Origin: an uncultured Litoreibacter sp. | GTDB lineage: Bacteria > Pseudomonadota > Alphaproteobacteria > Rhodobacterales > Rhodobacteraceae | Length of the DNA stretch: 64,000 nt | Direction: 5' to 3' | NCBI RefSeq assembly: GCF_947487515.1 | Contig: NZ_CANKWO010000005.1 | Location: 1 to 64,000 of the forward strand | Part shown: in pieces, positions 1 to 64,000 of the stretch | Position numbering within the stretch: the first letter of the stretch is position 1 | Layout: each line of letters opens with the position of its first letter | The notes under the pieces: model-generated | The model's input: only the letters and a program-made list of their open reading frames with translations | What the model was told of the DNA's origin: nothing | Database searches by the model: none | Position numbers and translations under genes: made by a program

Positions 1-3000
1 GATGGTGCCCGTGTTGGTCGTGGTCGCCGCGGCGTTGGTGTTCTGCACCAAGCTCGCAATTGTGCCCGCGTTGGTCACGTCACCGCTGTTGGTCACCGCA
101 CCTGCTGTGCCAGCCAGAACGTTGAGATCACCCGCGTTGGAAGACACGGTGCCCAAAGTGCCAGAGCTGTTCACGGTCGAGCCCGCAAGCGTCGTCGTGT
201 CGCCGGTTACCGTGCCGCCTGTGCCAACAGTGGTAGTGCCAGCGCTCAAAGCAAGGCTCGCCACAGTGGCAGAACCGCCGCCTGCGTCGCCCACAACTGT
301 TGTGCCAGAAGACGTCACCGCCCCTGTGCCAGCTGCAGCAGTCGCATTCACGTTCAGCGTACCACCCGCGTTATCCAACGCGCCCGCGGTGCCACCGTTA
401 ATGTTGGTGATGCCGTCAGATGTTGTGTTCACTGCACCCAAAGTACCGGCGCTGTTAAAGAACGCCGTCCCCGGCACCCCGTCGCCCACGGTGGTCAGCC
501 CGCCGATTGTACCGTTCGCCTCGACAGCCAACACACCAGCATTCAACGTCGCTGCGCCAAGGATCGAAGCCGTACCGCCGCCAGCGCCTAGCGTCGTGTT
601 GGAGCCGGAATTCGCTTGGAAGCTCCCCACAGTGCCTGCGTTGATGTTTACAAGGCTGTCGCTCTCGGTGATCAGCTGGCCAGTGACGGTGCCTGAAGTG
701 TTCACGATGGTCGAGTTCGCTCCGTCAATTGCGTCGCCTGCCAGCAGGTTGCCGCCAATGACACCGTTGGTGCCGACAACCAGAGTCCCGTCGTTGATCG
801 TGACGTTGTTGGTCACAGTCGCCGTCGCGGCAGCGTTACCAATGGAGCTGTTGCCGTCCGACTGGGTCAGACTGTCAACTGTGCCGCCATTGATATTGGC
901 TGAAGCCGCGTTGGTGATCGCCCCCGTGCCCGTGGCGTTTGTTCCGGTAACAAGCAGTGTACCGTTGGTCGCAACATCCAGCGCGCCAGTCTGGCCGCCA
1001 TTGATAGTTGTAGAACCGTTCGCCAAAGTGTTCACGGCTGCCAATGTACCGGTCGATGTGACCGTCCCAGAGTTGTTGATTGTCTGGGTCAAATTGCCGT
1101 TGGCTGTGTTGTTGATCGTGGCATCCGCCGCGTTGACCAATGTCGTCGCCGTTGTGGTGATTGTGCCGTCGTTGTTGATCGTACCAAAGGCGTTGTTGTT
1201 CAAAACATCCGTTTCCAGAGTTGCACCATTCCCGATGTTAATCGTGGATGCTGTACCCGCTCCGGTCCCTTGGTTGTTCACGGTCAAACCGGTGTCCCCG
1301 AAAGTTGTGCCATCTGCGATGGTGATTGTACCACCGCCCACCAGCGCGCCCGCAGCACCAGCCGCAGCGCCCACGCCGTCGGAGCCGTTGTTCAACAAGG
1401 TGGATCCTGCAAGGTTCACGTCAGATCCGGCAGCACCTGTCGTCGAGATGGTGCCAGTGTTGTTGATCGCACCGGCAACATTGAACGTGCCGTTGCCTTG
1501 GAAGTCGACCGTGCCGGTCGCGTTGTTGTTGTAGTTGCCGAGGTTCTCTTGAAGGTTGCCGCCATCCAGCACAACAACCGCCGCGTTGTTGTCTGTTGTG
1601 TTTCCGGTGCCGACCAAAGAGCCGCCCACTGTGATGGTGCCGGCTTCATTCGTGATGCTGCCCGCGGTCAAGGTTGCCCCTGTGCCAATGCTGGTTGTCC
1701 CGTTGTTGGTGAACTGACCAACGTTGTTGCCATTGGTCGTAGGCCCTGTCTGAGCAGGGTCAACCGTCACGGCCGCATTGTCTGCCAGCACCAAAGTGCC
1801 GTTATTGTCCAGCGAGCGCACGTTTGTGACTGCCACACCGGTCTCTACAGTCAGGCCATCACCACCAGCTGTCGTGCTGGAGTCGTTGGTAATGTCAAAG
1901 CCCGCCGCGTCAACGTTGGAAACCACATCAGTGTCACCCATTGCAGCAACCGTCAGGTTGCCCGTCAGGTCAGCCGCGAGGTCTTGAATACCCGCGTTGG
2001 AGATGTTGCCGTTCAAGGTAACACCAGACCCCACGTTGGAATTCGTTCCCAAAACGATATTAGCCGCATTCACGGTCAATCCACCGGCAGTCGTGGCGTC
2101 GGTCAGATTGGCATCATTGTTAAACGTGCCATCCCCGCTGCCTGCTATCCCAGTACCGTTCACGTTCACCACCAATGGTCCTGCAACGGCAGATGTCGTG
2201 ATCGTCCCGCCGTTCACATTGGTCAGATTGCCGTTGATCTCGGTGTTCGCACCGATCTCGAACGTGGCTGTTGCCCCGTCGACCAACACCGCGTCACCCG
2301 TCATGCCAACGGTCCCGAAGGTACCACCATTGGCGACAATTGTGCTGCCAGCAGAATTCACCGACGTAACGCCGCCAATAGTACCACCGGTATTGTTGGA
2401 GAATGTCCCACCAGTGTTGGTCAGATTTCCACCAATCGAAGCAGAGTTGCTACCACCGGCTGTCGTCAGGTTTCCAGTGATAGACCCTGTGTTCGCAGTT
2501 GTGCCCGTGTTGGTCAGACTACCATTGATGGTGCCCGAGTTCGTCGAGGCCCCAGCAGCACTATGGGTGTTGCCAGTTGTCGTACCGATTGTGCCACCAG
2601 TATTGGTCAGGGCGCCGCCCGAGGCCACATTGCCGGTGATGATGTTGGTGTTCGTCGTGTCGCCGCCAGTGGTCAGGTTGCCGGTGATCGTGCCGGTGTT
2701 GCTCGCCGTGCCGCCAGCCGTGTGGGTTACGCCTTCGGTGGACATAGCCGTCCCGATGGTGCCGCCGCCAGAGTTGTCGATGTTGCCAGCGATAACCGCC
2801 GTGCCACCAACCGCGCCGCCGGTGGATTGGTCAAGGTTACCACCCGCAGTCGTCGTCGCATTGCCAGTGATCGAGCCGCCATTGTTCGTCAGGTTACCCG
2901 CCGCATCAACGTCGCCGTTTACGGTGCCTGTGCTGTTGTCGACAGTGCTGCCGCCCGTCAGGTTGCCGTGAACCACGCCGCCGCCAGTGTTGGAGAATGT

Positions 3001-6000
3001 ACCCGTGACATTGTGCTCTTCAACAGCGCCGCCGGATGTCCCGATGACCGAGCCGGCTCCGTCATTCGTCACCGCGCCAGCAGTGCTGATTAGTGTGCCC
3101 TCGATTGAGCCGCCGTCATTGGTGACGCCCGCTGCTGTCGTCACATTGCCCGTGATCGAGCCACCGGTGTTGTTCAAAGTGCTCGCCGCACCTGTGATTG
3201 TCAGGCCGCCGTTGATGATCGAGCCCGCAGTGTTCGTCACAACACCACCCGCCGCATGAGCGTTCGTGCTTGGTGCGCCAGCAGTCCCGATTGTGCCGCC
3301 AGCGTTGTTCAACGCACCCGCGACACTCACGTTCCCTGTGATGGATCCGCCGGAGTTGCCTGTCAAAGCACCCGCTGAACTGGTCACGCCACCGTTGATG
3401 GTGCCGCCGGTGTTGCTGACGTCGCCAGCAGCCGTATGCGTCGCCGCCACGCCGGTTGACCCAAGCGTCCCTGTGTTGGTGATCGTCGTCGCATTTGTCA
3501 CCACGCCAGTCACATCGCCCGCGTTGCTCAAAGAGCCGGTGGTCAGCAAGTCCAAGTCACCGTTGATGGTGCTTCCGGCCGTGTCGTTGGTAACCAAGCC
3601 AGTGGCGCTATGGGCGTTATTGGTGTCGGTACCGATTGTGCCATCGGTGTTCAAAATCGTTGTCGCGTTGGTCACATTGCCGGTGATGCTTGCCGGAGAC
3701 GTTCCCAGCACGCCGGTGCTGTTGTTTGTCAACGCGGCACCGGTTGTGAAATTCAGGTTTCCGATGATCGAGCCGTCCGTGTTGGTCACGGCACCCGCCA
3801 CGGAGTTCGTATCTCCGACAACGCCGCCAGAGTTAATTTGGCCACCCACGTTGGACACTGCGCCAGCCGTGCTGGTCAGTGTACCCGCAATTGTACCGCC
3901 GTCATTGGTCACAGCAGCTTGCGTGCTCACTGCGCCGTTAATGACACCACCGGTGGAGTTGTCCACAGTCCCTGCGGCTGTGGTGGTTGTCAAAGAACCA
4001 TGAATGACAGAGCCAGCACCCGTGTTGGTCACAGCGCCAGTCGCTGTATGCGCGTTGGTGCTTGGTGCACCCGCAGTGCCGATTGTCCCGCCAACGTTGG
4101 AGATGGTCGTGCCGCCAGTTACGTTGCCACCGATTGTGCCGCCATCATTGTTCAATGCGGCCGCTGTGGTGAAGGTCACATTGCCAGCAATCTGACCACC
4201 GGTGGCATTGCCGCCGTTGTCATTGTCCACTGCTCCGTTCGCGGTCACATTACCGGTGATGTTACCACCACCCGCGCCGTCATTCGAGTTGTCTACCGGT
4301 CCAACCAGCGTTGTGATCAGGTTCCCTGTGATGACACCGTTCGAGTTATCAACAGAACCGGCTGTTTGGTTGTCATCTGTATCGAGACCCAAAGAGTTAA
4401 TCTGGCCGCCCGCATTCACAATCGCGCCGGTACCAGACCCAAGCAATCTACCCTGCACAACGCCGTTCGTGTTGTCCAAAGACCCCAAAGCACTCGCGGT
4501 GTAAGATCCGCCAATCGTGCCCGAGTTAACGATAGTGCGCGCGTTGCCCACGACCGCACCGGTCGCAACACTGGTGGTGATGTTAACCGTCGACGTCGTG
4601 GGGTTCACGCTCGACCATACGTTGTTGATTGTCCCAACCGTAGACGCACCCGAAAGGTTCGCAGTCCCGTTGTTGGTCAGGTTGCCAATGGAGCCCGTGC
4701 CCGCATTTGTAAGCGTTCCGCTGTTGAACACAGTACCGGTCACAGTACCGTTCGTATTATCAAATGTGCCGCCATTACCGGTCACATTGCCGGTAATCGT
4801 GCCGCCGGTGTTGTCCAGCTGCTGCCCGCTGTCAGCACCAACATCACCGGTGATAGAACCACCAGCATTCAAGATTTCACCGCCCGTCGGATTCGACCCC
4901 CCAGTTGTAACATCACCAGTCACAGAGCCGCCGGTGTTGTCCAATGTGCCGCCCGTCAGCGAGATATTTGTAGATGTGGTCCCGTTACCAATGGACCCGT
5001 CGTTGGTGATCGTGCTGTTCAAGCTATTGGCGATGCCACCTGTGGCTGTCAAAGTCTGGCCCGCACCAACAGTAATCGAGCTGCTGTTGCCCCCACCACC
5101 AAGACCTTGGCTGGTGATTGCGCCAGTCAAATTCATTGAGCCGGTGCTCAAATCCAGTACCCCGCCCCCGACGTTGCCACCTTGTCCGGTAGCAGCCGTG
5201 TCGGCACCGTTGACCAACGTACCGCTGGCGGTCACCGTGCCAGCCGTAACTGTGATTGTGCCCGAGTTGTTGATCGTATCACCGGACGTCAGTGTGCCGC
5301 CGTCGGCAAACGTAATTGTCCCAGCACCACCACCGGTCGCATTCGCGCCGTTGTTGTTGATATTGCCCGCGTCGGTAACAGACCCGCCCGCGGCCACGTT
5401 AATGGCTGCAATGTTGTTCAGCGTGTTGCCGGTGCCGTTCAACGTGGACCCCGCGCCCACTTCAATGGAGCCGCTGTTGTTGGTGATCGTGGCCGCCTGG
5501 AACGTCTCACCATCTGCGATGTTAAATGTGCCGGTGTTGGTCAATGTACCCGATAGGGTCAGCCCCGGTTCCGCAGTGAATGTACCATTCGAATTCAGGT
5601 TGGCCAAAGACAGGGAGACCGTCCCAGCGGAAACTGAGTCTGATCCTAATGTCAGCGTACCGGCGCCGCCAAATGTCAGCGTCCGCCCTACGGTGCCATA
5701 GGTGCCGTTCGCAACATAGGTGTAAGAACCAAGGAGCGTTGCACCACCTGCCGCAACACCAAGCGTGCTGCCCCCACCGCCTGCAGTCGTCGATGTGTCA
5801 TTGATCGTACCATTTATGGTCACATTGCCCGACAGCTCAACTTCAGAGCCATCGCCCAGCGTTAAATCACCCGAAACCGTACTGCCAGTCGCAGTTGTAC
5901 CAGTGATTGTGCTACCCGTGAGGCCGTCTGCGATATCAAGCGCGCCTACGGTGCCGTCATTCAACGCAAATGTACCTGCATCGATATCCGCAGTTCCGGT

Positions 6001-7773
6001 GACCGTGCCATTCGCATCAATTTGGCCGCTGCCGCCCGTCGTTTGCGTGTAGGACCCGATAGTTCCGTCAACCAAGCGGAACGTGCCATCGTCGTTTGCA
6101 ACGTTGCCTGAGATATTCGTGCTGTTCCCCAATGTGACAGATTCGCCGGAAGCCACGTTGAGCGTGCTCGTAACCAGCCCAAGGGCCCCAGCCCCTGCGC
6201 CCGTGACAGTGCCAAGATCGACAGACGTGGCCTCGATGCTCAACGAACCCGCAGCGATGTCCAGAACACCTGCGTTGCTGAATGCGCCGACACCTGTAAT
6301 CGCGTTGTCGCCTGCAACATTGGTAATAGTGCCGTCTGTGATGGTCAGATCACCCGCCATAACGGTGCTGTCGTTTACATTGATCTGATCACCGGCCGCC
6401 ACATTGGTAATGCCGCCGCCGAAGCTACCGCCGTTCAGGTTCAATGTGCCGTTGTTGTTAACATCTTGAGCGATAGAACCGCCGCTCGCATTGGTCAGCA
6501 CGCCGGACGTACCAACCGCCACGACGCCCGTGCCCGTAATTGCACCTTCGTTGGTGTAGCTGCCGTTGACCGTGACGTCGCCAACAGTCGATGCCAGATT
6601 GACCGTGCCTGTGGAAGTGCTCCCAAAATTCAGACTCACCGTTCCGGCGGAGATCGAGATCGAGCCCCCACCAGCATCAATGTCACCTGAGTTTCCAAAG
6701 GCTGTCGCACCGCTCACAACGACTGCGCCGCCGCCGGCGTTCGTGATTTCACCAGAGTTGTTCAGATTACCTGACAGCGTGTTAGTGCCAGCTAAGTCCA
6801 TATCTCCTGTTGAGGTGTTGGTTATATCTGCAAACATGCCGCTGTCGATCGTTGCGACACCTTCGTTTGTTAGTAGGCCACCGACAGTAGCGCCTGAATC
6901 AACGGTAAGAATGTCGTTCTCGGCATTGTTAACAGGCCCGGTCACGACCCCAGTGCTTTCTAGGTTAATGGTTGAAACATTGGCGTCACCAAGGTTGTTA
7001 GCCGAAGCTACCGTGCCCTCAACGTTGATAGTACCCGTGCCGGTGGCAGAGTTGTTCACCGCTTGCGCGCTGCCACCGTTTGAAATGGTGACCGTCCCAG
7101 AGTTTGATACGCTAGCCCCGGCGCTATGGGTCAAATCCCCATTCACCGTAAGGACACCGGTGTTGATCAGACCACCGCCCAGGACGCTGGTGCCATTCAG
7201 GACCATGCCATCGCCAGTGGCCAATCCATTGGTGATTAAAGCGATGCCGCTAAGGGTAACGTCTTGCCCGAAGGTCAGAGAACCGGTTCCGGTTGTTGCA
7301 AAACTTCCGCCAACCACATCCACGTCAACCAAAATAGCGCCGTTGATTGTGAAGGTTTTGTCGCCGCCAACCGTATCAGCCCCTAGCGTAAACCCGCCAC
7401 CGCCGCCGGAAAACGTAACATTTCCATTGAATGTCGAATCGCCGATAACCGCATTCTGGCCGACGGCTACCGTATAGGTGCCAACATCAAAGAGTAAGGT
7501 ATCCCCATTTGTAAAGCCGGGTCCCCCCATCCCAGAGGTAGGAAGCCAGTTGCTCTGGTTAGGGCCTGAGGTATCCCAATCCCCTCCACTCGCCGCGCCA
7601 GGTGTTCCGCTGGAGCCCACCCACTCTACGTCTTGCGCGATGGCCTGTGTCACGGGGTAGGCCCAAGCAATCGCTACAAGCGCAGTAACTGCCAACATCG
7701 AAGTGCTAGAGCGTAGCCTAGATTTCATAAAACTATTTGAGCGGGAAATCGACTGGGCAAACGTGACGAACAT
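1..7773 (-). CDS. Giant secreted beta-repeat protein (adhesin/autotransporter-like), partial
   Basis: An open frame of 2591 codons runs from ATG at 7773 to the left edge without a stop, so the C-terminus is missing. GGAG lies 9 bases before the ATG. The N-terminus has an extended signal peptide (hydrophobic stretch around residues 24-47 ending ...AIAQD), followed by short imperfect repeats of roughly 20 residues of the form VTNxGGxIxGxVT / LNNxGTIxG, very rich in Gly, Thr, Asn, Ser and Val and almost free of Cys and Lys. Such repeats are typical of right-handed beta-helix passenger domains of autotransporters and haemagglutinin-like adhesins. A unit containing APSTNAHAAG recurs (for example near 3250-3300 and 4050-4100). 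Role in surface attachment or aggregation is inferred from composition. Whether it ends in an outer-membrane barrel or another export signal cannot be seen. Confidence 0.85.
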   Translation of the reverse strand, partial: MFVTFAQSISRSNSFMKSRLRSSTSMLAVTALVAIAWAYPVTQAIAQDVEWVGSSGTPGAASGGDWDTSGPNQSNWLPTSGMGGPGFTNGDTLLFDVGTYTVAVGQNAVIGDSTFNGNVTFSGGGGGFTLGADTVGGDKTFTINGAILVDVDVVGGSFATTGTGSLTFGQDVTLSGIALITNGLATGDGMVLNGTSVLGGGLINTGVLTVNGDLTHSAGASVSNSGTVTISNGGSAQAVNNSATGTGTINVEGTVASANNLGDANVSTINLESTGVVTGPVNNAENDILTVDSGATVGGLLTNEGVATIDSGMFADITNTSTGDMDLAGTNTLSGNLNNSGEITNAGGGAVVVSGATAFGNSGDIDAGGGSISISAGTVSLNFGSTSTGTVNLASTVGDVTVNGSYTNEGAITGTGVVAVGTSGVLTNASGGSIAQDVNNNGTLNLNGGSFGGGITNVAAGDQINVNDSTVMAGDLTITDGTITNVAGDNAITGVGAFSNAGVLDIAAGSLSIEATSVDLGTVTGAGAGALGLVTSTLNVASGESVTLGNSTNISGNVANDDGTFRLVDGTIGSYTQTTGGSGQIDANGTVTGTADIDAGTFALNDGTVGALDIADGLTGSTITGTTATGSTVSGDLTLGDGSEVELSGNVTINGTINDTSTTAGGGGSTLGVAAGGATLLGSYTYVANGTYGTVGRTLTFGGAGTLTLGSDSVSAGTVSLSLANLNSNGTFTAEPGLTLSGTLTNTGTFNIADGETFQAATITNNSGSIEVGAGSTLNGTGNTLNNIAAINVAAGGSVTDAGNINNNGANATGGGAGTITFADGGTLTSGDTINNSGTITVTAGTVTASGTLVNGADTAATGQGGNVGGGVLDLSTGSMNLTGAITSQGLGGGGNSSSITVGAGQTLTATGGIANSLNSTITNDGSIGNGTTSTNISLTGGTLDNTGGSVTGDVTTGGSNPTGGEILNAGGSITGDVGADSGQQLDNTGGTITGNVTGNGGTFDNTNGTVTGTVFNSGTLTNAGTGSIGNLTNNGTANLSGASTVGTINNVWSSVNPTTSTVNITTSVATGAVVGNARTIVNSGTIGGSYTASALGSLDNTNGVVQGRLLGSGTGAIVNAGGQINSLGLDTDDNQTAGSVDNSNGVITGNLITTLVGPVDNSNDGAGGGNITGNVTANGAVDNDNGGNATGGQIAGNVTFTTAAALNNDGGTIGGNVTGGTTISNVGGTIGTAGAPSTNAHTATGAVTNTGAGSVIHGSLTTTTAAGTVDNSTGGVINGAVSTQAAVTNDGGTIAGTLTSTAGAVSNVGGQINSGGVVGDTNSVAGAVTNTDGSIIGNLNFTTGAALTNNSTGVLGTSPASITGNVTNATTILNTDGTIGTDTNNAHSATGLVTNDTAGSTINGDLDLLTTGSLSNAGDVTGVVTNATTITNTGTLGSTGVAATHTAAGDVSNTGGTINGGVTSSAGALTGNSGGSITGNVSVAGALNNAGGTIGTAGAPSTNAHAAGGVVTNTAGSIINGGLTITGAASTLNNTGGSITGNVTTAAGVTNDGGSIEGTLISTAGAVTNDGAGSVIGTSGGAVEEHNVTGTFSNTGGGVVHGNLTGGSTVDNSTGTVNGDVDAAGNLTNNGGSITGNATTTAGGNLDQSTGGAVGGTAVIAGNIDNSGGGTIGTAMSTEGVTHTAGGTASNTGTITGNLTTGGDTTNTNIITGNVASGGALTNTGGTIGTTTGNTHSAAGASTNSGTINGSLTNTGTTANTGSITGNLTTAGGSNSASIGGNLTNTGGTFSNNTGGTIGGVTSVNSAGSTIVANGGTFGTVGMTGDAVLVDGATATFEIGANTEINGNLTNVNGGTITTSAVAGPLVVNVNGTGIAGSGDGTFNNDANLTDATTAGGLTVNAANIVLGTNSNVGSGVTLNGNISNAGIQDLAADLTGNLTVAAMGDTDVVSNVDAAGFDITNDSSTTAGGDGLTVETGVAVTNVRSLDNNGTLVLADNAAVTVDPAQTGPTTNGNNVGQFTNNGTTSIGTGATLTAGSITNEAGTITVGGSLVGTGNTTDNNAAVVVLDGGNLQENLGNYNNNATGTVDFQGNGTFNVAGAINNTGTISTTGAAGSDVNLAGSTLLNNGSDGVGAAAGAAGALVGGGTITIADGTTFGDTGLTVNNQGTGAGTASTINIGNGATLETDVLNNNAFGTINNDGTITTTATTLVNAADATINNTANGNLTQTINNSGTVTSTGTLAAVNTLANGSTTINGGQTGALDVATNGTLLVTGTNATGTGAITNAASANINGGTVDSLTQSDGNSSIGNAAATATVTNNVTINDGTLVVGTNGVIGGNLLAGDAIDGANSTIVNTSGTVTGQLITESDSLVNINAGTVGSFQANSGSNTTLGAGGGTASILGAATLNAGVLAVEANGTIGGLTTVGDGVPGTAFFNSAGTLGAVNTTSDGITNINGGTAGALDNAGGTLNVNATAAAGTGAVTSSGTTVVGDAGGGSATVASLALSAGTTTVGTGGTVTGDTTTLAGSTVNSSGTLGTVSSNAGDLNVLAGTAGAVTNSGDVTNAGTIASLVQNTNAAATTTNTGTI

Positions 7774-7837
7774 TTAAAATAACTCCGGAATAACGGTTTG
7801 ACCGGAAGCTTGCACAAATTGAGATAACTATCAACAG

Positions 7838-7857
7838 TTAGGCATAATTCTGCCTAA
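7838..7857. promoter_or_regulatory. Inverted repeat upstream of the giant repeat protein
   Basis: TTAGGCA and TGCCTAA form a perfect 7-bp inverted repeat with a 6-base spacer, 65 bases upstream of the ATG at 7773 in an AT-rich gap between the adhesin gene and the end of the replicase. The position suits an operator for the adhesin promoter; no regulator can be assigned. The rest of 7774-7951 shows nothing else. Confidence 0.35.
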
Positions 7858-7951
7858 ATTAAGAATATCTAAATCTATTGTGTTGACCTCATGCTACAGG
7901 CCATCTGTTTAGTCGCAATTACAGACACTTAGATATGACGTCGCAAACTCG

Positions 7952-8668
7952 CTACTGTCGCCTACACGACAATACAACCTTCGGAACTGGATGGTGAGCC
8001 GCTTTAGCTTCAATTTTGACCGCCTCATGAATAAATTTCAAAAGATGTGTTGCAATGTATCCCGCGACGAATGAGTTCGGCGCAATTAGTTTTAACTCGC
8101 CTCCTGTTTCTTCCCCTTCCGCAAGCTTCGCGAACCAGCTTTCATAAATTTCTGGATGCGTTTGCTGAAGGCGTCGCGCGACTGCAGGCCAGCCAGTCGT
8201 GCCCTCCGGAACGACACTCAATGAAACCGGTTTTGTCGCAGCTGAGGTGAAGTCAACTTTTACAACGCGCCCAGCACCGGACATCTCCTGCATGCGCTCA
8301 ACAAAATCCGTGCCCACCGCAGGCCAGCAATCTTCAGTTTGTGAATAGATGCGCGGATAGTTGAGCCGATAGGCCCCGACCCGCCCTCGAACTCCTGGTC
8401 GAATGCAGATGAGCCAACCATCGCTGGTAAGTCGCTTCATCTCTCGTTTTACTGTGCGTTCGTTGACCCGCCACATTCGTGCCAGTTCTGTATGACCAAT
8501 TGAAACCTCATCCAGACGCCAGTTGTATCTGGCTGTGATCACAGCATTCAGGCGCATTAGAGACGTTTGTAGCGTCAGGCTTCCATGCAGTCCCGCAACG
8601 TTGAGGGCTGTCAGCAAGTCATATTTCAAAGACCCCGCCTGAGGTCCTGTCAGTTTCTTAAGTTCCAC
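7952..8668 (-). CDS. DnaA-like plasmid replication initiator
   Basis: A 238-residue protein starting at GTG 8668 (no in-frame ATG upstream before a stop; AGG about 9 bases upstream). Residues about 50-105 look like a winged-helix DNA-binding region (IGHTELARMWRVNERTVKREM). The C-terminal part, about residues 156-225 (WPAVARRLQQTHPEIYESWF ... LIAPNSFVAGYIATHLL), resembles domain I of DnaA, which recruits the replicative helicase. This architecture matches the DnaA-like replicases described for Rhodobacterales plasmids, which lie beside parAB. It is divergent from parAB with iterons between. It is not chromosomal DnaA: there is no AAA+ domain and the length is about half. Confidence 0.8.
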   Translation of the reverse strand: MELKKLTGPQAGSLKYDLLTALNVAGLHGSLTLQTSLMRLNAVITARYNWRLDEVSIGHTELARMWRVNERTVKREMKRLTSDGWLICIRPGVRGRVGAYRLNYPRIYSQTEDCWPAVGTDFVERMQEMSGAGRVVKVDFTSAATKPVSLSVVPEGTTGWPAVARRLQQTHPEIYESWFAKLAEGEETGGELKLIAPNSFVAGYIATHLLKFIHEAVKIEAKAAHHPVPKVVLSCRRQ

Positions 8669-9096
8669 GATACCATGCCTGTCACCTTGCGCCGGTTCAC
8701 TATGTTCCGACTTTTTGCCTCTGGATCATTTGATCCTTGCACCTTCTTTGGATGCGATTCTGCTTAAGGATGACAAAGGCATGATTTCCCGTTTTCTGTC
8801 AACCTGTTTGAAAATACGGGATATCTACCAATTTCCCCAAATCAAAAAGAAAATATAGGTTTATTGGTGAGGGGTGACACCAGTGATGTCACCTTATTTA
8901 GGGTCTGCTGTCACCCTATTTAGGGTCTATCTTGAAATACTGTCACCGTATTTAGAATGGATTTGTCATAGCCGCGTGCAAAATCGCGCAAATCTATAGA
9001 ATCGGTGAAAAACGCGATATTTTTGAATTTGTGTTTTGCGTGTTTCGAGTTTTCCCGTTATTTAGCAGAAAATGCACAATAACAAGAGCAGGCAAA
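8669..9096. other. Candidate replication origin region between replicase and parA
   Basis: A 428-bp gap between the divergent replicase and parA. The middle part is AT-rich (8770-9090) and carries three direct repeats (listed separately). A further TGTCACCTT lies at 8679-8687, next to the replicase start. No protein-coding sequence is convincing here. Promoters for both operons are expected inside, but I see no clear consensus. Called an origin from context: initiator gene, iterons and partition genes adjoin. Confidence 0.6.
8887..8958 (+). repeat. Three iterons, consensus TGTCACCNTATTTAGGGTCT
   Basis: Copies start at 8887, 8909 and 8941. The first two are 20 bp, differ at one base and are 22 bp apart, about two helical turns. 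The third matches over TGTCACCGTATTTAGA and is 32 bp from the second, about three turns. Helically phased direct repeats next to an initiator gene are the usual binding sites for plasmid replication proteins; here the DnaA-like replicase is the obvious binder (inference). Confidence 0.75.
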
Positions 9097-10401
9097 ATGC
9101 GAGACCATTCAAATCTTCAAGACATGAACGAACGCTCCTTGGCGCAGCAAACGGCCGTGCGTCGGGCGACCTTCTCTCCGGGTGAGGTGAAAAGCCTCCG
9201 ACCTTTCTCGATTTGGGAGATCTCCCAGTTCATGTTTGATGTTCCAGCGGACACTTTGCGCAAGAAGTTGGCGGATGACCCCTCCCTTCCGCAGGGTGAG
9301 ACGCAAGAAGACGGGCGTCAACGCTGGTTCACCCTTGAGGAGATCAATGAGCTGCGTTTGCGGGTCAAGTTTCGTGGCAAGACCCTACGCCCTGAGCGGC
9401 CCAAGGGACGGGCCATGCGGGTTGCGGTGTCCAACTTTAAGGGCGGCGTCGGGAAAACCGTCGTCGCCCAGCATCTGGCCAATGCCGCTGCATTGGATGG
9501 GTACCGCGTGTTGTGCATCGATTTTGACCCGCAAGCGACCCTAACACACTCCATGGGGCTCAATGAGGTCAAGGAGACGAACACTGTTTGGGGTATCATG
9601 TGTCGCGATTTGTGCCGTGAGGCGGACCGTATTGCAGACAGCTATGACGACCCTGACGACTGCCCCTACCCGTCTTCGGATGAGTTGCCGGAGGATGTAC
9701 AATCCATCGGCGCACAGCGGTTCCAAGATTTCATTCAGCCCACCTGCTGGCCCACTATCGACATCATTCCAAGCTGTGCAAATGCGGCCTTCGTTGAGTT
9801 CGCTTCTGCGCAATACCGGTCCTTGCATAAGGCATGGAGCTTCTTTGGATGCGTCGCGCGATATCTGGATGAATTGCCCGACGATCAATACGACTTGATC
9901 ATCTTCGACTGCCCTCCCGCGATTGGATATCAGTCTCTAAACGCCGCATTTGCGGCAGATATTCTCTACATCCCCTCGGGGCCTGGCTATTGGGAATACG
10001 ACTCGACGACGTCTTACTTGGGTCAATTGGGGGATGCGATGCAGGACATCTCCGAAGGGTTTGCGACCTTGGCTGAGGACGCAGGGTTAACGCTGCCCAA
10101 ACAGTTTCATGATGTACGTTTGCTGATGACGCGCTTTGAAGCCAACAATCCCTTGCACGCCGCAATGATGGATGCGTTTCGCAATGTGTTCGGCGCAGAT
10201 GTCTGCGCCAACCCCATTGAGATGACCCGCGCGGTGGAGCAATCGGGCCGCTTCCAGATGAGCGTCTACGAGCAGGATTATCGGCAAATGACCCGCGAGA
10301 CGTGGAAACGTGCACGGCAAAGCTTTGACCGCGCCTATGACGAATTCCGAAACACTCTGCTGGCCTCATGGAAGCGCCAGTCCGAGCAGGGAAAGGATTG
10401 A
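9097..10401 (+). CDS. parA: ParA-type partition ATPase
   Basis: 434 residues from ATG 9097, preceded by AGCAGG. A GTG 22 codons upstream is open but has no better ribosome site, and the residues between are unlike the family. Residues about 30-95 hold a MerR-like helix-turn-helix region (FSIWEISQFMFDVPADTLRK), typical of plasmid ParA proteins that autoregulate. The deviant Walker A KGGVGKT is at about 115-121, with a second acidic motif FDCPPAIG. ParA moves ParB-bound plasmid DNA over the nucleoid. It is followed after 4 bp by parB, and is divergent from the replicase. Confidence 0.92.
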   Translation: MRDHSNLQDMNERSLAQQTAVRRATFSPGEVKSLRPFSIWEISQFMFDVPADTLRKKLADDPSLPQGETQEDGRQRWFTLEEINELRLRVKFRGKTLRPERPKGRAMRVAVSNFKGGVGKTVVAQHLANAAALDGYRVLCIDFDPQATLTHSMGLNEVKETNTVWGIMCRDLCREADRIADSYDDPDDCPYPSSDELPEDVQSIGAQRFQDFIQPTCWPTIDIIPSCANAAFVEFASAQYRSLHKAWSFFGCVARYLDELPDDQYDLIIFDCPPAIGYQSLNAAFAADILYIPSGPGYWEYDSTTSYLGQLGDAMQDISEGFATLAEDAGLTLPKQFHDVRLLMTRFEANNPLHAAMMDAFRNVFGADVCANPIEMTRAVEQSGRFQMSVYEQDYRQMTRETWKRARQSFDRAYDEFRNTLLASWKRQSEQGKD

Positions 10402-10405
10402 TCAC

Positions 10406-11476
10406 ATGACACGCGACAACAAATTCGGCTTCGCGCCAATAGAGACCAAATCCGTAAAGCCCCGCGAACGGGCGGTGGGCCCGATGGGGGCGGCAGTACG
10501 GGATGCAGCTGAAAGCCTGACCGAAAGCACCGAGGCCAAGGTAGAGCAGCGGCGCCAGAACGCCGATGACGCCAAAGCCTTCCGCGCGGCGGCCGATGAA
10601 GGGCGGGTACTGGAACGCGTTATTCTGTCCGACGTTCACACCGATGATTTGCCCCGCGACCGTCTAGAGTTGGACGCCGTTGCCCAAAGCGATGAGATGG
10701 AGGAGCTGAAATCCTCCATCATGGCCCGCGGGCAAAAGGAGCCGGTGGAGCTTTACCGCGGCGATGACGGTCGTTTGCAGTTGAAGAAAGGGTGGCGCCG
10801 CTTCACCGCCCTGAGCCAGCTTTTCGCGGAGACGGGGGATGAGGCCTACTCTGGTATCATTGCGCGGATCGCGAAGGCTGATGATAACCGCCTGATGCGC
10901 TACATTGACATGGTCGAAGAGAACGTCGTGCGCGAGGATTTGACCTTCGCAGAGATGGCGCAAGTGGCCATTACCGCCGCGTCTGATGCGCAAGTCGAAG
11001 AGGGCTCGGCGGATGTTTTAGTGGGGCGTTTGTATGGCGCTTTGCACAAGATGAAGAAGTCTTACATCCGCAGTTTTGTGACACTTCTGGAGGCCTTGGA
11101 GGAAGACCTGTCATGGCCCAAATCGGTGCCGCGCAATCTTGGCGTCGATGTTGCGCGCGCGTTTAAAGCAGGGCAGGGGGATGTCGCGGAGTTGCGATCC
11201 CGCCTTGCTGTAGCTGCGACGCCGGATGCGCAGAATGCAGTGCTTGCGGATTTTGCGGGAGGGGCGGCGCCCACGGCGAAGCCATCCGTCAAAGCACCTA
11301 AGCAGAAGTTCGAGTTCCACGTGGGCCAGACCAAAGTGACGGCCCGCCAAGGGGAGTGCCGTATCGTCTCCAAACAGGATTATGCGTCGATCCCCAAGGC
11401 TCAGCTGCAGCGTGCGATCAAGGCGTTTGAGGATGCATTGGCCGAGGAAGGAAGCCCTTCCATCAAAAGCCTCTAG
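10406..11476 (+). CDS. parB: ParB-type centromere-binding protein
   Basis: 356 residues. The ATG at 10406 follows the parA stop by 4 bases with AAAGG upstream; the frame is open further upstream inside parA, but this start suits an operon. The ParB N-terminal domain is visible at about residues 70-185 (LPRDRLELDAVAQSDEMEELKSSIMARGQKEPVE; KKGWRRFTALSQL; EENVVREDLTFAEMAQ, the ENxxREDL box). The central helix-turn-helix is less clear, and the C-terminal 100 residues would dimerise. It should bind the partition site, for which a perfect palindrome directly after its stop codon is the best candidate. Confidence 0.9.
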   Translation: MTRDNKFGFAPIETKSVKPRERAVGPMGAAVRDAAESLTESTEAKVEQRRQNADDAKAFRAAADEGRVLERVILSDVHTDDLPRDRLELDAVAQSDEMEELKSSIMARGQKEPVELYRGDDGRLQLKKGWRRFTALSQLFAETGDEAYSGIIARIAKADDNRLMRYIDMVEENVVREDLTFAEMAQVAITAASDAQVEEGSADVLVGRLYGALHKMKKSYIRSFVTLLEALEEDLSWPKSVPRNLGVDVARAFKAGQGDVAELRSRLAVAATPDAQNAVLADFAGGAAPTAKPSVKAPKQKFEFHVGQTKVTARQGECRIVSKQDYASIPKAQLQRAIKAFEDALAEEGSPSIKSL

Positions 11477-11494
11477 GGTAACCCATGGGTTACC
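11477..11494. promoter_or_regulatory. Candidate parS: 18-bp perfect palindrome
   Basis: GGTAACCCATGGGTTACC begins at the base after the parB TAG and reads identically on both strands. Palindromic sites of this kind next to parAB are the usual centromeres of plasmids. No second copy was noticed in the window. A transcription terminator is less likely because no loop or T tract is present. Confidence 0.55.
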
Positions 11495-11525
11495 TTTTGG
11501 GGGTGTTGAGGGGATTATTTTTGCT

Positions 11526-11560
11526 AATCAAATCAAAATTGGCTGGTTTTTGATTTGATT
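11526..11560. promoter_or_regulatory. 13-bp inverted repeat upstream of fic
   Basis: AATCAAATCAAAA and TTTTGATTTGATT are perfect inverted arms separated by 9 bases, ending 18 bases before the fic ATG. AT-rich arms and a position over the expected promoter/leader suggest an operator for fic, or a hairpin in its leader. It could also serve as terminator for parAB, although the arms hold no GC. Confidence 0.4.
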
Positions 11561-11578
11561 AACGGTTAGAACCCCCTC

Positions 11579-12655
11579 ATGGCAGAAATTTGGTCCTCCC
11601 CCTATTGGCCGCGATTTATCTTCGACGCGACGGCCCTAGCCCCCTTGCTTGCCGCCGCATCCGAGGCGGTGGGCGAAGTGCGCGGAATGCATGCAGGTCT
11701 TACCGACGACGAACGAGATGAAATCATCTTACGGGAATTCACCCGCGAAGCAGTGCATAGTTTCTCCATCGAAGGCGTGGAATTGGAGCCCTCTCAAATA
11801 CAGGCGTCTATCGTGGCCAGTATGGCAAACAAGGCTCTAACACAGCCCAAACGCCGCGCCGACGATGTGGTCGCGGTGATGCGGGACGCGCGGAGCGGGG
11901 CAGGGGGGCTGACGGCGGAACGGCTGCAAAACTGGCATGCCACCCTGTTTGCAAAAGCCGAAGTCGAAGACCTTGGCCAATGGCGAAGCTTCGACATGGT
12001 CATCGCCAAAAGCAACATCGCGGGGCGAGAGAATGAAGTTCTTTACCGCGCAGTGCCTGCCGCGCGGGTGGCCTATGAGATGGAAGAATTTCTTAACTGG
12101 CTGGCCACGGATAAAAGCCCGCCGGCGATCCGCGCAGCAGTGGCGCATCTGTGGTTCGAGAGCATTCACCCTTTCAGCGACGGCAACGGGCGTATTGGTC
12201 GGGCCTTAATAGAGTATGTTTTTGCTCAAACTGCGTTGCTGCCGTTTTCCTTGTCGCGCCAGATCGAAGCCGACAAACAGGGCTATTATGATGCTTTGCA
12301 AGCGGGGCGTGTAGAGGGGCAAGGCGGGATCGACGCCACGCCCTTCATCGGGTGGTTCCTCGAGGCCTTGCTGGCAGGCGTGGAGGCCGCCCATGCCGAG
12401 GCGCGGTTCCTCGCGGCACGCAACCGGTTCTTCTTGCGTCACGAGAGCGCTTTGAGCGCGCGACAGGGCGCTGTGCTGCGCAAATGGTGGGGCTTGGGTG
12501 CTGAAAGCGTCTCAGAAGGCCTCACAGCGCGTCTTTACGTCAAGTTAGGCTCTATTGCACCTGCAACCGCCACGCGGGATCTGGCGGCGCTTGAAGAGGC
12601 TGGGGTGCTCGAAGGCGTGGGGGCAGGGCGCAGTCGCGTATATCTGAGCATTTGA
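11579..12655 (+). CDS. Fic-domain AMP-transferase-like protein (DUF4172 type)
   Basis: 358 residues. The N-terminus (IWSSPYWPRFIFDATALAPL) matches the DUF4172-type Fic N-domain. An inhibitory helix motif S-x-x-x-E-G is at residues 61-66 (SFSIEG), placing it in class II, where the helix comes from the same chain and blocks the active site. The catalytic loop HPFSDGNGRIGR is at 197-208, complete with His197 and the anion-binding GNGR. A C-terminal winged-helix-like region (about 300-358) may bind DNA. Fic enzymes usually transfer AMP to protein hydroxyls. It is monocistronic, just downstream of the partition locus, so it could act as a regulated toxin-like module of the replicon (inference). 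Confidence 0.88.
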   Translation: MAEIWSSPYWPRFIFDATALAPLLAAASEAVGEVRGMHAGLTDDERDEIILREFTREAVHSFSIEGVELEPSQIQASIVASMANKALTQPKRRADDVVAVMRDARSGAGGLTAERLQNWHATLFAKAEVEDLGQWRSFDMVIAKSNIAGRENEVLYRAVPAARVAYEMEEFLNWLATDKSPPAIRAAVAHLWFESIHPFSDGNGRIGRALIEYVFAQTALLPFSLSRQIEADKQGYYDALQAGRVEGQGGIDATPFIGWFLEALLAGVEAAHAEARFLAARNRFFLRHESALSARQGAVLRKWWGLGAESVSEGLTARLYVKLGSIAPATATRDLAALEEAGVLEGVGAGRSRVYLSI

Positions 12656-12762
12656 CCCCATGTTCACAGCTTGACGAAGGCTGCCCTATCTAATTGTCTA
12701 ACCCAACGGGCATAGTGGCCGCCTACATTATGATTTTAGTAAAATGAGTTTAGGAGAATGAG

Positions 12763-13548
12763 ATGCGTTGCCACGAAGTAGACTATGAAATTTTCGGCGA
12801 TGACATGCAGATTGTTGAGGTAGAGCTTGACCCAAGCGAGGTTGTGATCGCCGAGGCTGGTGCCATGAACTACATGGAAGACGGCATCGGGTTTGAGACA
12901 CGGATGGGGGATGGCTCTCGTCCGTCCGGCGGCATTATGGATTCTCTCTTGAACGTGGGTAAACGCGTGCTGACCGGAGAGTCGATCTTCATGACGCATT
13001 TCAAGAATGACGGTCAGGGTAAAAAGCGGGTGGCTTTTGCGGCTCCCTACCCGGGGAAGATCATTCCTGTGGACATGGCCGCCATCGGCGAAGAGCTGAT
13101 TTGCCAGAAAGATGCGTTCCTTTGCGCGGCTTTCGGGACATCCACCGACATTGCATTTCAGCGCAAGCTAGGGGCGGGATTCTTTGGTGGCGAGGGGTTC
13201 ATTCTACAACGTCTGAATGGTGACGGGATGGCTTTCATTCACGTCGGCGGCACGGTTATCAAACGCGAATTGCAGGCAGGGGAAGTGCTGCGGGTGGATA
13301 CAGGTTGCTTGGCGGCGATGACGGCAGGTGTCGAATATGACATCGAGCGCGCAGGCAATCTGAAGTCCATGGTTTTCGGTGGCGAGGGGATCTTTCTGGC
13401 GACACTGCGGGGACCGGGAACGGTCTATCTCCAAAGTCTGCCGTTCTCTCGCCTTGCGGATCGCGTGATCCGAGCCGCAGGCCCAGGGGGAAGCAAAGGC
13501 GAAGGCTCAATTCTAGGTGGGTTGGGCGACATGTTCGGCGACCGCTAA
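12763..13548 (+). CDS. AIM24/TIGR00266 family protein
   Basis: 261 residues with AGGAG before the ATG. The sequence [20 protein letters not shown] ... [13 protein letters not shown] and the internal Gly-rich segments ([10 protein letters not shown]-like, here [14 protein letters not shown]) are characteristic of the AIM24/TIGR00266 family, a beta-rich fold of unknown biochemical role found in bacteria and, as AIM24, in mitochondria. No signal peptide. It stands alone and ends at a strong bidirectional terminator facing vgrG. A role cannot be assigned from context. Confidence 0.85.
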
Positions 13549-13570
13549 ACCGTCATTAATTTAGAAACGA

Positions 13571-13603
13571 AAAAAGGCTCCGGTGGTAAACCGGAGCCTT
13601 TTT
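13571..13603. terminator. Bidirectional rho-independent terminator
   Basis: A 14-base stem (AAAAAGGCTCCGGT / ACCGGAGCCTTTTT) with a 5-base loop, flanked by A and T runs on both sides. It sits between the convergent AIM24-like gene and vgrG and can serve both. Confidence 0.92.
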
Positions 13604-13634
13604 AAATTGTAGAAAATTAGGTGGCTGTTACGCC

Positions 13635-15692
13635 TTATTCACCCTCTTTCGGGCATTCCTCGACCAAGGGTAGGGCCTTATTTGCGGCGCCCGAAAGTGT
13701 CGGAACTTGCGCAGACCCCGAGCCACCCATGCTGACCATGCCTTTGAGGTCAATTTTCGGCGCTTTCAACTCGATCCCCGAAGGCCCGATCGTGATCGAG
13801 CCGCCTGGGCCTTTAATGGTGAACTTCTCGTAGGCCATGAGCGTGTGCTTGCCGGTGTTGGTGGTGATGCTTTCAACCACATTTACCGTCATTTTGCCGG
13901 AAACCTCATGCTCTACATTGCGGCCGACCGAAATCAAGTGATCCGCGTAGATGGCTTGCTTGTGGATGTTGCCAACGTTTTGGATGTGGTCTTTGCCATA
14001 GTCTTCGATCTGGTTCTGACCAACCTTGTAGTTCACGTCGCGACCAATGGTGTGGCGGGCATCTCGTCCTACGGATTCGGTGTGATCTTGCCCGACAGAG
14101 ATGGATTTATCCCGTCCGACGGTTTCAAACTGATCGTTATCCACCCGTTTCTCACGGTTGTTTTCAATGTGGATTTCCTGATCCTTCTGACCGTGCATGT
14201 AGATCTTTTCTTGATCTTTTTCGTCCTCGAAGGTCAGCTCGTTAAAGCCGCTGCCTTGATGGGTGTCGGTCTTGAATACAGATTTGGTTTTATTGGACGG
14301 AAGCGCATAAGGCGCATTGTTCTTGCCGTTGTAGACGCAGCCTGTGACCAAGGGTTGATCGGGGTCGCCTTCAAGGAACTCGACCACGACTTCCATGCCG
14401 ATACGTGGGATGATCATGCCACCCCAGCCTTTGCCGGCCCAGTTCTGTGACACGCGGCAGCGCATCGAGTAGGCCTTGTCGCGGTCCCAGTGGAAGTGAA
14501 CCCAAATGCGGCCATATTCGTCGCAGTCGATCTCTCCTTCGCCCACAACAACAGCCGTTTGAGGCCCATGGACGATGGGGCGGGGGGTGACGCGTTCTGG
14601 CTCGAAGGGTTCTGCGATCGGGGACATGATGTAGCTGGCCGTATAGGCGTAGCCATCATCCCCTGCGTCGCCGGAGCCGTATGCCTGCGAACGGAAGGTG
14701 TAATCTACGCGCAGACACAAGAATTCCTCGTCCAAGATGCCGGGTACCTGCTGCCCGCCAACGGTGACGCGGCACCCTGCGTTCAGGGACACCACATCGC
14801 CCACAACAGAATGGTAGTGATCGTTGGAACGTTCTTGCAGCGTGCGCAGCTTCACCACTTCGGTGCCGCGGCCGCGGTCAAGATAGTCCCCCGGGTAGTC
14901 ATAGCTTTCGATCTGACCGTTGTCATATTGGGCATCGCCGGTCTGCTCTGTCAGCATTTGCGATACGGGTGTTTTGAAGTTGTAATCGGTCAGGGTCACA
15001 GCGCCGGTGGTGAGCAGGCGACGCGGTTGCCAATGCCAGAAGTGCTCCTCCGGCGGGCGATGCTGCCCATCGATGGGATAAAAGGGCACGGTGCCTTGGT
15101 CGATCACTGGGAAATCGTCCATGTTGTCGTTCAAGACCAGCTTATGAGCGCCCTCTTCATGCACGAAATAATAGTGGATGCCGAAGCGTTCCAACTGGCG
15201 GGCGACAAAGTCAAAGTCGCTTTCGCGGTACTGAACCGTATACTCCAATTCGGGGTAAGAGCGGGTCAGATTGATCTCGAATGTCGTGTCGCCGTGGCCG
15301 GTGTATTCGCTCAGGACGGTTTGGATGATGCTGGTCACGTCTTGGTTGTGGAAAATCCGCTGATTCCGGCGACGGGTCGCAAGCCAGAACCAAGGGCGCA
15401 GGACCAGCTCGTAGGTATTGCCGTTTTCCTGAACGCCGGTCCATTCGGCCTCGGTTACAACCCCATCGAAGAAGGATGTGTCCCCCGACATCGAATCAAG
15501 TTCGACTGTGGCATGGGTGCCGATCAGGGTGTTGAAGTCGATATTTGGCTCGTGAGACAGGGCCTCGACCTTGAACTGAAAGAGTTCGTCGATGCCACTA
15601 TGCCCATCGAATCGCAGCAGAACCAAATGGTCCTTCCCGAGCGACGTGTGAAGTTTCCCGACTTTGTTATCTTGAGAGAATGGCTTGTTCAT
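13635..15692 (-). CDS. vgrG: T6SS spike protein VgrG (TssI)
   Basis: 685 residues. The gp27-like N-terminal part covers about 1-370 (LVLLRFDGHSGIDELFQFKV; LERFGIHYYFVHEEG). The gp5-like OB fold follows (GEIDCDEYGRIWVHFHWDRD; MRCRVSQNWAGKGWGGMIIPR; LVTGCVYNGKN). Then a repetitive needle of GxD/VGRD units (about 545-610) and a short tail (KIDLKGMVSMGGSG) without an obvious extra enzymatic domain. Trimers form the piercing tip of the T6SS tube. It is last in a four-gene operon with a DUF4123 adaptor, candidate effector and FGE-like protein, 91 bp after the previous gene. No strong ribosome site is seen. Confidence 0.95.
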   Translation of the reverse strand: MNKPFSQDNKVGKLHTSLGKDHLVLLRFDGHSGIDELFQFKVEALSHEPNIDFNTLIGTHATVELDSMSGDTSFFDGVVTEAEWTGVQENGNTYELVLRPWFWLATRRRNQRIFHNQDVTSIIQTVLSEYTGHGDTTFEINLTRSYPELEYTVQYRESDFDFVARQLERFGIHYYFVHEEGAHKLVLNDNMDDFPVIDQGTVPFYPIDGQHRPPEEHFWHWQPRRLLTTGAVTLTDYNFKTPVSQMLTEQTGDAQYDNGQIESYDYPGDYLDRGRGTEVVKLRTLQERSNDHYHSVVGDVVSLNAGCRVTVGGQQVPGILDEEFLCLRVDYTFRSQAYGSGDAGDDGYAYTASYIMSPIAEPFEPERVTPRPIVHGPQTAVVVGEGEIDCDEYGRIWVHFHWDRDKAYSMRCRVSQNWAGKGWGGMIIPRIGMEVVVEFLEGDPDQPLVTGCVYNGKNNAPYALPSNKTKSVFKTDTHQGSGFNELTFEDEKDQEKIYMHGQKDQEIHIENNREKRVDNDQFETVGRDKSISVGQDHTESVGRDARHTIGRDVNYKVGQNQIEDYGKDHIQNVGNIHKQAIYADHLISVGRNVEHEVSGKMTVNVVESITTNTGKHTLMAYEKFTIKGPGGSITIGPSGIELKAPKIDLKGMVSMGGSGSAQVPTLSGAANKALPLVEECPKEGE

Positions 15693-15783
15693 GAAAATTG
15701 AACCCGAGTAAAAAATGAAATAACTGGCATGATCGTACCCTTGTATTGGCGTTTTGCCAAGAAATGATGAGGTGACTGGTGCA

Positions 15784-16863
15784 TTAGCGACGCTTCAATG
15801 GCTCAAAGGCCTTTGGAAAGTCGTCAGGGATGGCCCCGGGGGGCCGTCCGAAACCGGATTTGTCAGGGGCGTCGGCGATGTTCACAACGCAGCGGGCCCC
15901 AACAGAAAAGCCATCATAAATAACGTCTAGATCTGGCTCGAAATAGGGTGCTTTGCTCGGAAAGTATTGGAGCATGTCTTCACGATGGAGCTGACCCGCA
16001 GCGCCATACATGAAGAGTGAGTTCAGTGACGCCTGAGCCCCATGATATGACCCGCGCCAAACACGGCGGTGCCGCAGCGCGGGGTCACCTTCAAAGCCGT
16101 TCTCAAAAACCGCACCGCTCTCTGGGTCGGCCCAGCTTTCCAATACCCATTCCGAAAGATTGGAACTCATCGCATAGAGGCCGATTGGATTGGGCGGGTA
16201 GGCATCGGGAAGATGCGAGGTGTGGGGCTGATCGTTGAGCGTCTCATGGTACAGTTTCGCTAAATAATCGTAGGTGCCGTCCTGCGTTGCATAGGCCACA
16301 TCATGCCCACCCGACCGGGCGGCGTATTCCCATTGCTCTTGCGTTGGTAAGTTAAAGGGATGACCCGTGATTTCCGAAAGCCATTCACAAAAACCGGTCG
16401 CTTGGTGATAGGCGATGTTCGCAGGATAGGGGCCCTGCCTTTCGTGACCGTTGGGCACATCCGGGCGCAAAGAAAGGTCATTTGCGGCGGCATAGAGGTC
16501 GAAGTCGTAATTGGTGACCTCAAAGCGGGAGATGTAGTAGCTGCCGATGCTGATAGGAGCGCGGTCGGCGTCTACGACAGGGCCGTAGATAAGTTCGTTG
16601 CGAACTTCACCGTCCAGCATGACCGGAACCGGCACGTTGCCCAGCTTGAAACTGCCACCGGGAATATAGACCATGTCGCCCAGCACGCGCTGGCGCAGGT
16701 CTTCGATGTTGCGGGTTGATGCGCGCGGGGCAGAGTAGCCTTTCAGCCCGTCGCCGCCAAAGAATTTTTCCACGTCAATCATTCCATCAGAATCCAATGC
16801 CCAGGTTACTGCCGCAGCGCATGCCACGACGCCGGTGAGTGCGCCCCATACCCATTTCTTCAT
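15784..16863 (-). CDS. Exported FGE/SUMF1-like protein in T6SS cargo operon
   Basis: 359 residues. The N-terminus has a hydrophobic export segment with a lipobox-like VVAC (residues about 12-15), so it may be a lipoprotein or a periplasmic protein. From residue about 65 it follows the formylglycine-generating-enzyme/SUMF1 fold (MVYIPGGSFKLGN; PISIGSYYISRFEVTNYDF; ATGFCEWLSEITGHPFNLPT; QEQWEYAARSG; LSEWVLESW; GFSVGARCVVN). The catalytic Cys pair of true FGE is not seen near the RGSY segment, so enzymatic activity is doubtful. The start overlaps the stop of the upstream effector candidate by 4 bp (ATGA), implying coupled expression. Immunity protein or effector partner is the likely role; this is inference. 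Confidence 0.75.
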   Translation of the reverse strand: MKKWVWGALTGVVACAAAVTWALDSDGMIDVEKFFGGDGLKGYSAPRASTRNIEDLRQRVLGDMVYIPGGSFKLGNVPVPVMLDGEVRNELIYGPVVDADRAPISIGSYYISRFEVTNYDFDLYAAANDLSLRPDVPNGHERQGPYPANIAYHQATGFCEWLSEITGHPFNLPTQEQWEYAARSGGHDVAYATQDGTYDYLAKLYHETLNDQPHTSHLPDAYPPNPIGLYAMSSNLSEWVLESWADPESGAVFENGFEGDPALRHRRVWRGSYHGAQASLNSLFMYGAAGQLHREDMLQYFPSKAPYFEPDLDVIYDGFSVGARCVVNIADAPDKSGFGRPPGAIPDDFPKAFEPLKRR

Positions 16864-18701
16864 GCATAATACCTTGTTGGTGTGTCCGGAGCAATTTCGC
16901 GCTGACTTTCGATCTCAAGCACCTTCTCGGTGAATTTCCGTTGGGATCCGAAGTCCAACACGTAGTTCAATCGCGCCATACCGGCGGCTTTTCCGGTCTT
17001 GCTGCCGTCCTGACTGACGCGCTCAATGACCTGCTCCCATTCGCGGCGCGACTGGATGGTGTCCATAACGACCAAGATTGCCCCTTCTTGGTATTCCTCG
17101 CGCGAGTTGACGAAGGTTTCAGACAGGCGATATAGCACCATGCCTTTGGTTTCCGGCGGGCCAAAGGTCAAAATATCAGGACGTGCCTGAATACGGCGGG
17201 CGAAATCTTCCGCCTCTTGCGCGTCTTTAAACATTTCGGTCACTGCTCTCGCGGCTACTATGACGGCCCGACCGATGTCCATTGTAAGGCGTGCGGGGGC
17301 CAACAGAACAAAGAGAGCGAGGTCCTGAATCGCCTTAAAGGCCTTAGGGGCGATAAAGTTCAACTTGGCGAAATCATTCGCGACCAGTTGATGGAAAATA
17401 TACATGATAAAATCGGCAATGGTGTTGAGGCCAAGGGCAGCAGTGATCCCCCCCTTTGCGCCAACGCCAATCACCAATTGTGCGCCGCCGCGGACGTAGA
17501 TTTTGCCGGTGGGTTCGTAATACTCAATGTTGAATTCGGCCGAGGCACCGATACCAGCATTTGCCGCGATCGTGACGCCGACCTCAAACACCGTGGCCCA
17601 GCCGTGCCGACCGGATGACTGACGTTTTTCGGGGTTGTCCCATTCAAGCCCGCCTTTGACCTCGGCGGCGGCTTCGACGCCCGCAAAGGCCCCCGCGGCG
17701 ACACCGCCCTTGCCATTCGCATCAGACCCGCGGCCCATCACTTTGCCGTCGGCCTCGGGTTTATATTCGATGCCGACGTTGCCCATGATCGACGCGCCGA
17801 CCATTGCATCTGCGCTAATCTGTGCCTTGAAGCGAAAATAGCCGAAATCCAACTGGGTCTGGGAATTGCCCGTTTGTCCGTTGCTGGACCCGTCTCCGCC
17901 CAAATCCAGCAACGCATGCCAGCCGTCACGGTCAGGCAGGTAGCCGGTTAGCTCGGCCTTCGCCTCTGCAAGATTGGCGCGTGCATTGCCACCAAGACTT
18001 AGGCCATAGCTGTTTTCAGAGGGGTTATGGCCAAGGTTCACTTTGAAGCCTGCGTACCCGCGCATCAATTGGGCGCCGGCGGATAGATCGTAGTTATCGC
18101 CTGATTTAGACACCAAAAGGCTGTTGTTGATCCCATCCACCCATCGCGCGAAGCTGCCATCCCAAATTTTACTCAGCGAGCCCGAAACGTTGCCCTGAAT
18201 AAGCGTGCCTTCGGCCTGAACGCCCGATGCCAGATCGCTGGCCAGTTGTTCTTTGACGCCGGACAAGGCCGCGATCAAGGACGGCTTATCAAGTTGCTTT
18301 GGGTCGGTGTTGGAGCCAACCTGTCTGGGTTCCAAAAGCTGCGGGCGCACCTGATAGCTGCGCAGGTGATTGCGCATTTTGTCGGAGCGAATGTAGTTGT
18401 ACTTCCGGCTGCGCACGTTGAACACCTGCACCACATGTTTGGAGGTCAACGCCCCTGCGGGATCGATGTAGTCCTTCAGCATGTTTGCCAATGCGTCGTG
18501 GGGGTCTCCGGCTGTGTTGGCGTCAGGGGTGGCAGTTTGAAGGGCGTCGAATGCCGCCTCCATGGCCGTTATTTCTGCGTTGAGTTCCGCCAGCGCCTGG
18601 TCTCCGCCGAACAAAAGCACCACGCTGCTGCCAACGGCGGGGTCACCACAAGAAGGGACATAGAAGATTTCAATGTCTCCGCAATCCATGCAAATGCTCA
18701 T
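16860..18701 (-). CDS. Candidate T6SS effector, family not recognised
   Basis: 613 residues with no signal peptide and no enzyme motif I recognise. The N-terminal 20 residues hold three Cys (C4, C7, C18). Residues about 60-130 are helical and polar. Residues about 190-430 are Gly/Ala-rich and strand-like (YAGFKVNLGHN; GGVAAGAFAGVEAAAEVKGG; GGAQLVIGVGAKGGITAALG). Two hydrophobic stretches follow at about 435-455 and 475-505, then a charged helical tail. This pattern would suit a membrane-acting toxin, but that is a guess. Both neighbours overlap it by 4 bp: the DUF4123 adaptor upstream and the FGE-like gene downstream, with vgrG closing the operon. Gene order makes effector the best hypothesis. 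Confidence 0.6.
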   Translation of the reverse strand: MSICMDCGDIEIFYVPSCGDPAVGSSVVLLFGGDQALAELNAEITAMEAAFDALQTATPDANTAGDPHDALANMLKDYIDPAGALTSKHVVQVFNVRSRKYNYIRSDKMRNHLRSYQVRPQLLEPRQVGSNTDPKQLDKPSLIAALSGVKEQLASDLASGVQAEGTLIQGNVSGSLSKIWDGSFARWVDGINNSLLVSKSGDNYDLSAGAQLMRGYAGFKVNLGHNPSENSYGLSLGGNARANLAEAKAELTGYLPDRDGWHALLDLGGDGSSNGQTGNSQTQLDFGYFRFKAQISADAMVGASIMGNVGIEYKPEADGKVMGRGSDANGKGGVAAGAFAGVEAAAEVKGGLEWDNPEKRQSSGRHGWATVFEVGVTIAANAGIGASAEFNIEYYEPTGKIYVRGGAQLVIGVGAKGGITAALGLNTIADFIMYIFHQLVANDFAKLNFIAPKAFKAIQDLALFVLLAPARLTMDIGRAVIVAARAVTEMFKDAQEAEDFARRIQARPDILTFGPPETKGMVLYRLSETFVNSREEYQEGAILVVMDTIQSRREWEQVIERVSQDGSKTGKAAGMARLNYVLDFGSQRKFTEKVLEIESQREIAPDTPTRYYA

Positions 18702-19645
18702 GCGTCAATCCTTTCGAGCCCAAAGTGCTGGCGGGCCTTATATAAAATGAACCCCATAGAGAACTTGCCACTGGCGACAGTCTGCCAAAATGTGGCGTGC
18801 TCACTTGGGTTGATCTGCTTTAAGAGGTCAAATGCGCCAAGCAGATCAGTGTCATGGCTGAAATGATATGTTTGAAGCCGCACGGCGGTGTCGACAAAGG
18901 CCGCGTGGTCGGATTTCGGGATGTCATGCTCAACACATAGCTTACGCGCGTGACGATTGTACTCGACCAGCTGCATTGCGCGCCATTTGCGGCGGGTCAG
19001 CTTCATGCTTTCAGGGGCGACGTCCAGCGCCGGATCAACGGAGAGAACCTTGGCCGCCCATGTTTCCGGATGAGGTTGCTCAATCGCGACAATAGAATGC
19101 AAGGGTGCAAAGAAACCCGCTATTTCCCCGTCGGTGGCTTGACCAAGGAGCGCGGTCAAGAAATCCGGCTCGAAGAAGCGCAAGAAGTAGCTATCTCCTT
19201 GTTCGTCAACCAATTTGGTATACTTGCGGAAATGTGCTCGAAGGGTGGTCAGTGACTGATCCGAGCGAATGAGTATCCCGATCTGGCGGCGCCAGAAATG
19301 CCATGGGGCATCGGTGTCGGGGCTATCAGTTGCGGTCATCAAATCACGCAGCATTCTGCTGTCGGGCTGAAGCTCTACCAACCATGGCGACAGGTCACCC
19401 ATGTTGGCCATTGCTTCGCCGGAATAAAGACAGCTGTGTGGGAGATCTTGATTTTCAAGCATTTCGACAAGGCCAGTGGCCTGTGCGGCGTCGAGAACGG
19501 CATAGAGATGCGTTTGACCGGAATCAGACCCATGGTCACCCAACAGCGCGGGCAACAGCAAAGAGGGGACAGTGTCGGTGGACCCCAATTCTGGCGCGAG
19601 CGGGATCAAATCGACAATTGTGTCAATGATGAGTGATCGGGACAT
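18698..19645 (-). CDS. DUF4123 T6SS effector adaptor/chaperone
   Basis: 315 residues. The N-terminal domain of about 130 residues fits DUF4123 (LYAVLDAAQATGLVEMLEN; CLYSGEAMANMGDLSPWLVEL; W-rich segment WHFWRRQIGILIRS; LRFFEPDFLTALL). DUF4123 proteins (Tap/Tec) load a cognate effector onto VgrG. It is the first gene of the cargo operon and its stop overlaps the start of the 613-residue effector candidate by 4 bp, which points to that protein as the client. The C-terminal half (about 190-315) is helical and likely holds client specificity. Confidence 0.85.
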   Translation of the reverse strand: MSRSLIIDTIVDLIPLAPELGSTDTVPSLLLPALLGDHGSDSGQTHLYAVLDAAQATGLVEMLENQDLPHSCLYSGEAMANMGDLSPWLVELQPDSRMLRDLMTATDSPDTDAPWHFWRRQIGILIRSDQSLTTLRAHFRKYTKLVDEQGDSYFLRFFEPDFLTALLGQATDGEIAGFFAPLHSIVAIEQPHPETWAAKVLSVDPALDVAPESMKLTRRKWRAMQLVEYNRHARKLCVEHDIPKSDHAAFVDTAVRLQTYHFSHDTDLLGAFDLLKQINPSEHATFWQTVASGKFSMGFILYKARQHFGLERIDA

Positions 19646-19751
19646 ATATACGTTTCGACAGAAGTTCTAAAATTCTAATGCGCAGAGTGTAGAGCCAAAA
19701 CGACTTGTTTGGAAAGGAAAATTACGCCGCCGCCGCCAACAGCAAGGACCG

Positions 19752-19807
19752 ATTGCGCAATTGGCGGGGCAAGACCGGTGTTGAAAGGCCGGTCCTGCGT
19801 TAACGCA
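19752..19807. promoter_or_regulatory. Cluster of short palindromes between choV and the T6SS cargo operon
   Basis: The 187-bp gap holds a 10-bp palindrome ATTGCGCAAT (19752-19761), a hairpin GACCGG/CCGGTC with a 10-base loop (19773-19794) and a 12-bp palindrome TGCGTTAACGCA (19796-19807). They may end the choV transcript and regulate the DUF4123 operon promoter. No T tract follows the hairpin on either strand. Confidence 0.35.
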
Positions 19808-19832
19808 TTGGCGCATGCGGTTTGCCATTTGG

Positions 19833-20852
19833 CTAATCGCGCGGATTTACCAATTTCGCCAGAACCGTATCGCGGGTGACTTGGCCGATAAGCTCACCGT
19901 CACGAGTCACGCCCAGAACCGGTGTTTTGGCCATCTGATCCATAATCTCGGTCACCCCGACATCTGCATCAATGGTCATCTTGGGCGTGCCTTGTACAGG
20001 TTCCACCATATCGCGCGCGCATAGAACGCCAAGCGGGTTCATATGGGCCACGAAATCCGCGACATAGTCGTTTTGCGGATTGGTGAAGATGTCCTGAGGG
20101 GTGCCGCATTGAACGATCCGCCCCCCCTCCATGATTGCAATGCGGTTGCCGATTTTGAACGCCTCGTCGAGGTCGTGAGACACGAAAACGATCGTGCGCT
20201 TTAGCTTTTGTTGCAGCTCCAGCAATTCGTCCTGCAAGCGGGTCCGGATCAGGGGATCGAGCGCGGAGAAGGGCTCGTCCATCAACAAAATGGGGGCTTC
20301 GGTGACGAAGGCACGTGCAAGACCCACGCGCTGCTGCATGCCGCCCGATAACTCACCTACTTTGCGATCTGCATGCGGACGAAGGCCCACAAGATCAAGC
20401 TGGGTTTCGACCCTATCATTGCGCTCGGCGTGGGACATGCCGCCAAGCTCCAACCCAAGGCCCACGTTCTCGCGAACGCTGCGCCACGGGAGCAAACCGA
20501 ACTGTTGGAACACCATTGCAATCGTGCCCAAACGCAAGCGGCGCAGCGTCTTGGCGTCCGCATTGGTGATATCGACCATGGTGCCGTTGTCATTGACTTC
20601 GACATGACCGCGTTCAACCGGATTAAGGCCGTTTACAGCGCGTAATAGGGTCGATTTTCCCGATCCGGACAACCCCATGAGCACCAGAATTTCGCCCTCG
20701 GCCACGGTCAGCGAGCAGTCATGCACCCCCAGCACTTGGCCGGTTTCTGCCTGCACCTGTTCGCGGTCTTTGCCTTCGTCCATTGCAGGCAGGGCAGAGG
20801 CAGGTTTGTCACCGAATACAATCGAGACGTTTTTGAAATCAACGGCGGTCAT
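19833..20852 (-). CDS. choV: Choline ABC transporter ATP-binding protein
   Basis: 339 residues of the ProV/ChoV type. Walker A GLSGSGKST, signature LSGGMQQR, Walker B ILLMDEPFSALD and switch His (FVSHDLDEA) are all present. A C-terminal CBS-like part (about 275-339; MTIDADVGVTEIMDQM) is typical of osmoprotectant ATPases. The ATG overlaps the choW stop (TAATG). With choW and choX it energises uptake of choline or a related betaine across the inner membrane. Confidence 0.92.
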   Translation of the reverse strand: MTAVDFKNVSIVFGDKPASALPAMDEGKDREQVQAETGQVLGVHDCSLTVAEGEILVLMGLSGSGKSTLLRAVNGLNPVERGHVEVNDNGTMVDITNADAKTLRRLRLGTIAMVFQQFGLLPWRSVRENVGLGLELGGMSHAERNDRVETQLDLVGLRPHADRKVGELSGGMQQRVGLARAFVTEAPILLMDEPFSALDPLIRTRLQDELLELQQKLKRTIVFVSHDLDEAFKIGNRIAIMEGGRIVQCGTPQDIFTNPQNDYVADFVAHMNPLGVLCARDMVEPVQGTPKMTIDADVGVTEIMDQMAKTPVLGVTRDGELIGQVTRDTVLAKLVNPRD

Positions 20853-21682
20853 TAGTTGTCTACCCTCAGCATACGGTCGAGCATGATGGCCACGACAACG
20901 ATCACAAATCCCGCCTCAAATCCTAGGGCGGGGTTCACTTGGTTCAGCGCCCGCACAACCGGCACGCCAAGGCCGTCGGCCCCCACAAGGGCGGCGATGA
21001 CGACCATGGAGAGCGACAGCATGATGGTCTGGTTCAGCCCCGCCATGATTTGGGGCAGGGCATAGGGCAGTTCGACCTTCCACAGAGTTTGACGGGGCGT
21101 CGCACCAAAGGCTTGGGCGGCTTCTAGCAGCGGTTTCGGTGTGGAAGACACGCCCAGATGTGTAAGCCGGATCGGGGCTGGCAACACAAAGATCACGGTC
21201 GCGATCAGCCCCGGCACCATGCCGATACCAAAGAACACGATGGCGGGGATCAGATAGACGAATGTGGGCAAGGTTTGCATCAGATCAAGCACGGGGCGCA
21301 TCGCTGCGAACAAACGCGGGCGGTGCGCGGCGGCGATGCCGATGGGCATTCCAACAGCCATACAAACCACACAAGCAGATAGCACCAAAGTCAGGCTTTC
21401 GGTTGTCTCCTCCCAATAGTCTTGGTTGAGGATGAACAAAAACCCGAGAAAGACGAAGAGGCAGGTTTTCCAACTGCGTTGCAGCACCCATGTCAAAGCG
21501 ACAAAGCCTGCGATCGTGACCAGCGGATGCGGGCTTTGCAACACCCACAAAATGGCCTCGATCAGGGTTTCCATCACAGCAGAAAGCGCGTCGAAGAAAG
21601 GTTCACCTGCGTCCTTGAGCCATTCGAATATGGACTTCGCAGTTTTACCGATGGGAATCTTATTGTCTGTCAGCCAGTCCAT
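20852..21682 (-). CDS. choW: Choline ABC transporter permease
   Basis: 276 residues with six to seven membrane segments (for example about 48-64, 67-84, 96-118, 138-160, 210-235, 255-272). The EAA loop is at about 190-205 (EAAQAFGATPRQTLWKVELP). It belongs to the ProW/OpuAB permease family and has GGAAAG-like GGAAAG before the ATG. It lies between choX and choV; the choX transcript passes a hairpin before reaching it, which would keep permease levels below those of the binding protein. Confidence 0.92.
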   Translation of the reverse strand: MDWLTDNKIPIGKTAKSIFEWLKDAGEPFFDALSAVMETLIEAILWVLQSPHPLVTIAGFVALTWVLQRSWKTCLFVFLGFLFILNQDYWEETTESLTLVLSACVVCMAVGMPIGIAAAHRPRLFAAMRPVLDLMQTLPTFVYLIPAIVFFGIGMVPGLIATVIFVLPAPIRLTHLGVSSTPKPLLEAAQAFGATPRQTLWKVELPYALPQIMAGLNQTIMLSLSMVVIAALVGADGLGVPVVRALNQVNPALGFEAGFVIVVVAIMLDRMLRVDN

Positions 21683-21763
21683 GGGGATCTTTCCAAATGA
21701 GATGAATGATCATCGGGTGTCATAGGGCAAATGTGAAGAGATTTCGCGTCAGCCCATCGCATG

Positions 21764-21791
21764 AAAAAGCCCGAGCGCTCCGCGCCCGGGC
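21764..21791 (-). terminator. Attenuating terminator between choX and choW
   Basis: On the minus strand a 9-bp stem GCCCGGGCG/CGCTCGGGC (one G-T pair) is followed directly by TTTTT. It lies just after the choX stop and upstream of choW in the same operon, the classic arrangement that gives excess binding protein. Confidence 0.75.
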
Positions 21792-21818
21792 CAGAATGTT
21801 GTATTGCCTCAGCCGAAC

Positions 21819-22745
21819 CTACAGGCCCAAGGCCGATTTGGCCGCGGCCACCGCGTCGCCGCCGTCTTTGGTTGTCACGCCATCAAGCCAACCCATGATG
21901 GCTTCGGGGTTTGCCTTCATCCATGCAGTTGCTGCGTCGTCCGCGTCTTCACCATCGTTCAGGATCGCCCCCATGATTTCGTTTTCCATGGCGAGTGTGA
22001 ACTTCAGGTTGCCCAAAAACGCACCCACGTTCGGGCAGTCCTCTGACAGGCCTTTGCGGGTGTTGGTGTAGATGGTTGCCCCGCCCAGATCAGGCCCGAA
22101 GAACTCGTCGCCTCCGGTCAGATAACCCATGTCGAAGTTGGCGTTCATCGGGTGCGGCTCCCAACCCAAGAAGATCACCGGTTCCCCTTTTTTGGTGGCG
22201 CGTTCAACTTGGGCAAGCATGCCTTGCTCGGAGGATTCGACGACTTCGAAGTCCTTCAGGCCGAAGCTGTCGCCGTCGATCATCGACTGGATCAACCGGT
22301 TGCCGTCATTGCCCGGCTCGATGCCGTAGATTTTGCCATCGAGTTCCTCGGCTTTGCCCGCGATGTCAGCGAAGCTTGCGATGCCCATGTCTTTGGCGAC
22401 GGAATTCACCGCCAATGTGTATTTCGCACCTTCGAGGTTTTCGCGCACGGTCACCACGGTGCCTGCTTCGCGGTAGGCCGCGATATCGCCTTCCATAGTC
22501 GGCATCCAGTTGCCGAGGAACACGTCAATATCGCCTTCGGCCATAGAGGTATAAGTCACCGGAACCGACAGCAGCTTGATGTCGGTTTTGTAGCCGAGCG
22601 CGTCCAGCAGTACTGTCGTCGCCGCAGTGGTGGCGGTAATATCGGTCCAGCCAACGTCAGAGAATGTGATCTCATCGCAGGCAGCGAAAGCGGGGCCAGC
22701 AACGGCGGCAATCGCAATCGCGGATAGGGTGGTTTTGATGGACAT
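21819..22745 (-). CDS. choX: Choline-binding periplasmic protein
   Basis: 308 residues from ATG 22745, which has GGGAG 8 bases upstream; an in-frame codon 18 residues earlier lacks this. Signal peptide MSIKTTLSAIAIAAVAGPAFA. The mature protein is an OpuAC/ChoX type binding protein (SDVGWTDITATTA; FLGNWMPTM; IYGIEPGNDGNRLI; EPVIFLGWEPHPMN), whose Trp residues form the aromatic box for quaternary amines. The family can bind choline, acetylcholine or betaine; choline is the most likely substrate given the choXWV order. Divergent from the ribokinase gene. Confidence 0.9.
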   Translation of the reverse strand: MSIKTTLSAIAIAAVAGPAFAACDEITFSDVGWTDITATTAATTVLLDALGYKTDIKLLSVPVTYTSMAEGDIDVFLGNWMPTMEGDIAAYREAGTVVTVRENLEGAKYTLAVNSVAKDMGIASFADIAGKAEELDGKIYGIEPGNDGNRLIQSMIDGDSFGLKDFEVVESSEQGMLAQVERATKKGEPVIFLGWEPHPMNANFDMGYLTGGDEFFGPDLGGATIYTNTRKGLSEDCPNVGAFLGNLKFTLAMENEIMGAILNDGEDADDAATAWMKANPEAIMGWLDGVTTKDGGDAVAAAKSALGL

Positions 22746-22832
22746 TTGATCGTCTCCCAGTTCATGTTCTTGATTGCGAGCAGGGTATACGGCCTGCACG
22801 AAGTGTAAAGCTGGAACTAGAGCAGAGGTGAT

Positions 22833-23738
22833 ATGGGCAAAGTAGCGGTCTTGGGAATTTTTGTAGCGGATGCGGCGTTCAGGGCGGATCGCTTGCCAGT
22901 CATTGGGGAGACCATTTTAGGCAACTCCTTTGCGCTTGGACCAGGTGGAAAAGGCTCTAATCAGGCGGTGGCGGCGGGAAAGATGGGCGCAGAGGTTGCG
23001 TTTATCTCTGCGCTTGGGGCGGATGCATTTGCGCAGATGGCGCGCGACATGTGGGCCGAGGCAGGGGTAACGCCTGTCATCCGCGAGATAGCCGACAGCT
23101 ACACCGGAGCAGCCTTCATCTATGTGGATGAGACGTCCGGCGACAACGCGATTATTGTATCCCCCGGAGCAGCAGGCCTAATTGGTGTGTCTGACATCGA
23201 ACGCGCCCGCGAAGAAATCGAAAATGCGGATGTGTTTATGACCCAGCTAGAGCAGCCCATGGCCGCGGCCTTTGAAGGTTTACGCATGGCGCGTTTGGCG
23301 GGGGTGACGACCGTGTTAAACCCTGCGCCTGCCGCCGAGATTTCGCAAGAAATGCTGGAACTTTGCGATTATATCACCCCGAATGAGACCGAAACCGAGG
23401 CCCTGACCGGAGTTGCGGTAACGGATGAATCCACAGCCCGAAAAGCGGCCTCTGTGTTGAAGGGCTTAGGGGTTGGTGTTCCGATTATCACCATGGGCGC
23501 GCAGGGGGTTTATCTGGATGGGCATGGAATGGTGCCTGCGGCCAAACTGGGAAAAGTGGTTGAAACCACGGGGGCAGGAGACGCGTTCAATGGCGGCTTT
23601 GCAAGTGCGTTGGCGCGGGGGCTGTCCCCGCTACAAGCGGCACAATTCGGATGTGTCGTTGCGGGAATTTCGGTGACGCGTTCCGGTGCCGCTGCATCGA
23701 TGCCAACGCGGGCCGAGGTGGACGCGCAATTGAGTTAA
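22833..23738 (+). CDS. rbsK: Ribokinase (PfkB family)
   Basis: 301 residues; AGAGGTG precedes the ATG. PfkB signatures: GPGGKGSNQAVAAG at about residues 36-49 and ATTGAGDAFNGGF-type motif TTGAGDAFNGGF near 248-259, with the catalytic Asp. NPAPA and TPNETETEALTG support ribokinase rather than fructokinase. It phosphorylates ribose with ATP. No ribose transporter is next to it. Its TAA overlaps the TAA of the converging small membrane-protein gene through a TTAA palindrome. Confidence 0.85.
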   Translation: MGKVAVLGIFVADAAFRADRLPVIGETILGNSFALGPGGKGSNQAVAAGKMGAEVAFISALGADAFAQMARDMWAEAGVTPVIREIADSYTGAAFIYVDETSGDNAIIVSPGAAGLIGVSDIERAREEIENADVFMTQLEQPMAAAFEGLRMARLAGVTTVLNPAPAAEISQEMLELCDYITPNETETEALTGVAVTDESTARKAASVLKGLGVGVPIITMGAQGVYLDGHGMVPAAKLGKVVETTGAGDAFNGGFASALARGLSPLQAAQFGCVVAGISVTRSGAAASMPTRAEVDAQLS

Positions 23739-24079
23739 TAGTCTACCGGTTCAAGTTGCCTGAGACTTTGGCGGGTTCGTGTGTGCAGCGCGCTTAGGCT
23801 ATTGGGGTTCTCGCGGTCAAGCGTCAGCGGGACAGGCACCATGCCCGGAAAGACAGCGATGTAGAACTCCAGCAAAACAACGCTGCCCTCCTCGCTTAGC
23901 TTTTGCAGAAATGTTGGCTCCGCGTAGGAATGACCAACTGGCTTTGGCAGTTGCGGGGCATTGGCGATTTCCTGTTCGGAGGCATGGAGTCGCGCGAAGG
24001 ATATCCCCAGAACGACACAAAAGATGAGTAAGGGGATATGGCTCACGACCGCCCAGAGAAGTGAAAGGAAATATTTCAC
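23735..24079 (-). CDS. Small single-pass membrane protein, unknown
   Basis: 114 residues from GTG 24079, which overlaps the stop of the preceding gene (GTGA) and has GGAAGG just upstream; an earlier TTG start at 24118 is less likely. The first 30 residues form one membrane segment (FLSLLWAVVSHIPLLIFCVVLGISFA), followed by an extracytoplasmic part with the Pro-rich NAPQLPKPVG. No family recognised. Coupled to the next gene upstream, so the two may form a complex. Confidence 0.55.
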   Translation of the reverse strand: MKYFLSLLWAVVSHIPLLIFCVVLGISFARLHASEQEIANAPQLPKPVGHSYAEPTFLQKLSEEGSVVLLEFYIAVFPGMVPVPLTLDRENPNSLSALHTRTRQSLRQLEPVDY

Positions 24080-24444
24080 GGACCTTCCAGGCCCATTTTG
24101 GACGTTATGTTTGCCCAAAATTCGATCTCGCGGGTGGCCGCTTCCACGCTGTGCGGGGCCGGAGCGCGTGACAGGGCCGTGCGGTTATGCAGGTCCTTCA
24201 GGCCGTTTTTCGGCTTTTCCTCTTTGCCTGTGAAATTGGCCCAGAACAGCTTTGCGCTGTCGAGGAAGCTTGGCTCGCCTATTCCGGGGCGGGAAATGTC
24301 GCGGCCAGAATCGGAGACAAATTTCGGACCGGGGGCCGCACCGGCAGGGGCGATCATGGTCGTGTGATACGAGTGTCCAAGTACAACGAAAGCCCCTAAC
24401 ATGAGGGCGGTGCCCAATATTCTAATAAGTTTAAGAATGCGCAT
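24076..24444 (-). CDS. Small exported protein, unknown
   Basis: 122 residues. ATG 24444 is chosen because CAGGA lies 8 bases upstream; an ATG three codons earlier sits directly on that site. N-terminal signal/anchor segment (LIRILGTALMLGAFVVLGHSY), then a polar region of about 95 residues with no recognised motif. Pairs with the downstream single-pass membrane protein by a 4-bp stop/start overlap. Confidence 0.55.
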   Translation of the reverse strand: MRILKLIRILGTALMLGAFVVLGHSYHTTMIAPAGAAPGPKFVSDSGRDISRPGIGEPSFLDSAKLFWANFTGKEEKPKNGLKDLHNRTALSRAPAPHSVEAATREIEFWANITSKMGLEGP

Positions 24445-24541
24445 AGGTTTCATCCTGAGGAATTTTAATCCCTCTGAAATGAACGGTCACTGTGACCAAT
24501 TCATGACCTCACTTTGGTGAGAATTTGAAACCTTCAAGCGC

Positions 24542-24931
24542 CTATTTAGACGGGGGCAGTGGACGCTTTATGCCGGAATCCTTGATCGCGACGAAGGTGA
24601 AATCACCTTCCGTCACCATCACAAGTTCTTCGGTACGTTGGCGGCGCACCCATGTCTCAACATGCATGGTCAGAGACGTATTCCCAGTTTTGACGATCTG
24701 GGTGTAGACCGACACCAAATCCCCCACAAGAATTGGGGCGTGGAAGCGCATGGCCTCAATGGCGACGGTGGCCACACGGCCCTGAGCGCGTTGCTGCGCA
24801 GTCGTACCGGCGGCGATGTCCATCTGGGAAATCACCCACCCCCCGAAGATATCTCCGCCAGAGTTTGTGTCCTTGGGAAAGGCCACCGTTTGCAGAGTGA
24901 GTTCACCTTCGGGGAGCAGTTGCTGTGTCAT
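24542..24931 (-). CDS. Acyl-CoA thioesterase, YciA-like hotdog protein
   Basis: 129 residues. ATG 24931 overlaps the scoB stop (TGATG); the longer open frame upstream lies within scoB. Hotdog-fold signatures of the BFIT/YciA type are clear: FPKDTNSGGDIFGGWVISQMD with the catalytic Asp/Asn region, and MRFHAPILVGDLVSVYTQIV. It hydrolyses acyl-CoA to free acid and CoA. Coupling to a CoA-transferase suggests a role in ketoacid/short-chain acyl-CoA turnover. Confidence 0.85.
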   Translation of the reverse strand: MTQQLLPEGELTLQTVAFPKDTNSGGDIFGGWVISQMDIAAGTTAQQRAQGRVATVAIEAMRFHAPILVGDLVSVYTQIVKTGNTSLTMHVETWVRRQRTEELVMVTEGDFTFVAIKDSGIKRPLPPSK

Positions 24932-25554
24932 CAGACGATCTTCGCTTCGGTTGCGGCCTTGAGTTCTTCTTCGGACACACCTTCCGCGCATTCGACGATT
25001 TTCAAGCCGCCTTCGACCACATCCAGCACACCCAGATTGGTGATGATGCGGTCGACGACTTTTTGACCGGTCAACGGCAGAGTGCATTCTTTCAAAAGCT
25101 TGCTTTCGCCGTGTTTGTTGGTGTGATCCATGACCACAACCACACGGCCAACACCGGCCACCAGATCCATCGCACCGCCCATGCCTTTGACCAGCTTGCC
25201 CGGGATCATCCAGTTGGCGAGGTCGCCGTTTTCGGCCACTTCCATAGCGCCCAAAATCGCCATAGCGATCTTGCCACCACGGATCATTCCAAAGCTTTGC
25301 GAGCTGTCGAAATAAGCGGTTTGAGGCAGCTCGGTGATGGTTTGCTTACCGGCGTTGATCAGATCAGCGTCGATGTCTTCCTCAAGCGGGAAGGGGCCCA
25401 TGCCCAACATGCCGTTTTCGGATTGCAGCGTCACTTCCACACCCTCGGGGATGTAGTTGGACACCAGCGTCGGGATGCCGATGCCGAGGTTCACATAGGT
25501 GCCGTCTTGCAGCTCTTGAGCGGCCCGTTCGGCCATTTGGTTACGATCCCACAT
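24931..25554 (-). CDS. scoB: 3-oxoacid CoA-transferase subunit B
   Basis: 207 residues, the usual length. The catalytic Glu is in [10 protein letters not shown] (about residues 45-54), which forms the glutamyl-CoA intermediate. [13 protein letters not shown] and [19 protein letters not shown] are typical of the beta subunit. ATG overlaps the scoA stop (TAATG). With scoA it moves CoA from succinyl-CoA to acetoacetate, feeding ketone bodies or PHB breakdown products into acetyl-CoA. Confidence 0.9.
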
Positions 25555-26267
25555 TATGCTGTCCTCACGGTGCGTTGCTCAATTCGTTTCTCGTGATCGC
25601 CTTGGATGATGCGATGCACATAGATACCCGGCAGGTGAATGCTGTCCGGATCAAGCGAGCCTGTTGGTACGATTTCCTCAACTTCAACCACACAGACCTT
25701 GCCGCACATCGCGGCAGGTGGGTTGAAGTTGCGCGCGGTTTTGCGGAACACGAGGTTGCCGGTTTCATCGGCCTTCCACGCCTTCACAATGGCCAGATCG
25801 GCAAAAATGCCTTCTTCCATGATGTAGGTCTCGGATGCGCCATCGGGGCCGGTTGGGAATTCTTTGTGCTCTTTGCCTTCGGCAATCACCGTCCCCACAC
25901 CTGTCTTTGTGTAGAAACCCGGAATGCCGCAGCCGCCAGAACGCATGCGTTCGGCCAAGGTGCCTTGGGGGTTGAATTCCAGCTCCAGCTCGCCAGACAA
26001 ATACTGGCGCATGAACTCGGCGTTCTCACCGACATAGGAAGAGATCATTTTCTTGACCTGACGGGTTTGCAACAGAATGCCGATGCCAAAATCGTCGACG
26101 CCTGCGTTGTTGGACGCAAAGGTCAGATCCTTGGTGCCAGCTTCCTTGATCGCCTGCAGCAACAGTTCGGGGATGCCGCATAGGCCAAAGCCGCCCGCGG
26201 CGATAAACATGCCGTCATGCAGCAAACCATCAAGGGCCTCCGCTGCTGATCCGTAAATTTTCTTCAT
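25554..26267 (-). CDS. scoA: 3-oxoacid CoA-transferase subunit A
   Basis: 237 residues from ATG 26267, with GAAGGA 6 bases upstream; the frame continues 38 codons further but without alpha-subunit similarity. Alpha-subunit signatures: [19 protein letters not shown] (residues about 20-38), [15 protein letters not shown], and [23 protein letters not shown]. First gene of scoA-scoB-thioesterase, each pair overlapping by one or more bases. Two palindromes upstream may be operators. Confidence 0.9.
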
Positions 26268-26632
26268 GGAGTTTCCTTCATCTAGGTGGCCAAGACAGCT
26301 GCCACACGAATGTGTGGTACGCTTTTTAAGGGGAATGATGCGGGTTGCAACACGATTGACGGCTACGAGACATGGAAACACTCGCCCAAACTCAGTGGTC
26401 CCATGGCGGGCTCGGGCGGTTTGCGGCTGGTCTGGGATTTCGCGCGGTGTCGATAATCGGCTGAATTAATTGACGTAGTTTGCGCAAACAGGTCCCAGAG
26501 CTGTCGGCCCCATCCCCGCACCGGCGCCACAAAAAACCGGAATTCCCACCAGCGGCGATATGTCCGCAGAAAAGAGCTGCACGGCCCCTGTTGTGAACCC
26601 TAGGTGTCGCTTTGGGGCTTCGTCGATTGCGT
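26268..26632. promoter_or_regulatory. 365-bp upstream region of scoA with two palindromes
   Basis: Contains CCACAC-GAAT-GTGTGG (26302-26317), 35 bp upstream of the scoA ATG, and the 12-bp palindrome GTTTGCGCAAAC (26478-26489), 211 bp upstream. Both lie between the araC stop and scoA, all on the minus strand, so they are candidate operators for the CoA-transferase operon. No coding sequence is convincing in the interval. Confidence 0.45.
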
Positions 26633-27385
26633 TTAGCAGATGCAGCTGGCGCGGTATTCGGTCGGAGACATTTGCATTTGCCGCCTGAACGCCGCGTTGA
26701 AGCCGGAGAGGGATTCGTATCCGACTGACAACGCGATTTCAGTAATCGGGGCGTTGGTCATGACAAGCGCCTCCACGGCGTTCATTACTCTGGTGTGGCG
26801 CAAAACTTCGCGCCAGGTCATTCCCATTTCCGACGAAAAGCGACGGGCCAAAGCACGAGGCGACTGGTTGGACTGACGTGCGACCTCGTCAAAGGTAAGG
26901 GGTGTGTGCGCCAAGCGTTCGGTCAGTTGCACGGCCTTTAACAGGTGCTCGGATCGTGGTGAGGGCAAGACACATTTGCTTGGCACCAAAGACAATTTTT
27001 GCACAACGTCAAAGAGGGCTTCGAAGATACGTTTGGAGTAGGGGGACAAAGGCCCATTCTCGGGGCCCCAGTCCCGACATTCTCGCACCAACTCTCGCGC
27101 CAGTGGCGACATGTCGAACACCGTCAGAACGTGATCTGGGGCGGGCATAAATTCAGTGGAAAAGAGGACCGACGCAGATGTCAATTTGGACAAGACAGTG
27201 ATCGTGATTGGATGGCCTGCGCGAATGAGCGCGGCGCGGGCTGGCGGAAGGGTCCAGCGTTGCCCGTCCGCCTCCAGACGAATAGTTCCTTCCATCGCAT
27301 ACAGCAGATAGTGCCGATCCACCTCGAATTGCGACGGATCGGCAGGTTCAAAGCTGCGGTGAAAACAATAGGCGTCTGGCTGCAT
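26633..27385 (-). CDS. AraC-family transcriptional regulator
   Basis: 250 residues. The N-terminal half is a cupin-like sensing domain (HYLLYAMEGTIRLEADGQRW). The C-terminal 100 residues hold two helix-turn-helix units (LTFDEVARQSNQSPRALARRF; ITEIALSVGYESLSGFNAAFRRQMQMSPTEYRAS), the classical AraC signature. It is the last gene of an operon with a methyltransferase and a monooxygenase-like protein, 3 bp after the latter. Effector unknown; may also act on scoA downstream. Confidence 0.88.
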   Translation of the reverse strand: MQPDAYCFHRSFEPADPSQFEVDRHYLLYAMEGTIRLEADGQRWTLPPARAALIRAGHPITITVLSKLTSASVLFSTEFMPAPDHVLTVFDMSPLARELVRECRDWGPENGPLSPYSKRIFEALFDVVQKLSLVPSKCVLPSPRSEHLLKAVQLTERLAHTPLTFDEVARQSNQSPRALARRFSSEMGMTWREVLRHTRVMNAVEALVMTNAPITEIALSVGYESLSGFNAAFRRQMQMSPTEYRASCIC

Positions 27386-27388
27386 GCG

Positions 27389-27691
27389 TCAGTTTACGTT
27401 TTCAATCAAAGTGGCGTCAAACCGTTTGCTCACGGGGGGCGAGGTCATGATCGGGCGCAAAACCTGACCGACCGCCGCAAACCTGTCTGATGCAAGATAG
27501 GCTGAAAAATCCTGTGCTGTTTCCCATTCATGCAAGACCCCGACGCCGCCCTCATGAACCGCGTCCCAAAAGGGCACGAAGGCAATGCATCCCTTCATGG
27601 CCCGTACGGCCTCTACCTCTTGTGTCAGGGTTTTGACCGCCAAGGATCGGTTTTCGTTTGAGACTGGAAATGAGACATGAGCAATGAGCAT
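27389..27691 (-). CDS. Antibiotic biosynthesis monooxygenase-like (ABM/YgiN) protein
   Basis: 100 residues, full length for this dimeric ferredoxin-like fold. MLIAHVSFPV at the start, a central helix and VLHEWETAQDFSAYLASDRF fit the ABM domain. Such proteins oxidise quinol-like compounds without cofactor, or degrade reactive aldehydes. Its ATG directly follows the TAA of the methyltransferase gene (TAAATG), so the two are co-translated. Substrate unknown. Confidence 0.75.
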   Translation of the reverse strand: MLIAHVSFPVSNENRSLAVKTLTQEVEAVRAMKGCIAFVPFWDAVHEGGVGVLHEWETAQDFSAYLASDRFAAVGQVLRPIMTSPPVSKRFDATLIENVN

Positions 27692-28303
27692 TTATGCGTC
27701 CTTTGGTTGGGTTTTCGAAAAGATGTAGCCGAAACTGGTGCGGCTGGGTGGGCCGGACAGAAAACTGTGAACTGCCACTTCGGATAGTCCGGCGTCTTGG
27801 GCCATCTCTTGAATGACCTCGGGGGCGAACCAGCGGTGGCGAAATCTGAGCCAGATGACCCAGTTGCACCAATGCGGCTTTGACACGACCAAATAGAGAC
27901 GGCCTTGCGGGGCTAGGGTTCGCGCAAATTTGCGCATGGCTTCTGCGGGATTTTCGAAATGTTCGAGAACATGAGCAGCCAAGATCGCATCGAACTTGGT
28001 GTCGGTAGAAAAGTCGTCGAATTTGCTATTGATGATCTTTGGGGAAACCCCGCGAAGAGCGAAATGCTGGCGTGCCTGCTTCAGCATTTCTGTGGACTGA
28101 TCAAGCAGCGAAAGATCCGAACTTCCGCCTGCCTCCAACCAAGAAGAGGCGAAGGTGCCGGTGCCGGTTCCCACATCAAGAACGGGTCCGGAGCGCAGCG
28201 CGCCCTGTGCAAGAAACTCGGTGTAGGCCTTGGAATATCCAAGGCGCGAGACTTTCTTGTTCCAAGTGGGGGCTGCGTTTTCATATTGAGTTGGAACATC
28301 CAT
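27692..28303 (-). CDS. Class I SAM-dependent methyltransferase
   Basis: 203 residues. SAM-binding motif I VLDVGTGTGTFASSWLEAGG at about residues 41-60, acidic motif II LSLLDQS, and motif IV FDAILAAHVLEHFENP. Similar in layout to UbiE/Methyltransf_11 enzymes, but the substrate is not evident. First gene of a three-gene minus-strand operon (methyltransferase, ABM protein, AraC regulator), divergent from kbl. Confidence 0.82.
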   Translation of the reverse strand: MDVPTQYENAAPTWNKKVSRLGYSKAYTEFLAQGALRSGPVLDVGTGTGTFASSWLEAGGSSDLSLLDQSTEMLKQARQHFALRGVSPKIINSKFDDFSTDTKFDAILAAHVLEHFENPAEAMRKFARTLAPQGRLYLVVSKPHWCNWVIWLRFRHRWFAPEVIQEMAQDAGLSEVAVHSFLSGPPSRTSFGYIFSKTQPKDA

Positions 28304-28411
28304 GGCTGCGGTATAGCCGGTTCACGGTGGTCGTACTCACGTTGGAGTGCCATTCACCACCGTCTATCTGCCAACATGACCTGTTCCGCATTTGCTATGA
28401 AAAATTCCTTG

Positions 28412-28432
28412 ATAACGGAATATGTCCGTTAT
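28412..28432. promoter_or_regulatory. Palindromic operator upstream of kbl-tdh
   Basis: ATAACGGA and TCCGTTAT are perfect 8-bp inverted arms with a 5-base spacer, ending 30 bp before the kbl ATG in the divergent gap. The cupin-XRE regulator encoded just after tdh is the natural candidate to bind it (inference from gene order). Confidence 0.6.
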
Positions 28433-28462
28433 ATTGGTTTTCCATAGTCAAAGGAGATCACG

Positions 28463-29671
28463 ATGACCCCCCGCTTTATCACACAGATCGAAGAGACGCT
28501 GCGCGACATCCACGATGCGGGCTTGATGAAGGTTGAACGAGAGATCACATCGCCGCAAGCGGGAAAGATTCAAGTTCAGCTTGCGGGCCATCTGCATAAC
28601 GATGTCATTAACCTATGTGCGAATAACTACCTTGGACTTGCCGATCACCCCAAGCTGATAGATGCCGCAAAATCGGCCATGGATACCTATGGCTATGGAA
28701 TGGCCAGTGTGCGCTTTATCTGCGGGACCCAAGATCTTCATCGCCAGTTGGAGCAAAGCCTTGCGGCCTTTCTTGGCAAAGATGATTCAATTCTGTTCGC
28801 CGCCTGTTTTGACGCCAACGGCGGGTTGTTTGAGCCATTGCTTGGCCCCGAGGACGCAATAATTTCGGATGCCCTGAACCATGCGTCGATCATCGACGGG
28901 ATACGTTTGTGCAAAGCCAAGCGCTACCGCTACGCCAACTCGGACATGGCGGATCTGGAGGCCCAGCTGAAGGCCGCCAAAAGCGCAGGTGCGCGGCATA
29001 TCATGATCGCAACCGACGGTGTGTTCTCAATGGACGGGTATTTGGCCAAGCTGCCGGAAATTGCCGAACTTGCGGACAAATATGAAGCGATTGTAATGGT
29101 TGATGACTGCCATTCCACCGGCTTCATGGGGGAAAAGGGGCAAGGGACGGCCTCGCATTTCGGGGTGAATTCAAAGGTCGATATTCTGACGGGCACCTTG
29201 GGGAAAGCCCTAGGAGGGGCGATTGGGGGCTATATCGCGGGGCCTCAACCCGTCATTGATTTGCTGCGTCAACGCGCGCGGCCCTATCTCTTTTCAAACT
29301 CTTTGCCACCCAGTGTTGTTGCGGCGTCTTTGGAAGCTTTGAAGCTGGTGCAAGACGGGGATGACCTTCGACGCCAACTTTTCGAGAACGCGGCCTATTG
29401 GCGCAAAGGATTGCTGGAGCTTGGCTTTACTCTTCCACAAGGTGTTCACCCGATCATCCCTGTTATGTTGGGCGAGGCGTCTGTTGCACAGCAGATGGCC
29501 GCCAAGTTGTTCGACCGTGGCATCTATGTGTCCGGTTTTTTCTTTCCGGTTGTTCCAAAAGGTCAGGCCCGCATTCGGACCCAAATGAACGCGACATTGA
29601 CCAAAGCGGATTTGGATCATGCGCTTGACGCGTTTGGCGCGGTTGGACGCGAACTTGGAGTAATCGCATGA
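28463..29671 (+). CDS. kbl: 2-amino-3-ketobutyrate CoA ligase
   Basis: 402 residues, the normal length, with AGGAG before the ATG. A fold-type I PLP enzyme of the alpha-oxoamine synthase family; the PLP lysine is K248 in TLGKALGG, with [13 protein letters not shown] ahead of it. It splits 2-amino-3-ketobutyrate with CoA to glycine and acetyl-CoA, the second step of threonine breakdown. Its stop overlaps the tdh start (ATGA), so both enzymes of the pathway are made together and the unstable intermediate can be passed on. Confidence 0.95.
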
Positions 29672-30723
29672 TCGGTAGCGTGCCGAATGGGATGAAAGCT
29701 CTGGTCAAAGCGAAGGCGGAAGCTGGCCTGTGGCTGTGCAGGGAACCCGTGCCTGAAATTGGGGCCGATGACGTTCTAATAAAGATTAATATGACCGGCA
29801 TTTGCGGGACGGATATCCACATTTGGAACTGGGATGACTGGGCCTGTGCAACGGTTCCCGTCCCGCTGATCACCGGCCATGAATTCGCCGGAGAAATCGT
29901 AGAAATGGGCCGCAGTGTTGAAGGCCTATCCATCGGTCAACGGGTCAGCGGCGAAGGGCATTTGGTTGGGAAGCAATCGCGCCAGTCCCGCGCGGGCAAG
30001 TTTCACCTCGACCCTCAAACACGGGGGATCGGGGTAAATGAGAACGGCGCGTTTGCGCAATTCCTGAAGCTTCCGGCCTTCAATGTTGTACCACTTCCCG
30101 ACGACATAAGTGACGATATTGGCGCAATCCTTGATCCATTGGGGAATGCGGTTCACACGGCTTTGAGCTTCGATCTGGTCAGCGAAGACGTTTTAGTGAC
30201 AGGCGCAGGTCCGATCGGCATAATGGCGGCGGCGGTGGCACGGCATGCGGGGGCGCGAAATGTTGTCATCACGGACGTCAACGCGGACCGTTTGGCATTG
30301 GCGCAGACGGTTGCTGACGTGGTTCCGGTGAACGTGTTGAAGGAAGACCTTGGCGACGTCACCGCGCGTTTGGGTATGACCCAAGGTTTTGATGTCGGGC
30401 TAGAGATGTCCGGTAGCCAAATAGCTTTGGATCAGATGGTGGAGGCAATGGTGATGGGAGGGCGCATTGCGATGCTGGGCATTCCCCCGGGCAAAAGTCC
30501 AGTCGATTGGTCGCGCATTGTGTTTAAGGCCCTCACGCTTAAGGGCGTCTACGGGCGCGAAATATTTGAGACATGGTACAAGATGATCTCGATGCTTCAA
30601 AATGGTCTTGATGTCTCCAAGGTCATCACCCACCGGTTTGAGGCCGACAACTTTCAAGCAGGTTTTGACGCGATGCTCAGTGGTTCAAGCGGCAAGGTCG
30701 TGTTGGACTGGCGGAATATGTGA
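29668..30723 (+). CDS. tdh: L-threonine 3-dehydrogenase
   Basis: 351 residues. GGAG 7 bases before the ATG at 29668 supports this start over the Met at residue 9. Zinc-type medium-chain dehydrogenase: catalytic zinc ligands C46 ([12 protein letters not shown]) and H71-E72 (GHEF), NAD-binding GAGPIG, and the threonine dehydrogenase-specific [12 protein letters not shown] equivalent [17 protein letters not shown]. The structural-zinc lobe (about 96-120) has no Cys where the E. coli enzyme has four. Oxidises threonine to 2-amino-3-ketobutyrate for kbl. Confidence 0.95.
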
Positions 30724-30776
30724 GGGAGGCTTTGCTTTCCTTGATAAGCAGTGATTGATCTGGCAAGTCTTTGGCC

Positions 30777-31349
30777 ATGGATCAAGAACGTCATGAAATA
30801 TCCCTCCGGCTGGCAGAGCGTCTGAAGGACACTCGCAAATCGAAGTCATTGAGCTTGGAGGCTTTGTCTTCTCTGGCCGGTGTCTCGAAGTCGATGTTGT
30901 CGCAAATAGAGCGTGGAGAAAGCAGCCCGACTGTCGCGACCCTTCTCAACCTGACCCGCGCACTGAACGTAGATTTTGCAGGCTTGCTGGACGATGACCA
31001 CAAAGACCGCGGGCCGATCAAAGAGGTCATCCGGTCAGAGCAAACTCCGGTGATTATGTCGAAGGGGAAGTCTTGCCAAATTCGTGTGCTCAGCGCACCT
31101 GACACGGTGGGCGATCTGGAGATCTACGATCTTCAGTTTGAAGCCCATGGCACGCTGGAAAGCGAGCCGCATAGTCGCGGCTGCCTTGAAAACCTGACGG
31201 TCTTTAGTGGTGAACTCATTGTCACAACCGACGGGGTTTCGGAGACCTTAGGGGCAGGGGACACGGTGCGATATGCCGCTGACCGACCTCATTCGATTGT
31301 AGCCAGCGGGCACCAAAGCCGCGCGATCCTGATCGTTCACGGCTCTTAG
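30777..31349 (+). CDS. XRE-family regulator with C-terminal cupin domain
   Basis: 190 residues from ATG 30777 (a TTG two codons earlier is also open). Helix-turn-helix at about 25-50 (LEALSSLAGVSKSMLSQIERGESSPTV in two stretches), linker, then a cupin domain (about 105-190; SEPHSRGCLENLTVFSGELIVTTDG; RPHSIVASG). Such regulators sense amino acids or amines with the cupin. Located 53 bp after tdh on the same strand, so it probably controls kbl-tdh through the palindrome at 28412-28432. Confidence 0.85.
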   Translation: MDQERHEISLRLAERLKDTRKSKSLSLEALSSLAGVSKSMLSQIERGESSPTVATLLNLTRALNVDFAGLLDDDHKDRGPIKEVIRSEQTPVIMSKGKSCQIRVLSAPDTVGDLEIYDLQFEAHGTLESEPHSRGCLENLTVFSGELIVTTDGVSETLGAGDTVRYAADRPHSIVASGHQSRAILIVHGS

Positions 31350-31361
31350 AAAAATCGCGAT

Positions 31362-32267
31362 CTATTCAGAGTGTTTGTTGGCTTTCAGAGAGTTCAGCAA
31401 AGTTTGCTTGGACGTCATAAGATGGGCGCGAGCGGCGTCCTCGGCGCGGGTGATGTCACGGCTTCGCACCCCTTCAAGATAGGCCAGATGTTCATGGATT
31501 GCGGCCTCGTTGCGGCTGCGTTCGTCGGATTTGTTCCACTGAAAATGATAGTGGAAGACCAAGGAAATGATGTTTTGGAATTCCTTAACGAAGCGGTTTG
31601 TCACCACGCTGTTTATGGTGGCGTGGAAGGCTTCATCTAACACAGAAAAGTCGTGGTAATCCTTATCGATCCGCCCCAACAGTTCGTGGTGATCTGCCTC
31701 CAGTTTGTCGAGTTTTACCCAGATCGGGTGATCTTGAGGAAGCGTCACGAGGTGGCGCACGGAATTTAGCTCCAGAACTGTCCGGAAATCCGACAGCTCC
31801 ACGGCATAATCGGGGGTAAACCCGTTGAGTTTCCAACCGCCACGAGGGCGCCTTGTGACGATGCCAAATCGGCTGAGGGCCGAGAAAAATTCCTGCAGTG
31901 TATGGGTGGCGACGGAAAAATCTTTCGCCAGCTGCGCTACATTCAAAACTGTTCCCGGAGGCACATCCATCCGCAGCACCCAATCGAGGAATTTGCTTTC
32001 GAGTTCTTCAATGGTGAGCAGCTGAGGCGGGCCATCCAAGCGGTCAGCCCGCGTAGGCAGGCGAGAGATGATCTTACTGCGCCCCGTACCCGTCACGATA
32101 CTTTGCTCAATCAGGCGAGTTAGAATACTGCGCACAATCGTGCGACTGACATTCAACCTGTCCGCCATGGCATTTTCCGAGGGCACCGCGGATCCGATTC
32201 CAGCTGCTTCGCACAAGGATAAGCAATCGTTATAGGCTTCGATAAAGCGTGTATTTGTGCGGGCCAT
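31362..32267 (-). CDS. GntR-family regulator, FCD-type
   Basis: 301 residues from ATG 32267; a GTG four codons upstream is possible, and GAGG lies near both. The N-terminus has a winged-helix GntR domain (SENAMADRLNVSRTIVRSILTRLIE), an apparent second helix-turn-helix-like stretch around 105-140 (VAQLAKDFSVATHTLQEFFSAL), then an all-helical FCD-like effector domain (FRTVLELNSVRHLVTL; DEAFHATINSVVTN; IHEHLAYLEGVRSRD). Divergent from the transporter scar and alcohol dehydrogenase, so it probably controlled that sugar pathway. Confidence 0.82.
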   Translation of the reverse strand: MARTNTRFIEAYNDCLSLCEAAGIGSAVPSENAMADRLNVSRTIVRSILTRLIEQSIVTGTGRSKIISRLPTRADRLDGPPQLLTIEELESKFLDWVLRMDVPPGTVLNVAQLAKDFSVATHTLQEFFSALSRFGIVTRRPRGGWKLNGFTPDYAVELSDFRTVLELNSVRHLVTLPQDHPIWVKLDKLEADHHELLGRIDKDYHDFSVLDEAFHATINSVVTNRFVKEFQNIISLVFHYHFQWNKSDERSRNEAAIHEHLAYLEGVRSRDITRAEDAARAHLMTSKQTLLNSLKANKHSE

Positions 32268-32393
32268 TGCCTGTGTCACCTCTTGTTTCGCGGTCGCTTG
32301 TAAACGGTATTTATCGATGCGGGGTAAAAATTAAAAACATTTGACCTGCAAAAATGAACTTCATAGTGTTTATTATAATTAAAGACCATTTAG

Positions 32394-32656
32394 GCGCCGT
32401 CTTTGGCCTTTACCAGCCCTGCCTTCTTATCTGTGATCGACGGCTTGACCGTGCTGCTACAAACCTTGGTCATGGGGCTGTTGGCGATTGGAATGGGGCG
32501 CGTGATGTGCTTGACCTATGCGACCGCGTAAAGCTTATGAACAAGGGCCGCAACGTCGGGGCGTTCAAGATCGAAGACGTAAACAAAGATGACATTCCAA
32601 GCCTGATTATAAAAGGGACACTCCCTGACAGCTGGGCACCGCGAGGACAAAATTAA
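32394..32656 (+). pseudogene. Deletion scar of a sugar ABC transporter (permease start joined to ATPase end)
   Basis: Two remnants in different frames. Frame A (32394-32531) reads APSLAFTSPAFLSVIDGLTV then LLQTLVMGLLAIGMG, like the first membrane segments of RbsC-type sugar permeases. Frame B, from about 32504 to the TAA at 32656, reads DVLDLCDRVKLMNKGRNVG, then KIEDVNKDDIPSLIIKGTLP, like the C-terminus of monosaccharide ABC ATPases. A deletion near 32500 seems to have removed the rest of the permease and most of the ATPase. The stop overlaps the ATG of the dehydrogenase (TAATG), the relic of an operon. Confidence 0.65.
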
Positions 32657-33672
32657 TGAGCCAAGACACGATGGATGCCGGAGTGGTCGTAGCACCTGGA
32701 CGGTTTGACGTTGAAGTCCGGCCTGCCATCGAATTTGTGCCGAAGGGGTGGGTCCTGATTGACGTATGCGCAGTTGGCCTATGCGGCACCGACTATCATA
32801 TCCTCGAAGGCAAGCACCCGTTTTTGGAGTACCCACGCGTGATTGGCCATGAGCTAAGCGGCCGTGTCGCGACGGACGCAAGCGGATGGGCAGCGGGTGA
32901 CTTGGTTGTGGTGAACCCATATCTATCGTGCGGAACCTGTCGAGCGTGTTTGCGGGGCAAACCCAATTGCTGCTCGAAGATTGAAGTCTTGGGCGTGCAC
33001 CGCGACGGGGGCCTAACAAGGCAATTGGCCGTGCCTGCGGGCAACCTATATGCCGCTACAGGGCTGACCCCAACGCAGGCGGCAATGGTCGAGTTTCTGG
33101 CGATTGGCGCGCATGCCGTTCGCCGCTCTGAAGTTGGGCTTAGGGATCGGGTGTTGGTCACCGGAGTAGGCCCCATCGGCATAGGCACTGCCTTGTTCGC
33201 CCGCCTGAAAGGGGCGGAGGTCACGCTTCTTGATCTTAGTGCAGGGCGGTTGAAGATGGCGGCCGAAAGCTTTGGATTTAACCAAGGGTTCACCGACATT
33301 GACGCGGCCATCGCATCAACGCAAGGAGATGGCTTCGACGTGGTCTTTGACGCCACCGGATTTGTCGGCGCAATCGAGGAGGGTTTTCGGGCCGTCGGCC
33401 ATGGCGGGACATATACGTTGGTCAGTGTCGTCAAGGAAAGCATCCGCTTCAGTGACCCCGAATTTCACAAGCGAGAGATGCGCCTTATCGGCAGTCGCAA
33501 CGCGCTAAAGGTGGATTTTGACTGGGTGATGACAGCGTTTCGGGAGGGTCATATCAACGCGGATGCCCTGTGTTCCAAGGTGATATCACTGCCGGATTTG
33601 CAACAATCCTTCGGCGACTTGGCTGCTGACAGAACCGATATGATAAAAGTTATCGTTTCACTGCAGGACTAG
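32656..33672 (+). CDS. Zinc-dependent alcohol/polyol dehydrogenase
   Basis: 338 residues. Medium-chain dehydrogenase with catalytic zinc ligands C43 (GLCGTDYH), H65 and E66 (GHEL), a complete structural-zinc cluster C92, C95, C98 and C106, and NAD-binding GVGPIGIG. Closest in character to polyol or sugar-acid dehydrogenases (sorbitol DH, L-galactonate oxidoreductase LgoD/RspB type); the substrate cannot be named. Its ATG overlaps the stop of the transporter remnant, and the GntR gene lies divergently upstream, suggesting a sugar-catabolism locus whose transporter has been lost. Confidence 0.82.
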   Translation: MSQDTMDAGVVVAPGRFDVEVRPAIEFVPKGWVLIDVCAVGLCGTDYHILEGKHPFLEYPRVIGHELSGRVATDASGWAAGDLVVVNPYLSCGTCRACLRGKPNCCSKIEVLGVHRDGGLTRQLAVPAGNLYAATGLTPTQAAMVEFLAIGAHAVRRSEVGLRDRVLVTGVGPIGIGTALFARLKGAEVTLLDLSAGRLKMAAESFGFNQGFTDIDAAIASTQGDGFDVVFDATGFVGAIEEGFRAVGHGGTYTLVSVVKESIRFSDPEFHKREMRLIGSRNALKVDFDWVMTAFREGHINADALCSKVISLPDLQQSFGDLAADRTDMIKVIVSLQD

Positions 33673-34019
33673 ATCAGGCCGACCGGACACCATGCGAGGC
33701 TGCATGGGGCACAATTGGGGTTGCATGTAATCAAGATTATGTTGCCAAACAGAGTGTCGCGCCGGATGTTCTTATAAGACCGGTCCACAGGATGTTTGGC
33801 GCGGACGCGATGCTTGTGGGCCTTTCCGGCGGTGCATCGAAACTGCTCTAGTGGCTGCTGGGTGGGCTTTAAGTCCGGCCGCATCACTTCGCGGAATTCG
33901 GCGCGTACAGGCGGCTGAAAGGATAGTGTTAAGTCTTGCGCGACATCTGAGGAAGGCCTAGGCCAACTCGGGTGGGGAAACGCCGCTTCGATTTCACGCG
34001 TCTAATGGAGCACCGAGGA
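33673..34019. other. Non-coding gap upstream of ackA, nothing recognised
   Basis: 347 bp between the dehydrogenase and acetate kinase genes. A 72-codon minus-strand frame exists but has no recognisable similarity or ribosome site. The ackA promoter is expected here; I could not identify it. Confidence 0.4.
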
Positions 34020-35180
34020 ATGTCTGATATACAATTGGTCCTAAATGCTGGGTCGTCTAGCCTGAAGTTTGCAGCCTATTCCAACGCACAAGATGCTCCG
34101 GTTCTCAAAGGCAAGGTGTCGGGCATTGGCCGTGCACCAGAGTTCAGCGCGACGGGTGCAAGTGCTGATGCCTTGGGTGACATGACGCCTGCAACCCCGC
34201 ATGATGAAATTGTACAACGCGTGCTTGGTTGGCTGACCACCCATGCGGAGTTCGGAGAGATCACCGCAGTCGGGCATCGCGTTGTGCATGGAGGAACGAA
34301 ATTCTCCAAGCCGGTGTTGATTACCGACGAAAATTTGGCCGAGATGACAACACTGGAACCGCTGGCCCCCTCGCATCAACCGCATAACCTTGGGGCGATC
34401 CGTGCTGTGCGCGGCTGGAAGGCAGACTTGCCGCAGGTCGCCTGCTTTGACACAGGGTTCCATGCCAGCCAGCCCAAATTGAGCCGCATGTTCGGGCTGC
34501 CGCGCTCCCTGACAGAGCAAGGGGTCATTCGATACGGATTTCACGGGCTGTCGTATGAATATATCGCCCGCATTTTGCCGCGCCATCTGGGGGAAGCGGC
34601 TGACGGGCGTGTGGTTGTGGCGCATTTGGGAAATGGCGCAAGCATGTGCGCGATGACAGGGCGCAGGAGCGTCGCGACAACCATGGGGTTCTCGGCGTTG
34701 GACGGGCTGGTGATGGGGCGGCGATGCGGCAGCATCGATCCGGGTGTGCTGATCTACCTTCAGCAAGGATTGGGGATGACACCCCGCCAGATAGAACAGC
34801 TTCTCTATAAGGAATCGGGCCTGATGGGCGTGTCTGGCGTTTCAAACGCCATGCAGGTTTTGCAAGAAAGCACCGCGCCGGAAGCTGTGGAAGCAATCGA
34901 GTTGTTTTGCCTGCGCGCGGCCCAAGAGTTGTCACGCATGTTGCCGGATATTGGTGGCTTGGATGCTTTGGTGTTTACGGCTGGGATCGGGGAGAACTCG
35001 GCCGCCGTGCGGGCTGGGATTTGCGCCCATCTAAAGTGGCTGGGTGTCACGCTGGATGCTTCGAAAAACACGGCGGGAGAAACGCATATCCAAGCCTCTG
35101 AAAGCGCTGTCCAAGTCTGCGTCCTTCCCACCGATGAGGAAGGGGTGATCCTTGGCCATGTTCGCGACATCGTTGAATAA
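34020..35180 (+). CDS. ackA: Acetate kinase
   Basis: 386 residues from ATG 34020; 16 in-frame codons upstream are unlike the family, and GGAG/GAGG precede the chosen start. Signatures: VLNAGSSSLKF (about 6-16), GHRVVHGG, CFDTGFH, YGFHGLSYEYI, and VVAHLGNGASMCA. It interconverts acetate + ATP and acetyl phosphate + ADP. The usual partner phosphotransacetylase is not in the window, and the gene stands alone, so the source of acetyl phosphate (for example a xylulose-5-P phosphoketolase or sulfoacetaldehyde route) is not visible here. Confidence 0.92.
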   Translation: MSDIQLVLNAGSSSLKFAAYSNAQDAPVLKGKVSGIGRAPEFSATGASADALGDMTPATPHDEIVQRVLGWLTTHAEFGEITAVGHRVVHGGTKFSKPVLITDENLAEMTTLEPLAPSHQPHNLGAIRAVRGWKADLPQVACFDTGFHASQPKLSRMFGLPRSLTEQGVIRYGFHGLSYEYIARILPRHLGEAADGRVVVAHLGNGASMCAMTGRRSVATTMGFSALDGLVMGRRCGSIDPGVLIYLQQGLGMTPRQIEQLLYKESGLMGVSGVSNAMQVLQESTAPEAVEAIELFCLRAAQELSRMLPDIGGLDALVFTAGIGENSAAVRAGICAHLKWLGVTLDASKNTAGETHIQASESAVQVCVLPTDEEGVILGHVRDIVE

Positions 35181-35333
35181 CGCCCTTTTCCTGCACCTTT
35201 AGCCTAACGCGATGATTGACGGGCCACAGCATTTGGCATTGAATAGGGGCATCGCCTGATTTTAGTTTTTATTGAAGCGACGTCGAATGAATTGTGTGAC
35301 CCCCTTCCTGAATGACCCTAAATGGTGGGCCCT

Positions 35334-35930
35334 ATGAGCGAGACCCCCAAAACGACTTCCGGCGGCGGTTTGCTTGACGGAGACCGCACTGTCCCGCCGT
35401 CGTCGAACCTGCGCACAGTGCTTGCCCCCGATCTATATGCCATGATGCCGGAGCTGAAAGAGGACATCCAGCTTCAGCCGCGGGCGAATGAAAGCGTGTC
35501 GTTTCTGCTCGCGCGGTTGCGTTCTTCCACCACACCCGAAGAAGCCGTGACCATGGCCTCCTATGCGTTTCAACCGCGGATATCGGTCTGGTGGGCGCAT
35601 GAATGCATGACGACAATGCGCGAACATCTCACCCCGATTGACCATCAGTTGCTGGAACTGATCGGCGGCTGGGCACATGACCCCTCCGACAGCAATCGGC
35701 GTGGGATCTATGACGTCGCCTTGAGCGCACCTTCCAAGACTCCAGGCGTCTGGCTTGGCCTTGCCACCGGAGTGTCGGGGGGCGGGCGGCGCGACGAGCC
35801 GGTTGATCTAAGTACCCCGCGCGCCGTCAATGCCGGCATCTTGTCTTGTTTGGCACGAGGGGGCTTGCCCCAACGGTCAATCAACCTTGCGCGGTTCATT
35901 ACGCTGGCGCAAACTCTAGTCGGGGATTGA
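35334..35930 (+). CDS. Unknown soluble protein at the start of the T6SS locus
   Basis: 198 residues from ATG 35334, with GGTGGG upstream (an ATG four codons earlier lacks a site). No signal or membrane segment. It looks helical with Trp-rich patches (ISVWWAHECM; GGWAHDPSDSNRRGIYDVAL; PGVWLGLATGVSGGG). I do not recognise a named function. Directly upstream of tagH and in the same orientation, so it is probably a T6SS-associated cytoplasmic protein. Confidence 0.6.
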   Translation: MSETPKTTSGGGLLDGDRTVPPSSNLRTVLAPDLYAMMPELKEDIQLQPRANESVSFLLARLRSSTTPEEAVTMASYAFQPRISVWWAHECMTTMREHLTPIDHQLLELIGGWAHDPSDSNRRGIYDVALSAPSKTPGVWLGLATGVSGGGRRDEPVDLSTPRAVNAGILSCLARGGLPQRSINLARFITLAQTLVGD

Positions 35931-36020
35931 AAAATACCCTATCTACCCAGAAGCACGCGGTAATCTGCACATCCGCTGCCATTCTTATCAATTGTACCCT
36001 GTTCAAGGCTGTTGCCCCAA

Positions 36021-37352
36021 ATGAAGTTGACCCTGAGAATTGAAAATCACGACTTTCTAGAGGACGGTGGTCCGCTGGAAATTTCCGTCGAAGGGCGCGG
36101 CATTTTGGTTGGCCGAGATGGCGCCATGGATTGGACCCTGCCTGATCCGGCACGCCATATCTCTAGTCAGCATTTCGAGATCACGTTTCAAAATGGCGTC
36201 TACTGGCTAAATGACACCTCCACCAACGGCACCTACCTGCAGGGCCATTCCCACCGTGTAGAGAGCCCCTACCAGATAGCCCATATGGATCGTCTGCAGG
36301 TCGGTCACTACATCATTGTGATTGTATTGGAAGGGGCTGCTGCAAGTTGGGGGGCTGATGCCCCAGCCGACGCCCCAGCTGCAAGTGGCGGCGACCCTTG
36401 GAATTTGGGGGGCGGCCCTGCGGAGCCGGTGAATGTCACTCCGACAGAAGAAAATGCGTGGCGTGGCGACTTTGGCGACAATTTTATCGTCAATCCAACC
36501 CCGCCAGCCACACCGACGCCGCCACCCGCGGCCCCCGCTCCTGCGGCGCCTGATGCGTCACCTTTTGCAGCGGCCGCACCTGTTGCCCCCCCCGCCCCAC
36601 CAGCGGCCCCGCCCGCCAGCGCGCCGGTAGCCCCTACGCCACCCGCTGCGGCTCCGGCTCCAGAAGGGTTCGCGCCAGCCTCTGCGCCCGCTGCGGCCCC
36701 AGCTGCTCCAGCGGCGGCAACCCCGCCGACTGCTGCGGCCCCCGTCGCGGCTGGGCCAAATGCTGACGCCGTGTTGCGCGCGTTTTGCGAGGGCGCAGGA
36801 TTGCCCTTGGACAGTCTGCCGTCAAAAGACCCGATGGAGTTGGCCCGCGAGCTGGGCCAATCCCTTAGGGTCACCACCGAAGAGCTAAAAGCCCTGCTAG
36901 GTGCGCGCGCGGCCACCAAGCAATTTGTGAAAAGCGGTTCGCGCACAATGATGGGTCAGACGGACAATAATCCGCTGAAATTCATGCCAGATGCGGCGCA
37001 AGCGCTAGATGTGATGTATCTGAATCCCCGCCAAGGGTATCTTGACGGGACATCTACGCTGGTCGAGGCCTTTGGCGACATCAAGCGGCACCAAACCGCG
37101 GTCTATTCCGCCATTCAGCCTGCGTTGGCGCGTTTGCTTGAAGACCTGTCGCCCGAAGCCATCGAAAAGCGGTCCGGCGGGGCAAGCAAGTTGGCAGTGG
37201 TGGGCGGCGGTAAACGCGCCCGCAACTGGGAAGTCTTCGTGGAGCGGTGGGACGCCAAAACCCACCCCTATGAGAACGGCATGCTTGATGTGTTTCTTGC
37301 GTATTTCGCAGAGGCCTATGATTCCTCGATCAAAGCCGGTGGCGGTCAATAA
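36021..37352 (+). CDS. tagH: T6SS FHA-domain protein TagH
   Basis: 443 residues from ATG 36021 (a TTG three codons earlier opens the frame). FHA domain at about 20-100 with the phosphothreonine-binding motifs GRD, SSQHFEI and NDTSTNGTYL. A Pro/Ala-rich linker follows at about 115-245. The C-terminal TagH region is about 250-440 (TMMGQTDNNPLKFMPDAAQALDV; RNWEVFVERWD). In T6SSs with PpkA, the FHA protein is phosphorylated and promotes assembly. ppkA, pppA and tagF are present near the right edge of the window, so the full switch exists here. Confidence 0.9.
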   Translation: MKLTLRIENHDFLEDGGPLEISVEGRGILVGRDGAMDWTLPDPARHISSQHFEITFQNGVYWLNDTSTNGTYLQGHSHRVESPYQIAHMDRLQVGHYIIVIVLEGAAASWGADAPADAPAASGGDPWNLGGGPAEPVNVTPTEENAWRGDFGDNFIVNPTPPATPTPPPAAPAPAAPDASPFAAAAPVAPPAPPAAPPASAPVAPTPPAAAPAPEGFAPASAPAAAPAAPAAATPPTAAAPVAAGPNADAVLRAFCEGAGLPLDSLPSKDPMELARELGQSLRVTTEELKALLGARAATKQFVKSGSRTMMGQTDNNPLKFMPDAAQALDVMYLNPRQGYLDGTSTLVEAFGDIKRHQTAVYSAIQPALARLLEDLSPEAIEKRSGGASKLAVVGGGKRARNWEVFVERWDAKTHPYENGMLDVFLAYFAEAYDSSIKAGGGQ

Positions 37353-37473
37353 TTACAAATAATTCACACTCGTGAAATCGCACCTTGGAAACAGTGAGTT
37401 GCCCGACGTCTCATTGACCGATGGGTTGTCGCGCCGTATGATGCGCGCAGTATTATTTTGAAAAGGTGTTACC

Positions 37474-37995
37474 ATGAAGCGTCTTCTTGCGACCGCCGCT
37501 GTGTTTGCAGCCCTGTCTGCGCCAGCCTCTGCACAATCTGCATATACGACTGACGAGCTTGTAGATTTCTATATTAATTCCATCGACATGGGCGCCACAC
37601 GCGGCATCTGCATCGGCACCGCACAAGAGTGCGACACCGGCGCGACACCTTCCGTCCCACAAGGCTTGGACATGCGAATCAACTTCGAGTTGGATTCTGC
37701 CACGCTGACACCAGAAGCTGCAGAAAGCCTGAAGGTCTTCGCGTTGATGATGAAAGACGAGCGTCTTGAGATTGCCCGCTTCGTTGTCGAAGGTCACACT
37801 GATGCACGCGGCACCGAAGGCTACAACATCGACCTGTCGGAAGCCCGCGCGGCGGCCGTGTCGGCGTTTCTAACGGACCAAGGCATTTCCGAAGAGCGCC
37901 TGTCAGCCGTAGGTCTTGGCAAAGCACAGCCTCGTGTTGCCGACGAATTTGATCCGGAAAATCGCCGTGTCGAACTGCGCATCGACCTTCGCTAA
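37474..37995 (+). CDS. OmpA-family peptidoglycan-binding protein, T6SS-associated
   Basis: 173 residues with a signal peptide (MKRLLATAAVFAALSAPASA). A pre-domain with two Cys (CIGTAQEC) resembles a Rap1a/Tai-like stub. The OmpA-like domain is about 65-173 (INFELDSATLTPEA; VEGHTDARGTEGYNIDLSEARAAAV; GKAQP), with the Asp/Arg that hold diaminopimelate. Periplasmic, probably anchoring something to peptidoglycan near the T6SS. It lies between tagH and tssA. Confidence 0.85.
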   Translation: MKRLLATAAVFAALSAPASAQSAYTTDELVDFYINSIDMGATRGICIGTAQECDTGATPSVPQGLDMRINFELDSATLTPEAAESLKVFALMMKDERLEIARFVVEGHTDARGTEGYNIDLSEARAAAVSAFLTDQGISEERLSAVGLGKAQPRVADEFDPENRRVELRIDLR

Positions 37996-38025
37996 GCTCA
38001 GATTGAACACGCTGTGAATTGATAT

Positions 38026-38066
38026 GAGCGGCCATCTCTCCCTTTGACGGGTTTGGATGGCCGTTC
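38026..38066 (+). other. Hairpin between the ompA-like gene and tssA
   Basis: GAGCGGCCATC and GATGGCCGTTC pair over 11 bases (one G-T) with a 19-base loop. It covers an upstream in-frame ATG (38057) of tssA, which argues for the start at 38084. No T tract follows, so an RNA-processing or weak termination role is more likely. Confidence 0.4.
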
Positions 38067-38083
38067 GCATTTCGGGACCTTGC

Positions 38084-39436
38084 ATGAAATACGATAAAAT
38101 CGCCGACCCTATTTCGCCTGACGCGCCCTGTGGTGCTGACCTGCTGGTTGAGGACGATCCGGATTTTATCGGGTACTTCTTCGAAGCACCGGAGCGGATG
38201 CCCACGAAGTACTATGATTTGGTTCGCGAGGTGCTTTTCGACCCCAAATCGATCGATTTCAAGGGTGAAGAAAAGCAAATTGAAGCCCTTCTTAAGCGGA
38301 CGCGTGATTTGCGTTTGCTTGGCATTCAGGCGCGCTTCCAGATTTTGGCTGGCCGGTTGCACGGGTTTTGCGACGCCTTCACGGCGATGGCTGATCTGTT
38401 AGAGGCACATCCGACGGATGCGCATCCGCAAGTGAACGGCGACAACAACGAGCGGCGCAATGCCATCGAAGAGCTGAACACATTGGCCACGGTCACCATG
38501 CCGCTGCAATACGCCACGCTGGCTGAAGACCGTCGCAGCGGCGCGGTGAACCAGCGGATGTATCTGCTTGCCACCGGTCAGGTAGAGCCGCGCGAGGACG
38601 AAGACGTCGGGGACGCTGGAACCTTGTTGGCGGTCCTCAGCAATGAGGCCAACCAAAAAGAAGTCGACAAAACGCACGAGAAACTGGAAGCCGCCAAAAC
38701 GGCCGCGACCCGCATAATCGACGTCACCAAGGCCCAAGAAGACAGCCCTTTCACTCCGGATATTGAGAAGCTTCAAAATCGCTTGGCGGAATTGCTGGAC
38801 CTTATCGTTCAAGCGCGTCCCGATCTGGGGGGCTCCAGTGCGGAGGCCGAGGCCGCTGAAGGCGCAGCAGATGATTCAGGCGCTATCGAAGGTGAAGAAG
38901 GTGCTGTCGCGGTCGGATCTGCAGCCCCCGCGCAAGCTTCTACGCTTTCGGGTCCGGTTGTCATTCCGACCCATTCTGCGGCGCGGCTCGCTTTGGAAGT
39001 TGTGGAACAGTATTTCGCCAACAAAGAACCCTCCGCCGCCGCATTGCTATTAGTGACCCAAGCACGTTTGCTGATCGGCAAGCCATTGGTCGAGGCGATG
39101 GACACCTTGCTGCCAGACCATGCGGGGCAAGCCAAAATCGACTTCGGCGCAGAAACAGGTTTTGTCATCTCGATGGATCGCTTGCGGTCGCTGTCTGGGG
39201 AGGTGCGCGCGTCTTCTGGACCAGACCCCAGTGACGCCGAGGGGCAGATTCCGGATATGATCACCACTCGGCCGGACGCCGCGTCGGTCATCAAAGCGGT
39301 GGAAGATTTCTATCGCCGGAGCGAACCGGTCAGCCCGATTCCAATCCTTTTGTTGAAAGCGCGCGGATTTTTGGATAAAGACTTTCATGCGATAGTTAAG
39401 GAATTGATGCCCGCGTCCGACGGACAAGGCGAATAA
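38084..39436 (+). CDS. tssA: T6SS protein TssA
   Basis: 450 residues from ATG 38084. The upstream ATG at 38057 sits in a hairpin, and family members begin close to the motif seen here (IADPISPDAPCGADLL). The ImpA N-terminal domain runs to about residue 200 (RLHGFCDAFTAMADLLEAHPTDAHPQ). An acidic linker (about 265-290) precedes a C-terminal region with VEDFYRRSEPVSPIPILLLKARGFLDKDF. TssA primes baseplate assembly and caps the growing sheath. The next genes are tssB and tssC after a gap with a likely promoter. Confidence 0.9.
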   Translation: MKYDKIADPISPDAPCGADLLVEDDPDFIGYFFEAPERMPTKYYDLVREVLFDPKSIDFKGEEKQIEALLKRTRDLRLLGIQARFQILAGRLHGFCDAFTAMADLLEAHPTDAHPQVNGDNNERRNAIEELNTLATVTMPLQYATLAEDRRSGAVNQRMYLLATGQVEPREDEDVGDAGTLLAVLSNEANQKEVDKTHEKLEAAKTAATRIIDVTKAQEDSPFTPDIEKLQNRLAELLDLIVQARPDLGGSSAEAEAAEGAADDSGAIEGEEGAVAVGSAAPAQASTLSGPVVIPTHSAARLALEVVEQYFANKEPSAAALLLVTQARLLIGKPLVEAMDTLLPDHAGQAKIDFGAETGFVISMDRLRSLSGEVRASSGPDPSDAEGQIPDMITTRPDAASVIKAVEDFYRRSEPVSPIPILLLKARGFLDKDFHAIVKELMPASDGQGE

Positions 39437-39497
39437 TGGTGACCTTAGGACACTATGAGCGGGTTTATTGATAATTGAATGTGAAGATAGAGTGAAA

Positions 39498-39545
39498 AAT
39501 CACCTAAATGCGTTGACAGCAAATGGTGATTAAGGCTTTCTTATC
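39498..39545 (+). promoter_or_regulatory. Candidate tssB promoter flanked by an inverted repeat
   Basis: TTGACA at 39513-39518 is a consensus -35 box, and CTTTCTTAT about 17-19 bases on is a weak -10. AATCACC (39498-39504) and GGTGATT (39525-39531) form a perfect inverted repeat centred on the -35, 39-72 bases before tssB. This looks like a repressor site controlling the sheath/tube operon. Confidence 0.5.
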
Positions 39546-39569
39546 GCGTAGATTTTAGGGAGAGGGAAT

Positions 39570-40094
39570 ATGGCCTCAGATTCAGCGACCGGTTTTATTA
39601 AACGCAACCGACCACCACGGGTAAACATTTCCTACGCGGATCCCTACGAGTCTGACAAGATGGTCGAGTTGCCATTTGTCATGGGCATCATGTCTGACCT
39701 CAGCGGCAACGCTTCCGAGGTAGAGAAGGCACCTGTCGCAGAGCGCGAGTTTACACGCGTCGACCAAGACAGCCTTGATGACTACATGGATTCAGTGGCA
39801 CCTGGCATCGCGATGCAGGTTGATAACACCTTGGACCCAGAGTCCGGCACCAAGATGAGCGTGAACCTCAACTTCAAAAAGATGGAAGACCTGAGCCCGG
39901 GCGAAGTTGCTCGTCAGGTTCCAGCTTTGGCGAAATTGCTCGAAGCACGCACCCAGCTTGCAAACTTGCAGCGCTACATGAACGGAAAATCTGCGGCCCA
40001 AGACCAGATCAAGGCGCTGCTGGAAGATCCTGAGTTGATGGCTGCCTTGGCTGAGCGCACGCCAGCAGCTGGCGACGGCGACGCAGAAGAGTAA
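39570..40094 (+). CDS. tssB: T6SS sheath subunit TssB
   Basis: 174 residues with AGGGAGAGGG before the ATG. Matches the small sheath protein VipA/TssB: RVNISYADPYESDKMVELPFVMGIMSDLSG split over residues 17-46, FTRVDQDSLDDYM, and a C-terminal helix with VPALAKLLEARTQLANL. It pairs with TssC to form the contractile sheath and carries the ClpV-interaction helix. First gene after the promoter region, 66 bp ahead of tssC. Confidence 0.95.
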   Translation: MASDSATGFIKRNRPPRVNISYADPYESDKMVELPFVMGIMSDLSGNASEVEKAPVAEREFTRVDQDSLDDYMDSVAPGIAMQVDNTLDPESGTKMSVNLNFKKMEDLSPGEVARQVPALAKLLEARTQLANLQRYMNGKSAAQDQIKALLEDPELMAALAERTPAAGDGDAEE

Positions 40095-40160
40095 CGAGAT
40101 ATATACCCCCTGTGCGCCAAAGAGTGCTGCACGGGCAAGTGATAATTAAGGGGAACGACA

Positions 40161-41651
40161 ATGGCGACAGAAGCCCAACAGGACGGCGCCCAAGCTGGTG
40201 GAGCTCTAAGCGAGCTTGACGAGTTTTCTGATGTTCTAAAGCAGAACTTCAAGCCGCGCTCCGACGTAGCTGCTAAGGAAGTTGAAAACGCGGTAACGAC
40301 TTTGGTTGCAACCGCGATGCAAGACCAAGACCTTGTATCCGACGACGTAATCGACACTATCGACCAGATGATTGCAGCCATCGACGAAAAGCTGAGCGCT
40401 CAGGTCAACGCGATTATCCACCACGAAGAATATCAGAAGATCGAAGCTTCTTGGCGCGGCTTGGCCTATACGGTCAACAACTCCGAGACCGATGCGTCCT
40501 TGAAAATCAACGTGATGAACGTCTCGAAAGCGGAACTGGAACGTGAGCTTCGCTCCTTCCCGGGTGCCAAATGGGATCAGTCACCGATCTTCAAACAGAT
40601 CTACGAGCACGAGTTCGGACAACTTGGTGGTCAGCCTTACGGCGCGCTTGTGGGCGACTTCTACTTCGACCAATCCGCAGCCGATGTTCGCTTGCTGCGC
40701 GACATGGGCAAAATCGCCGCCTCTTCCATGGCGCCGTTCTTGTCTTCCGTTGCGCCAACCCTGATGGGCATGGACAGCTGGAACGAGTTGAACAACCCGC
40801 GCGATCTGTCCACCGTGTTTGATACACCGGACTATGCCGCATGGAACTCGCTGCGTGACAGCGAAAACTCCCGCTACATCGGCCTGACCATGCCACGCGT
40901 TCTGTCGCGTGAACCTTACGGTCAGAATTCCCTGCCAGTTGACGAGTTCAACTTCGAGGAAGAAACCGATGGTCACGAAGGCACGCAATACGCTTGGATG
41001 AATGCGGCACACGCAATGGCTGCGAACATCAACCGCGCACATAAAGAGCACGGTTGGACCGTTCAAATCCGCGGTGTTCAATCGGGCGGCGAAGTGATCA
41101 ACCTGCCATCGCATACATTCGACACAGGCGACGGGTCCACTGACCTGAAATGCCCAACCGAAATTGCGATCAGCGACCGCCGCGAAGGCGAGCTGACCAA
41201 AGCCGGCCTGATCGGGCTGGTCCACCGCAAGAACACAGACAAAGCGGCCTTCATTGGCGCGCAGTCGATTTACAAACCGAAGGTCTACAAAGACGAAGAG
41301 GCAACCGCATCCGACAACATGTCGGCCCGCCTGCCCTATATCTTTGCTGTATCCCGCTTCAGCCACTACCTGAAGTGCATGGTCCGTGACCAAATCGGCA
41401 TGTCCCGCTCCCGCGATCAAATCGAGCGCGAGTTGCAAAGCTGGATCATGAAATACGTACACCTGAACCCTGATGAGGCAAGCGAATCTGAAAAGGCGCT
41501 TAAACCTCTGGCGGGCGCTACGGTGAAAGTCATTGAGGATGAAGAAAACCCTGGCTACTACATGGGCAAATTCTTCCTTAAACCGCACTTCCAAATGGAA
41601 GGAATGGATATCGGGATGAGCCTCGTATCCAAACTACCCGGTGGGAAATAA
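40161..41651 (+). CDS. tssC: T6SS sheath subunit TssC
   Basis: 496 residues, the normal length for VipB/TssC. Typical stretches: IIHHEEYQKIEASWRGLAY near 90, LVGDFYFDQSAADVRLL, NAAHAMAANINRAHKEHGW, and the C-terminal PGYYMGKFFLKPHFQMEGMD. GGGGAA precedes the ATG. Forms the bulk of the contractile sheath with TssB. Confidence 0.96.
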   Translation: MATEAQQDGAQAGGALSELDEFSDVLKQNFKPRSDVAAKEVENAVTTLVATAMQDQDLVSDDVIDTIDQMIAAIDEKLSAQVNAIIHHEEYQKIEASWRGLAYTVNNSETDASLKINVMNVSKAELERELRSFPGAKWDQSPIFKQIYEHEFGQLGGQPYGALVGDFYFDQSAADVRLLRDMGKIAASSMAPFLSSVAPTLMGMDSWNELNNPRDLSTVFDTPDYAAWNSLRDSENSRYIGLTMPRVLSREPYGQNSLPVDEFNFEEETDGHEGTQYAWMNAAHAMAANINRAHKEHGWTVQIRGVQSGGEVINLPSHTFDTGDGSTDLKCPTEIAISDRREGELTKAGLIGLVHRKNTDKAAFIGAQSIYKPKVYKDEEATASDNMSARLPYIFAVSRFSHYLKCMVRDQIGMSRSRDQIERELQSWIMKYVHLNPDEASESEKALKPLAGATVKVIEDEENPGYYMGKFFLKPHFQMEGMDIGMSLVSKLPGGK

Positions 41652-41705
41652 ACAATTTCATTAGCGAAGTTTCCTACTGATTTATTGTAACCAAGGAGAA
41701 GACAC

Positions 41706-42215
41706 ATGGCTGTCGATATTTTTCTGAAACTGTCGAGCATCAAAGGCGAGTCCCAGGACGCGTCCCACAAACAAGAAATCGATATTCTGAACTGGGGTCT
41801 GGGAATGACTCAGTCCGGCACCACCCACATGGGCGGCGGCGGCGGCGGCGGTAAAGTCGACGTTCAAGACATCAACATCATCAAGTACGTTGACCAGTCG
41901 TCCAACGACCTGATCAAAAAATGTACGTCCGGCAAGCACATCGACGCTGGCCTGCTGACAGTACGTAAATCCGGTGGCGACGCTCCGGTTGAGTACTTCA
42001 AGTTGCACATGGAAATGATCATCGTATCTTCCTACACAACTGGCGGCTCCAAAGACGGTCTTGACCGCATCGAAGAGTCCCTGACACTGAACTTCCGTCG
42101 CTTCAACATCGAGTACACGATGCAAGACGACAAAGGTGCAGATGCCGGTACAACCAACGCTGGTTGGGACATCGCAGAAAACAAAGAATGGAACGGCACA
42201 GTTTCCCCAGCTTAA
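41706..42215 (+). CDS. hcp: T6SS tube protein Hcp (TssD)
   Basis: 169 residues with a strong AAGGAG site. MAVDIFLKLSSIKGESQDASH at the N-terminus is diagnostic. A seven-Gly run lies at about residues 43-49 between LGMTQSGTTHMG and KVDVQDI. Hexamers stack into the inner tube that is pushed out and can carry effectors in its lumen. Followed by a GC-rich hairpin that would favour high hcp transcript levels relative to tssE. Confidence 0.96.
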   Translation: MAVDIFLKLSSIKGESQDASHKQEIDILNWGLGMTQSGTTHMGGGGGGGKVDVQDINIIKYVDQSSNDLIKKCTSGKHIDAGLLTVRKSGGDAPVEYFKLHMEMIIVSSYTTGGSKDGLDRIEESLTLNFRRFNIEYTMQDDKGADAGTTNAGWDIAENKEWNGTVSPA

Positions 42216-42244
42216 GCTGCGGACGCCTTTCGTTCATAAAACAA

Positions 42245-42285
42245 GGGGGCGCGCCGCTTGCCGGCGCCCCTCTGCCCCTCTTTCT
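42245..42285 (+). terminator. Hairpin after hcp, likely partial terminator
   Basis: GGGGCGC (42246-42252) pairs with GCGCCCC (42264-42270), with further pairing possible inside the loop; a pyrimidine-rich stretch follows (42271-42285) with only a short T run. It lies between hcp and tssE, a common place for an attenuator. Confidence 0.5.
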
Positions 42286-42381
42286 TCCGGACCGCAACCG
42301 CAGACCTGCTGTCTCGCATTCCGCTGCGTTTCCCTCCGAGCGATGGTCTGATCCAAACGTCGCCAGAGTGTACCCCGCCCG

Positions 42382-42957
42382 ATGAACAGCAAATCTTCCC
42401 CTTCAAATCGCAAGGCCGCCCAGCAAAATCAGGTGTCCCTGATGCATGTCTTTCGCGAGGCTGCTGGCAAAAAGGACGCCACCAATGACGGCGCATCCTA
42501 CAAAGAAGGTGAACGCGAAATCAGTCAACGCAGCGTTCAACGCCGCCATGGGGCCGATCAAGGGTCTTTGAAAGCGCATCTGAACGAAGATCTGGCGAAT
42601 CTAATGCAAACCATCCGACTTGATGCCGCCCTAGATTTGGACAGATACAAATACGTGGGTAAATCTGTGTTGAATTTTGGCATGGATGACATGGCGAATA
42701 TGTCGTCAAACTCCGAAAATCGGGGCCATCTGGAGCGACGTTTGCGCCAAGCCCTGATTGATCACGAGCCGCGCCTGATTCCAGAATCCATTGAAGTTGC
42801 GCTGCGTGAACAAGATAAGGACCTGAGCCAAAAGCTGGCGTTTGACATCGCAGCAGATCTGGCCGCAAATCCGATTGATGTACCACTAGAATTTGTTGCC
42901 GAAATTGACGTTGGTGGTGGTAAGGTTAATCTCTCTAAGTTGAAGGTTAATCGATGA
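42382..42957 (+). CDS. tssE: T6SS baseplate protein TssE (gp25-like)
   Basis: 191 residues. The gp25-like core is about 65-190 (LKAHLNEDLANLMQTIRLDAALDLDRY; SVLNFGMDDMAN; LERRLRQALIDHEPRLIPESIEV). The N-terminal 60 residues are polar and variable. Wedge subunit of the baseplate. Its stop overlaps the tssF start (ATGA), so baseplate parts are co-translated. No good ribosome site is seen ahead of the ATG. Confidence 0.93.
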   Translation: MNSKSSPSNRKAAQQNQVSLMHVFREAAGKKDATNDGASYKEGEREISQRSVQRRHGADQGSLKAHLNEDLANLMQTIRLDAALDLDRYKYVGKSVLNFGMDDMANMSSNSENRGHLERRLRQALIDHEPRLIPESIEVALREQDKDLSQKLAFDIAADLAANPIDVPLEFVAEIDVGGGKVNLSKLKVNR

Positions 42958-44888
42958 AAAAAGCCTTTCTAGACGCCTATGAGCGTGAGTTGGCCTTGCT
43001 GTATGAACGCAGCCAAGATTTTGCGACGGACTACCCCGGTATCGCCGAGCGCCTAGGCGGCTTGGTTCAAGACAACATGGATCCAGCCGTCGCAGGTCTG
43101 CTGGAAGGCACGGCCTTCATGGCGGCCCGCGTTCAGCTGAAGATGAAGGAAGAATTTCGCACCTTCACCAACGAACTGCTGGAACAACTGCTTCCTAATA
43201 TGTTGGCCCCGACACCCGCGGCGATGCTGGTGCAGGCCGATCCGCCCTATGACAACCAAGAGCTTTTGGAGGGGATGTCTTTTCCTCCTGGGTCTTACAT
43301 GGATGCCCGCTATGTGGATCGCGAGAAGCGCATTTCTGCGCGTTTCCGACTGTCTGCTCCACTAGAGCTTTGGCCGCTAAAAATTTCAGATGCGGCCTAT
43401 CTGGATGGCCCTGCCCCTTTGCAAGCGCTTGGGTTTGACGTGGCGGCAGGCACGGCGGGCGGGCTAAAGCTTAGCTTCATGCGCCCATCAATGGAGAATG
43501 CTGACAAGGCCGAAGGCCCGATGTCAGAATTGGAAGTTGACCGGCTGCCCATCCATCTAATCGGCGATCTGAGCGAAACCATTGCCCTTTATGAGCAACT
43601 GTTTTGCAACGTAAACCGCGTGACTTTGCGCTATCTGGATGACAACGGCGATCCGGCGTTTATTCGGCTTGAGCCGAACGTCATTGAGCAAATCGGCTTT
43701 GACGATGACGAATCTCTGTTCCCCGAAGATACGCGCGTATTTCGCGGATACAGCACATTGCGCGAGGCATTTTTGTTTCCGCAGAAGTTTTTGGGCTTCC
43801 GCCTGTCTGGCATCAACAAGGCACTGAAGCGTATCAAAGCCAGCGAATTCGATCTGATAATTGAGCTGAACACCGTTAAATCCAACCTGCCCTCCCGCGT
43901 CGGGAAACAGCATTTTGCGCTTTTCGCAGTTCCCGCAATTAACTTGTTTGAAGAAAATTCCTCGCAGGTAAAAGTTGATCCTTTGCGGCACGAATACATC
44001 GTCACCCCCGATAGTAGCCCCTCTTCCCATTACGAGGTCCACCGCATCACGGAAGCCTTTGCCTATTACTCAGGCGTGCAAACAAAAGTCCCCGTCCATC
44101 CGTTGTATGGTGTTCCCGCTGAACAGATTAACCCGCGCGAAGCCCTCTATTTCACCTATCGCCGCAAGGAACGCCGCCTCACTCAGAACGAACGGCGCTT
44201 TGGTGTGCAGCATACCTATAAGGGTACGGAAACCTTCATTTCGATCTATGAGCCGGAGGGCTTGGACGACGACCAGCGGGTGCGCCGGCTTCAAGTGAAA
44301 ACCCTATGTTCGAACAGGCATTTGCCCGAGTATCTGCCATTGAACCAAAAGGGCACTGATTTTAATCTCAACGACGATCTGACAGTGAACCTTCGGTGTA
44401 TTGCTGGCCCCACAGCCCCGCGGGAAGCGGTCGCTGATTTGGAAAGCGATGCGCCTCACCGGACCCAATCGGGCGACGTTTACTGGCGTTTGATCAGCCA
44501 TCTGTCGTTGAACCAATTCGGCCTGTCGGATCGCGGGAGCAGAGATCAGGCGGCAGGCTTGCGCGAAATGCTATCTTTGTTTGCCGATCTGACCAACAAG
44601 GTCACCGAAAAGCAACTGCAGGCCATCAAAGGCATTGAGACGCGACCGGTTGTCCGATCGGTCAAGCGGGACGGCGGGTTTCACGCCGCACGGGGTATTG
44701 AGGTTCGGGTAACTTTCGACGAACGCGGATTTGAAGGATCTGGCATCATGTTTTTGGGCGCGATTTTGGACCGCTTCCTTGCTGACTACTCGGCCATTAA
44801 CAGCTTCACACAAACCGTTATCGTTTCGCAGCAACGCGGCGAAGTAAAAGCTTGGCCGCCGCGGTCTGGATCCGGCCCGCTGCTATGA
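42954..44888 (+). CDS. tssF: T6SS baseplate protein TssF
   Basis: 644 residues, usual for TssF/VasA. Opening MKKAFLDAYERELALLYERSQDFATDYPGIAERLGG is characteristic (shown here in part by YERELALLYERSQDFATDYP). The C-terminal part holds RGIEVRVTFDERGFEGSGIM and ILDRFLADYSAINSFTQTV. It overlaps tssE upstream and tssG downstream by 4 bp each. Forms the wedge with TssE, TssG and TssK. Confidence 0.95.
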   Translation: MKKAFLDAYERELALLYERSQDFATDYPGIAERLGGLVQDNMDPAVAGLLEGTAFMAARVQLKMKEEFRTFTNELLEQLLPNMLAPTPAAMLVQADPPYDNQELLEGMSFPPGSYMDARYVDREKRISARFRLSAPLELWPLKISDAAYLDGPAPLQALGFDVAAGTAGGLKLSFMRPSMENADKAEGPMSELEVDRLPIHLIGDLSETIALYEQLFCNVNRVTLRYLDDNGDPAFIRLEPNVIEQIGFDDDESLFPEDTRVFRGYSTLREAFLFPQKFLGFRLSGINKALKRIKASEFDLIIELNTVKSNLPSRVGKQHFALFAVPAINLFEENSSQVKVDPLRHEYIVTPDSSPSSHYEVHRITEAFAYYSGVQTKVPVHPLYGVPAEQINPREALYFTYRRKERRLTQNERRFGVQHTYKGTETFISIYEPEGLDDDQRVRRLQVKTLCSNRHLPEYLPLNQKGTDFNLNDDLTVNLRCIAGPTAPREAVADLESDAPHRTQSGDVYWRLISHLSLNQFGLSDRGSRDQAAGLREMLSLFADLTNKVTEKQLQAIKGIETRPVVRSVKRDGGFHAARGIEVRVTFDERGFEGSGIMFLGAILDRFLADYSAINSFTQTVIVSQQRGEVKAWPPRSGSGPLL

Positions 44889-45982
44889 CCAAAATCCCTG
44901 CAAGCAAAAAGCCCGCGATGATGGGCCCGCCCAAACCGGCACCCACCGCGGCAGAGCTTCAGGGGTTGTCTCGTCGTGCGATGTTGAAGGCGGCCCCTTG
45001 GCGCTTTGGGTTTTTGTCTGCTTTGCGCGAAATGGAGCGTACCTACCCCGACAAGCCACGCATCGGGCAAAACGCGACCATTAGGGAAGAAATTGTCTCA
45101 CTGGGGCAAGATCCTTTTCTGGATTTTCCGGCCTCCAACATTACCGAGTTTGAGGAGAAACCAGCGGGGAAACCCGCGCGGTTAAACTCCAAGTTCCTCG
45201 GCTTTTACGGCCCGCAGGGTGCCTTGCCGCTGAACACAACCGCCGAAGTTCATGGCTGGCTCAATGCGCGCGACCCGAGTTTCGCACGGTTCACCGACAT
45301 CTTTGCGAACCGCTTCTTGCAACTGTTCTATCGCGCGTGGGCAGATGCGCGCCCGATTGCGCAGTTTGATCATCCGACCGGTGATCGGTTTCAGGCCTAT
45401 GTCGGCTCTCTTGCAGGACTTGGAACGCCCGCGTTTCAAGACCGCGACCATATCCCAGACGTGGCAAAGCTGCCTTTGGTGGCCTTGTTTTCTGGGCGGG
45501 TGAAATCTGCGGTCCGGCTGCGGCAGATGCTGGAGTTACTGCTTAAGGTTCATATCGAAATCGAAGAGCATGTTCCCAGCTGGATGAATTTTGAGCCACA
45601 AGACCTAACCCGAATGGGGTTGGGCGGCAGCAACTTGGGGCAGAACGTACATCTGGGCAGCCGAGTGCCAGCTGTGAACGAGAAAATCTGCATCAACGTG
45701 CGCACCGAAAGTTTTGAACAATATCGCAGCTATCTGCCAGGCGGCGACAACTTCACGCGGTTAACTGATATCGTCATTTGGTATCTTGGCGTCACCATCG
45801 AGGTCGACGTATCGCTCACCCTACCCGCAGATGAGGTGCCAGCGGCACAGCTTGGGGAACATACGGCCCTTGGCTGGACGGGCTGGGTTCAACCGGAAAA
45901 ACCCAAAGAACACGAACCGCGCCGCTATGTTCAGGCAGCGCAATTCTCAACCGACAGGGCACCGGCAAAAGCCGTGGCCTAA
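44885..45982 (+). CDS. tssG: T6SS baseplate protein TssG
   Basis: 365 residues from ATG 44885, which overlaps the tssF stop; a start 11 codons earlier lies inside tssF. WRFGFLSALREMERTYPDKPRIG (split) and the ITEFEE, FYGPQGALPLNTTAEV and RFTDIFANRFLQLFYRAWA stretches are diagnostic for VasB/TssG. Baseplate wedge component. tssH follows after 31 bp. Confidence 0.94.
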   Translation: MTKIPASKKPAMMGPPKPAPTAAELQGLSRRAMLKAAPWRFGFLSALREMERTYPDKPRIGQNATIREEIVSLGQDPFLDFPASNITEFEEKPAGKPARLNSKFLGFYGPQGALPLNTTAEVHGWLNARDPSFARFTDIFANRFLQLFYRAWADARPIAQFDHPTGDRFQAYVGSLAGLGTPAFQDRDHIPDVAKLPLVALFSGRVKSAVRLRQMLELLLKVHIEIEEHVPSWMNFEPQDLTRMGLGGSNLGQNVHLGSRVPAVNEKICINVRTESFEQYRSYLPGGDNFTRLTDIVIWYLGVTIEVDVSLTLPADEVPAAQLGEHTALGWTGWVQPEKPKEHEPRRYVQAAQFSTDRAPAKAVA

Positions 45983-46013
45983 GAAAATTAATTAATGAAA
46001 CGGGGATCTTAGT

Positions 46014-48758
46014 ATGAGTGACATTTCAATGGAAACAGTGGCCGGCAAGCTCAATAGAGTTGGCTACGACGCATTTGTGCAATCGCTGCGCCACGCAAAA
46101 GGTGAAGGCAACCGGCATGTGGAATTGGCGCATTGGTTGTTTCATGTGGTGTCGAACAAGAATTCCGACATCTCCAAAACACTGAACCACTTCAAGCTCG
46201 ATCGTGGCCAAGTCCTCAAGGACCTAGGTGCAATCATTGACGGCATGAAGAAAAATGTCACCGAGATGCCGTCTGTTTCCGATCATGTCACCGACCTTCT
46301 GGATCGCGGCTGGCATTATTCAACTCTGCTGTTCTCGGAAACTCAAATCCGCACCGGCCACGCGTTGGTCGCCTGCTTGAAGTCCAAGGAACTCAAGCGC
46401 GCATTGTTCCAATGCTCTGGGGTGTTTCAGCAGCTGAACGTCGAATCTTTGGTGTCCGAGGCGCGTTCCGCTTGGGCTGAATCCGACGAAGAAGACATGC
46501 GTCCGATGGATGGCTCCGGTCTTGTTGCTCCTGCGGGTGGCGCGGCTGGAACAGAAGGTGGCGGTGGGACAACCGCGCTGGACCGCTTCTCCATCGATAT
46601 GACAGCGGATGCCGCATCTGGCAAAATGGACCCGATTGTGGGGCGCGACGAAGAAATCCGTCAGATCATCGACGTGCTTTTGCGTCGCCGCCAAAACAAC
46701 CCGATCCTGACCGGTGAGGCAGGTGTGGGGAAAACCGCAGTTGTCGAGGGCTTTGCGCAACGTCTGGCCTCTGGCGACGTTCCCCCGAAACTCCGCGGGA
46801 CCAAATTGCACTCTCTCGACATCGGATTGATGCAAGCTGGGGCCTCGATGAAAGGCGAATTTGAGCAACGCCTGCGCTCGGTCATCGATCAGGTGCAAGC
46901 CTCGCCCACGCCCATCATTTTGTTCATCGACGAGGCGCATACCTTGATCGGGGCAGGCGGCGCAGCTGGCACAGGCGATGCGGCAAACTTGCTGAAGCCT
47001 GCGTTGGCCCGTGGTACTTTGCGCACCATTGGTGCCACAACCTTTGCCGAATATCGCACCCATTTCGAAAAGGACCCTGCCCTAACCCGACGCTTCCAAC
47101 CGGTGAACGTTGAAGAGCCAGGCGTGGAGCAATGCTGCTACATGATGCGCGGCATCATGGGCCCGATGGAAAGTCACCACGGCGTGCGTATCTCCGACGA
47201 AGCGATCGTGGCGGCAGTGTCTTTGTCCCACCGCTACATCCCGTCACGCCAACTGCCCGACAAAGCGGTATCACTGCTTGATACAGCCTGCGCCCGCGTG
47301 GCCATTTCGCAAGCCTCCACTCCGGCGCGCATTGCCGATTTGAAAGAAACCATTGCGGCCTTGGTCTCCGAGATCAAAGCCAAAACTGCGCAGCGCGATC
47401 TGGGCGAAGAAAACGAAGACCGCATCAAAGAAGCTGAAGCTGAAATGGCCAAGGCCGAAGAAGAACTGGCTGTTCTGGAGGAAAAATATTCGGCAGAGAA
47501 AGTTCTGGTTGATGAAATTCTTGACCTTCGCAAAAACTTGGCCCCAGAGGGTGAAGACGCAGCAGCAGTTTCCGAGGACACGGACGTAGAAGGCGAAGAA
47601 GCCGCCGACGCACACTCCTCCGAGGGCGATGACCCTGAGGCGGCAGCAGCGGAAACCCCCGCAGACGATCCCGAAGCCGTTCGTCTTGCCTTGCATGAGA
47701 AGATCACCCAACTCGAGGAAGGTGATCCGGACGACCGCATGGTCTACGCGCATGTTGACGAGCAGGCCGTAGCTTCCGTCATCTCGGATTGGACCGGTAT
47801 CCCTGCGGGCCGCATGGTTACGGACGAATTGCAGGCCATTCTGACCCTTGCAGATCGCCTGAAAGAGCGCGTCATCGGCCAAGACCACGGTTTGAAAATG
47901 ATCGCCAAACGCATCGAGACAAGCCGCGCCAAACTGGCCAACCCGAACAAGCCCATCGGTGTGTTCATGCTCTGTGGCCCATCAGGTGTTGGTAAGACCG
48001 AAACCGCGTTGGCCTTGGCTGAAAGCCTTTACGGCGGTGAGCAAAACATCATCACCATCAATATGTCCGAGTTCCAAGAGGCGCATTCCGTTTCCTTGCT
48101 GAAAGGTGCCCCTCCCGGTTATGTGGGTTACGGTGAAGGCGGTCGCCTGACCGAAGCTGTGCGCCGCAAACCCTATTCGGTCGTGCTTCTCGACGAGGTG
48201 GAGAAAGCCCATTCCGACGTGCATGAATTATTCTTCCAAGTCTTCGACAAGGGCATCATGGAAGATGGCACAGGGCGTTCAATCGACTTCAAGAACACGT
48301 TGATTTTGCTGACATCGAATGTCGGAACTGATGCGATTATGGATGTGGCGGACAGTGGGCAATCGAACCCCGATCTGGAGGCGCTGGAAGAAGCTATGAA
48401 GCCAGCTTTGCAGTCGGTTTTCCCACCGGCGCTATTGGGTCGAATTGTGAATATCCCCTACTTCCCATTGTCGGGCGAGGTGCTCACCGGCATTACCAAG
48501 CTGAAACTTGGCTCAATCGTGAAGCGGATGAAGGCCAATCACAACGCCAAGATGACCTATGCAGACGAGGTGATCGATCACATCGTCGACCAGTGCCGCG
48601 ACCCAGATTCTGGCGGACGTATGGTCGACAACATCATCACCAATTCGATCCTGCCGGAATTGTCCCGTCAGGTTTTGAACAAGATGGTATCCGGCGACGA
48701 AATCAGCGCTGTTGAAGTAACGCTGAAGGATGGGAAATTCGAGTATAACTTCTCGTAA
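46014..48758 (+). CDS. tssH: T6SS sheath-recycling ATPase TssH (ClpV)
   Basis: 914 residues, Clp/Hsp100 class I. N-domain about 1-165, which binds the TssC N-terminal helix. First AAA+ domain with Walker A GEAGVGKT (234-241) and Walker B ILFIDEAHTLIG. Second with GPSGVGKT (655-662) and VVLLDEVEKAHSDV. The coiled-coil middle region carries an unusually acidic, Ala-rich insert (about 515-560). It disassembles contracted sheaths for reuse. Last gene of the tssA-H group, followed by a strong hairpin. Confidence 0.96.
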   Translation: MSDISMETVAGKLNRVGYDAFVQSLRHAKGEGNRHVELAHWLFHVVSNKNSDISKTLNHFKLDRGQVLKDLGAIIDGMKKNVTEMPSVSDHVTDLLDRGWHYSTLLFSETQIRTGHALVACLKSKELKRALFQCSGVFQQLNVESLVSEARSAWAESDEEDMRPMDGSGLVAPAGGAAGTEGGGGTTALDRFSIDMTADAASGKMDPIVGRDEEIRQIIDVLLRRRQNNPILTGEAGVGKTAVVEGFAQRLASGDVPPKLRGTKLHSLDIGLMQAGASMKGEFEQRLRSVIDQVQASPTPIILFIDEAHTLIGAGGAAGTGDAANLLKPALARGTLRTIGATTFAEYRTHFEKDPALTRRFQPVNVEEPGVEQCCYMMRGIMGPMESHHGVRISDEAIVAAVSLSHRYIPSRQLPDKAVSLLDTACARVAISQASTPARIADLKETIAALVSEIKAKTAQRDLGEENEDRIKEAEAEMAKAEEELAVLEEKYSAEKVLVDEILDLRKNLAPEGEDAAAVSEDTDVEGEEAADAHSSEGDDPEAAAAETPADDPEAVRLALHEKITQLEEGDPDDRMVYAHVDEQAVASVISDWTGIPAGRMVTDELQAILTLADRLKERVIGQDHGLKMIAKRIETSRAKLANPNKPIGVFMLCGPSGVGKTETALALAESLYGGEQNIITINMSEFQEAHSVSLLKGAPPGYVGYGEGGRLTEAVRRKPYSVVLLDEVEKAHSDVHELFFQVFDKGIMEDGTGRSIDFKNTLILLTSNVGTDAIMDVADSGQSNPDLEALEEAMKPALQSVFPPALLGRIVNIPYFPLSGEVLTGITKLKLGSIVKRMKANHNAKMTYADEVIDHIVDQCRDPDSGGRMVDNIITNSILPELSRQVLNKMVSGDEISAVEVTLKDGKFEYNFS

Positions 48759-48784
48759 GATCTAACCATCAAGTGATGCATGTG

Positions 48785-48808
48785 TGGGTGGCCAGATTTG
48801 GCCACCCA
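48785..48808. terminator. Hairpin between converging tssH and the M23/SLT gene
   Basis: TGGGTGGCCA and TGGCCACCCA form a perfect 10-bp stem with a 4-base loop, 27 bp after the tssH stop and 18 bp before the end of the opposing gene. No T tract on either side, but the position suits termination for both. Confidence 0.65.
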
Positions 48809-48825
48809 TAGCGAATCCTGAACGA

Positions 48826-51195
48826 CTACCCCGCCTGTTCCAGCACCGCCTTGATGGTTTTCTTATAGGCCACGACTTCCGCAGGAATGCGTGCCACGGC
48901 AGGAGTTGACGCCGGAGCATTGGTGATCGTCAGCTTGCCCCCTTTTCGGTTCATCTTTCGCTCGGCCCAGTTTTTAACCCATGCAATGTCGCGGCCCTTC
49001 AAGAAGGGGTTTGCCTTGATCACCCCTGCCCCCATCACGTCCAGAATCGACGCCTGATCCGGCGCGCTTAGGGCCACATGTGCGCCCTGTGCCCCAAGGA
49101 AGTGGCAAAGATACAAACGCCCCGCGGTGATCGCATGCCCCCTTGCACGCAGGTAAGCTTCGCCTTCGCGGGCAAGATTGGTGACCATTTCGCGCGACAA
49201 TGTCGGGTCAAACCGCAGCTTCAACAGTTCTTCACGGCTCATGGTAGAGGCCAGATCCGGACGGTAGGTTTTCATCATCCTGATCCAAGTGCTCGAGATG
49301 AATTGTCCCAAACCCGTGGCCGAAGACCGAGAGTTTTTGGCTCTGGCATTGCCGGCGCTTTCCACCCGAATGATCTGGTTCACGAGGCTTTCAACCGCAT
49401 TGGAGGCCGATGCCATGATAACCGGAGCCGCCCCGACGGGGGGCGCCGTAAACGGGTCCATGCTTTGCCCGTTTTCGCGCAGCTCGAAATGCAGGTGTGG
49501 ACCGGTAGAGCGCCCCGTCGTGCCAACAAAACCGATCACATCGCCTGCCCTCACCACCGAGCCGACTTTCCCCAATGGCGAAAACTTCGACAAATGCGCA
49601 TAGCGGGTCTCACGCCCGCCCGCGTGGGCAATTTTTATGACATTGCCGTAGCCGCCGCCATTGCCCGCAAAGCTGACCCGTCCGGCAAAGGCGGCCAGAA
49701 TAGGTGTCCCCGTCGGTGCGGCCCAATCCACGCCGTGATGGACTTTTACCTTTTTCAAAATCGGGTGAAATCTTGGACCGAATGGCGACGTCAAAACACC
49801 CGACACAGGCGTCACCATTCCGTTGGAGCCGCTCACCGGTCCCGCTTCGCCTTTTTCCGCAAAGCACTTGAACCCTTCTCCCGCGACTTGCGCCACGTAG
49901 CAAATTTTATCCCCCGACGGCCCTTCAATGGCGGCATAAAGTACCTGACCCGGACCGGCGCCATTTGGCCCTGGCTCCCGCGCATAAAGCAACGTCATCT
50001 TGTCACCTGTCGTGGCGAAGGCCTCAAGATCATTGTCCTGACTTAGCAAAACGATGCTCTCACCCACCACCGACGTCGGCACGCCATTGCGGATACCTGC
50101 CGAGTAAAATGCATCCAGCAAACGGTATTTTCGCGCGGATACTTTATCCGTGCTGCCGTCATCCTCGACATAGGAGAACAATTCGTCCTGCACCCAAGGA
50201 TCCGCCGATTGCACCACGCTGCCGTCATCTTCCAGCGCGACCGAACCGATATAGGTATCGCGGGTGTAGACGGATAGTTGCACCGCTTTCGCCCCCTTTT
50301 CTGATGGCACGGATCGTACAGCCAACACATGGTCCGCAGGCAGTTTTTCCAGTTCCGGAATATGCGCTACGCCTTTGTCCTGAAACAGTTTGGCGGCCTC
50401 TGGATCAAAGCCGTTGTCCACCAAGATGTCAGTCAAAGCCCGCGCGTCTTTCAGGCGCAAGAACAAGTCGTTGAAGCCCAAATTGCGTTGATCTTCGCGC
50501 TTCACAACGGTCAGGCTTGTGGTGTTTTCAATCACTGTTTGAGTGTAGGTGTCGGCTTCGACTTCTTCACCGTCAACACTGTCACCCCAGCTGTCGCCCT
50601 CCAAACTGTCCTCATCATCCGAAGTGTTTTCCAAGTCTGGCACATCTGGGACAACCGGTGTCACGGCGGCCGGTGTCAGAGGCTGCGACCGCTTTGCTTG
50701 GAAGAAAGCGAACTCCTCGCGGCTGGATGGCAATGTGGTGATAAGTTTCTCTTGGCGCGTGATCATATCATCTTGAACAAGCACCAATGTATCAATGGCG
50801 AATTGCCCGACGCGCACCAAGGGAAGGTCTGGGTGGCTTGGCAGGGGTTTGGCTTTTGTGGCAAGGCTGGCGTCAAAGCGCAAAACCATCGGATCGCCCG
50901 CGACGTCGACGAAGGCTGACGCATAGGCAAGGGCGTCAGCGGTCGAAGTGGCAGTGATATCTTCGCCCAACCCTTCATCGAGGTCTTCAAGGGTCTCGGC
51001 CAATTCATCGGGTGTTAGCGTCCCCCTATCGGGTGGCGCGGAAATAGTGATAAAGCCGCTCATCACAATCCATGTGACAAAGCCGATAACCAAAAGGGCA
51101 CCACAGCCAATGAAGATGGCGGGGCCGTGATTTTTGCGGAATTTTCGGCGTGACGACTTCTTTTTGGCTTGTTTGAAGCGAGGGTCAATTTCCAT
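48826..51195 (-). CDS. Membrane-anchored peptidoglycan hydrolase: M23 endopeptidase fused to lytic transglycosylase
   Basis: 789 residues. A short basic cytoplasmic tail, one membrane segment at about 25-50, then a long periplasmic region (50-450). The M23 domain is at about 455-585 with zinc ligands around HHGVD (486-490) and HLHF (567-570). An SLT-type transglycosylase domain is at about 597-710 (RVESAGNARAKN with catalytic Glu612; GLGQF 628-632; RLYLCHFLGAQGA). The two activities cut peptide cross-links and glycan strands. T6SSs need local peptidoglycan opening to pass the cell wall, so this may be that enzyme (inference). Followed 20 bp upstream by the caspase-like gene in the same direction. 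Confidence 0.88.
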   Translation of the reverse strand: MEIDPRFKQAKKKSSRRKFRKNHGPAIFIGCGALLVIGFVTWIVMSGFITISAPPDRGTLTPDELAETLEDLDEGLGEDITATSTADALAYASAFVDVAGDPMVLRFDASLATKAKPLPSHPDLPLVRVGQFAIDTLVLVQDDMITRQEKLITTLPSSREEFAFFQAKRSQPLTPAAVTPVVPDVPDLENTSDDEDSLEGDSWGDSVDGEEVEADTYTQTVIENTTSLTVVKREDQRNLGFNDLFLRLKDARALTDILVDNGFDPEAAKLFQDKGVAHIPELEKLPADHVLAVRSVPSEKGAKAVQLSVYTRDTYIGSVALEDDGSVVQSADPWVQDELFSYVEDDGSTDKVSARKYRLLDAFYSAGIRNGVPTSVVGESIVLLSQDNDLEAFATTGDKMTLLYAREPGPNGAGPGQVLYAAIEGPSGDKICYVAQVAGEGFKCFAEKGEAGPVSGSNGMVTPVSGVLTSPFGPRFHPILKKVKVHHGVDWAAPTGTPILAAFAGRVSFAGNGGGYGNVIKIAHAGGRETRYAHLSKFSPLGKVGSVVRAGDVIGFVGTTGRSTGPHLHFELRENGQSMDPFTAPPVGAAPVIMASASNAVESLVNQIIRVESAGNARAKNSRSSATGLGQFISSTWIRMMKTYRPDLASTMSREELLKLRFDPTLSREMVTNLAREGEAYLRARGHAITAGRLYLCHFLGAQGAHVALSAPDQASILDVMGAGVIKANPFLKGRDIAWVKNWAERKMNRKGGKLTITNAPASTPAVARIPAEVVAYKKTIKAVLEQAG

Positions 51196-51215
51196 GGACT
51201 AAGCCCAAACCAACC

Positions 51216-53210
51216 TTAACGGAACGCGCCAGTGTTCAGCCTTGTGACGCGTTTTTGGGTCGTGCCTTTGGCTGTAGCTTGAGGCTTGGTAATCTTGCGA
51301 ATTGTTCTCTTCTTCTTGGTTTTCGTTGGCGCGGCTTTCTTCTTAACCGCGGCCTTCTTAACAGTCTTCTTCTTCACCGTTTTCGGTTTGGCGCGGGCCA
51401 CTTGCACTTTACAAACAACGCTGCCTTCAGATTTCAACTGACGAAGCAACGGGACGCTAGGCTCAAGGCTTTCAGGCACGATGCGCTTGTTCAGGAAGTA
51501 GCTGGTCAGCGCGCGGCGTGATCCGTTGCCCCAATCGCCGTCGATGCGCATCCGGTAGCAGCCCAAACGCGACAGCTCGGTCTGCACGTTTGACGCCATT
51601 TCCTCTGGGTCAATTTCTGGGACCACAGGCTGCTCAACGCCGGGTTGGGTAGTCGCGGCAAGTTCGTTCAACAACGTCGGGTCAATGCTCGCCAGAAGCA
51701 CACGGCTCTCTTCGGTATCTGGCAATACCTCTTGGCCGATAATGGTTGGCGCTTCAAAGATGGAGGCAGGCAAGCTGCGCGTGGCGGATGTCAAAGAGGC
51801 AACCAGCGCGATTTCGTCACGTGCACGTGCTGCAATCTTGGTGCCGGCGCGCGCAAGTTGGGCTGCGGCTTGCGAGCTTTGGTTTGCAGTGATGGCGCCG
51901 CTGCTGCTTGCGATTGCGGCAGAACCCGTCGGGCCTGCCCCCTCAATGTTCTGGATGTCTATTGTACCATTCGCTGTCGCGGCGGGGGCGGAGCTTGGCA
52001 AAAACGTATCAATGGTCTGGCGGTTCAATGTGTTGCTTGGCGCCCGTTCCAAAGACGCCAGCTCTATCACCACTGGCCCGACATTTTCCGCCACACCGGT
52101 TGAAGCCACGGCCTTCTCTGTCGATTTCACAACGTCCGGCACTGAGAAGATGAGGCCCACGTCATCTACGATAGCAACGTCTTCTGGGCGAATTGCTTCG
52201 GTAACTTTAACCGATGTTGCTGGCACTTCGATGGGATTGCTTGCAGGAATCGGAGCTGCAACAATCAATGAGTTTTCGTCTGCCACAGCCAATTCAAGGC
52301 TTTCGCCTTCAATCAACTCTGCGGGCGCGTCCACTGCAATTCCGCTTTCGGCCAATAGAGCCAAAAACCGCTCTCGGCCTTTAGGGTCAAGCTGCGCCAA
52401 CATTTCATAGTCGGCGGCCGTCAACGTCGGTGCGTTTTCATATTCCGGTTGGAAGTAGAACTGCGACCGCAAAGACGATTGATCCCACGGTGTTTGACGG
52501 CGCAACGTGCGTTCTTCGACTTCGTTACGGACCCGAATCATCATGTCCGAGATCGAGATCGACGGCGTCTCGATGTGGTTCAACAGCGCCGTGGTAAAAG
52601 GGCTGTTGTCGCCTTGGCCATCATAGGTCACCGCACCAGGTTCAGTTGCGAAGGCCACGAATGTTCCGATACCAGTGTTCAATCGCGCCAGACCGCCGCC
52701 ATTTGCTGTCATGTTTTGTGGCAAGGGGCTGTCGCGGCAAGCGTCCAAGAAGATCAGCGTTTGACGGTTCCGCGCCTGCAGGCGTTTGATGATCCCGTCT
52801 AGGCTCCACGTTTCGTCGAAGATAGCCTGACGCGACCGCAGTTTCGCATTTACCGGCACCAGATAATTGGCCCCTTCCAATTGAAAGGCGTGGCCAGAAT
52901 AATAGAACAAGGTGGTTTCGGCGTTTTCTGCCTTTTTGACGAAGTCTTCCAGCTTCAGCCAGAATTCATCCGACGTCGCATCCTTCAGCAATGTTACGTC
53001 AAAGCCCAAATTGCTGAGCGCGTCGTTCACAGCTGCAGCATCATTTTTTGGGTTTTTCAGGGCGGGAATTGCTTCGTAGTCAGAGTTACCGATGATCAAC
53101 GCCACACGATCTTGTGCATAAAGAGGTGCGGCAAGCACAAAGAACGCGACTACCGAGACGGCAATCAGACGTTCAAATAGAAGCCCGAACTCTTTAAAAA
53201 TATGCGTCAT
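51216..53210 (-). CDS. Exported caspase-family (C14) protein with peptidoglycan-binding-like domain
   Basis: 664 residues from ATG 53210; an upstream TTG is less likely. Signal peptide (LIAVSVVAFFVLAAPLYAQ). Caspase-like domain about 33-270 with catalytic His107 (YYSGHAF) and Cys158 (FLDACRDS). A long low-complexity region (about 280-520) follows, then a peptidoglycan-binding-like motif (about 550-590; LSRLGCYRMRIDGDWGNGSR), and a Lys-rich tail (about 610-664). Periplasmic metacaspase-like proteins occur in alphaproteobacteria; substrates are unknown. It is the gene upstream of the M23/transglycosylase gene, 20 bp away, so the two may act together at the cell wall. Confidence 0.85.
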   Translation of the reverse strand: MTHIFKEFGLLFERLIAVSVVAFFVLAAPLYAQDRVALIIGNSDYEAIPALKNPKNDAAAVNDALSNLGFDVTLLKDATSDEFWLKLEDFVKKAENAETTLFYYSGHAFQLEGANYLVPVNAKLRSRQAIFDETWSLDGIIKRLQARNRQTLIFLDACRDSPLPQNMTANGGGLARLNTGIGTFVAFATEPGAVTYDGQGDNSPFTTALLNHIETPSISISDMMIRVRNEVEERTLRRQTPWDQSSLRSQFYFQPEYENAPTLTAADYEMLAQLDPKGRERFLALLAESGIAVDAPAELIEGESLELAVADENSLIVAAPIPASNPIEVPATSVKVTEAIRPEDVAIVDDVGLIFSVPDVVKSTEKAVASTGVAENVGPVVIELASLERAPSNTLNRQTIDTFLPSSAPAATANGTIDIQNIEGAGPTGSAAIASSSGAITANQSSQAAAQLARAGTKIAARARDEIALVASLTSATRSLPASIFEAPTIIGQEVLPDTEESRVLLASIDPTLLNELAATTQPGVEQPVVPEIDPEEMASNVQTELSRLGCYRMRIDGDWGNGSRRALTSYFLNKRIVPESLEPSVPLLRQLKSEGSVVCKVQVARAKPKTVKKKTVKKAAVKKKAAPTKTKKKRTIRKITKPQATAKGTTQKRVTRLNTGAFR

Positions 53211-53314
53211 AGACCTTTGGCTATCCGCTCCACTCAAATCTTATCCAAGAGTGTAGCCCGAATCCCCCTCGAACGGCGAGTCACTTCTTTGGGAAAATTG
53301 CACGAATTTGGTTC

Positions 53315-53761
53315 TTAGTTGGGCGGAGCCAGAAAAAGAGACCATCGTTGGGTTTTCTCAGTATCCACTTCAATAAACCGCGCCTGCACATGTCCCCGCG
53401 ACCAACAGCTTGCAATGCCCCTGATGGTGAACCGCTTTCCCTCGATGCACATCGTCGTCGTGCCATTCAGCATCGGCTTGCCAAACACGTCTTGCGCATA
53501 GACGTAGATATAGCGGCTTTCCAGTTCATCACGGATAACGTTTGCGCATTGGTTGGTCCCGATCGTCCACCAGCCTTCGGTCTGGAAATCGCCTTCCACA
53601 TCGCGCCCGATGGCAACGTTCACCACATCAAAGCTTTGGTTACAAATAGCAAACTCCGCTCGGGCAGGGCTTGGCGCAAGCGTGAAGCCGCCGATCAATA
53701 CCAGCACAAGGGCGGCAATGCGTCGGGACGTGTAACTCAATGATGCGGCGACATGTTTCAT
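53315..53761 (-). CDS. DUF1036 exported protein
   Basis: 148 residues with a signal peptide ending APSPARA. The remainder fits DUF1036 (FAICNQSFDVVNVAIGRD; GWWTIGTNQCANVI; YIYVYAQD; four Cys that could pair). Function unknown for the family. It lies just upstream of the caspase-like gene on the same strand and is divergent from the next exported protein. Confidence 0.8.
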   Translation of the reverse strand: MKHVAASLSYTSRRIAALVLVLIGGFTLAPSPARAEFAICNQSFDVVNVAIGRDVEGDFQTEGWWTIGTNQCANVIRDELESRYIYVYAQDVFGKPMLNGTTTMCIEGKRFTIRGIASCWSRGHVQARFIEVDTEKTQRWSLFLAPPN

Positions 53762-53901
53762 GGTATTTAGGCTACTGTGCTTTGCTCAAAAGCTAAAGAG
53801 AGGGCTGCAATCCGCCGTTTCCCTTGATTTACTGGAAAAACCTGCTCACTTGTGTCATACTTCTGCTAAGGTAGAGGTATATTTAGTTGGAGAAATTTAT
53901 C

Positions 53902-54621
53902 ATGTCGATCAAGAAGCTCCTCGGCACAGGTGCATGTATGGTCATCATCGGCGTTTCAGCCGGCGCATCCTATGGCTTGATTCAGAACCTCACCTCACCG
54001 GCAGAGGACCCTGTGGTCGCACAGGTTTCACCTGAAGTCGAAGCCCCTACAGACACCGCCGCCCCCGCAAAATTTGTGGCCGCAGCCGTCACAACATGGG
54101 TTCCGCCGGAAAAGTCGAATGTAGCCACCCCTGTATTGGACAAGCCTGCCTCCATTGAGCAGCCCGAACCACCACTATTGCGCTATACGTCGATCTCCAG
54201 CTCAATCACGGATAACATCCCGACGTCCACGCCGCTCTTTGCGCATATTGAAAATGATGTCGTGCCGGAAACCGCAGCGCCCTTGCAAGAAACCGCAAGC
54301 ACAGCAGCAGCGACAGCCCCATCCAAGCCAGTGACATCCGCCGCCCCTGCGCCAATGGCGCTCGAAATTATCGTCGCCTCTGCCCCGCGCGCGATTGCAA
54401 CACCGGGAACTTTGCGCCGCTTCCGCAGCCACACAGAGACCTCTCAAGATCGCGGAAACGGGCCAACCGAGACCGGCAACAGCCAATTTGACACCACTGT
54501 CCCACGGGAACCCGTGTTAAAGGCCGCGAAACCGCGTCGCCCGTCCGCTGCGCGCGCCACACGCGCCGTGCAACGTAACGCACGGTTCCGGCAAACATGG
54601 GCGACTGGCGTTTATCGCTAA
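53902..54621 (+). CDS. Unknown membrane-anchored, Pro/Ala-rich protein
   Basis: 239 residues from ATG 53902, with GGAG 8 bases upstream. One N-terminal membrane segment (GTGACMVIIGVSAGASYGLI), then a low-complexity Pro/Ala/Thr-rich extracytoplasmic region and a basic C-terminus (about 200-239: PRRPSAARATRAVQRNARF). No family recognised. The basic end could bind peptidoglycan or nucleic acid. First gene of a + strand group leading to the Exb-like genes. Confidence 0.55.
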   Translation: MSIKKLLGTGACMVIIGVSAGASYGLIQNLTSPAEDPVVAQVSPEVEAPTDTAAPAKFVAAAVTTWVPPEKSNVATPVLDKPASIEQPEPPLLRYTSISSSITDNIPTSTPLFAHIENDVVPETAAPLQETASTAAATAPSKPVTSAAPAPMALEIIVASAPRAIATPGTLRRFRSHTETSQDRGNGPTETGNSQFDTTVPREPVLKAAKPRRPSAARATRAVQRNARFRQTWATGVYR

Positions 54622-54630
54622 ATCAACACC

Positions 54631-54652
54631 TTCGGGGCAAATTTGCCCCGAA
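54631..54652. terminator. 22-bp perfect palindrome after the Pro/Ala-rich gene
   Basis: Two arms, TTCGGGGCAAA and TTTGCCCCGAA, abut without a spacer, 10 bp after the stop at 54621. As RNA it forms a GC-rich hairpin, without a T tract. It may be a terminator or an operator for the next gene. Confidence 0.5.
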
Positions 54653-54762
54653 CTTGCCGCGATCTTCCGTTGACAGCGAGGCCATGATGCGCCCTTCTAT
54701 GTGCAACGGTTTTGTGCAGGATCACGGGACCTTTGATATCAATATTTCTCGGGGGACCTCGC

Positions 54763-55203
54763 GTGCACAAGCTGACCAAATCCATTTTTAACGCAACCGC
54801 AACTGCAGCAACCGCTGCGGCATTGGCTTTTGCCACTCCAGCATTGGCCCAAAGCGGCAATTTCGCGTTGGAGCTCAATAACGCCACAGACATCGGGGAC
54901 GGCTGCCAACTTACCTATGTTGCAACCAACAACACCGGCATTGCCTTGGTGGAAACAGCCTATCAGGTCGCATTATTTGACGAGAACAGTCTTGTCACCG
55001 GTACTTTGGTTCTGGAATTTGGCGCGCTGCCGGTCGGGAAAACCAAAGTGGTGCAGTTCAACCTTGCAGGCAAAAAATGCGCCACGATTTCGCGGATTTT
55101 GATCAATGATGTGTCTGCTTGCAAATCGGCTGATGGCACTCATGATTTCTGCATGACCGGCCTGATCACGAATTCTCGCGGCGACATCCAGCTGGGCGTC
55201 TAG
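54763..55203 (+). CDS. Small periplasmic four-cysteine protein, unknown
   Basis: 146 residues from GTG 54763, which has GGGGGA about 6-11 bases upstream; the open frame extends 17 codons further without a site. Signal peptide ending ATPALAQSG. The mature part of about 115 residues is strand-rich and holds four Cys (DGCQLTY, KKCAT, SACKS, DFCMT), probably two disulfides. No family recognised. 61 bp ahead of the ExbB-like gene in the same direction, so it may be the periplasmic partner of that complex. Confidence 0.6.
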   Translation: MHKLTKSIFNATATAATAAALAFATPALAQSGNFALELNNATDIGDGCQLTYVATNNTGIALVETAYQVALFDENSLVTGTLVLEFGALPVGKTKVVQFNLAGKKCATISRILINDVSACKSADGTHDFCMTGLITNSRGDIQLGV

Positions 55204-55264
55204 TTTTTGACCTGAAAGGCCCCCAGCCAGCACACCTGTTTTTATCGGGGGCGGAGCATTATCC

Positions 55265-55909
55265 ATGAACGCCCCCGATTTTTCGTCTTTGAACCCCGTT
55301 ACCATAGCCGTTTTTACGGCTTTGGCGGCTCTTTCCATGGTCGCCACCACGGTCACCCTCTATAAAATTGCGCAATTCATGTCCCTTGGCGTTGGGCGCA
55401 GAAAGCCCGCAGAGGCCGCTGTATCTGACTGGCTGTCGGGCAAGTCGGACGCCGCCCTACGCGAGGCATCCACCCGCAAAACCACCTTGCTTCGGGTGTT
55501 GCAGGCAACTTTTTCGGGGCTGCAAGCCCGCCCCGGAGACCCGACATATGCGGAAGAGTTGGGCCGTCAAACCGCGCTGATCGAGCTTGCCGCCATGTCG
55601 CGGCGCATGCGTATTCTGGAAGCCGTGGTTCAGGCCGCCCCGATGCTTGGCTTGCTGGGGACGGTGATCGGAATGATCGACGCCTTTAGCAATCTCGCAC
55701 AGGCCGAGGGCGCGGTTGACCCTGCCCTTTTGGCTGGCGGCATTTGGACCGCCCTAACCACCACCGCCGTTGGGCTGGTGATTGCCTTGGTGTTCTACTT
55801 TGTCGCCATCTGGCTAGAGGGGCGAATAGACAGCGAACGTCATTCCATGGAAACCTTGATGTCCGCCGCCATCTACGGGCGCGTCACCGGCACCTCTGGG
55901 CGCAGTTGA
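55265..55909 (+). CDS. MotA/TolQ/ExbB-type proton channel protein
   Basis: 214 residues with three membrane segments (about 11-33; 117-140; 158-185). The conserved core LEAVVQAAPMLGLLGTVIGM is at about 113-132, and ALTTTAVGLVIALVFYF supplies the Thr-lined channel helix. Such proteins form pentamers that, with two ExbD/TolR chains, convert proton flow into motion. The first gene of exbB-exbD-exbD-tonB-like. Its position inside a T6SS locus makes ordinary siderophore uptake unlikely. Confidence 0.9.
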   Translation: MNAPDFSSLNPVTIAVFTALAALSMVATTVTLYKIAQFMSLGVGRRKPAEAAVSDWLSGKSDAALREASTRKTTLLRVLQATFSGLQARPGDPTYAEELGRQTALIELAAMSRRMRILEAVVQAAPMLGLLGTVIGMIDAFSNLAQAEGAVDPALLAGGIWTALTTTAVGLVIALVFYFVAIWLEGRIDSERHSMETLMSAAIYGRVTGTSGRS

Positions 55910-55919
55910 GGCCGCCGCG

Positions 55920-56366
55920 ATGAGCATGATCCGCAGCCTGCCCCAATCCAACAGGGCGCGCCGCTACGGCTTTTCGTTCACGCCTTTGGCTGACGCGATG
56001 TTTCAGCTTTTGGTATTCTTCATGCTTACCTCGTCGCTGGCCCCCTATTCCCTGATGTCCCTTACACCCGGGTCCGCGGGCACAATCGAGGCCGCAGGTG
56101 ACGCCCCCAAACATGAGCAGGTCTCAACCGACGAACAGCGGGTGGCCGTTTGGTCTGTGGGTCGCGGCACATTGCGGGCGGGCGGCGAAAAAGTCGCCCT
56201 TTCCGAAATTCACGGGCTGGTTGATCCGTTGATTGAAGCAGGCCTCGACCGCGTGGTGCTTCTGACCGGTCGCTCGGCGACTGTGCAGGATATGACCGCA
56301 GTGCTAGAGGCCCTGACATTGGCCAATGTGCCCACTGTCGAAGTCGTCGCGGGCAGCGCCAGATGA
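55920..56366 (+). CDS. ExbD/TolR-like protein with the conserved membrane Asp
   Basis: 148 residues. One membrane segment at about 21-42 (TPLADAMFQLLVFFML), holding Asp25, the proton-carrying residue of the family, then a periplasmic domain of about 100 residues. Overlaps the second ExbD-like gene by 4 bp (ATGA). Confidence 0.87.
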   Translation: MSMIRSLPQSNRARRYGFSFTPLADAMFQLLVFFMLTSSLAPYSLMSLTPGSAGTIEAAGDAPKHEQVSTDEQRVAVWSVGRGTLRAGGEKVALSEIHGLVDPLIEAGLDRVVLLTGRSATVQDMTAVLEALTLANVPTVEVVAGSAR

Positions 56367-56788
56367 CCCCTGACAAGCGCAATACTCTTCCCAAAACGCA
56401 GCGCAAGTTTCCGCTGGATTTCTCGCTGACGACCGTCAACATTGTGTTGTTACTGATCTTCTTCTTCCTCGTGTCCGGCTCCTTGGTCGAAACCGAAGAG
56501 CTAACGGTCGATCTTGCCGAAACCTCCGAGCTACCGCTTGATCGTTTGCCGCGCCCTTTGCTGCTGATGGATGTGGACGACAAGTTGCGCCTGAACGGTG
56601 ATCCGGTCACCTCCGATACATTGTTGTCGGCCCTCACTCCTTTGCTAAACCCGACTGCGCCGAGGCTGCATATACTGGCGGATCGTGACGTCGCCGCCGG
56701 AACCTTGGTGACACTGATACAAAGACCCGACTTGCGCGGGATCGAGATAAAACTTGTAACCCTGCGCCAACACAAGCCAAAGTCATGA
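56363..56788 (+). CDS. ExbD/TolR-like protein with Asn in place of the membrane Asp
   Basis: 141 residues. The membrane segment (about 20-40; FSLTTVNIVLLLIFFFL) aligns with its neighbour but has Asn26 where the proton-carrying Asp belongs. The periplasmic part follows the ExbD pattern (LLLMDVDDKLRLNGDPV; LHILADRDVAAGTLVTLIQ). Probably the non-proton-carrying chain of a heterodimer with the preceding protein. Overlaps the TonB-like gene by 4 bp. Confidence 0.83.
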   Translation: MTPDKRNTLPKTQRKFPLDFSLTTVNIVLLLIFFFLVSGSLVETEELTVDLAETSELPLDRLPRPLLLMDVDDKLRLNGDPVTSDTLLSALTPLLNPTAPRLHILADRDVAAGTLVTLIQRPDLRGIEIKLVTLRQHKPKS

Positions 56789-58080
56789 GCGTTGGCAGCA
56801 CCAATATTTGGGATCGTCCAGACGCAAATCCGATGCTTTGGCTGGCCACTGGCGCCCTAGCTTTTCTGGCACATCTCGCCTTGCTGCAATTTGGAATTGC
56901 CACCTATCAAGGGCAGGTGTCAAAGGCCAAAGAGCCAGTCACAGAGACCAAAATTTTTGCGTCCGCTCTTCAGATCGAAGGGGCAGAGCCGCCACCGGAA
57001 CTCACGGCGGATCCTGTTGCGACCCCTTTGTCCGACACCGTTGAACCCAGTCTTCAGTCTTCCCCCAGCCTTGCGCCGTCTCTTGCTCCGGTTGCGGTTG
57101 AAACCTTGGCACCGCAAGCTGTTGCTCCTCCGACCGTTGCCCAAGCGACCCCGATCGCTGATACGCCGCCGCCACCGCCGCAGCCAGGCGTGGCCCCCGT
57201 AAATGCCGCCCCAATCACGCCAGTGACGGTCACCCCTGATTCTGCTCAGCCAGAAGAAACCTTGCAGGTCGCAACCCTTGAGGCGCAGACGGTGACGGGG
57301 GTTGAGTTGGCTCCGGAGCCCACCCCAGAACCCGCACCCGAACCGGCCCCCCTGCCCGAATTGGCCAACTCCCTTCCGCCTCCCGTTAGCCCCACGACAG
57401 AGCCGCAGGCAGGTGTGGCCTCCGCCAATGTGGCCGCGCAAACAACCGAGCAAGCCCAAGAGACCTATACTGCCGTGCTAGATTTCATGCGCAGCTTTGA
57501 TGGCGGGCCTTGCTTCGCGGCGCTGCCGGTTCTGGCGGAAGATGGCGCATTCCGCTTCGAGACCTTTGCCAAGAACCAAGCCGATTTAGACCGGTTCAGA
57601 AAGGCGCTGGAAGGCAAGACCGGCACCCTTCCCGGCACTGTGATGAAACCTGTAAGCGATGCGCAGTGCCAAGCCCTTCCCTTTGTGACGGCCGCCGCAC
57701 GCTATCCAGAATTTCAGCTCTACCTAGATCTTGCACAGCGGGAAATTCCCAGCGGGGACATTCTGTCGGGAAAGCTGGGGAACACCTCGGGGGGATTTGT
57801 GTCGCTGCTGCTGATCGATGACGAAGGCGTGGTGCAGGACTTGGGCAGTTTCTTGAAGTTTCGCGCCGGTTACGCAGGTTTTGACATCCCGATGACGCTC
57901 AAAGGGTCTCCGGTGAAGACGCAGCAATTGCTCATGGCCCTGTCTACACGGGCACGGTTGAAGACGCTGAAGTCACTATCCGGTCAGCCTGCGAAAGACT
58001 TCTTTCAACGGCTGGCGATCGAGATTTTGCTGCAAGGTGGCGGCGAGGACGTGGCCCTCGTCGCCTTTTCTGTACGCTAG
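56785..58080 (+). CDS. TonB/TolA-like protein with the same C-terminal domain as PpkA
   Basis: 431 residues. Short cytoplasmic start, one membrane segment (about 17-40), a long Pro-rich periplasmic linker (about 65-220) and a C-terminal domain at 228-431. That domain is not the usual TonB/TolA fold by sequence. It matches residues 577-780 of the neighbouring kinase: C243/C589 and C295/C641 (52 apart in both), DxQCxxLxFV, GDxLSGKL 29 residues after the second Cys in both, and T-R-x-R-L near 388/735. Built like an energy-transducing arm for the ExbB/D motor. Its TAG shares CTAG with the stop of the converging ppkA. Confidence 0.78.
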   Translation: MSVGSTNIWDRPDANPMLWLATGALAFLAHLALLQFGIATYQGQVSKAKEPVTETKIFASALQIEGAEPPPELTADPVATPLSDTVEPSLQSSPSLAPSLAPVAVETLAPQAVAPPTVAQATPIADTPPPPPQPGVAPVNAAPITPVTVTPDSAQPEETLQVATLEAQTVTGVELAPEPTPEPAPEPAPLPELANSLPPPVSPTTEPQAGVASANVAAQTTEQAQETYTAVLDFMRSFDGGPCFAALPVLAEDGAFRFETFAKNQADLDRFRKALEGKTGTLPGTVMKPVSDAQCQALPFVTAAARYPEFQLYLDLAQREIPSGDILSGKLGNTSGGFVSLLLIDDEGVVQDLGSFLKFRAGYAGFDIPMTLKGSPVKTQQLLMALSTRARLKTLKSLSGQPAKDFFQRLAIEILLQGGGEDVALVAFSVR

Positions 58081-60419
58081 TTATCCAATCGGAAATACTG
58101 GATTGAGGCCGCCGCCTCAGAGCCGCTGGTCTGAATTTCCGTCTCGATGATAGGCATCAGCGCCGCGACATCTGCCCCGTTTCGCGCAGCATTGGCGGTG
58201 ACCAGTCGTGAACGGGTCGTCACCGCCACAATCATCTGCGGGACGCTTCCGTCCTCGCCCGCGCTGTTCATCCCAAAGCGGAAAGACTGCGATCCGTCGG
58301 CATCCGTTTGCAGCAACGACGTCAAATTGAACGCGCCACCTTTGCCCGAGACCAAGAACAAATAGACCGGACGCCCTAGAACACCTGTCAGCTTCCCGCT
58401 GAGCGTATCGCCGGTTTTCAAGACATCCGTGTCCAGTTCCAACACAGGCGCTGCGGCGTTGGTGCGGTCAAGTCGCGCCACAAAATCTAGCACAGGACAT
58501 TGGCTGTCTCGCACAATGCGCACGCCGATGTCCGGCTCTACCCCATGGGCGTTCTCGAAGTCTGTCAGCAATTCCTCAAAGGGTTGCGCCGAGGTCGCAA
58601 ACCCTTCGATGGAAACCTTCTCTCCATCCGTGGACCGTATCGCCTGATACACGCAGTCCCCGATAATGTAGTCCTTCAACCAAGCCAGTTGCGTTCCGAT
58701 TTCCCCCAAGGTGGGGTCAGGGTCCGGCGTGGCTGGGGTCGGTTCGGGATCGGGCGTTGGTTCAGGATCGGGCTGCGGCTCTGGATCCGGTTGCACATCG
58801 GGTTGCTCCTCAGGATCGGGATCGGGTCCCGGATCAGGCGGAAGCTCCGGATCAGGAGTTTCACTTGGAGTATTGTCTTCGGGGTTCGGTGCAGGATCGG
58901 GGACTTCGGTTGGTTCTTCCTCAGGCGTTGGCGCGACCGCGACTTCCACCGCCGCCTCGTCGTCAATCTCCGCTTCAAACGGACCGAGCCCCAAAACAGC
59001 AGCTATTCCGACACCGCCAGCCACCACAGCCGCAAGGCCGATGCCAATCAGCTTACCTTTGCCATTGCGCTCAGCCGGTTCTGCCTGAGGTGGGGCGGTA
59101 GGTGTAGGGGCAGTCGTGACCGGTGCAGCACCAAACGGGCTTTCGCCACCGGTCTGTTGCCCCATGGGCGGTGAATTTGGCGGCAGGCTGATCCCTGCCC
59201 CAGTAACGGCTACACCTGTGCTATCGGCGGCATATGGCACCGCGGAGGTGCCAACGCCCCCCGTTTGCATTTGCGGAGGCGTAGAGATCATTGGGCTGAT
59301 CACTGTGCGCCCAGCATCAGCTGCGGCCTCTGCCGCTGGGGCTTCTGCACCGGGGCGGTATTTCGCAGGCACCAGTGACGGGTCGTCGATCATCCGTGCG
59401 ACATCGGCCATAGAGGCGGGGCGATGTGCTGGGTTGGGCTCCAACATGTAGGACAGAACCGGCTGCAATTCAGGGTAGACCGCTGACAAGTCAGGGATGC
59501 CGGCACGTGACTGAACCGCATCGACAATAGACGCGCCCATCGGCAATGGCGTCCCGATGGCCGCCCCTGCTGACATCAATCCCAAAGAATAGATATCACA
59601 GCGTGAATCGATCAGCCCGTCAAAGTGGCCAAGCTGCTCTGGCGAGACGAAATTGAATTTGCCCGCAAATTGACCATGTAAGGTGCCTTCGGTGATGTTG
59701 GTGGATTTGGCAATCCCGAAGTCGATCAGCTTGGCTTGGTTTAGCTTGCCACCCTCGACGATGACATTGTCGGGGCTTAAATCACGGTGGGTGATTTCCA
59801 ACTCATGCGCACGGTTCAAACCTGTCGCCAATCGGCGAATAAGCAGCTTCACATCTTCCAGCGACAGCTTGCCGGTTTGCTCCACCATATCCGCCAAGGG
59901 GATGCCGTCGACGAATTCCATGATCAGGCAGAATCGCCCAAGGTCTTCGTCCTTCACGAAATTCAGGTAGCGGACAATCGCCTCGTCATAGAGCTTGCCC
60001 AAGATGCGGGCTTCGCGCCGGAACAATGCAATGATCTTTTCATCATGAGCCAAGGCAGGCAAAACGATCTTGATCGCAACCTGATCGCCGGTGTGGTAAT
60101 TCACCCCACGGTAAACTTCGCCCATCCCCCCTGCCGAGATCAGCTCTTCGATTTCGTAATTGTTGTTAATCCGCGTACCGACAGGCACGGCGGTAGACGG
60201 GGTACCGTCCCCGTCGCCGCTTTTGGCGGGGGCTTCCTCTATCGGGTCTGGCGTGGGGTCCTCTACGGGCGAGGCCGCGATCTCCGTTTTGTCCGATGCC
60301 ACAGGCGCAGGCTTTTTGCCCGCGGATTTCTTCGCGGGGGCCTTGCCGGTGTCACCCTTTTTGGGCGCGTCTGCGCCCTCTGGGGTTTCTGGCTCGTCAG
60401 GGATGTCGTCTGTGCTCAT
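58077..60419 (-). CDS. ppkA: T6SS serine/threonine kinase PpkA
   Basis: 780 residues. An acidic/Lys N-terminal region of 88 residues precedes the kinase domain (about 89-345): glycine loop ISAGGMGEVYRG (94-105), Lys117, catalytic HRDLSPDN (211-218, Asp213), DFG (233-235), SPEQL. Linker, one membrane segment (about 457-478), a periplasmic Pro/Asp/Glu-rich spacer (497-572) and a C-terminal domain (577-780) shared with the TonB-like neighbour. In known systems PpkA dimerises on a periplasmic signal and phosphorylates the FHA protein to start T6SS assembly. Follows pppA by 6 bp. Confidence 0.92.
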   Translation of the reverse strand: MSTDDIPDEPETPEGADAPKKGDTGKAPAKKSAGKKPAPVASDKTEIAASPVEDPTPDPIEEAPAKSGDGDGTPSTAVPVGTRINNNYEIEELISAGGMGEVYRGVNYHTGDQVAIKIVLPALAHDEKIIALFRREARILGKLYDEAIVRYLNFVKDEDLGRFCLIMEFVDGIPLADMVEQTGKLSLEDVKLLIRRLATGLNRAHELEITHRDLSPDNVIVEGGKLNQAKLIDFGIAKSTNITEGTLHGQFAGKFNFVSPEQLGHFDGLIDSRCDIYSLGLMSAGAAIGTPLPMGASIVDAVQSRAGIPDLSAVYPELQPVLSYMLEPNPAHRPASMADVARMIDDPSLVPAKYRPGAEAPAAEAAADAGRTVISPMISTPPQMQTGGVGTSAVPYAADSTGVAVTGAGISLPPNSPPMGQQTGGESPFGAAPVTTAPTPTAPPQAEPAERNGKGKLIGIGLAAVVAGGVGIAAVLGLGPFEAEIDDEAAVEVAVAPTPEEEPTEVPDPAPNPEDNTPSETPDPELPPDPGPDPDPEEQPDVQPDPEPQPDPEPTPDPEPTPATPDPDPTLGEIGTQLAWLKDYIIGDCVYQAIRSTDGEKVSIEGFATSAQPFEELLTDFENAHGVEPDIGVRIVRDSQCPVLDFVARLDRTNAAAPVLELDTDVLKTGDTLSGKLTGVLGRPVYLFLVSGKGGAFNLTSLLQTDADGSQSFRFGMNSAGEDGSVPQMIVAVTTRSRLVTANAARNGADVAALMPIIETEIQTSGSEAAASIQYFRLDN

Positions 60420-60425
60420 CCGCGT

Positions 60426-61208
60426 TTAAAATCCTTGCGTCCAGTCAAGCGGTTCGCCATTGGCCGCAGGGTCTAAAGGGCGGGCATCGCAGCGAACGGC
60501 GATCACTGTGACGTTATCTCTTGCGCCACGTGACAACGTGGTCTGGATCAGTGCGTCGCACGCGGCTTGCGGATCGTGGTTGGTCAAGGCCGCTGCCATC
60601 TCATGGTCTTCGACATGTTCCGTCAACCCGTCAGAGCACAAAAGAAACACGTCTCCTGCCTGAAGGCTGCCAAATGTTTCGTCTGTGTTCGGGCTGCTAG
60701 AGACGCCGATGGCGCGGGTAATGACGTTCTTGCGCGGCCAATGCTCTGCTTGTTCGGCGTTGATCGCACCAGAGTTCAGCAATTCCTGTACCTCGGTGTG
60801 GTCGGTGGTGACTTGCCGAAAAGCCCCGTCGCGCAGCAGATAGATGCGGCTGTCACCGGACCAAATGCAGGCGAATAGTTCCTCATGTACCAGCAGTGCG
60901 ACCAAAGTGGCCCCGATCGTGGCACCGCCAAGGGCTTGAGACTGCTCTACAATGACATCATGCGCGCGGGTCAATCGCTCCATAAAGCGGGCTTGCAAAT
61001 CTGGTGCCGATGCAGGGCGCCCAATGGAGGAGATTTTCTCTACAATTGCTTGCGACGCGAAATCGCCTGCCTCATGCCCGCCCATACCGTCAGCAACCAC
61101 CCAAACGCCGCTTTCGGGTTTGCTCAGATAGCTGTCTTCGTTATGATCACGGACGACGCCGGTATCGCTACCTGCGCCTGTCTCGTAGATGAATTGACCC
61201 GTCCCCAT
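60426..61208 (-). CDS. pppA: T6SS PP2C-type phosphatase PppA
   Basis: 260 residues. PP2C metal-binding motifs are all present: VRDHNEDSY (about 18-26), VVADGMGGHEAGDFA, WSGDSRIYLLRDG, LCSDGLTEHV and GARDNVTVIAV. Cytoplasmic. It removes the phosphate placed by PpkA on the FHA protein, resetting the T6SS. Next to ppkA, 101 bp after tagF. Confidence 0.94.
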   Translation of the reverse strand: MGTGQFIYETGAGSDTGVVRDHNEDSYLSKPESGVWVVADGMGGHEAGDFASQAIVEKISSIGRPASAPDLQARFMERLTRAHDVIVEQSQALGGATIGATLVALLVHEELFACIWSGDSRIYLLRDGAFRQVTTDHTEVQELLNSGAINAEQAEHWPRKNVITRAIGVSSSPNTDETFGSLQAGDVFLLCSDGLTEHVEDHEMAAALTNHDPQAACDALIQTTLSRGARDNVTVIAVRCDARPLDPAANGEPLDWTQGF

Positions 61209-61309
61209 GGCGACTCCTGCTTAAAATACGCTCTAAAAATATTCACCTCCTGCTTTGCGCTGATGCTGCAGCGTCCCCCAAGGCAGGAATGTATTTCTAT
61301 TTGAGCAAC

Positions 61310-62290
61310 CTAGTCTTTTTCCGCCTCGTCTGCCAAGGCATCCTGTGCGTCATTGCTCTCATCAGTTGCAGCATCAACGCGTATTTCAGACGTTTGGGCA
61401 AATGGAGACTGTGGTTCGTCATCGTCTTCAATTGGATCTGGCACATAGAGTGCCTTTGGAACGGGCCGCGCGCCCTCGCCCGACCACCAAGGATCAGACA
61501 CTGGTATGATCGACGGCTCGCCTTCGAATTCTGCGTGGGTCTCCGGCTTCGCGTCGACGTCAAACGGGTCCTCTGGGGATGCGGTTTCAGGCGCTGTTTC
61601 TGCGGCGGGTTGGATGTCTTGTTCAATGGGATCATCCGCAGGGTTGCCCGCAAGCAGCCATTGAAACACAGAGGCATCCGGCCAACCTTCTGTGGCGTGA
61701 AAAGTCGCTGTGCGGGACGGGTCACCTGCACTCCACCAGTAGCTGCGGCGCGCGGTGGCACGGCGGTGGTCAGTGGCGGCGACATTCGCCATCATTTCCT
61801 CTACTGCCCCTGCGGTGTGGACGGCCCAAAATCCTGTGTCCCCGCCCTCAAACGGCGTGGGTAAAAATCCTTCGGGCAGGCGAAACATCTCTGCCAACTC
61901 GGAGGCCGTCTCTGGCGTGTCATGCTCCAGTACCAATGCTTGCAGCGCCTCATACCAGCGTTGCTCCGGCACGACTGAGGGGGGCGGAAACTGGGTGCCC
62001 TCGATCAATGCAATAAGGGGAAACCGGCGCCCGACTTTGTCATGGCTGAACACCATCACCCCAGCCACAGGCCCGCCTACAGCGGAAGGCACAACCCCTT
62101 CCCCAAGCCAAAACCGCAAGGGAAGGGCGATGTCATAGAAAGGCTGCCAGACGTCGCCCAGATTGTCGCGAACACGAGGCAGAACTGCGCCCAGCCATTC
62201 CTCCAAGGCAACCTGCATAGGTTTGGACATCCCCGCCCCGATAAAGTCCCCGAAGGCAGGGTGTTTGCCAAATATACCAATCTTTCCCAT
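61310..62290 (-). CDS. tagF: T6SS regulator TagF
   Basis: 326 residues. The N-terminal TagF domain of about 210 residues is clear: GIFGKHPAFGDFIGAGM, LPRVRDNLGDVWQPFYDIALPLRFWL, GVMVFSHDKVGRRFPL, and RSYWWSAGDP. The C-terminal 110 residues are acidic and low-complexity. TagF represses T6SS after translation, in parallel with PppA. 8 bp after tssM. Confidence 0.92.
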   Translation of the reverse strand: MGKIGIFGKHPAFGDFIGAGMSKPMQVALEEWLGAVLPRVRDNLGDVWQPFYDIALPLRFWLGEGVVPSAVGGPVAGVMVFSHDKVGRRFPLIALIEGTQFPPPSVVPEQRWYEALQALVLEHDTPETASELAEMFRLPEGFLPTPFEGGDTGFWAVHTAGAVEEMMANVAATDHRRATARRSYWWSAGDPSRTATFHATEGWPDASVFQWLLAGNPADDPIEQDIQPAAETAPETASPEDPFDVDAKPETHAEFEGEPSIIPVSDPWWSGEGARPVPKALYVPDPIEDDDEPQSPFAQTSEIRVDAATDESNDAQDALADEAEKD

Positions 62291-62298
62291 TGTTCAGA

Positions 62299-64000
62299 TC
62301 ACAGACCTTGCGGGCATTTGAATTCGGATAATTCGCGTAGGGTGAACGGGTTATAGAGCGCGTTGACCCGAACCGAATAGCTGACATACCGCCCGCCAAT
62401 TGTGTAGCGCACCTGCGTGGCGTCCCCTTGTTGGCGAGGAGAGCCCGCGCGCACAAACTGCATGAACGCCCATGGCCCTTGATCAAATTGGATAGAGCTT
62501 TGACGTCCGTTCAACCCCGGCAAAAACTGCAAGGTGGTCGAGGACCCCGCCGACGGCCATTTGATCGTTTGCGGCACATTCCCGACTTGGCGTGTGGTGA
62601 TTACCTGTCCGTTCACTTCCAGCACGGCTTGGCGCACTTGGTCATGCGCCGAGGCTTGGCTGACCGTGACTTCCAATTCGGGGTTGGAGCCGCCCGTCGG
62701 GAAGAAGGCATCGCGAATGCGGGCCGCGCGTTGGAATTGCTTCAAGGCACCAAGGCTCAATCTGTCCCCAAGCTGGCTTTCCGACGACCATTTCCAGTTT
62801 TCGCCGGATTGATCCGCGTGCGGGCTTAGATGTTGCAAGAAGAACCGGTCCATCACGCCGTCCGGTGCGAAAACCCGCGCAAATTGCGCCATCGGCACTT
62901 GCCGTGAGGTCGGCCCGTTAAACGGATAGCGGCCCGTGATAATGTCGTTGCAAACGCGGGTGACTTGGTTGGTGAGATCTTGGTTCAGCTGTGCGATCGA
63001 CGTATTCGCCGCGTCGCCTTCAAAGTCCTCAACCGCTTCATTCACCATGCGCGCCAATGGGGTGGGCAAACGCGACGCCGTTGAGCGCAAAATGCCAATC
63101 TGAACCGGCAGCTGCGCGGCGGCCTGTGTGGCGTTGAACCCCGCGGCAATCACAAGGTTTTGTTGCACCTGCCCCAAGTTGCCCAAAAGCGCATCAATCG
63201 GGCGTGCTGTCCCTGCAGAGCCAGTGTCGAGCAACGCATGCCATTCAGCAAATTGTGCCTCGATTGCAGCACCGGGAACCAGCGCTTGGGATTGCCCGCC
63301 GCCAGCGGATCCTGCACGCCGTTGCGATTTGCTGCCGGTGCCTAAGGCCGCCGTCAGGCCAATCCGCGTCAGACCATTGGTGCGGTTGATAAGACGGTTC
63401 TTCACTTGGTTGGCGGCTTGTATGCTGGCCTCGGATTCAGCCAGCCCGCTAACCGCACCAGCAACGTCGCCCCCAAGCTCCAGACCTTCATTTGGATCAG
63501 CCGTCAAACGCGTCTCGCGGCTGACCGCTTCAACCAGCATCAACAAGGGCGATGTGGTCGGCGATGAGGCCGCGGCCAAAGACGCATAGGCGGGTTTATC
63601 CGCCGACATCGGGGCCAGTTTCAACTGGTTCAACAACCCTTCCCATGCCGAGAGGTAATCCTCGCGGTATTTTCCCAGCAACGCACGGCCCAAGCCACTC
63701 AATTGTGCGTCAACCTTGGCGGTTTCGGCGTAGTCGCCCATGACCCATTGTTCACGGTCGAGCTTGCCTGCAACCTCGCTCAGCTGGTCGAGGAAGAAGT
63801 TTTGAAAGCCGTCATAGGTATAAAGGGCGTTCACGCCCAAATCACCCACATCAGAGCCGTCATTGGTCTCAAACACCAGATAGGCATCCGGCCCCACACG
63901 GTCCACCAGATTGAAGGCTTCAATGCCTGAAAACTCCACTGTTGCCTTGATCAAAGCATAGGCCTGATCCGCCACAGACATCCGCGCCAAAATCCGCTCG
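62299..64000 (-). CDS. tssM: T6SS membrane-complex protein TssM (IcmF), C-terminal part
   Basis: The frame is open to the right edge; at least 567 residues of the C-terminal periplasmic part are visible. Typical IcmF-associated stretches: VDRVGPDAYLVFET, YTYDGFQNFFL, ARVFAPDGVMDRFFLQHLSPHAD, FQRAARIRDAFF and the beta-rich end with QFDQGPWAFMQFVRAG and YTIGGRYVSYSVRVNALYNPF. TssM spans the inner membrane and joins TssJ in the outer membrane. tssJ, tssK and tssL are likely just outside the window. Confidence 0.93.
   Translation of the reverse strand, partial: ERILARMSVADQAYALIKATVEFSGIEAFNLVDRVGPDAYLVFETNDGSDVGDLGVNALYTYDGFQNFFLDQLSEVAGKLDREQWVMGDYAETAKVDAQLSGLGRALLGKYREDYLSAWEGLLNQLKLAPMSADKPAYASLAAASSPTTSPLLMLVEAVSRETRLTADPNEGLELGGDVAGAVSGLAESEASIQAANQVKNRLINRTNGLTRIGLTAALGTGSKSQRRAGSAGGGQSQALVPGAAIEAQFAEWHALLDTGSAGTARPIDALLGNLGQVQQNLVIAAGFNATQAAAQLPVQIGILRSTASRLPTPLARMVNEAVEDFEGDAANTSIAQLNQDLTNQVTRVCNDIITGRYPFNGPTSRQVPMAQFARVFAPDGVMDRFFLQHLSPHADQSGENWKWSSESQLGDRLSLGALKQFQRAARIRDAFFPTGGSNPELEVTVSQASAHDQVRQAVLEVNGQVITTRQVGNVPQTIKWPSAGSSTTLQFLPGLNGRQSSIQFDQGPWAFMQFVRAGSPRQQGDATQVRYTIGGRYVSYSVRVNALYNPFTLRELSEFKCPQGL

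What the first reader, a model, noticed from the sequence alone, without database searches (positions are those of the whole stretch)
55265..60419. An ExbB/ExbD/TonB-like motor whose arm shares a periplasmic domain with the T6SS kinase PpkA
The T6SS locus holds ExbB, two ExbD and a TonB/TolA-like protein in a 4-bp-overlap operon. The TonB-like protein (228-431) and PpkA (577-780) end in the same domain of about 204 residues: Cys pairs 52 residues apart in both, DxQCxxLxFV, GDxLSGKL 29 residues after the second Cys in both, and TRxRL about 65 residues further. This would let a proton-driven envelope probe and the kinase sense the same ligand or each other, replacing the TagQRST route of Pseudomonas. 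Domain sharing is seen; the signalling link is inference.
Basis: partly seen in the sequence, partly recalled or inferred. Interest (0 to 1): 0.88.

Follow-up and report, generated by a model that had tools for sequence, protein, structure and literature searches.

The report
Proton motor sharing T6SS kinase's sensor
Dozens of Rhodobacterales bacteria carry, mostly inside their type VI secretion gene clusters, genes for a proton-driven Ton/Tol-type motor whose periplasmic arm ends in the same unnamed domain as the cluster's control kinase, which suggests that firing of this weapon is governed by a force-generating device in the cell envelope.

Summary
Confirmed and widened. TonBL (56785-58080) and PpkA (58077-60419) end in one homologous ~204-residue domain (BLASTP E=1e-14; profiles 99.7%, E=1e-25; AlphaFold models at pLDDT 93 and 94 with the same element order) that fits no Pfam family or PDB sequence. 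exbB-exbD-exbD-tonBL is a module: 19 of 295 family genomes have it, all 19 with the T6SS gene tssF (72 of 295 overall). It is no nutrient TonB system here: the genome has no receptor plug, no TonB C-terminal domain and one further ExbD-family gene. The two domains come from one old split and diverge in step, though gene adjacency may explain that. Some PpkA proteins have the domain without the motor. Best reading: a T6SS-dedicated motor whose arm works with PpkA's sensor. Contact, ligand and force are inferred; TagQRST replacement is untested. New variant of a known kind.

The parts
55265..55909 (+). ExbB/TolQ-type motor channel subunit
   Evidence: PF01618 E=3.2e-27
55920..56366 (+). ExbD1, the ExbD with the proton-binding Asp (D25, codon at 55992)
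   Evidence: PF02472 E=4e-10; Asp in 82 of 82 loci
56363..56788 (+). ExbD2, the ExbD with Asn (N26, codon at 56438) in place of the proton-binding Asp
   Evidence: PF02472 E=2.9e-08; of 82 loci 80 have Asn, 1 Ser (L062), and 1 reads Asp in a misaligned, apparently disrupted row (L074)
56785..58080 (+). TonBL, the TonB-like arm: TM helix, 189-residue linker (20% Pro), C-terminal domain
   Evidence: no Pfam or NCBIfam family
56830..56898 (+). TonBL transmembrane helix with conserved His (H30); Ser or Ala four residues before it (Ala here)
   Evidence: His in 79 of 81 rows; Ser 59 and Ala 20 at His-4; position
57466..58077 (+). TonBL C-terminal domain (residues 228-431; Cys243, Cys295)
   Evidence: hhalign to PpkA domain 99.7%; AlphaFold2 pLDDT 92.9
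58077..60419 (-). PpkA: Ser/Thr kinase, TM helix about 457-479, Pro/acidic linker, C-terminal domain (periplasmic by topology, inferred)
   Evidence: PF00069 E=1.9e-36; HRD and DFG motifs present
58080..58691 (-). PpkA C-terminal domain (residues 577-780; Cys589, Cys641)
   Evidence: AlphaFold2 pLDDT 94.1; homologous to the TonBL domain
60426..61208 (-). PppA, PP2C phosphatase that by its family opposes PpkA
   Evidence: PF00481 E=2.8e-14, NF033484 E=1.5e-63 (below that model's cut-off)
61310..62290 (-). TagF
   Evidence: PF09867 E=1.8e-24
62299..64000 (-). TssM, which runs on to contig position 66009; TssL, TssK, a Tle1-like protein, a DUF4123 protein and a truncated giant autotransporter follow to 75899
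   Evidence: L116
36012..37352 (+). Fha, FHA-domain protein, likely reader of PpkA phosphorylation
   Evidence: PF20232 E=3.5e-49, PF00498 E=5.9e-14
38057..48758 (+). T6SS core tssA-tssB-tssC-hcp-tssE-tssF-tssG-clpV
48826..51195 (-). M23 peptidase plus SLT peptidoglycan hydrolase, recurrent neighbour
   Evidence: PF01551, PF01464
51216..53237 (-). Caspase-fold protein with peptidoglycan-binding domain, recurrent neighbour
   Evidence: PF00656 E=2.1e-38, PF08823 E=2.3e-4
53315..53761 (-). DUF1036 protein, recurrent neighbour
   Evidence: PF06282 E=1.8e-32
54712..55203 (+). Small predicted periplasmic protein just upstream of exbB, recurrent
   Evidence: a homologue of it or of a Rhodovulum small protein in 73 of 78 loci (orders)

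Best explanation
The four genes encode a T6SS-dedicated, proton-driven Ton/Tol-class motor: an ExbB ring around a mixed ExbD pair (one with the proton Asp, one with Asn), driving the TonB-like arm TonBL. The arm's C-terminal domain and PpkA's periplasmic sensor domain share an ancestor, and the two act in one sensing unit. The motor moves or loads TonBL against an outer-membrane or surface partner, perhaps by way of the giant autotransporter of these genomes. The state of TonBL, bound by or competing with PpkA's matching domain, sets PpkA activity and so Fha/TssL phosphorylation and T6SS assembly. Shown here: gene set, domain homology, conservation, tie to T6SS and autotransporter, absence of a TonB receptor system in this genome, Asp/Asn asymmetry. 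Inferred: motor assembly, ExbD1-ExbD2 pairing, outer-membrane partner, physical contact, direction of control.
For: Shared domain. Module kept as a unit, mostly near T6SS genes (annotated plasmids). 19 of 19 module genomes have tssF against 72 of 295 overall, Fisher p=3e-13. TonBL is convergent with PpkA within 1 kb in 48 of 76 scored loci; 24 have no PpkA in the fetched stretch. TonBL's helix has the His (79 of 81) that PMC12204202 describes as essential to motor binding in TolA and TonB (passages and section 8). Own genome: no TonB_C, no Plug, one further ExbD-family gene. TonBL-PpkA domain distances keep a partial correlation of 0.43 (0.35-0.53) in 50 loci, second of 21 pairs after kinase-phosphatase 0.46, and 0.56 in 33 loci, the highest of 15 pairs. 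Periplasmic inputs to PpkA have precedents: RtkS (PMC6082577, passages) and the outer-membrane protein TssW (PMC12607579, passages).
Against: PpkA with this domain occurs without a TonBL match: G121, G131, G247, G273 (stretches of G121 and G131 read show no Exb genes; G273 is 73% complete), and in Mesorhizobium L035 and Phyllobacterium L142, whose stretches list no Exb genes. So the kinase does not need the motor. In Paracoccus, Leisingera, Thioclava and Rhodovulum PpkA is not next to TonBL. The distance correlation may come from adjacency of the two 3' ends; kinase-phosphatase, the other top pair, is also adjacent, and TonBL also correlates with the kinase part (0.33). The autotransporter barrel shows little co-divergence with either domain (0.11 and -0.06). 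TonBL's conserved D..GVVQD is mostly changed in PpkA. No complex was modelled.
Confidence: 0.5

Rival explanations
1. The motor does mechanical envelope work for T6SS assembly, independent of kinase signalling: TonBL pulls on an outer-membrane or peptidoglycan component so that the TssLM complex, which here lacks a recognisable TssJ, can cross the wall with help of the linked peptidoglycan hydrolase. The domain is a general docking domain that PpkA also uses to reach the same site.
For: Within the fetched stretches PG hydrolase genes lie in 51 of 78 loci, caspase/PG-binding genes in 67 and DUF1036 in 58. TssJ family PF12790 is found in 0 of 19 module genomes against 14 of 53 other T6SS genomes, p=0.008. 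TssL has an OmpA-type domain.
Against: 39 of the 53 T6SS genomes without the module also lack a TssJ match. Hydrolase, caspase and DUF1036 genes occur in rhizobial T6SS loci with no Exb genes listed. It does not by itself explain why the arm's domain is the kinase's.
Confidence: 0.25
2. The motor serves the giant autotransporter: TonBL energises its outer-membrane insertion, passenger export or movement, and the surface filament then signals to or positions the T6SS.
For: Barrel in 50 of 50 module genomes searched (28 further genomes not searched); 18 of 19 module genomes in the family sample, p=5e-24; within 20 kb of TonBL in 15 of 18; kept beside the module in loci without core T6SS genes within 10 kb (L040-L042).
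Against: The barrel also occurs in PpkA-domain genomes without TonBL (G121, G131); in G149 it stays near PpkA while the motor lies about 149 kb away. Little co-divergence of barrel and TonBL domain (0.11). Known autotransporters need no such motor (recalled).
Confidence: 0.13
3. Domain sharing is incidental: a general periplasmic binding domain was copied once, and the motor has a function unrelated to PpkA or T6SS.
Against: 19 of 19 tie to T6SS genomes; convergent adjacency in 48 of 76 loci; correlated divergence.
Confidence: 0.1
4. Ordinary TonB system for uptake through a TonB-dependent receptor.
For: ExbB/ExbD families and a TonB-type TM helix.
Against: No Plug domain and no TonB_C in a 99.83% complete genome; the domain is not TonB_C by Pfam (77 members) or hhalign (at most 5.4%). 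Receptors were not searched in the other genomes.
Confidence: 0.02

Closest known systems
TonB-ExbB-ExbD and TolA-TolQ-TolR force transducers
   Same: ExbB and ExbD families; arm with a TM helix carrying the conserved His, long linker, globular periplasmic domain
   Different: Arm domain is not TonB_C; no TonB-dependent receptor plug in this genome; two unlike ExbD proteins, one without the proton Asp; found with T6SS loci
[quoted passage not shown] passages and section 8 read)
   Same: Motor plus two unlike TolR/ExbD genes plus an arm with the TM motif and a non-TonB domain
   Different: Here the domain is an alpha/beta plus Ig-like unit shared with PpkA; the paper's main text has no occurrence of 'type VI' or 'kinase', and section 8 mentions no Asp/Asn split
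PpkA inputs TagQRST (P. aeruginosa), RtkS (Serratia, PMC6082577), TssW (Acidovorax, PMC12607579); passages only
   Same: Envelope proteins that act on PpkA, RtkS and TssW being reported to bind its periplasmic part
   Different: None is described in those passages as a proton-driven motor arm or as a paralogue of the PpkA sensor domain
Myxococcus AglRQS (PMC9389320, passages)
   Same: One MotA/ExbB-type protein with two MotB/ExbD-type proteins
   Different: AglQ and AglS are both described as having the conserved aspartate; here only one ExbD has it
PpkA-TssL-Fha pathway of Agrobacterium (PMC3953482, passages)
   Same: Alphaproteobacterial T6SS kinase pathway, reported to lack TagQRST orthologues
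   Different: No motor in the passages read; whether Agrobacterium PpkA has this domain was not tested

Membership tests
TonB-ExbB-ExbD system | ExbB/TolQ channel and ExbD subunits | tested here: met
   PF01618 and PF02472 over their cut-offs
TonB-ExbB-ExbD system | Proton-binding Asp in ExbD | tested here: inconclusive
   Met by ExbD1 (82 of 82), not by ExbD2 (Asn 80, Ser 1, and one misaligned row that reads Asp, of 82)
TonB-ExbB-ExbD system | Arm TM helix with motor-binding Ser/His | tested here: met
   His in 79 of 81; Ser 59 and Ala 20 at His-4; Ala in the window. The Leu and last Ser of the motif were not scored
TonB-ExbB-ExbD system | TonB C-terminal domain | tested here: not met
   No TonB_C in the own genome nor listed for any of 77 domains scanned; hhalign 0.1-5.4%
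TonB-ExbB-ExbD system | TonB-dependent outer-membrane receptor to serve | tested here: not met
   No PF07715 Plug in the own genome; other genomes not tested
vWA force transducer | vWA fold in the arm's C-terminal domain | tested here: inconclusive
   No vWA family listed for 77 domains; Ig-like hits for the C-terminal half; N-terminal half barely tested
vWA force transducer | Two unlike tolR/exbD genes beside the motor gene | tested here: met
   82 of 84 loci examined (orders); the other two are a rhizobial locus and a short contig
T6SS kinase PpkA | Ser/Thr kinase with PppA and Fha in a T6SS locus | tested here: met
T6SS kinase PpkA | Phosphorylates Fha or TssL | not testable with these tools
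   needs phosphoproteomics
Autotransporter (type V) | Autotransporter beta-domain | tested here: met
   PF03797 in 2 of 12 relatives (best 3.9e-14), Pertactin in 2 (5.6e-05), AC_1 in 3 (0.017); the window genome's own copy has no Pfam hit of its own and belongs through the alignment and profile
TagQRST regulator | Absence or presence of tagQRST genes | not tested
   no search run

The most novel reading that the evidence does not exclude
PpkA in these bacteria is a force-gated kinase. A half-proton-active motor (one Asp ExbD with one Asn ExbD) keeps TonBL under load between the inner membrane and a giant surface autotransporter; contact with a neighbour changes that load, TonBL's domain is exchanged for or released from PpkA's twin domain, PpkA is switched, and the T6SS is built at the point of touch.
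Probability: 0.2. Interest if true: 0.93.

Novelty: new variant of a known kind. Interest (0 to 1): 0.76.

Why it matters
What triggers T6SS assembly through PpkA has been worked out in few species (three inputs seen in the papers read). This module offers a defined, deletable candidate input for a large bacterial family, and it would link proton-driven force transduction to kinase signalling. The fixed Asp/Asn ExbD pair is a natural test of whether a 5:2 motor can run, or is meant to run differently, with one proton carrier. It also adds a further domain type to the arms of Ton/Tol-class motors.
Full report
WHAT IS THERE. The window lies in a 3.34-Mb genome (99.83% complete) whose nearest named relatives for this domain are Litoreibacter albidus and L. 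meonggei (90% and 87% identity). From 35 kb to the contig end at 75.9 kb runs a T6SS locus: Fha, OmpA-family protein, TssA, TssB, TssC, Hcp, TssE, TssF, TssG, ClpV, peptidoglycan hydrolase, caspase-fold protein, DUF1036 protein, exbB-exbD1-exbD2-tonBL, then convergent PpkA, PppA, TagF, TssM, and beyond the window TssL, TssK, a Tle1-like phospholipase, a DUF4123 protein and a giant autotransporter cut by the contig end.

TonBL and PpkA share one domain: pairwise BLASTP E=1e-14, Smith-Waterman z=19.7 against 2000 shuffles; profiles of 19 TonBL and 17 PpkA domains align over 203 columns at 99.7% probability, E=1e-25. AlphaFold2 gives pLDDT 92.9 (TonBL, 77 rows) and 94.1 (PpkA, 51 rows); 189 of 212 aligned residues have the same secondary-structure state, against 0.27-0.35 at six shifted registers. 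I compared strings of secondary structure, not coordinates. The domain has an alpha/beta N-terminal half and an Ig-like C-terminal half. No Pfam family fits credibly in 77 TonBL domains (best E=0.006) or 51 PpkA domains (best E=0.03), and no PDB sequence does.

IT IS A FAMILY-WIDE MODULE. In 295 genomes of the family 25 match TonBL at E<=0.001. By neighbours, 19 are TonBL with exbD genes seen beside it (G056); four are PpkA or a PpkA-like kinase and two are low-complexity. tssF is in 72 of 295 and in all 19 of the 19 (Fisher p=3e-13). 78 named loci were fetched. 64 have T6SS core or accessory genes in the fetched stretch of up to 10 kb each side; of the 14 without, several are short contigs. 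Of 23 atypical genomes searched, 22 have tssF elsewhere in the genome or further along the contig; G347 has none (whose 24th record is a Mesorhizobium plasmid). Annotated plasmids of Paracoccus, Sagittula, Leisingera, Thioclava and Rhodovulum show the four genes with T6SS genes, TonBL being called 'hypothetical protein' or, in Leisingera, 'serine/threonine protein kinase'.

IT IS NOT A NUTRIENT TonB SYSTEM HERE. The own genome has three ExbD-family genes: the two here and one on another contig, which I take to be TolR; no Plug domain; no TonB_C.

TWO NEW OBSERVATIONS. First, in 82 of 84 loci examined both ExbD genes are present. ExbD1 has Asp at the proton site in all 82. ExbD2 has Asn in 80, Ser in one (L062), and in one (L074, whose frames are broken in several genes) the misaligned column reads Asp. 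In Myxococcus AglQ and AglS both are described with the Asp (PMC9389320, passages). If ExbD1 and ExbD2 pair in one ring, the motor has one proton carrier; pairing is inferred. Second, a giant autotransporter accompanies the domain: open frames of up to 4004 residues, with a conserved 500-residue end. It was found in 50 of 50 module genomes searched, of 78 fetched. In the family sample it is in 22 genomes at E<1e-40, covering 18 of 19 TonBL genomes (p=5e-24; the miss, G147, is 73% complete) and 20 of 25 genomes with the domain against 2 of 270 others. In 15 of 18 genomes with both it lies within 20 kb of TonBL; in G240 about 59 kb, in G149 about 149 kb, in G166 on another contig. It is also present where PpkA has the domain but no TonBL is found (G121, G131), so it follows the kinase domain at least as closely as the motor. 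The Mesorhizobium record has an annotated autotransporter too, but it matches our profile only weakly (E=2e-4).

HISTORY. A tree of 63 chosen rows separates a TonBL group (SH-aLRT 99) from PpkA domains; the Mesorhizobium kinase falls with the PpkA side and Phyllobacterium is a long branch of unsure place, so the root is open. One gain of the domain by the arm is the simplest reading. Distances between loci: TonBL and PpkA domains have a partial rank correlation of 0.43 (0.35-0.53) over 50 loci and seven parts of the locus, second of 21 pairs after kinase-phosphatase at 0.46; TonBL-kinase is 0.33, TonBL-ExbB 0.26, TonBL-ExbD2 0.25. With the autotransporter included (33 loci, six parts) the two domains give 0.56, while TonBL-autotransporter is 0.11 and PpkA-autotransporter -0.06. 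Both top pairs are physical neighbours, so shared recombination history is an alternative cause.

MECHANISM. TonBL's TM helix keeps the His (79 of 81 rows; Ser or Ala at -4) that in TonB and TolA contacts the motor (PMC12204202, passages and section 8), so it probably docks on ExbB/ExbD. Its 189-residue linker (20% Pro) and PpkA's 98-residue Pro/acidic linker could let both domains reach far across the periplasm. PpkA is governed by envelope proteins elsewhere: TagQRST and RtkS (PMC6082577, passages) and the outer-membrane protein TssW (PMC12607579, passages); Agrobacterium is said to lack TagQRST (PMC3953482, passages). I therefore favour a motor whose arm works together with PpkA's twin domain. 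Whether they bind each other, compete for one partner, or hand over a load is open. The differing motifs (TonBL D..GVVQD; mostly changed in PpkA, though some PpkA such as L022 and L029 keep the Asp and Gly) speak against identical ligands. TssJ is undetected in all 19 module genomes but also in 39 of 53 other T6SS genomes, so an outer-membrane anchoring role is only weakly hinted at.

NOVELTY. The 2025 description of vWA force transducers beside a tolQ-like gene and two unlike tolR-like genes (PMC12204202) is the closest architecture seen. A T6SS-dedicated motor, an arm paralogous to the kinase sensor, and a fixed Asp/Asn ExbD pair were not found in the searches, which show capped listings of open-access PMC papers.

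Noticed in passing
55920-56788: Two adjacent ExbD genes differ at the proton site, Asp in the first (82 of 82) and Asn in the second (80 of 82) across the loci examined.
   Followed up: yes
L116:12904-15900 (contig position 72903-75899): Autotransporter with repeats cut by the contig end; relatives of up to 4004 residues accompany the module and the PpkA domain.
   Followed up: partly
L116:9137-10537: Tle1-like phospholipase near a DUF4123 protein (L116:11803-12897), a likely T6SS effector and its adaptor.
   Followed up: no
48826-53761: Peptidoglycan hydrolase, caspase-fold protein with peptidoglycan-binding domain and DUF1036 protein have counterparts in rhizobial T6SS loci (L035, L142).
   Followed up: partly
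54712-55203: Small predicted periplasmic protein upstream of exbB, in most loci and also in G121, where no Exb genes were seen.
   Followed up: partly
family sample: T6SS loci of the family fall into TssF score groups (E near 1e-200 and near 1e-150 to 1e-175); the Exb module occurs with both, in the family sample mostly with the second.
   Followed up: no
L034: In Leisingera sp. S132 type III secretion genes lie about 12-14 kb from the Exb module on the same plasmid.
   Followed up: no
family sample: TssJ (PF12790) is detected in only 14 of 72 T6SS-bearing genomes of the family sample.
   Followed up: no
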